From Aeromicrobium sp. (lineage in GTDB: Bacteria > Actinomycetota > Coriobacteriia > Anaerosomatales > Anaerosomataceae), in contig JADIIM010000039.1 of assembly GCA_015351705.1 (NCBI GenBank), positions 1 through 32,929 on the forward strand: a stretch of 32,929 nucleotides of DNA, given 5' to 3'. The notes beneath the pieces are model-generated. The model saw only the letters and a program-made list of their open reading frames with translations, had not been told where the DNA came from and ran no database searches. The translations under genes were made by a program, and so were the position numbers. Shown one piece after another: positions 1 through 32,929 of the stretch; position 1 is the stretch's first letter; every line of letters starts with the position of its first letter.

Positions 1-1626
<1,626 letters not shown>

Positions 1627-1733
1627 GGGCGGTCCTTTCCGGGGGCTCGGCTCACTCGATGAGTATGCCCCGAGTAGACGTGCGACACGCGCAGCGCGCG
1701 CTCGGGTACCATCGCACCGAGAGGGGTGAGGCC

Positions 1734-2252
1734 ATGCGCACGGTGATCGGCGTCATGGGGTCGGGCGCGGCGCTTGATGAGGCCGCGTACGCACGCGCGT
1801 ACAGCCTCGGAGCGCTCATCGCCACGCGCGGGTGGGTGCTGCTCACCGGCGGCAGCGCCGGAGGCGTCATGCACGCCGCGTCGCACGGGGCGCAGGACGC
1901 GGGCGGCCTGGTGATCGGCGTCCTCAAGGGGGAGACCGCCGAGGGCGCCACGCCGCACCTCGACATCGCGGTCCCCACAGGTATGGGAGACGCACGCAAC
2001 GCCATCAACGTGCTGGCGAGCGAGGTCGTCGTCGCGCTACCGGGCGGAGCGGGAACGCTCTCGGAGGTCGCGTTGGGCCTGAAGGCGGGCAAGACGGTGG
2101 TCGCGGTGGACTGGCACCCCGTCGAGGCACTCAGGCGCTCCGGTCCCGGCACGCTCGTTCTCGTAGACTCCGTCGCCGAGGCGGTCGACCACGTGGCGGG
2201 CGTCATTGACCGCCGCTCGGAGGGCCATGCCTGCCGTTCGGAAGATATGTGA
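1734..2252 (+). CDS. LOG-family / TIGR00725-type Rossmann protein
   Basis: 172-residue protein of the LOG/YvdD/DprA-like Rossmann fold. Seen: an N-terminal strand ending in GVMGSG, the motif LLTGGSAGGVMHAASHGA (about residues 39-56) and the phosphate-binding PGGAGTLSEVALGLK (about 103-117), the family's PGGxGTxxE signature. Relatives bind nucleotides; some LOG proteins cleave cytokinin ribotides to the free base, but the TIGR00725 subgroup lacks a settled function, so no reaction is assigned. The ATG at 1734 is chosen over an upstream in-frame ATG because it has GAGGGGTGAGG just before it and homology starts there. A TACCAT -10-like element lies at 1707-1712. The gene is divergent from zwf. 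Its stop codon lies inside a CRP/FNR-type palindrome that precedes the next gene. Confidence 0.8.
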   Translation: MRTVIGVMGSGAALDEAAYARAYSLGALIATRGWVLLTGGSAGGVMHAASHGAQDAGGLVIGVLKGETAEGATPHLDIAVPTGMGDARNAINVLASEVVVALPGGAGTLSEVALGLKAGKTVVAVDWHPVEALRRSGPGTLVLVDSVAEAVDHVAGVIDRRSEGHACRSEDM

Positions 2253-2263
2253 CACAAATCACA
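2248..2263. promoter_or_regulatory. CRP/FNR-family operator palindrome
   Basis: TGTGACACAAATCACA is a perfect TGTGA-N6-TCACA inverted repeat, identical to the consensus site of CRP-type regulators. It overlaps the stop codon of the preceding gene and lies about 94 bases before the Rrf2-family start, roughly 50 bases upstream of the transcription start predicted from the TATCAT at 2294-2299. It probably controls the Rrf2 gene; which Crp/Fnr protein binds is unknown. Confidence 0.6.
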
Positions 2264-2293
2264 GGAATCCGACGAAATCGAACGAAAGACTGG

Positions 2294-2299
2294 TATCAT
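2294..2299 (+). promoter_or_regulatory. Putative -10 element of the Rrf2 gene
   Basis: TATCAT matches the -10 consensus at four to five positions and lies 57 bases before the start codon. No convincing -35 hexamer stands 16-18 bases upstream, which fits a promoter needing the activator site at 2248-2263. The same hexamer is found before two antitoxin genes in this window. Confidence 0.35.
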
Positions 2300-2356
2300 G
2301 CCCGCGGGGATCACATGACCGGGCGCTGCATTCCGGGTCGCGCCACTGGGGGACGA

Positions 2357-2842
2357 ATGGCGATCACGCGTCGAACAGATTTCGCGATACGCTTCATGTA
2401 CGAACTCGCACAGCTGCCGCCGGGAGCCACTCTCTCGGTACGGGACCTGTGCGAGTTGGCCGATGTGCCGGAGAGTTTCGGCACTTCACTCGTCCCGTTC
2501 CTGGTCGATGCGGACCTTGTGCAAGCCGACGGCTACCGAGACCACCTGCTGTCGCTCGCGCTCCCGGCTGACCGCATCCCCATCGCAACCATCATCGAGG
2601 CGTGTGAGCCGGAGTTCTCGCTCGCCGCGTGCTCGAAGCACCCGCACGTGTGCTCACGCTCGCCGCACTGCGGCGTCCACACGATGTGGGTGGGGCTCGA
2701 CTCGCTGGTGCTGCGCTACCTCGAACACGTCACGCTCGCCGATGTCGCACACAACCAACCGGCCCCGCCCGCCGAGTGCGTGCGCATTCTGAGCGAGTGC
2801 CTCGACGCTCCCTCCGGGCGCGCTACCGTGGCAGGGAGCTGA
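2357..2842 (+). CDS. Rrf2-family transcriptional regulator with Fe-S-type cysteines
   Basis: 161-residue DNA-binding regulator. The opening ITRRTDFAIRFMYELA is the classic Rrf2/IscR start, followed by the winged-helix segment LSVRDLCELADVPESF (about 26-41). A cysteine cluster follows: Cys83, then C92-x6-C99-x5-C105, close to the three-cysteine Fe-S motif of IscR and NsrR. A redox-, NO- or Fe-S-sensing repressor is therefore the best guess; the signal is not known. Start: the ATG at 2357 has TGGGGGACGA upstream and begins the homology; in-frame starts further upstream would run across the predicted promoter. No Fe-S assembly genes are adjacent, so targets cannot be guessed from context. The 3' end overlaps the convergent lipoprotein gene by 20 bases. 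Confidence 0.85.
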   Translation: MAITRRTDFAIRFMYELAQLPPGATLSVRDLCELADVPESFGTSLVPFLVDADLVQADGYRDHLLSLALPADRIPIATIIEACEPEFSLAACSKHPHVCSRSPHCGVHTMWVGLDSLVLRYLEHVTLADVAHNQPAPPAECVRILSECLDAPSGRATVAGS

Positions 2843-3473
2843 CCCCCATCACGCCGCCCTCGGTGTCGATCTCCACGCCTGCGAGGACGGCATCCCCGCG
2901 CACCAGCACGAATCGGTAGCCGACGACCCCGACGTCGATCGACGTCCCGTCGAACGCGTCTGCCATGACCTCGCGCGCCGAAGCGATCGCTCCACGCTCG
3001 AGGTCGCTGCGCCCCTCGCCGAGTGCGGTCGGCCACTGCTCGCGCGGCGTCCACACGAGAGAGCCGCTGTCGAACGCACGCTGCGCGGCGTAGAGGCCGT
3101 GCACGGACCCGCTCGCGCGGACCTCGAGGAGCGTCATCTGGTCGTCGAGCACGGCTCCGACGATGAACGCGAACAGGCGGGGCTCGGCATCGGTCAGCTC
3201 CGGCGCGGTCCCACCACCTGCCGAGAGGATCTCGCGCACTTCAGGCAGCGCCGCGATGACGGCCGAGGCCGCCTCCGCCTCGCCGGGGCCTTCGGCGGGC
3301 ATGGTCTCGAAGCTCGCGGCCGTCGGCGCGGCATCGGCGCCGTTGACCGGCTCCGCAACGGCCCCGGCATCATTCGCGGGGGCCTCGTCGGCGTCTCCGG
3401 CGCACCCCGCGAGAAACATCGCCACGCAGGTGAGGACCGCGACCAGCGCAACGCCGAGCGCACGACGGCTCAT
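2823..3473 (-). CDS. Lipoprotein of unknown function, coupled to serS
   Basis: 216-residue predicted secreted lipoprotein. Seen: an Arg-containing N-terminus, a hydrophobic stretch of about 15 residues and a lipobox FLAGC at residues 20-24, then an Ala/Pro/Glu-rich linker to about residue 60. The remainder is a single globular region of mixed alpha/beta character with no motif I recognise. It should be anchored to the outer face of the membrane. The start codon overlaps the serS stop as ATGA, so it is probably co-translated with serS, although no functional link to tRNA charging is apparent. Its 3' end overlaps the convergent Rrf2 gene by 20 bases, so the two transcripts have complementary ends. 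Confidence 0.7.
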   Translation of the reverse strand: MSRRALGVALVAVLTCVAMFLAGCAGDADEAPANDAGAVAEPVNGADAAPTAASFETMPAEGPGEAEAASAVIAALPEVREILSAGGGTAPELTDAEPRLFAFIVGAVLDDQMTLLEVRASGSVHGLYAAQRAFDSGSLVWTPREQWPTALGEGRSDLERGAIASAREVMADAFDGTSIDVGVVGYRFVLVRGDAVLAGVEIDTEGGVMGVSSLPR

Positions 3474-4744
3474 CGGATGACCTCCTGCCCTCCCATGTAC
3501 GGCCGCAGCACCTCGGGAACGACGATGCTCCCGTCGGCCTGTTGGTAGTTCTCAAGCACCGCCACCAGCGTGCGGCCCACGGCAAGCCCGCTGCCGTTCA
3601 GCGTGTGCACGAGCCGCGAGCCCTTGAACTCGCCCGGGGAGCGGTACTTGATGCCCGCGCGACGCGCCTGGAAATCGGTGCAGTTGCTGCAGCTGGAGAT
3701 CTCCTTGTAGCCGTCGTAGGACGGCAGCCATACCTCGATGTCGTAGGTCTTGGCCGCCGAGAAGCCCATGTCGCCGGTGCAGAGCACGATCGTGCGGTAC
3801 GCCAGCCCGAGCTGCTGCAGGATGAACTCAGCATCCGTGACCATGCCCTCGAGTGCGTCCATCGACGTCTCAGGCGTGGCGAACTTGACGAGCTCCACCT
3901 TGTCGAACTGGTGCACACGGATCATGCCCCGCGTGTCTCGGCCAGCGGCGCCCGCCTCCTCGCGGAAGCACGGTGTGTACGCGCAGTACTGGCGCGGCAG
4001 CGTTTCGGCCTCAAGGACCTCGTCGCGGTGCAGGTTGGTGAGCTGCACCTCGGCCGTGGGGATCAGATAGAGACCCTCGCTCGTACGGAAGAGGTCCTCC
4101 TCGAACTTGGGCAGCTGCCCCGTGCCGAGGAGGGTGTCGGCGTTGGCCATTGCGGGCACGGCCCACTCGGCGTAGCCGCGGGCACCGTGCGTATCGAGCA
4201 TGAAGTTGATGAGCGCGCGGTTCAGGCGCGCGCCGTCGCGGCCGAGCACGATGAAGCGGCTCTTGGCGAGCTTCACGCCGCGCTCGAAGTCGATCACACC
4301 GAGCTCAGGGCCGAGGTCCCAGTGCGCCTTGGGCTCGAAGTCGAACGCCGGCGGCGTGCCCCAGCGGCGCACCTCGACGTTGTCGTCCTCGCTCGTGCCT
4401 ACCGGCACGCTCTCGTCGGGAACGTTGGGGATGGTGAGCAGCATCTCACGCACGTCGGCGTCGATGGCCGCCAGCTGTGCGTCGAGGGTCTCGATCTCCT
4501 CGTTGACCGCGCGCACCTCTGACTTGGCGGCCTCGGCCTCATCGCGCTTGCCGGCCTTCATGAGCTCGCCGATGCTGCGCGACGCCTCGTTGCGCCGCGC
4601 CTGTCGGCTCTCGACCTCGCCGATCAGGCGTCGCCGCTCCTCGTCCAGCGACGCGAAACGGTCGAAGTCCCATCCGGCGCTACGCCCGCCGAGGGCGGTG
4701 CGGACCGCATCAAGGTTGTCGCGCAGGTAGCGAGCGTCGAGCAT
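3470..4744 (-). CDS. serS: Seryl-tRNA synthetase
   Basis: 424 residues, the normal length of bacterial SerRS. Charges tRNA-Ser (and tRNA-Sec where present) with serine in the cytoplasm. Seen: the N-terminal long coiled-coil arm (about residues 28-105, charged E/R/A-rich heptads) that grips the tRNA long variable arm, then the class II catalytic core with motif 2 (FREEAGAAGRDTRGMIRVHQF) and motif 3 (GSGLAVGRTLVAVLENYQ near the C-terminus). ATG at 4744 is preceded by GGAGG. A TATACT -10 about 50 bases upstream leaves a short leader, too short for a serine T-box. The gene ends in an ATGA overlap with a downstream lipoprotein gene. Identification is secure. Confidence 0.97.
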   Translation of the reverse strand: MLDARYLRDNLDAVRTALGGRSAGWDFDRFASLDEERRRLIGEVESRQARRNEASRSIGELMKAGKRDEAEAAKSEVRAVNEEIETLDAQLAAIDADVREMLLTIPNVPDESVPVGTSEDDNVEVRRWGTPPAFDFEPKAHWDLGPELGVIDFERGVKLAKSRFIVLGRDGARLNRALINFMLDTHGARGYAEWAVPAMANADTLLGTGQLPKFEEDLFRTSEGLYLIPTAEVQLTNLHRDEVLEAETLPRQYCAYTPCFREEAGAAGRDTRGMIRVHQFDKVELVKFATPETSMDALEGMVTDAEFILQQLGLAYRTIVLCTGDMGFSAAKTYDIEVWLPSYDGYKEISSCSNCTDFQARRAGIKYRSPGEFKGSRLVHTLNGSGLAVGRTLVAVLENYQQADGSIVVPEVLRPYMGGQEVIR

Positions 4745-4793
4745 GACGGCCTCCGTTTGGATCCGGTTCAGACGTGGTCAAGCGCTGCCTGCG

Positions 4794-4799
4794 AGTATA
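4794..4799 (-). promoter_or_regulatory. -10 element of serS
   Basis: On the minus strand this reads TATACT, five of six bases of the -10 consensus, giving a predicted leader of about 44 nucleotides before the serS ATG. A GTGAC-containing -35-like sequence lies about 16 bases upstream. It is the only good -10 between serS and the divergent antitoxin gene on this strand. Confidence 0.5.
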
Positions 4800-4851
4800 G
4801 CCGAGCGAGCCGGTGGTCACGCGGGAGCCACGAGGAGGGCGGACATGGGTA

Positions 4852-4866
4852 GTATCATTCCGATAC
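4852..4866. promoter_or_regulatory. Operator palindrome over the -10 of toxin-antitoxin module 1
   Basis: GTATC-N5-GATAC inverted repeat overlapping the -10-like TATCAT (4853-4858), 27 bases before the antitoxin ATG. Position and symmetry fit autorepression by a ribbon-helix-helix antitoxin dimer, the usual control of such operons. No good -35 is seen. Confidence 0.45.
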
Positions 4867-4892
4867 CATACGCACGACGGAAGCGAGCTCCC

Positions 4893-5123
4893 ATGACCGA
4901 CTTCCTCATCCGCAACATCGACCCGCACGTCCTTGAGCAGTTGCGCGCCCGGGCGAAGCGCGAGGGACGCTCCTTGCAGGCGGAGATCCACCGCACCTTG
5001 AAGCAGTCGGTGCGACTGAGCAAGGCCGAGTCGATCGCGCTCATCGAGGAGCTGCAGGCCCGGCTGCCGCAAAGCACGTCGGACTCCACGGCGGATATCC
5101 GCGAGTTCAGAGACTCACGATGA
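4893..5123 (+). CDS. FitA-like ribbon-helix-helix antitoxin (module 1)
   Basis: 76-residue antitoxin. The N-terminus FLIRNIDPHVLEQLRARAKREGRS is the FitA/VapB-type ribbon-helix-helix fold (strand, then two helices, about residues 3-40), which binds the operator as a dimer. The C-terminal tail, ending IREFRDSR, should wrap and inhibit the toxin. The ATG at 4893 was chosen because homology begins exactly there; it has a GGAAGCGAG Shine-Dalgarno-like stretch. The stop overlaps the toxin start as ATGA, so the pair is translationally coupled. The antitoxin of module 3 (15630) has the same layout and a nearly identical tail (IREDRDSR), so the two modules are paralogous and might cross-talk. Confidence 0.85.
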   Translation: MTDFLIRNIDPHVLEQLRARAKREGRSLQAEIHRTLKQSVRLSKAESIALIEELQARLPQSTSDSTADIREFRDSR

Positions 5124-5536
5124 AGCGCGCGGTCTTCGACGCCAGCGTACTCGTGAAGCTGGTGGTACCTGAGCCCGGCGCACCGGGCGCCCTACGCGTG
5201 TACGGAGCGTGTGATGACCAGCTCGCACCCGAGTGGGCGATGCTGGAGTGTGCTCACGCGCTGTGGCGCAAGTGGCTGAGGTCCGAATACGATGCCCTGA
5301 CGATGCGCGAGTCACACGCTGCGCTGGGTTCTCTGGGAATCCAGCTACTCGAGTCCGGCTCACTGGTCGCCGACGCGCTCGATCTGGCGCTGGCGCACCG
5401 GCACCCCGTCTACGACTGCCTCTACCTCACGCTCGCCCTCGCCGAGGACGCGGCGCTCGTGACCGCCGACGCAAGACTGCGTGACCTCGCCTTGCAGCTC
5501 GGCATCGAGGTGACGTGGATCGACGCGAGCGCCTAG
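5120..5536 (+). CDS. PIN-domain ribonuclease toxin, VapC family (module 1)
   Basis: 138-residue PIN-domain toxin; relatives are Mg2+-dependent RNases that cut tRNA or rRNA and stop translation unless bound by the antitoxin. The acidic quartet is complete: Asp7 (FDASVLVK), Glu43 (LECAHALW), Asp99 (HPVYDCLYL) and Asp117 (TADARL). The four acids occur at exactly the same residue numbers in the module 3 toxin. Its start overlaps the antitoxin stop by 4 bases. The last 4 bases overlap the stop of the convergent membrane-protein gene. An intact active site argues for a functional toxin. Confidence 0.9.
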   Translation: MKRAVFDASVLVKLVVPEPGAPGALRVYGACDDQLAPEWAMLECAHALWRKWLRSEYDALTMRESHAALGSLGIQLLESGSLVADALDLALAHRHPVYDCLYLTLALAEDAALVTADARLRDLALQLGIEVTWIDASA

Positions 5537-6543
5537 CCGGCTTCAGGCTCTCGCTGGAGCAGGCGCATGAGGGCGATCGCCACGAGCATCAGCTCCCCGA
5601 GCACCGTCAGCGCAAGCAGACCGGTGTCGAGCTGCCAGCCGTAGAAAGCATCGGGGCCCCCTGAGACCTCGAGCGCCTCGGCGATGGTCTGCACGACGAC
5701 GTACGCCGTGGGGCCGAGTGACAGAAGCGCGAGCAGACGTCCGAGGTCGACGCGGATAGCGCCCGCTATCACGAGCAGCACGACGGAGACGAGCAGCCAG
5801 CGCATGGCGTCACCGTACTGCAGCCACGGCCACGCTGCCACCAACAAACCCGCGACGACCGGTGCGATCACCGCGCGGAGCACGCTCCACCACGGACGCC
5901 GCATACCGTCCGGGGCTGCAACGGCCGCAGCCTGTTCGGCCATGGCGCGCACCTCGGCCGCCTGCGTCACCCCCGCATCAACGACCGCGAGCACCGACTC
6001 GTAGTTCTCCGGCGTGCAGTGCAGCCGCAGGACCGTGCGCCAGGAGTTGCGCAGCGAGATGACCCGCTGCGCCGGGAAAGGGCGCACAGCGTGGATGTCC
6101 GTCCACGTCCACCCGCCCTGCTCGCGAGCGGATGCGAGCAGGCCCGCACCGGCCGTGGTCGCGCTGCCGCCGAGCACGCCGAGAAGCACCGCCGACCGGC
6201 TGAGCTTCCGCTCCCGGGAGCCGGTCGCGTACGCAACGCCCTCGGCGTCAACGCGAAACGTCATCGTCATACCGTTGCCGAGCAGCACACCGGTCACGAC
6301 GAAGAGCGCGAACAACACGGCGGCAGTCAGCACCGGGACTGCAAGCGGCAACAAGACCGGCTCCCCCTCGACGAACCAACCCGTGGCCGCGACCAGGACG
6401 TACATGATGAGGACGGACATCGCGGTCACCCGCACCATGTCCCACAGCATGAAGCGGCTGGTCAGCAGCGGTACGCGATACTCCCAGGTGATCGCGTCAG
6501 CCCCCGCCTCACTGCGCTCGCCCGCCTCTGCATGCTCGCTCAC
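5533..6543 (-). CDS. Multi-pass membrane protein of unknown function
   Basis: 336 residues, GTG start at 6543 with GGAGAGAGGG upstream. I do not recognise a family. Visible layout: a short acidic cytoplasmic N-terminus; a membrane hairpin at about 37-57 and 66-90; a soluble region at about 92-200 including VDAEGVAYATGSRERKLSRS, resembling a small membrane-associated beta domain (PH-like in style, not proven); then four to five more hydrophobic segments from about 222 to 328 and a short basic-acidic tail. It is last in a minus-strand run (regulator, rtcB, acetyltransferase, this gene), with a 44-base gap to the acetyltransferase gene, so it could be in that transcript. No function assigned. 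Confidence 0.6.
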   Translation of the reverse strand: MSEHAEAGERSEAGADAITWEYRVPLLTSRFMLWDMVRVTAMSVLIMYVLVAATGWFVEGEPVLLPLAVPVLTAAVLFALFVVTGVLLGNGMTMTFRVDAEGVAYATGSRERKLSRSAVLLGVLGGSATTAGAGLLASAREQGGWTWTDIHAVRPFPAQRVISLRNSWRTVLRLHCTPENYESVLAVVDAGVTQAAEVRAMAEQAAAVAAPDGMRRPWWSVLRAVIAPVVAGLLVAAWPWLQYGDAMRWLLVSVVLLVIAGAIRVDLGRLLALLSLGPTAYVVVQTIAEALEVSGGPDAFYGWQLDTGLLALTVLGELMLVAIALMRLLQREPEAG

Positions 6544-6587
6544 GTGTGCCCTCTCTCCGTTGCCGCCCCTTCATGCCCTCACACATC

Positions 6588-7487
6588 CTATCCCGATTCG
6601 CGCACCCGCTCCCAGCACACGCGTACGTCATCGACCGAGAAACCGGCATCAAGGTACAACGCGATGGCGCGACGATTGTTCGTGCTCACCGACAGGTGCA
6701 CCGCAAGGCGACCGTCATCGGCGGCCGCCCGGCACGCCGCGCACAGCAGTGTCCTCCCGAGTCCGACCCCTTGATGGCCGGGGACGACCGCGAGCCCCTC
6801 GACCTCAGCGAGCAGCGGGTCGTCGGCGTCACCGACCGTCAGCACCACGCCTGCCGGTGTGCCATTACGCCAGGCGATGAGCGTGCCGCCTCGGATGACG
6901 CGTGTTCGTGCGAGGATCTCGCTCGCCCGTTCGGGCGTCATGTCGTAGCGCCCCGGCTCTCCACGGAACGCCGAGTTCACGACATGCGCCCAGTCGTCGG
7001 CCGCGGACGGCAGCGCGGGCCGGACCTCCGTCCCGGACGGGCGCTCGCACCCCTGCGCGCGGGAGGGATCACCGTGCTTCAGGATGTAGGCGCGCCGCGT
7101 GGTCACGAATCCCCGCGCGGACAGCACGTCTTCGACCTCCCCGGCGTGTTCCGGCAGGAACAGGAACAGCCGGGACACATCGGCGGGCACGAGCGTCTCA
7201 AGCCGATCAAGCATCGGCTCGTACGCGTGGGCATCGGTCGCATGCAGGATGCGGAGACGCGCGGCCCCCGTCTGCCGGTACCCGTCGAGCATCGCCGAAG
7301 TCGCACCGAGCGTCTGCCCGTCCGCTCCGACCGCCAGGACCGCTGGCTCCACGGCCGGATCGAACCCGGCCAGGTCCTCCGGTGCCAGATACGAGTCGTC
7401 GTGTGCCGCACCGTGAGCATGCGCGTACTCCAGAAACGCATCTCGGCCAGCGCCGTCCAGCACGACGACGTCGATGGTCTCCCCCAT
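6588..7487 (-). CDS. GNAT-family N-acetyltransferase, two tandem GNAT folds
   Basis: 299 residues, about twice a single GNAT domain. The C-terminal half (about 150-299) carries the acetyl-CoA motif A as VEGLAVVPGHQGVGLGRTLL (R/Q-x-x-G-x-G/A type) followed by LSVSTNNRRAIALYLDAGF, the common end of GNAT domains. The N-terminal half looks like a degenerate GNAT fold, without a clear acetyl-CoA loop, as in mycothiol synthase (MshD)-like proteins. Substrate unknown; MshD itself is possible but unsupported, since no other mycothiol genes are present. ATG at 7487 follows a GGGGGGCGAG stretch. It sits just downstream of rtcB on the same strand, so co-transcription is likely. Confidence 0.75.
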   Translation of the reverse strand: MGETIDVVVLDGAGRDAFLEYAHAHGAAHDDSYLAPEDLAGFDPAVEPAVLAVGADGQTLGATSAMLDGYRQTGAARLRILHATDAHAYEPMLDRLETLVPADVSRLFLFLPEHAGEVEDVLSARGFVTTRRAYILKHGDPSRAQGCERPSGTEVRPALPSAADDWAHVVNSAFRGEPGRYDMTPERASEILARTRVIRGGTLIAWRNGTPAGVVLTVGDADDPLLAEVEGLAVVPGHQGVGLGRTLLCAACRAAADDGRLAVHLSVSTNNRRAIALYLDAGFSVDDVRVCWERVRESG

Positions 7488-7508
7488 ACTCGCCCCCCTG
7501 TCCCCCCA

Positions 7509-8669
7509 TCAGCCCTTGAGCACCGCGAACGGCGTGAGGCGCACGCGCGGCTCCACAAGATCGCGCTGCCAGAGCATCACCTCTTCGATATCTTTGTACG
7601 CCTGTGGGGCCTCCTCCGCTACATCACCCTTCTTCGTCTTCATGAGCCGCACGTCGCGCGCCTCCAGGTCCGCGAGCACACGCTCGCGCGGCAGCGCCCT
7701 GAGCGCCGCCTTCCGTCCCATCACGCGGCCGGCACCGTGACTGCACGACTCGAACGCATCGGGGTTGGCCAGCCCCGTGCAGACATACGACGCGGTACCC
7801 ATGGAACCCGGCACCAGCACGGTCCCGCGCGCACGTACAGCTCCCTTGCGGTGGACGACCACCTCCTCCCCGAAGTGGGTCTCGATCGCCGCGTAGTTGT
7901 GGTGGATGTCAGTGTGCGCCCGGGGTCTGACACCCGGGAACAAGCGGTCCAGCGCCTGCTGCACCGCCTCGGCCATCAAGCGCCGGCTCTCACGGGCGAA
8001 GCGCAGGCACCAGCCCATCGCCGCGAGGTACTCGGCACCCTCGGACGTATCGATGCCGAGGTGCGCAAGCCCCCATTCCGGCGGCACCGGCGAGCTCTCG
8101 CGCCGGTTCACGTCGCGCGCAAGGCGGTCGTAGTGCTCGGCGATCTGCTTGCCAACGTTGCGCGAGCCTGAGTGGATCATCGCCCACGCCATGCCGTCGG
8201 GATCGGTCTGCAGCTCGATGAAGTGGTTGCCCCCGCCGAGGGAGCCCACCTGCCGCTCGGCCTTCGCGAGCTCCGCCGACAGCACGGGGATGTCCGGGGC
8301 CTCGCGGAAGAGGTCCGTGCGGTGTGCCTGACTGGCCCGATGCCAGTCGAAGCCCTGCGGCACGTCGCGCTGCACCTGGCCAAGCACCTCGTCGCGGCGC
8401 GAGCGCACCTCGGCGGCAGGGACGTCCGTGGGCCACGCACGCACGCCACAGCCGATGTCCAGCCCCACCGCATGCGGGATCACCTGGCCGAGAGTGGCGA
8501 GCACGCCGCCGATCGGCATGCCGTATCCGACGTGGGCGTCCGGCATCAGCGCCACGTGATGGAAGGCGAACGGCAGGTTGGCGAGGTTGCGCGTCTGCTG
8601 GAGCGTGGCGTCGTCCGCCGACTCGCCCCATACGAAGATGGGGACGCGCTCGGTGGAGATGGTGTGCAT
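7509..8669 (-). CDS. rtcB: RNA-splicing ligase RtcB
   Basis: 386 residues. RtcB joins RNA 2',3'-cyclic phosphate (or 3'-phosphate) ends to 5'-OH ends using GTP and Mn2+, acting in RNA repair. Seen: MPDAHVGYGMPIGGV, the metal-ligand cysteine in GLDIGCGVRA (Cys74), the GGGNHFIEL loop, HSGSRNVGKQ, and the guanylylated-histidine motif SCSHGAGRVMGRKAA. All key residues are present. The ATG at 8669 has GAGGAGG upstream and matches the family start; an upstream in-frame GTG adds an unrelated 30 residues. The upstream gene, 55 bases away on the same strand, is an AlbA_2/GHKL/winged-helix regulator, not the sigma-54 activator RtcR known from proteobacteria, and no archease or RtcA is next to it. Confidence 0.95.
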   Translation of the reverse strand: MHTISTERVPIFVWGESADDATLQQTRNLANLPFAFHHVALMPDAHVGYGMPIGGVLATLGQVIPHAVGLDIGCGVRAWPTDVPAAEVRSRRDEVLGQVQRDVPQGFDWHRASQAHRTDLFREAPDIPVLSAELAKAERQVGSLGGGNHFIELQTDPDGMAWAMIHSGSRNVGKQIAEHYDRLARDVNRRESSPVPPEWGLAHLGIDTSEGAEYLAAMGWCLRFARESRRLMAEAVQQALDRLFPGVRPRAHTDIHHNYAAIETHFGEEVVVHRKGAVRARGTVLVPGSMGTASYVCTGLANPDAFESCSHGAGRVMGRKAALRALPRERVLADLEARDVRLMKTKKGDVAEEAPQAYKDIEEVMLWQRDLVEPRVRLTPFAVLKG

Positions 8670-8724
8670 CGAAAGGACCTCCTCAGGAGAAGGTACCCGC
8701 GGGCGCAGTCGCGCAGCCCGTTCG

Positions 8725-10125
8725 TCAATCCTCCCGGTCGCCTGGACCACCGCGCCCATAGCCGCGCGGCTCTTCGGCCACGTGGTAGGTGCGCTGCGGG
8801 TCGGTGGGCCCGCTGCCGACCTCCACCACCAGCCCGCGCTCGATCAGCTTCTGCAGGCGGGTTCGCGTGGCGCGGGGCGTCCGGCCTATCGCAGCCGCCA
8901 CCTCGCTCGTGGTCAGCCCGTCCGAATCACGCATCGCCGAGAGCGCCGCCTCGTCGATCGCGTCGATGGCGCGCGGTGGCTCACTCCGTCCCGAGGTGAG
9001 CGTCACACGGAAGCGCATCCCGACCTCCTCGAGCAGCGGCTCCGGCAGTCCGGCCTGGCGGCAGGCCTCGCGCATGCGCGCCACCCCGCTGCCCCACTGC
9101 TCGATCAGGCCGAGCTCGCGGAACACGCGCCCGATCACGCGATTTCGCAGCTTGGACACGCCGCCGAGGACGTCGGCGATGGTGAGGCCCGGCACGAGCA
9201 TGCCGGGGTTCTCGACTTCCAGGCGGTCGTCGAAGATCGCGATGCGGATGGGCGCTCCCTGCTGCGAGTAGTCCGCGTGCACCACCGCGTTCACGATCGC
9301 TTCGCGCACCGCGGCAGGCGGGTACTCGGGCACCTCGAGCCGACGCGCTCCACCGATCTCGTAGCGCGTGGCCGTGTTGCGCACCACGAACGCGATCGCG
9401 TGGTCCACCGCATCAATGAGCGGAACGGTGATGTCCGCCGAGTCGATGATCGTGCTCTTGGAGGCGCCCTTGAACCGCCCCGCCTGCACCCACGCGTCCG
9501 GGAAGCGCTCCAGCCGGTCTCGGCCAAAGAGGAGCAGCCCGCCGACGGTAGGAGCATCACGCCCCTGGGCGGTGGTGGTGAGCCGGAGCGTCTTCAGGTC
9601 CGAGCGCCGGATATCCCGCACTCCAGAGAACGCCGTCCGCACCGCCGCGAGATCGATGGCGTCGGCCCCGAGGTCTGGCACCGGCTGCTCGTCGAAACCC
9701 ACGCCCTGCGCCGAGCGCGCGATCTCGGCGGCCAGCTGCGCGTCCGCCCGGCGGTTGGTGGAGCCGAGGCGCACGAACGTCCCCTCGGCGGGACCGAGCG
9801 ATGCGACGTGGTATGGACGCGATGGGCCGAGATGGACGCGCACAGCCACGACGTGCGTGCTGCGCCAGGGCACGACCTCGATGTCCGGCAGCACGCGGGG
9901 GACGATGCCGTCGGCAATGATGCTCGCCAGGCGCTCCTCGAGATCGAGCGGCTCCGGCACGCCCACGACCGCGCCGGTCCGGTCCTCGATGCCGAACAGC
10001 AGCCTGCCGCCCGCGGTGTTCGCGAACGCACACACCGTGCGCAGGATCGGCCCCGCCGAGGAAGCGTCTCGCTTGAACTCGAGCGTCTTGCCTTCCGGGG
10101 CGGACTTGAGAGTGCGGAGGTCCAT
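8725..10125 (-). CDS. AlbA_2 - GHKL ATPase - winged-helix regulator
   Basis: 466-residue predicted DNA-binding protein often annotated as RecG-like or putative transcriptional regulator. Domain order: Schlafen-type AlbA_2 domain (about 5-130; EGKTLEFKRDAS, FANTAGGRLLFGIED), a middle region, GHKL/HATPase_c_4-like domain (about 280-385; VREAIVNAVVHADYSQQG and QWGSGVARMREACR), and a C-terminal winged helix (about 408-445; LTTSEVAAAIGRTPRATRTRLQKLIERGLV). It probably senses a nucleotide or nucleic-acid signal and regulates transcription; AlbA_2 proteins are common beside defence genes. The ATG at 10125 lies 7 bases after a -10-like TAGACT, suggesting a leaderless message. An 11-bp perfect inverted repeat covers that promoter. 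It is followed by rtcB and divergent from the restriction-modification operon. Confidence 0.85.
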   Translation of the reverse strand: MDLRTLKSAPEGKTLEFKRDASSAGPILRTVCAFANTAGGRLLFGIEDRTGAVVGVPEPLDLEERLASIIADGIVPRVLPDIEVVPWRSTHVVAVRVHLGPSRPYHVASLGPAEGTFVRLGSTNRRADAQLAAEIARSAQGVGFDEQPVPDLGADAIDLAAVRTAFSGVRDIRRSDLKTLRLTTTAQGRDAPTVGGLLLFGRDRLERFPDAWVQAGRFKGASKSTIIDSADITVPLIDAVDHAIAFVVRNTATRYEIGGARRLEVPEYPPAAVREAIVNAVVHADYSQQGAPIRIAIFDDRLEVENPGMLVPGLTIADVLGGVSKLRNRVIGRVFRELGLIEQWGSGVARMREACRQAGLPEPLLEEVGMRFRVTLTSGRSEPPRAIDAIDEAALSAMRDSDGLTTSEVAAAIGRTPRATRTRLQKLIERGLVVEVGSGPTDPQRTYHVAEEPRGYGRGGPGDRED

Positions 10126-10132
10126 ACTCGGA

Positions 10133-10160
10133 AGTCTACTCTGAAGTTGATGGAGTGCAA
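10133..10160 (-). promoter_or_regulatory. Putative leaderless promoter of the AlbA_2 regulator
   Basis: Minus-strand TTGCAC (10155-10160), 16-base spacer, TAGACT (10133-10138), then 7 bases to the ATG at 10125. The predicted transcription start falls on the start codon and no Shine-Dalgarno sequence is present, consistent with a leaderless message, which is common in actinobacteria. Confidence 0.45.
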
Positions 10161-10174
10161 GGGCTTCAGAGTAG
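10136..10174. promoter_or_regulatory. 11-bp perfect inverted repeat (operator candidate)
   Basis: CTACTCTGAAG (10136-10146) and its exact complement CTTCAGAGTAG (10164-10174) flank a 17-base centre. The repeat spans the predicted -35/-10 of the AlbA_2 gene and ends 8 bases before the -35 of the divergent methyltransferase promoter, so one bound factor could control both. The AlbA_2 protein itself is the obvious candidate, by inference. Confidence 0.6.
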
Positions 10175-10182
10175 GTTGGCGC

Positions 10183-10211
10183 TTGATCCCTGTCATAGCT
10201 AGCCCTACAAT
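10183..10211 (+). promoter_or_regulatory. Promoter of the restriction-modification methyltransferase
   Basis: TTGATC (10183-10188), exactly 17 bases, TACAAT (10206-10211): a very good sigma-70-type promoter. The -35 hexamer contains GATC, the site cut by Sau3AI-family enzymes like the one encoded here, so methylation could feed back on the methyltransferase gene. The predicted start is near 10218. Confidence 0.65.
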
Positions 10212-10212
10212 G

Positions 10213-10233
10213 TGAACATGTGTTCGCCCGAAC
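10213..10233. promoter_or_regulatory. SOS-box-like and adjoining palindromes at the methyltransferase start site
   Basis: TGAACATGTGTTCG (10213-10226) has the GAAC-N4-GTTC core of the Gram-positive LexA box. It runs directly into a second inverted repeat, GTTCG-CC-CGAAC (10222-10233), sharing the GTTCG half. Both lie at the predicted transcription start, ideal for repression. The binder could be LexA or another dimeric repressor. Confidence 0.5.
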
Positions 10234-10248
10234 GGAGAGGCATCACCT

Positions 10249-11556
10249 GTGACCGAATCTCCCCAGTTCCGAGTTGCCGAGCTTTTCGCTGGCGTCGGTG
10301 GCTTCCGACTCGGGCTCGAGAAGAGCGGCTGGCAGGTCGTCTGGAGCAACCAGTGGGAGCCGTCTACGCGCGAGCAGCACGCATCCCGCTGCTACGAGGC
10401 ACGCTTCGGCTCTGACGGCCACGTCTGTGAGGACATCGAGAAGGTGGTGTCCGCCGCGGACGCGGACTCCGTCATCCCGGAAATCGATCTTCTCGTGGGC
10501 GGCTTTCCTTGTCAGGACTACTCGGTCGCGAAACCGCTCCCCAAGGCCACCGGGATCCACGGTAAGAAGGGCGTCCTGTGGTGGTCCATCCACGACATGC
10601 TGGAGCTCAAACACCCGCCGTTCGTCCTGCTTGAGAACGTAGACCGTCTCCTGAAGTCACCGGCCTCGCAGCGCGGCCGTGACTTCGCGATCATCCTGTC
10701 CTGCCTCGCGAAACTGGGCTACCAGGCCGAGTGGCGCGTGGTGAACGCGGCTGACTACGGGTTCCCCCAGAGACGCCGCCGCGTGTTCCTATTTGCGCAG
10801 CTTCTGGAGACGTGCGGGTCGTGGCAAGAGCCACTACGCCGACTCTATGCTGAGGGCGTCCTGGCGAAGGCGCTACCGGTTCAGCAGACAGGGGTCGTCT
10901 TGGAGCCTACCGAGCCGGACCTGCCACCCCTCGCTGCTGACCCGTACGTGGTCAGTGAGACGTTCGGCGTAGGACTCCGGCGGTCGCCTTTCGAGAACGC
11001 TGGAGTGATGGTTGAAGGCCGGGTCTGGACGCGAGTCGTCACGCCCAAGTTCACAGGCAAGCGCAGGACGCTTGGCGACGTCGTCGCGAAGACAGGCGAC
11101 GTTCCGGAGTCCTTCTTCGTCCCAGAGGGGCGGCGTGACCAGTGGGAATACCTCAAGGGTCCCAAAGCCGAGCCCCGCGTGGACAAGAAGACGGGCCATG
11201 AGTACCGCTACTCCGAGGGTGGCATGGCCTTCCCCGACCCGCTGGACCGCCCCGCACGGACCATCTTGACTGGCGAGGGCGGATCATCTGCTTCTCGCTT
11301 CAAGCACATCATCGTCGACCCCGCGACGGGCCGACTCCGACGTCTGGTACCCGAGGAGCTCGAGGAACTGAACGGCTTCCCGCGTGGCTGGACCGACACG
11401 GGCATGACGGATGGTAAGCGCGCCTTCATGATGGGGAACGCACTCGTTGTGGGCGTCGTCCAGCGCATCGGCAAGTCGATTCGGGCTGAAGCCGAGATCT
11501 GCGCTGCTAGCGCGAAGGAAGCACGCCGTGCCGAGCCAACTGGGGCCGATTCCTGA
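10249..11556 (+). CDS. DNA (cytosine-5)-methyltransferase of a Sau3AI-type R-M system
   Basis: 435 residues, GTG start at 10249. Transfers a methyl group from SAM to cytosine C5 and protects the host from the linked endonuclease. Conserved motifs in order: motif I AELFAGVGGFRLGL (about 10-23), catalytic PCQ motif GGFPCQDYS (Cys88), motif VI ENV (129-131), motif VIII QRRRRVF, a target-recognition region (about 190-330), motif IX/X near LNGFPRGWTD and MMGNALVVGVV. Because the partner enzyme is Sau3AI-like, the site is inferred to be GATC with methylation at C; the sequence does not prove it. It overlaps the vsr-like gene by 29 bases. Promoter and operator are described at 10183-10233. Confidence 0.93.
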   Translation: MTESPQFRVAELFAGVGGFRLGLEKSGWQVVWSNQWEPSTREQHASRCYEARFGSDGHVCEDIEKVVSAADADSVIPEIDLLVGGFPCQDYSVAKPLPKATGIHGKKGVLWWSIHDMLELKHPPFVLLENVDRLLKSPASQRGRDFAIILSCLAKLGYQAEWRVVNAADYGFPQRRRRVFLFAQLLETCGSWQEPLRRLYAEGVLAKALPVQQTGVVLEPTEPDLPPLAADPYVVSETFGVGLRRSPFENAGVMVEGRVWTRVVTPKFTGKRRTLGDVVAKTGDVPESFFVPEGRRDQWEYLKGPKAEPRVDKKTGHEYRYSEGGMAFPDPLDRPARTILTGEGGSSASRFKHIIVDPATGRLRRLVPEELEELNGFPRGWTDTGMTDGKRAFMMGNALVVGVVQRIGKSIRAEAEICAASAKEARRAEPTGADS

Positions 11557-11962
11557 GCCAACATCACCAGCGGTCACGCGGTCGATGCAGGGCAACCGCG
11601 GGAAGAACACCGAGCCGGAGCTGAAGCTTCGTCGGCTCCTCCGCGAGGCCGGCTACCCTGGCTACCGGCTCCACTGGAAGAAGGCGCCCGGTCGTCCGGA
11701 TGTCGCCTATCCCGGTCGGAAGGTCGCAATCTTCGTCAACGGCTGCTTCTGGCATCAGTGTCCGCATTGCCAGCCCGTGGCGCCCAAGAGCCATTCGGAG
11801 TACTGGCAGCGGAAGTTCGAGCTCAACCGGGAGCGCGACGAGCGGAAGCGACGGGAGCTCGAGGAGGCCGGGTGGACGGTGGTAACGGTGTGGGAGTGTG
11901 AGCTGAGGACAGCCGCTCCGAAGGTCGTCGATTCGCTGACAGGCCTACTCGAGATGCGCTAG
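11528..11962 (+). CDS. vsr: Very-short-patch mismatch repair endonuclease (Vsr)
   Basis: 144 residues, the usual Vsr length. Vsr nicks 5' of T in T:G mismatches that arise when 5-methylcytosine deaminates, and so accompanies C5 methyltransferases. Seen: MQGNRGKNTEPELKLRRLL (about 20-38), GRPDVAYPGRKVAIFVNGCFWHQCPHC (catalytic Asp, then the Zn-binding His/Cys group, about 58-84), and WTVVTVWECEL (about 117-127). The GTG at 11528, inside the methyltransferase gene, is preferred because GAAGGAAG precedes it and the family normally has about 20 residues before the RGK motif. The last 4 bases overlap the end of the convergent endonuclease gene. Confidence 0.93.
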   Translation: MPSQLGPIPEPTSPAVTRSMQGNRGKNTEPELKLRRLLREAGYPGYRLHWKKAPGRPDVAYPGRKVAIFVNGCFWHQCPHCQPVAPKSHSEYWQRKFELNRERDERKRRELEEAGWTVVTVWECELRTAAPKVVDSLTGLLEMR

Positions 11963-13305
11963 CTGTCTTCGGCATCCGCCAGTTGTTCGGCGAGATAGGA
12001 CTGATTCAGCCAGAACGACTTGCGGACCGCCAGGCTTCCACTCGGTGTAGACACAAGGTCGTGTCTATCGCGGCCGTGGGGCCGAACATGGCACATCTCG
12101 TTGTCACCACTTCCTGGCAGGTAGTCCGCCCTGTCCTCCCTGACCAACGCCACGGTCTGCTCGAAGCAATCACGCGCATGGACCTCGACATCATGCGTAG
12201 GCGGGGTCCAGAACTGAGTGCGCAAGAGTGTCGGCACGCCTTGTCTGTCGAGCTGATACACGACGAAGAGGAACCTGCGCATCAGTTGATCGCGAAGGTC
12301 CGAGTCCTCCCACCGCTGTTCAACGAGATCACAGTAGTCGAAAGCGGGGAACGAGACCGCCTCTTTGGGCGTGCCGCTCGGCCGGAGTCTGACGGTACGA
12401 ACGACCAGGTCCGCCTTCTCGAACTCGGCGACCTTCTTGTCGGCGGCTACACCCAGCATCCGCCTGGTCAGAACCGCATAGTAGTTCTTCGCACCTCGCT
12501 GGACCCGCACACCGAGCCTCGCAGCGATCTCGTCAGCGGTGAGCCCGATGAACGGCTTGAAGCGCTGATGCACGACATCCTCGAAAGTCGCACCAGAGCG
12601 GAGTTCGTCCGCGGACACAGCCGATTGGCGGTCCAGGCTGTCAGCGATGATCGAGTTCATGTAGCTTGCTTTGAGCGATAAGGCCCGGGGCTTCGCCGGC
12701 TCGGCGGAGAAGGGCTGCTCACGACGGTCCGCGCTCGTCGCCCCTTTGGTGCATGCGGCCAGATAGAGCGTATCGCCTTCGGACAACTCGTGAGCGCGCC
12801 CAGCGCGAACCTTCGCGACGATCTTCTCCCAGTCATCTCTGATGACCTCAAGATCGGCCTCAGGGAAGTCCCACAGTCGCACGATCTTGATCACGAAGTC
12901 GCGCGGGTCGCCCCCATCCTCATGCAGGTAGAACACCAGCAGCAGGTGCGCGTTCTTCCGAAGGAACGAGCTGCTCTCCCACTCCTCGGATACGACTGTC
13001 ATGTAGTCGATCATGCCGAGGACAAGCCGCTCCTTGGCGACGAGCCGCTTCCCCGACCGGCGAAGCGGTGTCGCCTTCAACTCGACTCCGGCGGCAGCGA
13101 AGTCAGGCTCGGGCCGACTGTTGGGTTCGTAGCCGAAGTAGTGTCGCTCCAAAGCGGTGCCGAAGCCGCCCTTGTGACCGGAGAAGTCGATCTTCGACGG
13201 GAGCGACTCGAGTACGTCTCGCAGGGAGTAGCCTACGAGCCTCTCAGCGTAGGCGACGATCGAGTCGCGGTCTTCCGGGTCGTATGGGAGTGATGGTTGA
13301 GACAT
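11959..13305 (-). CDS. Sau3AI-family type II restriction endonuclease
   Basis: 448 residues, similar to Sau3AI and LlaKR2I. Strong likeness in GGFGTALERHYFGYEPNS, PEPDFAAAGVELKATP, KERLVLGMIDY, AHELSEGDTLYLAACTKGA, RALSLKASYM and the C-terminal CHVRPHGRDRHD. Sau3AI has two MutH-like folds, the first catalytic and the second for allosteric DNA binding; the active site here would be Asp68, Glu75 and Lys77. The predicted target is GATC. The ATG at 13305 has GGAGG upstream; upstream in-frame starts add a non-homologous stretch. It is convergent with the methyltransferase-vsr operon, so protection and cutting are separately transcribed. All motifs look intact. Confidence 0.93.
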   Translation of the reverse strand: MSQPSLPYDPEDRDSIVAYAERLVGYSLRDVLESLPSKIDFSGHKGGFGTALERHYFGYEPNSRPEPDFAAAGVELKATPLRRSGKRLVAKERLVLGMIDYMTVVSEEWESSSFLRKNAHLLLVFYLHEDGGDPRDFVIKIVRLWDFPEADLEVIRDDWEKIVAKVRAGRAHELSEGDTLYLAACTKGATSADRREQPFSAEPAKPRALSLKASYMNSIIADSLDRQSAVSADELRSGATFEDVVHQRFKPFIGLTADEIAARLGVRVQRGAKNYYAVLTRRMLGVAADKKVAEFEKADLVVRTVRLRPSGTPKEAVSFPAFDYCDLVEQRWEDSDLRDQLMRRFLFVVYQLDRQGVPTLLRTQFWTPPTHDVEVHARDCFEQTVALVREDRADYLPGSGDNEMCHVRPHGRDRHDLVSTPSGSLAVRKSFWLNQSYLAEQLADAEDS

Positions 13306-13332
13306 CGCACCTCCGCAGACCAGGTTACACCA

Positions 13333-13373
13333 GTACCCCGCTCTCCCTGGGTACACACCCCTCCAGGGGGTGT
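13333..13373 (+). promoter_or_regulatory. Tandem hairpins covering the lipoprotein ribosome-binding site
   Basis: Two adjacent inverted repeats: GTACCC (13333-13338) with GGGTAC (13349-13354), and ACACCCC (13355-13361) with GGGGTGT (13367-13373). The second 3' arm contains the purine-rich ribosome-binding site of the gene starting at 13379, so the folded RNA would hide it. They could be a translational control element; no ligand class is recognised. Confidence 0.4.
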
Positions 13374-13378
13374 TCGTC

Positions 13379-13909
13379 ATGTCGCTTCGTCACATCTTGC
13401 TCGTCGCACTCGCGCTCGTCCTCGCCCTGGCCGCCGTCGGCTGCTCCTCGGACTCCGAACCGGCCGAGGACTCCTCGGCCACCGAACCCGCTGAGACCGA
13501 CGACGCCGGCGCAACCTCGGCAGAGTTCCGTGACCTGAGCTACCTCACCGGCACGTGGACGGTCACCACCGAGCTCGTGGAGATCGACAATCCCGCCATG
13601 ACAGCTGCGGCCGACCAGCCCGGCGCCACCTGGGAGTGCGTTGTCGCGGGGGACACGATGACGCTTGTCACCGAACGCCACGAGTACACCGGCACGCTGC
13701 GACCCGAGGCCGAGGGCGGATGGGTGTACGAGGCGTCGTCGACGTTCACCGATGAGGACGGCTACACCGTCACGAGCACGATCACCGTGAGCGGCAAACC
13801 GATCAGCGCGGACCTGGACGCGCTTGTCGGTGGCATGACCGGGACGATCGACACGCCTGATGGCCGCCTCTACACCGCGCGGTGGGACCTCGAGGGGCGG
13901 CGGCAGTAG
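13379..13909 (+). CDS. Small lipoprotein of unknown function
   Basis: 176-residue predicted lipoprotein: MSLRHILL start, hydrophobic segment, lipobox AAVGC near residues 18-22, then an acidic linker rich in Ser, Glu and Thr. The mature part (about 45-176) is Thr/Val/Tyr-rich and strand-like, including LTGTWTVTTELVEI, suggesting a single beta-barrel or sandwich domain exported to the cell surface, loosely like lipocalin-type proteins that carry a GTW near their N-terminus; that likeness is weak. ATG at 13379 is preceded by AGGGGGTG, which is paired in a predicted hairpin. It lies divergent from the Sau3AI-like gene; no functional link is evident. Confidence 0.65.
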   Translation: MSLRHILLVALALVLALAAVGCSSDSEPAEDSSATEPAETDDAGATSAEFRDLSYLTGTWTVTTELVEIDNPAMTAAADQPGATWECVVAGDTMTLVTERHEYTGTLRPEAEGGWVYEASSTFTDEDGYTVTSTITVSGKPISADLDALVGGMTGTIDTPDGRLYTARWDLEGRRQ

Positions 13910-13915
13910 CTGCGC

Positions 13916-13955
13916 TTGACCATGTCAGACCACGGTACTACTCTCGGTGGTACTA
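13916..13955 (+). promoter_or_regulatory. Promoter and repeated operator of toxin-antitoxin module 2
   Basis: TTGACC (13916-13921), 17-base spacer, TACTCT (13939-13944): a good promoter 36 bases before the antitoxin ATG. GGTACTA occurs twice in direct orientation (13934-13940 and 13949-13955), 15 bases apart and overlapping the -10 and start site, as expected for ribbon-helix-helix autorepression. Confidence 0.55.
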
Positions 13956-13979
13956 GAAGTGCCACCGAAGGAGTCCGCG

Positions 13980-14270
13980 ATGGCCAAGCCCACCATCTCC
14001 ATCCCCGACGGCATGCTGGAAGACATCGACCGCCGCGCCGCCGAGGCCGGCATCTCGCGCTCAGCGTTCGTCCAGGAGGCGATCGCCCGCTACGGCGAGG
14101 CGCTCGACGAGCAGACGGCACAGGAGGCCAGGGCGCGGCGCATCCACCGGGCGATCGAGGAGATGCGCGAGATCGGGAAGAAGATGCCCCCGGGTGTTGA
14201 TGGCACGGCCATCATCCGCCGCCTCCGCGATGCTCCGCCTCGGTGGCTCGAGCCAGAGGACGAACGATGA
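13980..14270 (+). CDS. CopG-type ribbon-helix-helix antitoxin (module 2)
   Basis: 96-residue antitoxin. The N-terminus KPTISIPDGMLEDIDRRAAEAGISRSAFVQEAI is a typical CopG/RHH fold (strand, helix A, helix B; about 3-37), longer and more distant than the FitA-like antitoxins of modules 1 and 3. The following charged helix (about 42-65) and proline-rich tail probably bind the toxin. ATG at 13980 has GAAGGAG at good spacing. The stop overlaps the downstream toxin start as ATGA. Direct repeats in its promoter suggest autoregulation. Confidence 0.85.
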   Translation: MAKPTISIPDGMLEDIDRRAAEAGISRSAFVQEAIARYGEALDEQTAQEARARRIHRAIEEMREIGKKMPPGVDGTAIIRRLRDAPPRWLEPEDER

Positions 14271-14701
14271 CTCCCCTCGACCTCGAAGAGAGCCGACATG
14301 TCGTCGTGGTAGACAGCTCAGTGGCGTTCAAGTGGTTCAGCGGCGTCGGTGAAGCACGGGTGCCGGAGGCGTTCGATCTGCTCGATCAGCACGGGACCGG
14401 CGGGATCCTGCTCGTGGTGCCGGCACACCTGCCGGCAGAAGTACTGAACGGGCTCCGCTACTCACGTCTGGATTCTGAAGATGTCGCGCGCTCCGCGGCA
14501 GCCCTGAGTCATGCAGAGCTTGTCACTGTGCCCCTCACGGCGCAGCTCACGCAGCTCGCGGTCGAGATCGCCTTCACCCACGATCTCACGATCCACGACG
14601 CGCTCTTCCCCGCGCTTGCCACCCTCCTCGATGCCGAACTCGTCACCGCCGACCGCACACAGGCGCGCGTGACCGAGTGCCGGGTGCGGCTGCTGGCGTA
14701 G
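14267..14701 (+). CDS. PIN-domain toxin (module 2)
   Basis: 144-residue PIN-domain protein, probably an RNase toxin. The acidic residues are Asp16 (VVVVDSSVAFKWF), Glu58 (LPAEVLNGL), Asp111 (LTIHDALFPALA) and Asp129 (VTADRTQ). Compared with the other two PIN toxins here it has a longer N-terminus and TIHDA in place of the VYDC/IYDC motif, so it is a separate lineage. The start (ATG 14267) overlaps the antitoxin stop. No toxin target can be read from the sequence. Confidence 0.88.
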   Translation: MTPLDLEESRHVVVVDSSVAFKWFSGVGEARVPEAFDLLDQHGTGGILLVVPAHLPAEVLNGLRYSRLDSEDVARSAAALSHAELVTVPLTAQLTQLAVEIAFTHDLTIHDALFPALATLLDAELVTADRTQARVTECRVRLLA

Positions 14702-14743
14702 GGCACGCGAACGACCGGACCGAAGCGCGGCGCGCCCCTCGGG

Positions 14744-14749
14744 TACACT
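14744..14749 (+). promoter_or_regulatory. -10 element, possible leaderless start
   Basis: TACACT lies 6 bases before the ATG at 14756, so transcription would begin at about the start codon. No Shine-Dalgarno sequence is present. No good -35 is visible 17 bases upstream. Confidence 0.35.
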
Positions 14750-14755
14750 GTCGAT

Positions 14756-15496
14756 ATGACAAGTCCCGTAGCCATCGTGGAGATCGCCGGTCGCGACAGC
14801 GTCGCCGCGGCAGTGGCGGCTGTGCGCGAGCACGGCTTTCGCGAGCTGCTGCCCACGATCGCGCTCACCGGCACCGAGACCGGGGACCGCGACGCGCCCA
14901 GACGCGCTGTGGCGACTCTCCGGGGGCTTGTGGCCGGAGACGCGACCGTGCACGACCCCGTGGCCCTCTCAGACCCCGCGCTCTGGTCCGCGATGAATGC
15001 GCGTCCATCAGCCGAGGTCCACCGCCGCTTCGGCGTGTGCTCACCGTGCCTGGCCTGTCACCTGTACCTGCACCTCCTGCGCGTGCCGCTGGCATGGTCA
15101 CACGACAACGCACCGGTGATCGCCGGAGAGCGCGACACGCACGACGGGCGCGTCAAGCTCTCCCAGACCACCGAGAGCATCGACGCCGCCATCAGGGTGC
15201 TCGCGCACGCGGGCGTCGAACTGCTGCAGCCCGTGCGCTCGGCCACCGGAGCCGAGATCGCCGAGTTCGTGGGCGACGACTGGGACGAGCGCGTGGGCCA
15301 CCTCGGTTGTCAGTTGTCGGGCAACTACGCCGACTTCGACGGCACGGTCGCGTACGACCATGCGGGATACGCGCGCTACCTCACCGAGTTCTTCGAGCCC
15401 GTAGGCCGCGCGGTGATCGATGCCTGGCGAGCCGAACGAGATGGCGCCCCGGCAGCCGACTTCAACACCGTGGTCAGGAGCGTTCTCGCACGCTGA
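14756..15496 (+). CDS. PP-loop-like (adenine nucleotide alpha hydrolase) protein with cysteine cluster
   Basis: 246 residues. The opening VAIVEIAGRDSVAAAVAAV resembles the PP-loop SGGxDS, here as AGRDS, found in some predicted PP-loop ATPases (COG1365-like). Other visible features: a CSPCLAC motif (C-x2-C-x2-C, about residues 96-102) and a further cysteine in LGCQLSGNY (about 182-190). PP-loop enzymes with cysteine clusters often act in tRNA thiolation or modified-base or sulfur chemistry, binding Zn or Fe-S. Function here is not assigned. The next-best reading is an unrelated metal-binding protein with a chance loop. Start: the ATG at 14756 sits directly after a -10-like TACACT, suggesting leaderless translation. 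Confidence 0.55.
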   Translation: MTSPVAIVEIAGRDSVAAAVAAVREHGFRELLPTIALTGTETGDRDAPRRAVATLRGLVAGDATVHDPVALSDPALWSAMNARPSAEVHRRFGVCSPCLACHLYLHLLRVPLAWSHDNAPVIAGERDTHDGRVKLSQTTESIDAAIRVLAHAGVELLQPVRSATGAEIAEFVGDDWDERVGHLGCQLSGNYADFDGTVAYDHAGYARYLTEFFEPVGRAVIDAWRAERDGAPAADFNTVVRSVLAR

Positions 15497-15596
15497 GCCG
15501 TGAATCACATCCAGGCCACAACCGGTTTTGACCCCCTCGGTACGATCATCACGCACGGCACATCGCCGCTCGTATCCGGGAGGTGCTATCATTATG

Positions 15597-15602
15597 CAAT
15601 CA
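15597..15602 (+). promoter_or_regulatory. Putative -10 element of toxin-antitoxin module 3
   Basis: TATCAT, the same hexamer used before module 1 and the Rrf2 gene, 27 bases before the antitoxin ATG. The rest of the 133-base gap from 15497 holds no other feature I can support. Confidence 0.35.
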
Positions 15603-15629
15603 CTCGCCCACACGAGGAGACGTGAGACG

Positions 15630-15866
15630 ATGGCCGACCTCCTGGTCCGCAACGTCCCGGACACCCTGATGCAGCGCCTCAAGGCACAGGCCGAGCGCAA
15701 CGGGCGCTCGATGCAGAAGGAGGCGCTCGCGGTGCTCGACGCCGGCACCCAACTCACCATGGCCGAGTGGCTGGAGCGGGCCGACGCCTTCCGCGCGAAG
15801 GCGAAGTCATGGGGCTACCTCGGCGACAGTACCGAGATGATTCGTGAGGACCGCGACAGCCGATGA
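15630..15866 (+). CDS. FitA-like ribbon-helix-helix antitoxin (module 3)
   Basis: 78-residue antitoxin. LLVRNVPDTLMQRLKAQAERNGRSMQ (about 4-29) is the FitA-type RHH fold, matching the module 1 antitoxin nearly position for position. The tail (AEWLERADAFRAKAKSW and IREDRDSR) should inhibit the PIN toxin. The ATG at 15630 marks the beginning of homology and is preceded by CGAGGAGACGTGAG. The stop overlaps the toxin start as ATGA. Confidence 0.87.
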   Translation: MADLLVRNVPDTLMQRLKAQAERNGRSMQKEALAVLDAGTQLTMAEWLERADAFRAKAKSWGYLGDSTEMIREDRDSR

Positions 15867-16276
15867 TGCCGCTCGTGACCGACGCCTCGGTTCTCTTCAA
15901 GTGCCTTCTGCCGGAATCTGGATCCGCCCAAGCTCGTCAGTTGCTCGAGCGATCCACCCGACCGATCGCTCCCGAGACCGTGATCGGCGAGTGTGCGAAC
16001 GCTGTGTGGAAGCGCGCACATCGGGGGTTGATCGATGCCCGGCAGGCGATGGAACTCCAGGGCGAACTCCTCGCGATACCCATCGATGTGCGCTCGACTG
16101 TCACTCTCACTCCAGCCGCCCTCGCCCTCGCTCTCGCGTACGACCACCCCATCTACGACTGCTACTACCTCGCAGCGGCCATCGCCAACGGCTGCCCGCT
16201 CGCCACCGCCGATAGGCGGCTGCACGACCTCGCCGTGCGCGCGGGTCTCGGGGAACGCGCGATCCTCGTGGGGTAG
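15863..16276 (+). CDS. PIN-domain ribonuclease toxin, VapC family (module 3)
   Basis: 137-residue PIN toxin with Asp7 (VTDASVLFK), Glu43 (GECANAVWK), Asp99 (HPIYDCYYL) and Asp117 (TADRRL), the same four residue numbers as the module 1 toxin. The two share most core motifs and are clear paralogs within about 11 kb. The active site is complete, so the toxin is probably functional. The gene ends 37 bases before the convergent mscL gene, with a hairpin between them. Confidence 0.9.
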   Translation: MMPLVTDASVLFKCLLPESGSAQARQLLERSTRPIAPETVIGECANAVWKRAHRGLIDARQAMELQGELLAIPIDVRSTVTLTPAALALALAYDHPIYDCYYLAAAIANGCPLATADRRLHDLAVRAGLGERAILVG

Positions 16277-16280
16277 GACG

Positions 16281-16302
16281 CACGGGACCGGAGGATCCCG
16301 TG
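16281..16302. terminator. Hairpin between convergent genes (possible bidirectional terminator)
   Basis: CACGGGA (16281-16287) and TCCCGTG (16296-16302) form a 7-bp stem with an 8-base loop, between the vapC and mscL stops. There is no T-run on either strand, so intrinsic termination is uncertain. Confidence 0.35.
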
Positions 16303-16313
16303 ATGCTCGCCGT

Positions 16314-16748
16314 CTACAGCTCGCTCGTGCAGTTGGGACACCGCGTGGCTGCCAGCGCGATCTCGCTCGTGCAGTACGGGCACTCCTTGGTGGTGGGCTC
16401 GGCCTCGGCACGGCGCATCTTGTTCATCGCCTTCACGACGAGGAAGACTGCCCACGCCACGATCAGGAAGTTGATCACCGTGTTGATGAACATGCCGTAG
16501 TTGAGCGTGGCGGCACCTGCCTCGGCCGCGGCGGCCACCGACGCGTACGGACCCGCCGTGGCGCCCTCCTTGACCACCCAGAACAGGTTGGAGAAGTCCG
16601 CCCCGCCCAGCAGCGCGCCGATCGGCGGCATGATCACGTCGTTGACGAGCGATGTCACCACCCCGCCGAACGCCCCGCCGATGATGACACCGATGGCGAG
16701 GTCGACCATGTTGCCCTTGATCGCGAACTCCCGGAACTCCTTCAGCAT
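16314..16748 (-). CDS. mscL: Large-conductance mechanosensitive channel MscL with C-terminal zinc ribbon
   Basis: 144 residues. MscL forms a pentameric inner-membrane pore that opens under osmotic down-shock. Seen: N-terminal amphipathic segment [28 protein letters not shown] with the pore helix TM1 (about 14-40), a periplasmic loop (about 45-80), TM2 (about 85-108), then the charged cytoplasmic bundle. The tail has ECPYC-x10-CPNC, two CxxC pairs forming a zinc ribbon, absent from E. coli MscL but seen in some actinobacterial and clostridial versions. The ATG at 16748 has AAAGGGGAGAGG upstream. It is a single gene convergent with toxin module 3. Confidence 0.95.
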
Positions 16749-16815
16749 GCCTCTCCCCTTTCACGGTGCGGGCCGGGAACGCGCCGAGCAGCGCATCCGC
16801 AAGACACCGCGAACC

Positions 16816-17496
16816 CTAGTCCCCGAAAATCGGTCCGTCACGGTCGCCCGAGTTCGAGTACCCCCGGTCCTCCCAGTAGCCCCCGGGGTCCGGATCGGCA
16901 GAAAGCTCGATCCCCACGACCCACTTGCACCACTTGTACCCCCACTTGTCCTCGGCCACCAGCGCGAACGGGAACCCCCGCTCGGGAATCAGCGGTGCGG
17001 CGTTCATGCTGTGGGCGAGCAGGATGTCACGCTCGTAGAAGTACGCCACCGGGAACGACGTGGTGTAGCCATCGGCTGCCGAGAAGATGACACTCTGTGC
17101 CTCGGACTGCACGCCGGACGCGTCCAGGATGTCGCGCACGAGCACGCCGCCCCAGAGCACTCTGGCGCTCCAACCTTCCACGCAGTCCAGCTGCACGACC
17201 TTCTCGTAGGACGGGAAGCCGCTGGCCACCTCGGAGTACGCATACTCGGCCGGCGCGTCGACCAGCCCGGTGACCGCCAGCCGGTAGGTCTGGACGTCTA
17301 CCTGCTGGGGGCCCTTGATCGAGTTTTCGCGGAAATCGGTGACCGAGTCGAGCCGCTCGCCCTCGTACTCGCGGACCTCCACAGGCGGCAGTGGCGCGGG
17401 GCCGCCGTCTGCACCGGGAGTGTCGACCGTCGCCGCGCAGCCCGCGAGCGCGAGCGCGAGGCCGAAGATCGCGAGGAGCGTCACGCGGGTCATCAT
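16816..17496 (-). CDS. Molybdopterin-binding-domain lipoprotein (sulfite oxidase/YedY-like)
   Basis: 226-residue predicted lipoprotein. Seen: hydrophobic signal and lipobox LALAGC (about residues 15-20), Pro/Gly linker, then an oxidoreductase molybdopterin-binding fold: YRLAVTGLVDAPAEY, the Mo-ligand cysteine region QLDCVEGWSARVLWGG (about 102-117), ILDASG, the ADGYTTSFPV loop, and GFPFALVAEDKWGYKWCKWVVGIEL. Relatives (SuoX/MsrP/YedY) bind Mo-pterin through the conserved Cys; this short form lacks the dimerisation domain and a twin-arginine signal, so it would have to be exported by Sec and loaded with cofactor outside, or not bind it. Electron partner and substrate unknown. A stand-alone gene. 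Confidence 0.8.
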   Translation of the reverse strand: MMTRVTLLAIFGLALALAGCAATVDTPGADGGPAPLPPVEVREYEGERLDSVTDFRENSIKGPQQVDVQTYRLAVTGLVDAPAEYAYSEVASGFPSYEKVVQLDCVEGWSARVLWGGVLVRDILDASGVQSEAQSVIFSAADGYTTSFPVAYFYERDILLAHSMNAAPLIPERGFPFALVAEDKWGYKWCKWVVGIELSADPDPGGYWEDRGYSNSGDRDGPIFGD

Positions 17497-17617
17497 GCGC
17501 AGTCCTGCCGCCGAAGTGCCGTCGCTGGTAGATTCCCGTTCGGCCGTCGCGGGAGCGCTCGCTCACCGGGCGCCCAGCCGAAGGCGTGGGCTCTCACCGT
17601 CGGCGCGAACACCGGCG

Positions 17618-18406
17618 TCAGGCCGGCTTGCGCGCGAGCACCACGAGGTGGCGGTTGGTGAACGCCACAAGCCGCTCGCCGTCGTACTCCGGCTCCAGCC
17701 AGCGCCGCATACCCTCCGGCGCCTCGGCCATCTGCTGCTCGAGTTCGGCCAGGCACGCCTCGTCGCAGTCCTGGCGCGCAGTCCAGTCGGCGAAGTCCAG
17801 GTGCTTGCCCACCACCTCGCGTCGCTCCACCACAAGCCCCGCGCGCTCGATGAGCGTGATCCAGCCATCGACGTTGTACGACTGGTTGTGGCTCGGGTCG
17901 CGCGTGCGCTCGAACGCGTCGGTGAGCACCGCCGAGGGACCCTCGGGCGGCAGCGCCTGGTCCTGGAAGCCGAAGCGACCACCGGGCTTGAGCACGCGTG
18001 CCGCCTCGGTGAAGAACGTCTGCGCGTCAGCGAAGTGGTGCGCGGCGATCCTGCAGGTGACGACGTCGAAGCTCGCGTCATCGAAGGGGAGCGCCAGGGC
18101 GTCGCCCACCACGAACCGCGCCTGACAGCCGTGCTCGGCGAGCAGTAGCCCGGCCGCGTCGAGCATCTCCGGGGTGAGGTCGCACGCGGTCACGTCCGCC
18201 CCGGTGCGAGCGAGCGCGAGCGCGACGTGCCCGCCGCCGGTGGCCACGTCGAGCGCCGACTCGCCGGGAGCAGGCGACAGCCACTCGAGCAGCAGTTCGA
18301 GATCCGGGCCGCTCGCGTGCGGCGCGCTCTCGCGGTATCCCTCCGCGCGCGGCGCGAACCGCTCGCGCGAGATTGCCCGCTGATCATCCGCCGAACGTGA
18401 TGCCAT
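17618..18406 (-). CDS. Class I SAM-dependent methyltransferase (UbiE/Methyltransf_11-like)
   Basis: 262 residues. Seen: motif I ALDVATGGGHVALALARTG (about 49-67), acidic end of strand 2 in VTACDLTPEML, motif II VVGDALALPFDDASFDVVTC and motif III RVLKPGGRFGFQD. The substrate cannot be told; small-molecule methyltransferases with this layout act on quinones, lipids or antibiotics. Start: the ATG at 18406 has GGGGGG just upstream and keeps the core length. An earlier in-frame ATG at 18472 is adjacent to a -10-like TAGAGT, so it would be lost from the transcript. Its upstream region is shared with the divergent apgM gene. Confidence 0.8.
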   Translation of the reverse strand: MASRSADDQRAISRERFAPRAEGYRESAPHASGPDLELLLEWLSPAPGESALDVATGGGHVALALARTGADVTACDLTPEMLDAAGLLLAEHGCQARFVVGDALALPFDDASFDVVTCRIAAHHFADAQTFFTEAARVLKPGGRFGFQDQALPPEGPSAVLTDAFERTRDPSHNQSYNVDGWITLIERAGLVVERREVVGKHLDFADWTARQDCDEACLAELEQQMAEAPEGMRRWLEPEYDGERLVAFTNRHLVVLARKPA

Positions 18407-18516
18407 CGTCGCCCCCCCATCTGGCTTGCGGCGCTCGTCGTCCCCGCGTCTCGCACGCAGCGCCTGTGACATACTCTAGCCGAGGGACGCGACCGGCGCG
18501 ATGAAAGGGGGCTCGC

Positions 18517-19857
18517 GTGCCCGAGCAGGCCAGGATCCCCATCGTGCTCGTGGTGCCCGACGGCGCTGGCGACCGCCCACACGCCGAGCTCGCTGGCCCC
18601 GTACCCGGCGATCCATCCGGCGCGGTCCGTGCGCGCACCCCCATCGAGGCCGCGCGCACCCCAAACCTCGACGCGCTCGCCGCGCTCGGCAGGAGCGGCC
18701 TGCTCTATCCCCTCGGCCCCGGGCTCGCGCCCAGCTCGCACCAGGCGCACTTCGCGCTCTTCGGCTACGGAGACCGCGACTTTCCCGGCCGCGGCCTGTT
18801 CGAGGCGCTCGGCGAAGGACTCCCACCTGCCGAGGGCGAGATCGTGCTCCGCGCCAACCTGGCGAGCGTGTCCGAGCGCGGTGGCGTGCTATGGATCGAC
18901 GAGCGCCCCGACCCGCGCGCCGGCGACGCGCCATATCTCGCCGATGCCGGGCTCGATGCCACCATCGACGGCATCCGGGTCCGCTTCGTCCACACCGGCG
19001 CGCTGCAGGGTCTGCTGTTCCTGTCGGCCACCGACGGACGGCCACTCTCGCACTTCGTGAGCGACGCAGACCCGCTGCATGCGGACACGGCCATCCTCGA
19101 GGTGCGCCCGCTTGAGGAAGCACCGGATGCCGCGACCGCCGCGCGTACGGCCCGGGCGCTCAACGCCTGGATCCGTCACACACGCGAGGCGCTGGCCGGC
19201 CAGCCGCTGGACGCGATGCTCGTGAAGTGGGCGGGCGCGCTGGCCCACGTGACGCCGTTCCCGCTGCGTACCGGCCTGCGTGGCGTCTCGCTCGGCGCGG
19301 GGGCGCTGTACGCCGGCCTCTCGGCGGCTCTCGGCCTGGATCACCGCGAACTCGGCGTTGAGCCCGATCCGGAAGCCGACGTGGCGGTGCGCGTTGCCGC
19401 GACCCTCGATCTCATCGCCGAGGGCTACGACTTCGTGCACCTTCACACCAAGTGGCCTGACATGGCCGGTCACCGCAAGGACCCGGCGCACAAGGCCGCG
19501 GTCATCAAGGGCGTGGACCGCGCGCTCGCACCGCTGGTGCCGCTCGTGGAGCGCGGGGAGCTCGTTGTAGCGATCTGCCCGGACCACCAGACGCCCTCGG
19601 CGGGCCCGCTCTACCACGGCGGCGGTGCGGTGCCGCTCGTGATCGCCGGCGGCGTGACGGGCGCGGACGCCGTGACCGCGTACGGGGAGACGGCGTGCGC
19701 GACAGGCGGCCTCGGCACAGTCCGCGGCTCTGACGTGCTCCCGCTCTCACTCGACGCGGCGGACCGCTCGGCGTTCCTCGCCGACCGCATCACGGGTCAC
19801 TACGCGCTCGGCTCACCGCGGCCCGGGGATCTGCGGCCACTGCGCGCCGCGGACTGA
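18517..19857 (+). CDS. apgM: Archaeal-type cofactor-independent phosphoglycerate mutase
   Basis: 446 residues. Interconverts 3- and 2-phosphoglycerate in glycolysis and gluconeogenesis without 2,3-bisphosphoglycerate, using two metal ions in an alkaline-phosphatase fold. Seen: N-terminal metal motif VVPDGAGDRP (about 10-19), TPNLDALA, the nucleophile region LAPSSHQAHFALFGYG, HLHTKWPDMAGHRKDPAHKAAVIKGVD (about 310-335) and CPDHQTPSAGPLYHGGGAVPLVI. The apgM subtype, distinct from bacterial GpmI, occurs in archaea and some anaerobic bacteria. GTG start at 18517 preceded by AAAGGGGG. A TACTCT -10-like element lies at 18472-18477. Confidence 0.9.
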   Translation: MPEQARIPIVLVVPDGAGDRPHAELAGPVPGDPSGAVRARTPIEAARTPNLDALAALGRSGLLYPLGPGLAPSSHQAHFALFGYGDRDFPGRGLFEALGEGLPPAEGEIVLRANLASVSERGGVLWIDERPDPRAGDAPYLADAGLDATIDGIRVRFVHTGALQGLLFLSATDGRPLSHFVSDADPLHADTAILEVRPLEEAPDAATAARTARALNAWIRHTREALAGQPLDAMLVKWAGALAHVTPFPLRTGLRGVSLGAGALYAGLSAALGLDHRELGVEPDPEADVAVRVAATLDLIAEGYDFVHLHTKWPDMAGHRKDPAHKAAVIKGVDRALAPLVPLVERGELVVAICPDHQTPSAGPLYHGGGAVPLVIAGGVTGADAVTAYGETACATGGLGTVRGSDVLPLSLDAADRSAFLADRITGHYALGSPRPGDLRPLRAAD

Positions 19858-19875
19858 ACGGCCCCGCCACCCCGC

Positions 19876-20592
19876 TCAGGCGACCAGTACGCCTTTGGCC
19901 GACTGGAACGCGGCCCGCAACCCCTCGAAGGAGAGCTCCGGCATCTCGAGCGTCGCGGTTCTCCGGCCCATCTCTTCGAGCGAATGCGAGTCCGACGATG
20001 AGATGTGCGCGATGGCAAGACCATCGCGAAAGCGGCTCCGGCACGAACGGTCGATCAGTTCGATCGCCGAGATGTGCGGACTCTCTGCCAGATGATGCAC
20101 GAGCTGGGAGTCCATGAAGCAGTAGTCGCCGAACGTCCGGTCCACGTGACCGACGTGGCACAGGCCACCGAGTGCATCGATAGCCCGAGCGACCTCCAGG
20201 GGATCGCTGTCCACTGCAAGGTGCGGCAAGTCATCAAGTGGTGCGGCAGGGTCTGGAAGACCGAGGATGCCCAGAAGCGCGCCGAATCTGATCTCCGACA
20301 TCCGCTGAGGGAACAGCGCCACCAGGTGGGTCTCCTCGCCAGCATGTCGCACACGGATCTCCGCTCCAGGAAGAACCAACAGGTTGCGCCCGGTCTCTGC
20401 ACGTGCCTGCTCTGCCGCTTCGAGCAGGCGCGGCGCGTATGCGACACTGAAGTGATCCGCGATCCCGAGCACATCGATACCGACCTCGATGGCACGCTCG
20501 ACGATCTGACGCGGAGTCGTTGCCGCATCCCCCCGGTAGTCACTGGGGATCAACGGTGTGTGGTTGTGCAGATCGACGGTGTAGCGTTGCAC
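19876..20592 (-). CDS. PHP-domain phosphoesterase
   Basis: 238 residues of the PHP (polymerase and histidinol phosphatase) fold, a trinuclear-metal phosphoesterase. Seen: VDLHNHTPL (His-x-His, about residues 7-15), GIADHFSVAY (about 43-52), GAEIRV (about 76-81), LCHVGHVDR (about 144-152) and the late SSSDSHSLEEMG metal motif (about 199-210). Members include histidinol-phosphatases, nucleotidases and exonuclease-like enzymes; substrate cannot be assigned. It starts 6 bases after the DsrE-like gene on the same strand, so they are almost surely one operon, divergent from the reductase gene at 21044. Confidence 0.85.
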   Translation of the reverse strand: MQRYTVDLHNHTPLIPSDYRGDAATTPRQIVERAIEVGIDVLGIADHFSVAYAPRLLEAAEQARAETGRNLLVLPGAEIRVRHAGEETHLVALFPQRMSEIRFGALLGILGLPDPAAPLDDLPHLAVDSDPLEVARAIDALGGLCHVGHVDRTFGDYCFMDSQLVHHLAESPHISAIELIDRSCRSRFRDGLAIAHISSSDSHSLEEMGRRTATLEMPELSFEGLRAAFQSAKGVLVA

Positions 20593-20598
20593 AGGGGC

Positions 20599-20937
20599 CT
20601 ACCCGATCGTCACGATCGCATCAGGACCGCAGGCCGCAGCCACGAGCGACGGCATGTCGCCAGCCTCGCCCACAGCGAGTGCATCGGTCAACCCGAAGTG
20701 CTTCAGACACGTGCCACAGGCGCGGAGGGTGACACCCGCCTCGGCAAGCATGCGGAGCTCGTCAAGCGCGTCGGAACCCTCGCATGCGAGTCTCACGCCA
20801 TCATTGACGAACATCACGGCCGCCGGCCGCTGCTCCTCATGCGCAAGCGATACCAGGAAGCTCCGCATCAGGATGGCGCCGAGCTCCTTATCGGAGCTAC
20901 CGAGCGTGTCGCTGGTGATCAGGATCCTCTTGGACAT
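20599..20937 (-). CDS. YedF-like DsrE-family protein (lacks the TusA domain)
   Basis: 112 residues. The whole protein matches the C-terminal DsrE domain of the selenium-metabolism protein YedF: ILITSDTLGSSDKELGAILMRSFL, AVMFVNDGVRLACEGSD, LRACGTCLKHFGLTDALAVGE. YedF normally has a TusA-like sulfurtransferase domain before this; here it is missing. A cysteine pair is present in CGTC (about residues 83-86). A sulfur or selenium carrier or redox role is inferred from the family. ATG at 20937 chosen because homology starts at once and a GGAG lies upstream. First gene of an operon with the PHP gene, with a promoter region shared divergently with the reductase at 21044. Confidence 0.85.
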   Translation of the reverse strand: MSKRILITSDTLGSSDKELGAILMRSFLVSLAHEEQRPAAVMFVNDGVRLACEGSDALDELRMLAEAGVTLRACGTCLKHFGLTDALAVGEAGDMPSLVAAACGPDAIVTIG

Positions 20938-20981
20938 GGTCGCTCCTGTCCTGCTTCGGATGATGCCGTGCGAGCACATGC

Positions 20982-21003
20982 ACTATACTGATACCTTGTA
21001 TCA
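20982..21003. promoter_or_regulatory. Divergent promoter region with palindromic operator
   Basis: Overlapping -10 elements on both strands: TATACT (20984-20989, plus) and TATAGT (minus, 20982-20987). Next to them is TGATAC-CTT-GTATCA (20989-21003), a perfect 6-bp-arm inverted repeat. It sits at the start site for the plus-strand reductase gene and between -10 and -35 for the dsrE-PHP operon, so one repressor could silence both. No strong -35 on either side. Confidence 0.5.
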
Positions 21004-21043
21004 CATCTGTCTATTCTGAAGTCACCCGACGCCGGGAGCTTTC

Positions 21044-22225
21044 ATGACACCAACCAAGAACGAGGCCACCCTCGCAAGCCTCATCGACTGGTTCGCCGAG
21101 GAGTCCGATTGGGCGCGTGTTGCCTTCAAGGAAGCCAAGGACGCGGGCCGCACCGTCATCGGCGTTTACTGCGGGTTCATGCCGAGCGAGCTGATCCGCG
21201 CAGCTGGGGCGATACCCGTCTCTTTGTGCGGGAATAGCGCCGAAGCGATGCTTGCGGCCGAGGTCGACCTGCCTCGGGCGTTCTGTCCGCTCATCAAGTC
21301 GTCCTACGGCCTGGCCATCACCGACACCTGCCCGTTCTTCCACTTCTCCGATGCGCTCATCGGTGAGACCACCTGCGACGGCAAGAAGAAGATGTTCGAG
21401 CTGCTCAAGGAGTACAAGCCCGTCCACGTCATGCAGCTTCCATTCTCCGGCGCTGCCGCGGACGAGCCGGCTCTCTCCTGGTGGCTCGGCGAGGTCAAGA
21501 GAGTCGCCACCTTCGTGGAGGAGGTCACCGGCACGACGATCACCGACGAGGCGCTGCGCGCTACGATCCGCACCACGAACGAGATCTCGGACCTGCTCAG
21601 GCAGGTCGCCTCGTACTTCGCCGAGGACGACCCGCCGATGACGTGGACCCAGATGCTGATCGTGCAGGACCTCGGCTGCTTCGTCGTAGAGACCGACGAG
21701 TATGCCGAGCGATTGCGCGAGCTGGTCTTCGTCCTCGAAGCCATCGCTGCCGAGCGACGCGCCGCTCCCCGCACGCGCGGACGCCGCCCGAGGCTGACGG
21801 TCACTGGAACCCCGATGTCGCCCGACACGAACAAGGTCATGCGTATCGCCGAGGAGGCCGGCGCGGACGTCGTCTGTCATGACGGCTGCAGCGGCGTGAA
21901 GATGCACGACCGCCGGATCGACGAGACGGGCGACCCCTACGAAGCGCTCGCTCGCTACACGCTCGGCATCCCGTGCGCCTGCATGAGCCCCAACCGTGGA
22001 CGCACCGAACTGCTGCATCGCACCGTGGACACTTACCGCGTGGAGGGTGTCATCGACACCGTCTGGCAGTGCTGCCACACGTTCAACGTGGAGTCCGTGG
22101 AGGTGGGCCGGTACACGCGCGACGTGCTCGGCCTGCCGTATCTGAAGCTCGAGACCGACTACTCGGAGTCGGACCTCGGACAGCTTCGGACGCGCATCGA
22201 GGCCTTCGTGGAGCAGATGCTCTAG
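21044..22225 (+). CDS. Double-cubane-cluster-type reductase 1 (2-hydroxyacyl-CoA dehydratase superfamily)
   Basis: 393 residues of the HgdB/BcrB-BcrC/DCCP superfamily. Five cysteines, Cys43, 62, 81, 96 and 111, occur with the spacing 19-19-15-15, exactly as in reductase 2 (28027-29307). They lie in YCGFMPSELIRAAGA, VSLCGNS, FCPLIKSSYG, TCPFFHFSD and GETTCDGKKKM. The last motif is characteristic. Later CACMSPNRGR and WQCCHTF also match. Double-cubane proteins receive electrons from an ATP-dependent activase and reduce small molecules at very low potential. This copy has no activase in its own transcript, so it probably uses the one at 27267. ATG with CGGGAG upstream. Ends 6 bases from the importer operon, convergently. 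Classical 2-hydroxyacyl-CoA dehydratase is less likely since no second subunit, CoA-transferase or racemase genes occur. Confidence 0.85.
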   Translation: MTPTKNEATLASLIDWFAEESDWARVAFKEAKDAGRTVIGVYCGFMPSELIRAAGAIPVSLCGNSAEAMLAAEVDLPRAFCPLIKSSYGLAITDTCPFFHFSDALIGETTCDGKKKMFELLKEYKPVHVMQLPFSGAAADEPALSWWLGEVKRVATFVEEVTGTTITDEALRATIRTTNEISDLLRQVASYFAEDDPPMTWTQMLIVQDLGCFVVETDEYAERLRELVFVLEAIAAERRAAPRTRGRRPRLTVTGTPMSPDTNKVMRIAEEAGADVVCHDGCSGVKMHDRRIDETGDPYEALARYTLGIPCACMSPNRGRTELLHRTVDTYRVEGVIDTVWQCCHTFNVESVEVGRYTRDVLGLPYLKLETDYSESDLGQLRTRIEAFVEQML

Positions 22226-22231
22226 GGCGCT

Positions 22232-23374
22232 TCAGATGTGCTGGTCGTGGTGTGCCGCCGAGCCGGGCCGGCGCCGTGCCCAGCCGGTGACCACGAGTGC
22301 GATGCAGATCGTCCCGTAGGTGACGAAGCTCCGGAAGTACTCGCCGATCGCCGGGCTGCCGGTGATCGCCTGGCCCGCGAGCGGGGAGAGCAGGAACATC
22401 CAGTGGAACACCGCGATGCCGATCAGCGCGTTGCGCACGCTCGCCCGCTTGACCGTGGCGCCGCCCGCCAGCAGCGCAGCGCCTGCCAGGAAACCGACAC
22501 TTCGGTGCGCCGTGTACGTGTTCATCATCCCGACACTCTGCACGTAGATGACCTGAGACAGTGCCGCTAGCGACGTCGACAGCATTATGGCCCGCCGCTT
22601 GATCGCCACCGGATCGAGCCCCGCCAACATGGCCGAGCGCGGGTCGAGGCCGACGGCCTTGAACTGCTGCCCGGTCCGGCTCTTGAGCAGCGCGAGTACG
22701 AGCGCGGCGACGATCAGCACGAACACGATGGTCGCAAGCGGGAAGTACCCCAGCCCGATCTTGACCGGTATGAGCCTGTCCAGGACGTTGCGGAACGCAA
22801 CGAAGTCGATCGTGTCGCGCAGCCCCATCCCACGCGAGAGCACCATCTCCTCGCTGCCGGCCGGCCAGATCGTCCCGTAGCCGACCATCAGGACGAGACG
22901 GTAGATGCCGTCAGCAAGGAAGCCGAGGACGATGCCGACGATCATCTCACGACCAGGCGCACGCTGCAGGCACCAGGCGATCAGCCGTCCGGTCAGCATG
23001 CCGAGCCCCACGCCCACCAGCGCGGCGAATCCGATACCGCTCAGCCCATGGAGCCCGAGATCGTTCGCGATGATCAGGCCGATCTGTCCGCCGATGGCTC
23101 CGATGACGACGGCGAAGTTGAGTCCGAGTCCCGCAACGACCGGGATGACGAGCGCGAGCGCCATGATGGCGTCCCGCGAGAAGCGCGTGGCAACCTCGGA
23201 GAAGACGAACAGGCCGGGGACGCCCGCATACTCGAACTCGATGATCGCGAGCACGACAAAGATCGCGGGGACGATCGCCTCCCGCAGGTACGGGTTCTCC
23301 CACACACGCGCGACCGCCGGGTGAAGTCGGGCTGGCGGAGCGTCGGTCACTCGTGACCGCCCGCGCGCGCTCAC
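22232..23374 (-). CDS. ABC transporter permease 2 (BPD_transp_2 family)
   Basis: 380 residues, last gene of the operon, GTG start overlapping the previous permease stop as GTGA. A multi-pass membrane protein with about 8-10 hydrophobic segments. The glycine-rich VVAGLGLNFAVVIGAIGGQIGL and GVGLGMLTGRLIAW regions and the LDPRSAMLAGLDPVAIKRR coupling region are typical of the RbsC/BmpA-type importer permeases (branched-chain amino acid, ribose and nucleoside classes). With the first permease it should form the membrane channel; the substrate follows the DUF3798 binding protein and is unknown. A possible alternative start is the GTG before TDAPPARLH. Confidence 0.88.
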   Translation of the reverse strand: MSARGRSRVTDAPPARLHPAVARVWENPYLREAIVPAIFVVLAIIEFEYAGVPGLFVFSEVATRFSRDAIMALALVIPVVAGLGLNFAVVIGAIGGQIGLIIANDLGLHGLSGIGFAALVGVGLGMLTGRLIAWCLQRAPGREMIVGIVLGFLADGIYRLVLMVGYGTIWPAGSEEMVLSRGMGLRDTIDFVAFRNVLDRLIPVKIGLGYFPLATIVFVLIVAALVLALLKSRTGQQFKAVGLDPRSAMLAGLDPVAIKRRAIMLSTSLAALSQVIYVQSVGMMNTYTAHRSVGFLAGAALLAGGATVKRASVRNALIGIAVFHWMFLLSPLAGQAITGSPAIGEYFRSFVTYGTICIALVVTGWARRRPGSAAHHDQHI

Positions 23375-24423
23375 GAGTCTGCCCTTTCGGGCTGCTCGCG
23401 CCGGGATCCGCGGACCATCGCGTACAGGATCACGCCGTTGGTGACGAGAACGCGCGTGATGTCCGAGAGCTCCGAGATGAGCAGCTCGTTGGCGATCGGG
23501 GTCGAGAAGACCAGGATCGCGTTGAACAGCAGCGCTCCGAGCAACGCATGGGACGCCGACGCTCGTGTGCCGCGCATGTAGCCACCCACAAGGATCGCAG
23601 CCGCCGCGGGGAAGGCCATCATCAGCGGAGCGTCATAAAGCTGCAGGAACCCGTAGGTATGCGCATAGAGCACGATCCCAACGGCAGCGATCACCGTCGA
23701 CGCTACGACCGCGACCGACTTGAGCCGCTCGACGTCCGTCCCGGACACGCGCGCGAACCGCTCGTTCTCAGCGGCGATGACGGCCGCTCTGCCTTTCAGA
23801 GTGCGCTGGTACACCAGGAGGCAGACTGCCACGAACAGGACGACCAGCAGCGTGCCCGTAGGGACGCGCACGCCGAGCACGGTGAACGAGCCGAGCGAGT
23901 CGAGCACATGGCCGAACCACTCGGTGAGGTTAGTCTGCGGGCGCAGTCCCTTGCCGCCGATCGGCCACAGCATCTGCGGATTGGTGAACGGCGCGGTCCC
24001 CCAAAGGATTGCCGCGAGGTAGACAGCAGAGAACCCGGCGAATGTGCCGACGACCTCCTCGTTGCTGCGCACCCGCCGAAGCAGCCACGCGTAACCGAGA
24101 CCGACGGGCACTGCCAGCGCTACCGAGAAGATCACGGCCACCGCAAGTCCCACAAGTCCCGTCATCCGCAGTTCGAGTGCGAGGACCATCCCGAGGAGTC
24201 CTGGCAACACGCACAGAGGCAGACCGTAGTTCATACCAACGCCCGCGCGGAGCATCGGCACCAGCGAGAGGACGAGCACGCCGTTCATGGCTACACGTAC
24301 CAGCGAGTCACCGAGAAGCCCCGGCACGGGCAGGCCGAGCGTGACGGCCGCCACGACCATCGCAAGCAGGAAGAAGATGACCACCGCCTGCGCCGGGGGA
24401 ATGCGAGAGAGAACCCCCTTCAT
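23371..24423 (-). CDS. ABC transporter permease 1 (BPD_transp_2 family)
   Basis: 350 residues. Hydrophobic segments run through the protein from residue 12 (AVVIFFLLAMVVAAVTLGL). Glycine-rich RAGVGMNYGLPLCVLPGLLGMVLAL and the cytoplasmic GTDVERLKSVAVVAS region are typical of the RbsC-like family. ATG at 24423 overlaps the ATPase stop by ATGA; the stop overlaps the start of permease 2. Together the two permeases probably form a heterodimeric pore with the tandem ATPase below it. A much longer upstream in-frame reading exists inside the ATPase gene but is antihomologous. Confidence 0.88.
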   Translation of the reverse strand: MKGVLSRIPPAQAVVIFFLLAMVVAAVTLGLPVPGLLGDSLVRVAMNGVLVLSLVPMLRAGVGMNYGLPLCVLPGLLGMVLALELRMTGLVGLAVAVIFSVALAVPVGLGYAWLLRRVRSNEEVVGTFAGFSAVYLAAILWGTAPFTNPQMLWPIGGKGLRPQTNLTEWFGHVLDSLGSFTVLGVRVPTGTLLVVLFVAVCLLVYQRTLKGRAAVIAAENERFARVSGTDVERLKSVAVVASTVIAAVGIVLYAHTYGFLQLYDAPLMMAFPAAAAILVGGYMRGTRASASHALLGALLFNAILVFSTPIANELLISELSDITRVLVTNGVILYAMVRGSRREQPERADS

Positions 24424-25976
24424 GCGCTTCTCCGGTGCGAGGCCAGCGCGACCTCGATCGCGATGATGTCGAACGGCGGCGAGAATTCGTCGGCGATGAC
24501 ACCGTCCTTGAGCGTGATGATGCGGTCGCACACGCGCACGAGTTCGGCGATCTCGCCCGAGACGACGAGCACAGCCACGCCCTCGGAGGCGACTTCGACG
24601 AGCGACGTCAACAGTCGCTCCTTCGCGGAGATGTCGATACCGCGGGTGGGCTCGGCGACGATCAGCGCCCGCGGACCCTGCATCAGTGCACGGGAGAACG
24701 CGACCTTCTGCTGGTTCCCGCCGGACAGCTCCCCTACCGGCTGACGCGCCGATGCGCACCTGACATCGAAGCGCTCGAGATACGGCTCGCTCGCCTCGAT
24801 CATCGCCCGGTCCGACAGGACACCGCGTCCCGGGAGTCGGGGCCAGCGGGTGAAGCGCCCGGCCGTGTACGCTGACGGCCAGCACACGTTGAGCGCCACA
24901 GACTCGCCGAGTGCAAGCCCAACGCCTCTGCGCTCCTCGTGCACCAGGACGAGTCCGGCCGAAAGCGCGGAGCCCGCATCGCCCGGTACGATCATTCGGC
25001 CATCCACGTCCACCTCGCCGCGGGCAGGAAACAGCCCGGTGAGCCCCGCGACCAGTGCGAGCCTGCCCATACCCGCGAGCCCCGTGAGACCGACGATCTC
25101 CCCGCGGCGAACCATCACATCCAGACCGCAGAGCGGATCACCGGGCATGTCGACGTGCAGGTCCGTGATCTCAAGACACGCCTGGTCGCACGCGCCCCTC
25201 TCCGCACGGATCGGGGGGTCTTCGTCTCGGCCGACCATGAGCGCCGCAAGACCCCGGGGGTCGGCGTCTTCCGCGAGCAGCCGCCCGACCACGCGGCCTT
25301 CGCGCAGAACCGTGATCCTGTCGGAAGCCTCGATCACCTCATCGAGCCGGTGCGAGACGAACACGACGGCCGCCCCGGCCGCCGCTGCGGCCCTGGCCAC
25401 GCTCACAAGCGAAGCCGCCTCCTGGGTGGATAGCGCCGCACTCGGCTCATCGAGGATGAGCACTTTGAGCTCTGTCCGGGCGAACTGCCGCGCGGCCTCG
25501 ACGATCTGCCGGGCGCCCATTGGAAGATCGCCCACGCGATCATCAGGCCCGAACGAGGCGTTGAACCGAGAGAGTACCTCCGCTGTGATCGCCCGCATCG
25601 CGGCCCGGTCCAGCGGGGCCAGAGGATGCCGCGCCCGGACAGCCTCCCTGCCGAGTGTGACGTTCTCGGCGACGGTCATGCCCTCGATCAGCGACAACTC
25701 CTGGTGAACCAGACCCACCCCCGCAGCGAGCGCTTCACTCGGCGAGCAGAACTGGACGGGCGCGCCGTCGAGTTCGATGACACCCTCGTAGCCGCCGGTC
25801 TCTGCGATCGCCGGGCTGCCCGCGAGTATCGCGGCAAGCGTGCTCTTACCCGAGCCGTTCTCGCCCACCAGAGCGTGTACCTCGCCTCGTTCGAAGGTGA
25901 TGTCCACGCTATCGAGCGCAAGCGTCGCCCCGAAGCGCTTGGTCAGGGCCTCGACTCGCAGAGCCGGCACAGCCAT
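24420..25976 (-). CDS. Tandem-domain ABC importer ATPase (RbsA/MglA type)
   Basis: 518 residues with two ABC domains in one chain, as in RbsA/MglA. Domain 1 (about 1-245): Walker A GENGSGKS (about 38-45), signature region LPMGARQ in place of LSGGQ, Walker B LKVLILDEPSAAL. Domain 2 (about 260-518): degenerate P-loop GLTGLAGMGRLAL, intact signature LSGGNQQKV, Walker B-like ALIVAEPTRGID. One of the two nucleotide sites is therefore expected to be weak, as in other members. ATG at 25976 has GGGAAGGG upstream. Energises import for the DUF3798 system. A 30-bp palindrome lies between this gene and the preceding binding-protein gene. Confidence 0.92.
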   Translation of the reverse strand: MAVPALRVEALTKRFGATLALDSVDITFERGEVHALVGENGSGKSTLAAILAGSPAIAETGGYEGVIELDGAPVQFCSPSEALAAGVGLVHQELSLIEGMTVAENVTLGREAVRARHPLAPLDRAAMRAITAEVLSRFNASFGPDDRVGDLPMGARQIVEAARQFARTELKVLILDEPSAALSTQEAASLVSVARAAAAAGAAVVFVSHRLDEVIEASDRITVLREGRVVGRLLAEDADPRGLAALMVGRDEDPPIRAERGACDQACLEITDLHVDMPGDPLCGLDVMVRRGEIVGLTGLAGMGRLALVAGLTGLFPARGEVDVDGRMIVPGDAGSALSAGLVLVHEERRGVGLALGESVALNVCWPSAYTAGRFTRWPRLPGRGVLSDRAMIEASEPYLERFDVRCASARQPVGELSGGNQQKVAFSRALMQGPRALIVAEPTRGIDISAKERLLTSLVEVASEGVAVLVVSGEIAELVRVCDRIITLKDGVIADEFSPPFDIIAIEVALASHRRSA

Positions 25977-25998
25977 GAAGAGCCCTTCCCTGTTCTGT

Positions 25999-26028
25999 GG
26001 GGCCGTCGGCATCGATGCCGACGGCCCC
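25999..26028. repeat. 30-bp perfect palindrome inside the operon
   Basis: 15 bases (GGGGCCGTCGGCATC) immediately followed by their exact complement, lying in the 78-base gap after the binding-protein stop. In the RNA it gives a very GC-rich hairpin. No U-run follows, so it is more likely an mRNA stabiliser or attenuator giving more binding protein than transporter, as in malE-malF, than a terminator. Confidence 0.75.
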
Positions 26029-26054
26029 CAATGCTCGTACCATCCTGTGCGCGA

Positions 26055-27209
26055 CTAGTAGATGATCGAATCCATGATGATCATGTAGTAGTTGTCGTAG
26101 CCCATGTACTCATCGAACTCGACCTCGACACCGGAGATGTCCTGGGCCATGGCGGCCAGGGCGGCCGGGTCACGGCTGTCGAACCCGTTCTCGATCATCT
26201 CCTTGGCGATCTCCACACCGAACTCGGGGAAGAACACGCCGAGCGGGATCGGCCACGTTGACATGCGGCCCGTCTGACCCGCAGCGGCGACCTTGTCACC
26301 AATCTGGTTGTTGATGTCGGTGACATCGAAGCTGGCATCAGCGGGAACCTCGATGCCAAGTGCCGCAGGGTAGCCCTGCGTGGGCGTGGGGCAGCACTGC
26401 TCGGGCATGATGCCGCCGGCCTTCATGACTTCAGCGATGATGACTTCCTGCATGCCGCAGTTGCTGCCGAAGATGGCTGTGTCCTTGCCGTACTTCTCGA
26501 ACTGCTTGGGCAGGTCCTCGCGGAGGAACTGCTGCATCGCGGGCGCGCCATCCGAGGTCGGGTCCGGGGTCATGATGAGCACGAACTCCATGCCACGCTT
26601 GGCACACTCGGCCTCCATGACGTCCTTGCGCTTGGCGAGCAGCTCCTTGGCCATGTGGCTCGGGAAGGAGTAGTGGATGAACGTCTTAGCGCCCATGTCG
26701 GCCGCCTTGTTGACGATGTTCTCCCCGCGACGGACGGCGTCGGTGTCCAGAGCAAGGTCGACGTACTTGGCCATCTGATCGGGGTCGTCCCAGATCGGCG
26801 CGGTGATGACGATCATGTCCGGCCGCTGTTCCTTAACCTTCTGGATGGCGGGCAGGATACCGGTGTAGCCTGCCGCAATCACGATCGCCTTGACCTCGGG
26901 ATCGGCACCCAGGCTCTGGATCTGCGAGAGCGCGGTCTCCTGCTCGGCCGTGAAATCCTCCGGCAGCACGATGTGCTTGATCATGTCGCCATACTTGGCG
27001 ACGACCTTCTCGCCGCCGCGGTACTCGTCCTCTGAAGCCGAGAACGCTGGCGACACCACCCCGATCTTGTACGCGGCAACGTGCTCCTCGGCCGCACCTT
27101 CGCCTCCGGACTCAGCCGGTGTGTCCTCGGCGCAGCCAAGCACCGGAGCCACCGCGAGTGCCAGCACCAATGCCAGCGAACCCGCCTTCAACCACCATCT
27201 GCCGGTCAT
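26055..27209 (-). CDS. DUF3798 substrate-binding lipoprotein
   Basis: 384 residues. Signal and lipobox VLGC with Cys26, then an acidic linker. The mature region is a periplasmic-binding-protein-like fold of family DUF3798: YKIGVVSPAFSASEDEYRGGEKVV (about 47-70), TALSQIQSLGADPEVKAIVIAAG, GAKTFIHYSFPSHMAKELLAKRKD, TPDPTSDGAPAMQQF and GSNCGMQEVIIAEVMKAGGIMPEQCCPTPTQGYPAALGIEV. The Cys-Cys pair in PEQCCPTP is noteworthy. Its ligand is unknown; the family has no settled function. ATG at 27209 with a strong GGGAGGG. It follows the activase gene after 57 bases and belongs to the reductase operon, so its ligand is plausibly a substrate of the reductases. Confidence 0.85.
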   Translation of the reverse strand: MTGRWWLKAGSLALVLALAVAPVLGCAEDTPAESGGEGAAEEHVAAYKIGVVSPAFSASEDEYRGGEKVVAKYGDMIKHIVLPEDFTAEQETALSQIQSLGADPEVKAIVIAAGYTGILPAIQKVKEQRPDMIVITAPIWDDPDQMAKYVDLALDTDAVRRGENIVNKAADMGAKTFIHYSFPSHMAKELLAKRKDVMEAECAKRGMEFVLIMTPDPTSDGAPAMQQFLREDLPKQFEKYGKDTAIFGSNCGMQEVIIAEVMKAGGIMPEQCCPTPTQGYPAALGIEVPADASFDVTDINNQIGDKVAAAGQTGRMSTWPIPLGVFFPEFGVEIAKEMIENGFDSRDPAALAAMAQDISGVEVEFDEYMGYDNYYMIIMDSIIY

Positions 27210-27266
27210 AAAACCCTCCCTCTTGCGTGAACGACTATCACAAGCAGCCCGTGATCCCGGACCGCG

Positions 27267-28022
27267 CTAACCCCCACCCGAACCCTCCGCACTCAGCGCC
27301 GCACCGTACGCCCCCACGATCTGGGCCTCGTCTGGGACCCAGACCTCGCCTGCGAAGCCATCGGCGATAAGCGTCACCATCGCAGGGTTCTTGGCCACCC
27401 CACCGGCGAACACGAGCGGACCGCGCGCATTCACCCTCTTGAGCGAACCAAGCGTGCGCTTGGCTATCGACTCGTGCAGACCACGGGCGATCCGCCTGCG
27501 GTCCTCGCCTCGGTGCACAAGCCCCGTGACCTCGCTTTCCGCGAAGACGGTGCACATGCTCGAGATGGCGACGCCGCTCTCGGCGGCGAGAGCGGCGTCC
27601 GCCATCTCCTGGAGGGAGAAGCCCAGCGCACGCGCCATGACCTCAAGGAACTTGCCGGTTCCTGCGGCGCACTTGTCGTTCATCTCGAAGTCGGTGATCT
27701 TCCCGCCGGATCCAAGAGCGATCACCTTCGTGTCCTGGCCACCGATGTCGAGCACGGCAGCAGCGGCCGGGAAGAGCGCCGATGCGCCCATGCCGTAAGC
27801 GGTGATCTCGGTCACCGCTGAACCTCCGAACCGCTCCCTGGCGGCATGACGACCGTAGCCGGTGGACACGATCGCATCATGCGCATCACGACCCACGAAG
27901 TCGGTCGCGGCAGAACCGGGATCGAATCCAGAATCGGCCACGGCCCAGTCCACGATCCGGCCGTCCTCGAGCCAGACCGCGTCAACGCTGCGGGAACCGA
28001 TGTCTAGGCCGAGTATCCGCAT
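27267..28022 (-). CDS. ATP-dependent activase (HgdC/BcrA-D/DCCP-reductase type)
   Basis: 251 residues, ASKHA ATPase fold. As a dimer it holds one [4Fe-4S] cluster and, with ATP hydrolysis, pushes electrons to a partner at very low potential. Seen: phosphate-1 LGLDIGSRSVDAVWLEDG (about 4-21), phosphate-2 AVLDIGGQDTKVIAL (about 89-103), cluster ligands Cys118 (NDKCAAGTGKF) and Cys157 (SSMCTVFAESE), and the adenosine motif VFAGGVAKNPAM. All key residues intact. It starts 4 bases after reductase 2 and precedes the binding-protein gene, firmly part of one operon. It should serve reductase 2 and, since no second activase is here, probably reductase 1 too. Confidence 0.93.
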   Translation of the reverse strand: MRILGLDIGSRSVDAVWLEDGRIVDWAVADSGFDPGSAATDFVGRDAHDAIVSTGYGRHAARERFGGSAVTEITAYGMGASALFPAAAAVLDIGGQDTKVIALGSGGKITDFEMNDKCAAGTGKFLEVMARALGFSLQEMADAALAAESGVAISSMCTVFAESEVTGLVHRGEDRRRIARGLHESIAKRTLGSLKRVNARGPLVFAGGVAKNPAMVTLIADGFAGEVWVPDEAQIVGAYGAALSAEGSGGG

Positions 28023-28026
28023 GCGT

Positions 28027-29307
28027 CTACAGCATCTCCAAGAAGGCCTCGACGCGTGTAGCGAGCTGCCCGACGTCCTCCATCGAGTAGTCCGTAGTGA
28101 TCTTCAGTACCGGGAGGCCGGCATCGCGCACCGCAGTCTCCACGCTGTGCGACTCCATCTCGTACAGCCCGCAGAACTGCAGCGAGTAGTCGATCACGCC
28201 GTCTACCTTCAGCTCCTGGGCCATGCGGACGACGTCCTCGATGCGGCCGTCGTTGGGCGTGAAGCAGGCGCAGTTGATGTCGAGGTACTTCGCGGCGATG
28301 TCATCGAGCATGTCATCAACCGTGTCAGCACTCTCAGAGACCAGGTCCTGGTAGTAGCGGCTGCCGGTGCACATCTCCTCGCCAACCACCACAGCACCGG
28401 CCTTCTCGATGATGTCGTGGAGCTTCCAGTTGGGGAGCGCCATCGGGGTGCCGGTCACGAGGATCCGCTTGGCGCCCTTCGGCGTCACGCCCTCGCCCGA
28501 GGCGACGCGCTGCTCGAGCTCATCGGCAAGCGCGTTCATCATCTGGGTGAAGCGCGGCACGTCGTCGTAGAAGGCCACCTGCGTGGCGAGTAGCCGGTCC
28601 TTGCCGCTGATCGGCGCCGGGTCTGCAGCACATGCGGCCGCGATTCGCTGCAACGCTCGCCGCTTGTCGTTGACCTCGATGATGGCCGCGCGAAGGCTCT
28701 CGGCGGTGATGGTGTTGCCGGTGGTCTCCTCGGCCTTGTGTACCAGCTCGACGATCTCAGCGCGCCAGGCCGCCATGTCCTGCTCCCGCTTCATCTGCGG
28801 CAGCTCCATGACCCAGACGTTGTGCAGGTCGCCGAGGAGTTCGTAGGCCTTCTTCTTGCCGTCACACGTGGTCTCGCCGATGACGAGGTCCGCCGACTCG
28901 AAGTACGGGCATACCTTGGCGAGCTTGAAGCCCATGAACGACTTGATGAGCGCGCAGGTGTTGCGCGGCATGATCTGCTCCACCTGGTCGTAGGCGAACT
29001 CGGCGCCGGCACACAGGCCCACGCACCAGCCACCCGCCGCGCGGATGATCTCCTCGGGGACGTACAGGCAGAATGTGCCGAAGACCTTACCGCCGCTCTT
29101 ACGGAAATCGTCGAGCTCCTTGATGCGCAGACCGTGGACCTCGCTCATCACGAAGTTGAGGTAGTCCATGCCTGCGGGCCGGTTGTCCTGCGTGAGGTAC
29201 GCGTCTCCGAACAGCTGGCCCACCGCGCCGAGAAGCGCGTCGTGCGTGGGAAGATCGAGCCCGAGATCGGCCCACATCTGGTGATAGTCCACAGCCTGGT
29301 CACTCAT
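28027..29307 (-). CDS. Double-cubane-cluster-type anaerobic reductase 2
   Basis: 426 residues, first gene of the minus-strand operon. Cysteine ligand candidates Cys80 (GTFCLYVPEE), Cys99 (GLCAGAEFA), Cys118 (PRNTCALIKSF), Cys133 (KVCPYFES) and Cys148 (GETTCDGKKKAYELL), plus Cys95 and later CACFTPNDGR and QFCGLYEME. The spacing 19-19-15-15 equals that of reductase 1. The combination GxFCxxxPEE...GLCAGAEF...NTCALIKSFMGFK matches annotated double-cubane-cluster-containing anaerobic reductases rather than benzoyl-CoA reductase. Such a protein carries an [8Fe-9S] double cubane and needs an ATP-driven activase, here 4 bases downstream. It has about 37 more N-terminal residues than reductase 1. Substrate unknown. 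Confidence 0.88.
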   Translation of the reverse strand: MSDQAVDYHQMWADLGLDLPTHDALLGAVGQLFGDAYLTQDNRPAGMDYLNFVMSEVHGLRIKELDDFRKSGGKVFGTFCLYVPEEIIRAAGGWCVGLCAGAEFAYDQVEQIMPRNTCALIKSFMGFKLAKVCPYFESADLVIGETTCDGKKKAYELLGDLHNVWVMELPQMKREQDMAAWRAEIVELVHKAEETTGNTITAESLRAAIIEVNDKRRALQRIAAACAADPAPISGKDRLLATQVAFYDDVPRFTQMMNALADELEQRVASGEGVTPKGAKRILVTGTPMALPNWKLHDIIEKAGAVVVGEEMCTGSRYYQDLVSESADTVDDMLDDIAAKYLDINCACFTPNDGRIEDVVRMAQELKVDGVIDYSLQFCGLYEMESHSVETAVRDAGLPVLKITTDYSMEDVGQLATRVEAFLEML

Positions 29308-29357
29308 GCGCGCACCCCCGTGTGGTCAGCAAACGCTTATGTGTTGATTCACGTCTG

Positions 29358-29386
29358 CTTATAACAGAGCGTCGGGGGAGCCGCAA
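29358..29386 (-). promoter_or_regulatory. Promoter of the reductase-importer operon
   Basis: On the minus strand TTGCGG (29381-29386), exactly 17 bases, TATAAG (29358-29363). It gives a leader of about 43 bases before the reductase 2 ATG at 29307. No other good promoter is seen within the six-gene operon. Confidence 0.6.
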
Positions 29387-29409
29387 CAGGACATTCGGCT
29401 GGCGAGACC

Positions 29410-30231
29410 CTACCGCGCGTTGGGGTAGCTGCCGAGGACCTTGACCTCGCGGAGCTTGAGCCGCAGGCAGTCGAGCGCGAGACGAACCGCCGGGTCCTCG
29501 ATGTGTCCTTCGAGGTCCACGAAGAACATGTAGTCGCCGAGTTGGCGCTTGGTGGGCCGGCTCTGGATCTTCGTGAGGTTGATGTCGGCGTAGGCGAACT
29601 CGGAGAGGATCATCAGCAGCGCGCCGGGCTTGTCGCGCTTCATGAACAGCGCGAGCGAGGTCTTGTCGTGTCCCGTGGGCGCCTGGATGCCGCGGCCGAC
29701 CAGCACGAAGCGCGTCTGGTTGCCCGCGTAGTCCTGGATGCCCTCCTCAAGCACCTCGGCACCGTAGATCTCGGCGGCGAGAGCCGGGCCGATAGCGGCT
29801 GCGTTCGGCGTTGCCACGGCGGTTTCCACGGCCTCAGCGTTGGAGTTGGCCGCCACCACCGGACGTCCCGGAAGGTGCCGCTCGAGCCACCGGCGGCACT
29901 GGCCACCCGCCTGCGGGTGCGCGACGACCTCCCGCACATCGGCGAGCGAGGTACCGGGCGATGCCACGAGCGAGAAGCGGATGTCGAGCACGAGCTCCCG
30001 CTGGATCTCGAGCGACGTGTCGAACGCGAGCGCGTCGAGCGTGGCGGCCACCGAGCCCTCGATCGAGTTCTCGATCGGCACAACGCCGAGGTCCGCCTTC
30101 CCGCGCTCCACGGACTCGAAGACCTCCGGGATCGTGGTACACAACAGCGACTCGACCTCGCCGAGCCCGAACGAGTTCACCGCCACCTCACTGAACGTGC
30201 CTGCCGGTCCCAGGAACGCGACCTTCGTCAT
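29410..30231 (-). CDS. pheA: Prephenate dehydratase
   Basis: 273 residues, the stand-alone PDT plus ACT form. Converts prephenate to phenylpyruvate in phenylalanine synthesis. Seen: KVAFLGPAGTFSEVAV (about 3-18), DLGVVPIENSIEGSVAATLD (about 47-66), the catalytic region AGNQTRFVLVGRG (about 168-180), then the ACT domain (about 190-273; KTSLALFMKRDKPGALLMILSEFAYADINLTKIQSRPTK). The usual ESRP feedback-inhibition motif is QSRP here. The ATG at 30231 overlaps the stop of the upstream diguanylate cyclase by 4 bases. No chorismate mutase domain present. Identification is secure. Confidence 0.96.
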   Translation of the reverse strand: MTKVAFLGPAGTFSEVAVNSFGLGEVESLLCTTIPEVFESVERGKADLGVVPIENSIEGSVAATLDALAFDTSLEIQRELVLDIRFSLVASPGTSLADVREVVAHPQAGGQCRRWLERHLPGRPVVAANSNAEAVETAVATPNAAAIGPALAAEIYGAEVLEEGIQDYAGNQTRFVLVGRGIQAPTGHDKTSLALFMKRDKPGALLMILSEFAYADINLTKIQSRPTKRQLGDYMFFVDLEGHIEDPAVRLALDCLRLKLREVKVLGSYPNAR

Positions 30232-31808
30232 TCGGCGACCTCCTCGCGTGCGGGTGCGTCGGCCGGCATCGAGCGCAGTCGCAGCCGAGGCGCCCGGACC
30301 CGGTTCTTGCCGGTCTCCTTGGCGTGATACACGGCGTCGTCGGCAGCCTTGAGCAGCGCCTCTTTGTCGTGCGCGTGGACCGGATAACTTGCCAGGCCGA
30401 TGCTGACGGTCACGTGGATGCGCGCCTGGCCGTCGGCGTCCTTGAGTCGTGCGAGACTGATCGCTTCACGGATCTTCTCGGCGACGATGAACGCACCCGA
30501 GGCATCGGTCTCGGGCAGCAACACCGAGAACTCCTCGCCGCCGTAGCGGGCCACCACGTCCACCTCGCGAACGGTGGACTTCAGGATCTGCCCGATACCC
30601 GCGAGTACGCCGTCACCCACGCGATGGCCATGGACGTCGTTCACGCGCTTGAAGTTGTCGATGTCCAGCATGAGGAACGAGAGTTGCTTGCCGTAACGGT
30701 CTGCGCGCCCGATCTCCTCATCGAGGCGCTGCTGCAGATAGCGATAGTTGTAGAGGTCCGTGAGCTCGTCGGTGATCGCAAGTCGCTTGGTCAGCCGGTA
30801 CAGACGCGAGTTCTCAACCGCTACCACGAGCTCGGAGGCGACTGTCTGCAGCACGATGCGATCATCAGACGACAGCCCCTCGATCACCGGGCCCTCGGCG
30901 CAGAAGACCACGAGCGTCGTGTCACTGTCGATCAGGTCCGTACACGCGAAGGCACGCTCCGCGTCTGCGGCGGGCGAGACCGCACCACCGATCTCAAGCG
31001 CCGACATGTCGCTCATCGTCGCCCCGGAGACACCGCGGCTCGCGGAGAAGACCATCTCCTGCTTGTTCTTGTCGATCACGTAGATGCACGAGGCGGGTAT
31101 CTCGAGCACCTTGTGCAGGATATCGAGCAGCGTCGGGCCGACGGCATCGATGTCGAGAGTGGAGTGGATGATCTCCGTGATCTGCGTGACCGCGCGAAGT
31201 TCGGCCACACTTCGCTCGAGCTTGGCGTACAACTCAAGAACCTCGTCCTGATGCGTCTCGAGCTGGGTGCGCCGCTCCTCCTGAGAGCCGACAACGACCG
31301 TCACGAGACCGCCCACCAGCATCAGGGCGGCCACTTTCGAGGTCAAGAACAGGTACATGATCGCGTCGAACGGCCAGTGCGCGATGGAGTGTGAGACCAG
31401 GTACGAGATAGCGAGCAGACCCGAGAAGAGCCACGCCTGCCGGCGCCGCGCCACCAGGCCGAACACGGCCGCCTCGGCTATGTACCAGGCGTAGAACGGG
31501 TCCTCCATCTCCCCGAGACCTGCTGTGAGCACGCCGAGTGCGATGCTGTCAGCGACTGCGGAGACCGCGACGAGTCGCGAGATGTCGACCGCCGGGCCAC
31601 GGAACACCAGGGCGGCGATCACCAGCGTCACGAGCGTGAACAGCACGAGACCCCAGCCGGTGTACATGGCGTATTCCGGCTGCTGGCGGCCCCATGCGAA
31701 GTGCAGCAAGACCAGGACGGCCCACGCCAGCACACGGCCGTAGAACGCAACGCGGACCCGCCGGTCGATCTGGTGTATGCGCGTGAAGACCCCCACAGAC
31801 CACCGCAC
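30228..31808 (-). CDS. Membrane diguanylate cyclase (MASE-like, GAF, GGDEF)
   Basis: 526 residues, GTG start at 31808 with GAGG a few bases upstream. Makes cyclic di-GMP from two GTP. Layout: about five hydrophobic segments (25-175), a short coiled coil (about 180-215), a GAF domain (about 220-360, ITEIIHSTLDIDAV onward) and a GGDEF domain (about 370-510) with active-site GGEEF and, five residues before it, RxxD (REVD), the product-inhibition site. An active, feedback-inhibited enzyme is therefore likely. The signal sensed by the GAF or membrane part is unknown. Upstream in-frame codons continue to 32180 but overlap larB on the other strand and lack homology. It shares a 4-base overlap with pheA. 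Confidence 0.88.
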   Translation of the reverse strand: MRWSVGVFTRIHQIDRRVRVAFYGRVLAWAVLVLLHFAWGRQQPEYAMYTGWGLVLFTLVTLVIAALVFRGPAVDISRLVAVSAVADSIALGVLTAGLGEMEDPFYAWYIAEAAVFGLVARRRQAWLFSGLLAISYLVSHSIAHWPFDAIMYLFLTSKVAALMLVGGLVTVVVGSQEERRTQLETHQDEVLELYAKLERSVAELRAVTQITEIIHSTLDIDAVGPTLLDILHKVLEIPASCIYVIDKNKQEMVFSASRGVSGATMSDMSALEIGGAVSPAADAERAFACTDLIDSDTTLVVFCAEGPVIEGLSSDDRIVLQTVASELVVAVENSRLYRLTKRLAITDELTDLYNYRYLQQRLDEEIGRADRYGKQLSFLMLDIDNFKRVNDVHGHRVGDGVLAGIGQILKSTVREVDVVARYGGEEFSVLLPETDASGAFIVAEKIREAISLARLKDADGQARIHVTVSIGLASYPVHAHDKEALLKAADDAVYHAKETGKNRVRAPRLRLRSMPADAPAREEVAE

Positions 31809-31855
31809 TTCCGCCTCGTGGTCACACCCGCGACTCACGGGGTGTCTGAACAGTG

Positions 31856-31861
31856 TATAAC
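31856..31861 (+). promoter_or_regulatory. -10 element upstream of larB
   Basis: TATAAC, 58 bases before the larB ATG, with no convincing -35. The overlapping minus-strand sequence TATACA could serve the diguanylate cyclase. The palindrome TCACGTGA at 31864-31871 follows it. Confidence 0.35.
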
Positions 31862-31919
31862 CTTCACGTGACGTTTGTCCGGTCGGCGCGTGCCGCCGAC
31901 GCCCGTGACAGGAGGCCCG

Positions 31920-32750
31920 ATGCACCCCAACGCGCTGCGCGCACTGCTCGAATCCGTCGCCGAGGGCGCAACCAGTCCCGCCGACGCCCTCGACCGCCTC
32001 GCGACGCTGCCCTTCGCCGACATCGAGGACGCGAAGGTCGATCACCACCGCGCACTCCGGTGCGGGTTCGCCGAGGTGGTCTTCTGCCAGGGCAAGAGCG
32101 CGGCACAGGTGCGCTCCATCGCCCGCGAGATGCTCGACCATGGCGACGTCTTCCTCGGCACGCGCGCCACCGCCTCGCACTTCCAGTCCGTCGCGCAGGT
32201 CGCCTTCGACGCCCGCTACTTCGAGAAGCCGCAGCTCATCGTCGTCGACCGGCGTGAGCAGCGCCCATCAGTGGGCCACATCGTGGTGGCGACCGGCGGC
32301 ACCGCTGATCATGCCGTGGCCGAGGAGGCCGCCATCTCGGCCGAGGTGATGGGCAACCGCGTGACGCGGCTGTACGACGTGGGCGTGGCCGGGGTCCACC
32401 GGCTGCTCGCCCACGCCGAGGTGCTGCGCGACGCCAACGTCATCATCGCCGTGGCCGGGATGGAAGGAGCGCTTCCCTCCCTCGTCACCGGGCTCGTGTC
32501 GTGCCCGGTGGTGGCCGTTCCCACGTCGATCGGTTACGGCGCGAGCCTCGGCGGCATCGCCGCGCTGCTGGGCATGCTGAACTCGTGTGCCTCGGGCATG
32601 GGCGTGGTCAACATCGACAACGGCTTCGGGGCCGCAGCACTCGCCAGCCGCATCAACCAGGCGGTCGTCGGGACGCATGCCGAGGAGGCAGGCGTCGCGT
32701 CCCTGGCCGAGGCGCCCGCATGTGACACCACCGGCGACGAGTCCGCATGA
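31920..32750 (+). CDS. larB: Nickel-pincer cofactor biosynthesis protein LarB
   Basis: 276 residues. LarB carboxylates and hydrolyses the pyridinium ring of nicotinic acid adenine dinucleotide in the first step of the nickel-pincer nucleotide cofactor used by lactate racemase LarA and related enzymes. It belongs to the AIR carboxylase (PurE) superfamily. Seen: N-terminal helical region to about residue 60, VDHHRALRCGFAEVVFCQGKSAAQV, HIVVATGGTADHAVAEEAA (about 120-138), GNRVTRLYDVGVAGVHRLL, AVAGMEGALPSLVTGLV, VAVPTSIGYGAS and GVVNIDNGFGAA. The ATG at 31920 has GGAGG upstream and begins the family homology; the upstream in-frame stretch is not conserved. Overlaps larC by ATGA. Confidence 0.95.
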   Translation: MHPNALRALLESVAEGATSPADALDRLATLPFADIEDAKVDHHRALRCGFAEVVFCQGKSAAQVRSIAREMLDHGDVFLGTRATASHFQSVAQVAFDARYFEKPQLIVVDRREQRPSVGHIVVATGGTADHAVAEEAAISAEVMGNRVTRLYDVGVAGVHRLLAHAEVLRDANVIIAVAGMEGALPSLVTGLVSCPVVAVPTSIGYGASLGGIAALLGMLNSCASGMGVVNIDNGFGAAALASRINQAVVGTHAEEAGVASLAEAPACDTTGDESA

Positions 32751-32929
32751 TCGCGTACCTCGACTGCTCCACCGGCGTCTCCGGCGACAAGCTCCTCGGC
32801 GCGCTCATCGGCGCCGGGTTCCAGCCGCAGGGGCTACGCGACGCCCTCGCCGCGCTCGGCCTCGCCGCTGTGCGGCTCGAGACCGCCGCCTGCCGCTCAC
32901 ACGGTGTGACCGGGGTCGGCCTCACCGTC
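32747..32929 (+). CDS. larC: LarC, nickel insertion protein (5'-partial at window end)
   Basis: First 61 residues only; the window ends within the gene. LarC inserts nickel into the pincer nucleotide using CTP. The opening IAYLDCSTGVSGDKLLGALIGAG matches the start of LarC (DCxxGxSGDMxLGALxDxG), here with K in place of the usual M. The start overlaps the larB stop as ATGA. Whether larE or larA follows cannot be seen. Confidence 0.9.
   Translation, partial: MIAYLDCSTGVSGDKLLGALIGAGFQPQGLRDALAALGLAAVRLETAACRSHGVTGVGLTV

Follow-up and report, generated by a model that had tools for sequence, protein, structure and literature searches.

The gene encoding a C5-cytosine DNA methyltransferase (MTase) and the vsr gene that follows it are probably subject to two controls, repression by LexA at the transcription start site and damping by 5-methylcytosine (5mC) in a -35 hexamer that contains GATC, the putative target of the MTase itself. 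From the sequence of the promoter and its conservation in relatives we give this reading a probability of about 0.72. The window, which is the whole stretch of DNA analysed (32.9 kb), belongs to an assembly of 2.07 Mb in 60 contigs, and the close relatives of the source genome are MAGs named Coriobacteriia, Actinomycetes or Actinobacteria.

Genes and promoter of the locus

The features of the locus are the following, in window coordinates:

8725-10125, minus strand: AlbA/Schlafen-type protein with an HTH_24 domain, divergent
10183..10188, plus strand: -35 hexamer TTGATC, containing GATC (from the sequence)
10192..10195, plus strand: GTCA element, 2-3 nt past the GATC (alignment of close orthologues)
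10206..10211, plus strand: -10 hexamer TACAAT, with a spacer of 17 nt to the -35 (sequence, promoter scan and alignment)
10214..10225, plus strand: predicted LexA operator (SOS box) GAACATGTGTTC (lexA/recA motif match and orthologue conservation)
10222..10233, plus strand: second palindrome GTTCG-CC-CGAAC, GTTCGCCCGAAC (from the sequence)
10234-10240, plus strand: ribosome binding site GGAGAGG of the MTase gene, whose start codon is GTG
10249..11556, plus strand: C5-cytosine DNA methyltransferase (PF00145, E 3.2e-57; TIGR00675, E 3.6e-61)
11528..11962, plus strand: Vsr-type mismatch endonuclease gene (TIGR00632, E 1.5e-33; PF03852, E 1.3e-18)
11959..13305, minus strand: Sau3AI-family type II restriction endonuclease (GATC), convergent (NF040973, E 1.5e-130)

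The vsr gene overlaps the 3' end of the MTase gene and the two are probably one operon. The endonuclease reached 436 bits in the profile search with NF040973, for which the cut-off is 300; its gene likely starts at 13305 and has its own upstream region, separate from the MTase promoter. The locus has the layout of a restriction-modification (R-M) family in that a C5 MTase (PF00145, TIGR00675) adjoins a Sau3AI-type endonuclease. The Sau3AI family cuts GATC and, because the partner endonuclease is of this type, GATC is by analogy most likely the target of the MTase, which would make GAT5mC. A search of the own genome found no PF00145 protein other than this MTase and no PF02086 adenine MTase.

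Only one sigma-70-like site, TTGATC-N17-TACAAT, was found in a promoter scan of positions 8500-14000, where 0.4 were expected. A check of the sequence placed the -35, the spacer, the -10 and both palindromes exactly where the original prediction had put them. It had also called the promoter strong; with 9/12 consensus matches its strength is fair. The predicted operator GAACATGTGTTC begins 2 nt past the -10 and so overlaps the MTase promoter, and the expected transcription start falls within it. Control of the whole R-M operon had been suggested as well, but just the MTase and vsr genes, and not the convergent endonuclease gene, lie behind the promoter. As regards the second palindrome, it is present at 10222-10233 but lacks conservation, the 11 aligned orthologues keeping just the GTTCG half common to the LexA box. 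It was rejected as an operator and is probably due to chance.

Of the 11 close relatives, L039 alone has an AlbA/Schlafen-type neighbour next to its R-M cassette. Two small gene pairs near the R-M system (window positions 13980-14700 and 15632-16276) resemble toxin-antitoxin modules; judged by eye, each has a gene for a short DNA-binding-like protein and, after it, one for a PIN-like protein.

GATC in the core promoter of MTase homologues

Relatives of the MTase were present in 107 of the 396 genomes of the class that were examined. The close set consists of the 12 closest MTases, with about 69% identity or more, distributed over three families and ten genera. Together with 68 distant homologues it makes up the 80 compared here, which come from 106 class loci after exclusion of 26 that had no in-frame stop within 147 nt upstream. 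Five partial matches with late query starts were left out (G392, G309, G345, G381 and G284), L068-L072 are uncounted duplicates of L039-L041, L044 and L046, and two class members (L075 and L076) and a partial locus (L083) stand outside both the 80 and the eight full loci from other phyla. In some of the distant relatives (L052, L061, L104, L124 and L167-L175) an open frame of about 860-960 aa would by its length have room for a Sau3AI-like stretch as well as the MTase, which suggests endonuclease-MTase fusion proteins.

The pattern TTGATC-N16-18-TANNNT occurs at one site in the 2.07-Mb genome, the MTase promoter, against 19 sites for its TTGACA equivalent, and TTGATC was therefore discarded as the usual -35 of this genome. 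The same pattern was found in 11/12 close homologues (shuffle means 0.003-0.01) and in 24/68 distant ones (shuffle mean 0.09), these being related and not independent loci. A second arrangement, GATC-N3-TANNNT, in which GATC stands 3 nt before the -10, is present in 2/12 and 31/68, respectively. One arrangement or the other was found in all 12 close homologues and in 43 of the 68 distant homologues (means 0.04 and 0.59), that is in 55/80 overall. One box-bearing close orthologue, L046, is without TTGATC. Plain inheritance is an unlikely cause of the agreement within the close set, since the flanks diverge widely.

The density of GATC points to the same region: between -75 and -30, successive bins of 15 nt have 34, 41 and 27 sites per kb, as opposed to 1 to 5 per kb in the other upstream bins and 2.6 per kb in the gene. 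GATC is missing at -78 to -28 in 9/68 distant homologues. The eight full loci from other phyla include one TTGATC-N17-TANNNT and one GATC-N3-TANNNT, and in two of the three loci from other classes of the phylum TTGATC was seen by eye upstream of a -10-like hexamer. The promoter would carry the recognition site of its own MTase within the -35, in a conserved manner, given the specificity deduced from the partner endonuclease. The methylation feedback that the original prediction had read from this GATC gains support from how strongly the MTase family conserves GATC in its core promoters.

Past the GATC, GTC is the majority in the column counts of the class homologues, and a GTCA or GTCC element 2-3 nt past the -35 GATC is kept even in distant homologues.

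These counts bear on the possibility that the promoter is controlled by LexA only, being an SOS-regulated promoter in which the -35 GATC is tolerated or inherited and its methylation is without regulatory effect. C5 methylation need not disturb the binding of sigma, and the LexA box is well supported by the lexA and recA genes of the same genome, by relatives and by orthologues. However, TTGATC and not TTGACA is used as -35 in 35 of the 80 homologues, TTGA followed by another dinucleotide was found at promoter spacing just once (TTGAGC), and there is the second GATC 3 nt before the -10 in nearly half of the distant homologues. Such a choice of GATC is hard to explain without a role, and LexA control with an idle GATC is regarded as unlikely.

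The predicted LexA operator

There is exactly one match to GAACNNNNGTTC in the window. Genome-wide the 36 matches do not exceed the 47 of the reversed control pattern, so that there is no enrichment and the motif alone proves nothing. As many of the 36 exact boxes also sit inside genes, it is position and conservation that carry the argument for a LexA box.

The lexA gene of the source genome (TIGR00498) has two exact boxes upstream, GAACACGTGTTC and GAACAGATGTTC (C16:41021 and 41049), and recA has one, GAACATATGTTC (C16:55087). Exact boxes are also found upstream of uvrA and of genes encoding a uvrD/pcrA-like helicase, RuvC (ruvC) and a dnaE-like polymerase. A scoring matrix trained on six sites at SOS genes placed the MTase box 8th among the 36 exact genome matches. 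Among relatives, the upstream region of lexA contains at least one exact box in 14/14 cases. The comparison with the lexA and recA sites of the same genome, which could have revealed differing boxes, gave the same GAACNNNNGTTC; with this agreement, and with the MTase box present in most close orthologues, the original reading of the site as a LexA box is supported.

The lexA promoters of the lineage (L084-L097) contain two to four LexA boxes when copies with one mismatch are counted, a common copy being GAACNNNNGTTT, roughly 85 to 90 nt before the domain start. The exact GAACATGTGTTC 12-mer also occurs at L020:5261-5272 (G000:C30:41260), 114 nt upstream of a gene for an AbiEi-type antitoxin that is followed by a second ORF (5386-7055). 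An AbiE-like pair may thus be SOS-linked too.

In the close set vsr adjoins the MTase gene in 12/12 loci, and the exact box is present in 10/12, at -32 to -36 from the start codon (shuffle mean 0.035). The ten box-bearing orthologues span 8/10 genera of the set; in the two others, L043 and L049, no exact box was found upstream. The identity of 1.00 in the box arms is circular, because these ten loci were chosen for having the box, and the informative values are those of the N4 centre, with seven forms and a mean identity of 0.55, and of the flanks, with a mean pairwise identity of 0.31. The exact box was found upstream in none of the other class loci (0/68 used, 0/94 scored), nor in the eight loci from other phyla and the three from other classes. 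On these counts a box common to all vsr-linked or all GATC MTases was rejected.

Within 140 nt upstream of the endonuclease gene no exact LexA box was found in any of six loci, and LexA control of the endonuclease was discarded. DNA damage should therefore shift the balance towards modification. GATC is present within these 140 nt in 3/6 loci but not in the locus of the window.

It could also be supposed that methylation feedback is the only control and that a protein other than LexA, either the MTase itself or some regulator of the cassette, binds the palindrome over the start. The R-M system is patchy, since only 19 of the 69 genomes of the order carry a relative of the MTase, and resembles a mobile cassette that may bring its own control; moreover, the 5' flank of the box is unlike that of the lexA and recA boxes, the base before GAAC being T in the MTase box and C in the others. 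This is nevertheless very doubtful, as the 12-bp core matches the motif of the lexA and recA boxes of the genome and the lexA boxes of relatives, and the MTase-vsr unit is without a controller gene between promoter, MTase and vsr. Furthermore, an N-terminal HTH extension, as in regulatory MTases of the SsoII type, is not present in the MTase, whose PF00145 domain begins at residue 7. In a scan limited to four proteins the one HTH domain was the HTH_24 of the divergent AlbA/Schlafen-type protein.

A chance origin of both GAAC-N4-GTTC and GATC close to an ordinary promoter, for which the 36 exact genome boxes with their many intragenic copies might speak, has a negligible probability, since the box is conserved in the orthologues against an expectation of 0.035 and the TTGATC promoter in 11/12 against at most 0.01; a chance match of the box was thus rejected on conservation, even though the raw genome count is unenriched.

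Proposed regulation of the MTase promoter

In the preferred reading, with both LexA and methylation acting on the promoter, LexA bound to GAACATGTGTTC over the start site would block initiation, as the position of the operator suggests, and RecA-triggered cleavage of LexA would free the promoter. The MTase would methylate the -35 GATC and the two methyl groups would lower initiation, the promoter being strongest when unmethylated. Sigma region 4 reads the -35 in the major groove. Full methylation of TTGATC would place one methyl on the C at -30 and another across from the G at -33, and because these groups would lie in the groove read by sigma region 4, lower initiation is the likely effect, by analogy with CfrBI. 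Such a promoter could work as a homeostat, in which too little methylation, cuts by the system's own endonuclease or DNA damage of other kinds would lead to more MTase and Vsr.

Endonuclease attack on under-methylated chromosomes induces SOS, according to earlier work (PMC3874152), and in a Caulobacter study on ScmA and VsrA SOS is set off when 5mC is lost and a Vsr-like protein is present (PMC12907096). As SOS is induced in these ways, placing the modification genes under a LexA operator would close a protective loop. A two-input homeostat against self-restriction can tentatively be proposed from this, although its odds are rather less than even. The direct input would be a shortage of MTase read as an unmethylated -35 GATC. 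The indirect input would be breaks made by the Sau3AI-type endonuclease or by Vsr on under-methylated DNA, through which RecA would be activated, LexA cleaved and the same promoter freed. On this view direct feedback by methylation would be ancestral to the Sau3AI-type R-M systems and shared throughout the class; the LexA operator would have been gained later, by a single lineage of mobile cassettes with MTase, vsr and endonuclease.

Relatives keep both sites, and it is probable that the cell tunes its self-protection to DNA damage and to the absence of methylation marks. If this is true, a modification enzyme tied to SOS through this one promoter would explain how the host of a frequent cutter survives damage, replication stress and the entry of the cassette.

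Comparison with known systems

A 2025 review (PMC12707154, section 10) describes promoter methylation in R-M control as 'apparently rarely used' and names three systems, CfrBI, AhdI and LlaDII, in which it affects the MTase gene; for CfrBI the effect is a block of RNA polymerase at the methylated MTase promoter. The three systems are like the present one in having the recognition site of the own MTase in the MTase promoter. They differ in that here GATC, the presumed site of 5mC, lies inside the -35 and is accompanied by a predicted LexA operator. Moreover, CfrBI has divergent and overlapping MTase and endonuclease promoters, whereas the genes are convergent here. The device may be common, because GATC is found in or beside the core promoter in more than two thirds of the class homologues.

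The LexA box of B. subtilis is given as GAACN4GTTC in the literature (PMC4234289). This box of the Gram-positive LexA/SOS regulon is the same as that found here at the MTase, lexA and recA genes, but what LexA would control here is a pair of R-M modification genes and not a repair gene. Au et al. are said to have placed in the LexA regulon, in 2005, the ydiO-ydiP genes of B. subtilis, which encode the C5 MTases of the type II R-M system BsuM. The specificity of BsuM differs from that of the system described here.

For vsrA of Caulobacter, LexA control is suspected by the authors (PMC12907096). Unlike here, the MTase in that case is solitary, vsr is unlinked and the suspected box is intragenic. 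A literature search made mostly at the level of titles and the beginnings of abstracts found no paper on LexA control and promoter methylation combined. Each of the two controls has precedents; what looks new is that they are combined, and that the GATC signal extends across the class.

What the first reader, a model, noticed from the sequence alone, without database searches (positions are those of the whole stretch)
19876..29307. Candidate system: substrate importer wired to double-cubane reductases
One operon encodes a double-cubane-type reductase, its ATP-driven activase, a DUF3798 binding lipoprotein, a tandem ATPase and two permeases. A second reductase, a YedF-like DsrE protein and a PHP enzyme adjoin. 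No dehydratase partner subunit, CoA-transferase or CoA-ligase genes appear. A solute-specific importer physically linked to such reductases implies that an external small molecule is taken up and reduced at very low potential, a respiratory or nutrient-scavenging pathway I cannot match to a described one.
Basis: partly seen in the sequence, partly recalled or inferred. Interest (0 to 1): 0.88.

Follow-up and report, generated by a model that had tools for sequence, protein, structure and literature searches.

The report
Importer wedged between double-cubane reductases
An anaerobic bacterium carries an uptake system of unknown cargo built into a gene cluster for powerful iron-sulfur reductases whose natural job is unknown; the same pairing recurs in two other phyla, so the importer's cargo is a good lead to what these reductases act on.

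Summary
Window 29307-22232 (-) holds a double-cubane cluster protein (DCCP-A), its activase, a DUF3798 lipoprotein, a tandem ATPase and two permeases. A second DCCP (DCCP-B, 21044-22225 +) converges on them, followed by a YedF-type DsrE protein and a PHP protein. Genome comparison splits this into two layers. DCCP-A/activase/YedF/PHP is the host order's own core cluster; a relative has activase and YedF only 3 bp apart. The importer and DCCP-B are extra, sitting exactly between activase and YedF. In five relatives a SAO (selenocysteine-assisted organometallic) importer cassette occupies this place, beside the same kind of DCCP-B. Most DUF3798 importers have no DCCP neighbour. All nine DCCP-linked ones (Actinomycetota, Desulfobacterota, Bacillota) fall in one DUF3798 clade, and none of 104 sequences outside it is linked. 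The clade is paired with at least two distinct DCCP lineages, which argues for function rather than chance. The binding protein has a sugar-receptor-type fold but three near-invariant cysteines. Best reading: uptake, then ATP-driven low-potential reduction, of a soft (S-, Se- or metal-bearing) compound. The ligand and the reduction are inferred, not shown.

The parts
28027..29307 (-). DCCP-A, double-cubane cluster protein (426 aa), host core copy
   Evidence: NF040772 494 bits; C. hydrogenoformans DCCP 6eno/7yyl E 1e-147; 53% identity to 6eno, all eight family-invariant Cys kept; 89% to same-family genome G363
27267..28022 (-). Activase (ATP-driven reductase of DCCP, BadF/CoA_E_activ type)
   Evidence: PF01869 160 bits, TIGR00241 213 bits; 4 bp after DCCP-A
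26055..27209 (-). DUF3798 substrate-binding lipoprotein
   Evidence: PF12683 371 bits; 3qi7 homolog; AlphaFold2 pLDDT 91.8, type I periplasmic binding fold Z 18.9; near-invariant C251, C272, C273
24420..26012 (-). Tandem (double-domain) ABC ATPase, RbsA/XylG type
   Evidence: PF00005 two stretches; NCBIfam best hits sugar-type importers, all below their cut-offs
23371..24423 (-). Permease A, PF02653
   Evidence: PF02653 53 bits; start ATG overlaps ATPase stop
22232..23374 (-). Permease B, PF02653
   Evidence: PF02653 47 bits
21044..22225 (+). DCCP-B, second double-cubane cluster protein (393 aa), convergent to importer
   Evidence: NF040772 435 bits; clade with DCCPs beside SAO cassettes, 100/100; all eight invariant Cys kept
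20599..20979 (-). YedF-like DsrE protein (C-terminal half of YedF, CGTC motif); likely start at 20937
   Evidence: TIGR03527 116 bits, profile 85-193 of 194; host core ortholog next to activase in relatives
19876..20592 (-). PHP-domain phosphoesterase, host core neighbour
   Evidence: PF02811 36 bits; conserved next to the core cluster without importer
20980..27266 (.). Extra segment (importer + DCCP-B) relative to the ACT-YedF junction of relatives
   Evidence: In L122 (G303) activase and YedF are 3 bp apart; the same interval holds a SAO cassette + DCCP-B in L116 and L117

Best explanation
This is a dedicated uptake-and-reduce module grafted onto a resident double-cubane reductase cluster. 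The DUF3798 lipoprotein catches a small, soft (sulfur-, selenium- or metal/metalloid-bearing) molecule, probably with its conserved cysteines, and the ABC importer brings it in. Inside, the activase uses ATP to push electrons at very low potential into DCCP-B (and/or DCCP-A), which reduces the imported compound; YedF then handles the released chalcogen. Shown here: the genes, the clade-specific linkage in three phyla, pairing with at least two DCCP lineages, and occupation of the place that a SAO importer fills in relatives. Inferred: the ligand class, the reduction step, the role of YedF, and which DCCP does the work.
For: All importer-bearing members of one DUF3798 clade (9 of 9, in Actinomycetota, Desulfobacterota, Bacillota) adjoin a DCCP, and 0 of 104 other DUF3798 sequences do (loci). 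In Desulfobacterota the order is activase-DCCP-DUF3798-ATPase-permease-permease. The window's DCCP-B is not from the DCCP lineage that accompanies DUF3798 elsewhere (p-AU 3e-6), but from the SAO-adjacent lineage (100/100), so the importer clade associated with DCCPs at least twice. In the order, SAO cassettes (5 of 69 genomes) and the DUF3798 importer (1 of 69) occupy the same place beside DCCP-A/activase and a DCCP-B. SelD and/or YedF lie beside the module in several Desulfobacterota loci, and the host has a SelD with an in-frame TGA. The binding protein has near-invariant Cys251, Cys272 and Cys273; they are lost in C. difficile-type orphans that lack a transporter.
Against: No ligand, enzyme assay or expression data exist here. 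The cysteines are common to the whole DUF3798 importer family, most of which has no DCCP nearby, so the importer's cargo need not be a DCCP substrate. Bacillota linked loci show no selenium genes nearby. The profile alignment to RbsB that would place the cysteines in the pocket is not significant, and no coordinates were available to measure distances. DCCP-A and its activase exist without any importer in many relatives.
Confidence: 0.5

Rival explanations
1. Neighbours by insertion only: the importer landed in an insertion-prone site between activase and YedF and has nothing to do with the reductases; it imports an ordinary nutrient.
For: DCCP-A/activase/YedF/PHP exists without importer in many relatives; most DUF3798 importers have no DCCP neighbour; the site accepts different cassettes.
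Against: The same DUF3798 clade sits next to DCCPs in two other phyla, with a different DCCP lineage. SAO cassettes at the site also come with DCCP-B.
Confidence: 0.2
2. Supply rather than substrate: the importer brings in a metal, selenium compound or cofactor needed to build or feed the DCCP system or selenoproteins, and DCCP reduces something else made inside the cell.
For: SelD, YedF or HesB/IscA-type genes lie beside several linked loci; the binding protein has a three-cysteine signature; the host has a UGA-containing SelD gene.
Against: Core DCCP-A/activase clusters work without this importer in many genomes, so it cannot be a general maturation need. No selenium genes lie beside the Bacillota linked loci.
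Confidence: 0.15
3. Detoxification variant of SAO: the module scavenges or disarms an organometallic or metalloid compound (mercury, arsenic), with the DCCP as reductive demethylase or dehalogenase-like enzyme.
For: It sits where SAO (with MerB-like SaoL, efflux SaoE and, in two genomes, hgcAB) sits in relatives. The SAO literature proposes metal or metalloid substrates (PMC13188914).
Against: The window has no MerB-like lyase and no SaoE-type efflux pump, and the genome has no SaoX or hgcA.
Confidence: 0.15

Closest known systems
Double-cubane cluster protein (DCCP) and its reductase, Carboxydothermus hydrogenoformans (6eno, 7yyl; Jeoung & Dobbek 2018)
   Same: Family model over cut-off for both proteins, 53% (A) and 35% (B) identity, all eight invariant cysteines, adjacent ATP-driven activase.
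   Different: Here two DCCPs of different lineages flank an importer; cluster and activity not shown.
SAO (selenocysteine-assisted organometallic) system (Haft & Gwadz 2023, known here through PMC13188914 and NCBIfam models)
   Same: An ABC importer associated with DCCPs at the same place in sister genomes; its binding proteins SaoB/SaoX carry CU/UxP motifs, compared here with QCCPxP in DUF3798.
   Different: None of SaoA/B/P/X/L/E/T/D is in the window and SaoX is absent from the genome; the importer is of another superfamily (RbsA-type ATPase, PF02653 permeases); the second DCCP is retained.
Ribose/xylose/AI-2-type importers (RbsABC, LsrACDB)
   Same: Type I binding fold, tandem ATPase, PF02653 permeases.
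   Different: All sugar equivalog models score below their cut-offs; three near-invariant cysteines in the binding protein; unknown ligand.
Selenium-linked DCCP/activase clusters (Lin et al. 2015 PMC5322559; mlp gene clusters, Kountz & Balskus PMC10418091)
   Same: HGD-D protein and activase neighbouring YedF/SelD; proposed selenium or methyl-selenide metabolism.
   Different: No Sec lyase, DUF3343 or corrinoid methyltransferase in the cluster; a DUF3798 importer is present.
2-hydroxyacyl-CoA dehydratases / benzoyl-CoA reductases
   Same: Same PF06050 superfamily and activase type.
   Different: No alpha/beta subunit pair or CoA-activating enzyme; scores far below those equivalog cut-offs.

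Membership tests
Double-cubane cluster protein (NF040772) | Scores over the curated family cut-off | tested here: met
   494 and 435 bits against cut-off 350
Double-cubane cluster protein (NF040772) | Invariant cysteines of the family conserved | tested here: met
   Eight Cys columns invariant in 79 sequences including both window proteins and 6eno
Double-cubane cluster protein (NF040772) | [8Fe-9S] cluster and ATP-dependent reduction | not testable with these tools
   Needs protein chemistry
SAO system | SaoA/B/P/X importer and SaoL/E/C/T/D genes | tested here: not met
   Absent from the cluster by gene content; SaoX not in own genome
DUF3798 family (PF12683) | Full-length match over gathering score | tested here: met
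   371 bits, profile 1-271 of 271
RbsABC-type sugar importer (functional class) | Type I binding fold, tandem ATPase, PF02653 permeases | tested here: met
RbsABC-type sugar importer (functional class) | Sugar ligand | not testable with these tools
   All named sugar models below their cut-offs; ligand unknown
YedF selenium protein (TIGR03527) | TusA-like N-terminal plus DsrE C-terminal domain | tested here: not met
   Only profile 85-193 of 194 matched, 116 bits against cut-off 110; N-terminal TusA domain missing
2-hydroxyacyl-CoA dehydratase / benzoyl-CoA reductase | Two different PF06050 subunits adjacent and co-oriented, equivalog score | tested here: not met
   Scores 20-116 bits against cut-offs of 420-700; the two PF06050 genes are 6 kb apart on opposite strands

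The most novel reading that the evidence does not exclude
The DUF3798 ligand is the natural substrate (or its direct precursor) of double-cubane reductases: a conserved, transferable import-and-reduce pathway for a thiophilic S-, Se- or metal-bearing small molecule, distinct from SAO but able to take its place at the same chromosomal site.
Probability: 0.35. Interest if true: 0.82.

Novelty: new variant of a known kind. Interest (0 to 1): 0.62.

Why it matters
From general knowledge, double-cubane proteins were characterised in 2018 with a nitrogenase-like cluster but no known physiological substrate, and DUF3798 is a binding-protein family without a ligand. A clade-specific, repeated coupling of the two means that finding what one soluble binding protein binds would give a direct lead to the reductase substrate. 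The place shared with SAO (and, in two relatives, hgcAB) also ties the question to organometal and selenium biology.

Tried and rejected
1) Family-wide DUF3798-DCCP linkage: rejected. A first scan of 78 loci found only two; sampling showed the link is confined to one clade. Independence of the Tissierella DCCP is not shown (p-AU 0.11). 3) A conserved fifth importer gene hinting at the cargo: none found among neighbours of the unlinked importers. 4) Selenocysteine in DUF3798: no in-frame stop in any match scored. 5) Placing the cysteines in the ligand pocket by profile alignment to RbsB: the aligned stretch puts SNC(251) on QND of RbsB, but the match is not significant (probability 0.35%); kept as a lead only. 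6) Foreign base composition of the importer: GC 0.63-0.68 is like its surroundings, not informative. 7) Riboswitch or terminator hints: no Rfam hit, terminator-like sites at chance level. 8) Literature: only two held papers mention DUF3798, neither about this; Haft & Gwadz 2023 and the DCCP papers are not held, so a mention there cannot be excluded.
Full report
What is there. On the minus strand, 29307 to 22232, lie a double-cubane cluster protein (DCCP-A), its activase, a DUF3798 lipoprotein, a tandem ABC ATPase and two PF02653 permeases, with gaps of 4, 57 and 42 bp and then 4-bp overlaps. A second, different DCCP (DCCP-B; 35% identical to A) runs the other way at 21044-22225 and stops 6 bp from the last permease. 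Beyond it are a YedF-type DsrE protein and a PHP protein. Both DCCPs pass the curated DCCP model (494 and 435 bits, cut-off 350) and keep all eight cysteines invariant in 79 family members including 6eno. They are not paired dehydratase subunits, and the genome has no other full PF06050 gene.

Two layers. In relatives of the same order and family, pheA-DCCP-A-activase-(YedF)-PHP-iPGM with larB nearby is a conserved core without any importer. In genome G303 the activase and YedF genes are 3 bp apart. DCCP-A is 89% identical to a same-family copy. So DCCP-A, activase, YedF and PHP are resident; the importer and DCCP-B (about 6.3 kb) are extra, lying exactly between activase and YedF. Only this genome of 69 in the order, and of 296 sampled in the phylum, has a DUF3798 gene, so the importer is probably acquired.

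The same place in sisters. In five genomes of the order (G321, G313, G322, G381, G363) the stretch between the activase and a DCCP-B holds a SAO cassette. In L116 seven genes pass their SAO models (SaoD, L, A, P, B, X, E), and an HgcA passes its own (404 bits, cut-off 275) beside an HgcB-like ferredoxin; the other four loci were assigned by similarity to these. SaoX passes its cut-off in exactly these five of 69 genomes and is absent from the window's genome, as is hgcA. The window's DCCP-B belongs with the DCCP-Bs of these SAO loci (100/100). Among the genomes listed, a second DCCP of this kind was seen only where an importer cassette is present. DCCP-B therefore looks like the importer-bound reductase, DCCP-A the resident one.

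How general is DUF3798 with DCCP? A first scan gave 78 loci: the four-gene importer is conserved, but only two, both Desulfobacterota, had a true DCCP beside it. Scanning whole genomes for DCCP then showed second DUF3798 copies beside DCCPs in Tissierella and an Acidaminobacter MAG. Sampling of the class of Desulfoprunum (258 genomes) and the class of Tissierella (391 genomes) completed the picture. In a tree of 117 DUF3798 sequences all nine linked ones lie in one clade (support 100) together with four C. difficile-type orphans that have no transporter; none of the other 104 is linked (0 of 500 label shuffles as clustered). In the Desulfobacterota loci read in full the order is (activase)-DCCP-DUF3798-ATPase-permease-permease, and YedF and/or SelD lie close by in several. 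The DCCPs next to DUF3798 form their own clade (7 of 8 at 100/100); the window's DCCP-B is excluded from it (p-AU 3e-6). The importer clade has thus met at least two DCCP lineages, which is hard to explain by chance.

What the binding protein says. The AlphaFold2 model is good (pLDDT 91.8) and is a type I periplasmic binding protein: 3qi7 (C. difficile, 'putative transcriptional regulator') Z 43.9, then glucose/xylose, AI-2 and rhamnose receptors at Z about 18-19. Near-invariant Cys251 and Cys272-Cys273 (70-72 of 77 sequences) are replaced in the C. difficile orphans. By motif they fall where sugar receptors have the N-D of 'NDxMA' and the D of 'GFDG', but the formal profile alignment is not significant, so pocket placement is inference. 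A thiophilic ligand or a redox-active disulfide would explain them. SAO binding proteins are reported with CU/UxP motifs proposed as metal ligands (PMC13188914).

Selenium context. YedF is a selenium marker (PMC5322559), and that paper's table links a 2-hydroxyglutaryl-CoA dehydratase-type protein and an activase to YedF/SelD. DCCP genes are noted in methyl-selenide gene clusters (PMC10418091). The host has a SelD gene with an in-frame TGA. The window's YedF lacks the TusA half.

Mechanism proposed. Uptake of a soft S-, Se- or metal-bearing small molecule, then ATP-driven low-potential reduction by activase plus DCCP-B (possibly DCCP-A), with YedF downstream. Shown: anatomy, clade-specific conserved linkage, repeated association, place shared with SAO. 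Inferred: ligand, chemistry, which DCCP acts, physiological purpose. Main rivals: unrelated insertion; supply of a metal or selenium compound rather than substrate; organometal detoxification.

Novelty. Not a SAO member (tested, not met), not a CoA-dehydratase or benzoyl-CoA reductase. It is a new variant of the known theme 'importer plus double-cubane reductase'. No held paper describes DUF3798 with DCCP, but the key SAO and DCCP papers could not be read.

Noticed in passing
L116 178-15846 (G381) and L117 3217-18928 (G363): A SAO cassette that also contains hgcA/hgcB-like mercury-methylation genes, a second activase (688 aa) and an HGD-D-like protein (405 aa), and a NifU-like protein, all between DCCP-A/activase and DCCP-B.
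   Followed up: partly
L288-L294 (Desulfobacterota); probably L044, L047 (Anaerolineaceae): Fused tandem DUF3798 proteins (about 780-865 aa in Desulfobacterota, two domains in one frame); the Desulfobacterota ones are not near an importer ATPase, permease or DCCP.
   Followed up: partly
L062-L064, L239; PDB 3qi7: C. difficile-type DUF3798 orphans: no transporter, cysteines lost, yet they group in the DCCP-linked clade on a long branch; the PDB entry calls the protein a transcriptional regulator.
   Followed up: partly
window 10249-13380: C-5 cytosine DNA methylase (+) next to a MutH-domain (Sau3AI-like) protein (-): looks like a restriction-modification pair.
   Followed up: no
window 8725-10125: Schlafen AlbA_2 / HATPase_c_4 regulator-like protein near the methylase-MutH pair.
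   Followed up: no
window 16816-17496: Small secreted-looking protein with a molybdopterin oxidoreductase (sulfite oxidase-type) domain.
   Followed up: no
window 31875-32750: LarB (nickel pincer cofactor biosynthesis), conserved near the DCCP-A core in relatives.
   Followed up: no
order of the window genome, 69 genomes: hgcA over cut-off in 36 of 69 genomes of the order, but not in the window's genome: many putative mercury methylators in this group.
   Followed up: no
L171 14410-15099: TudS-related putative desulfidase (CD3072 family) and an amino-acid-type ABC importer directly upstream of the activase-DCCP-DUF3798 operon.
   Followed up: no
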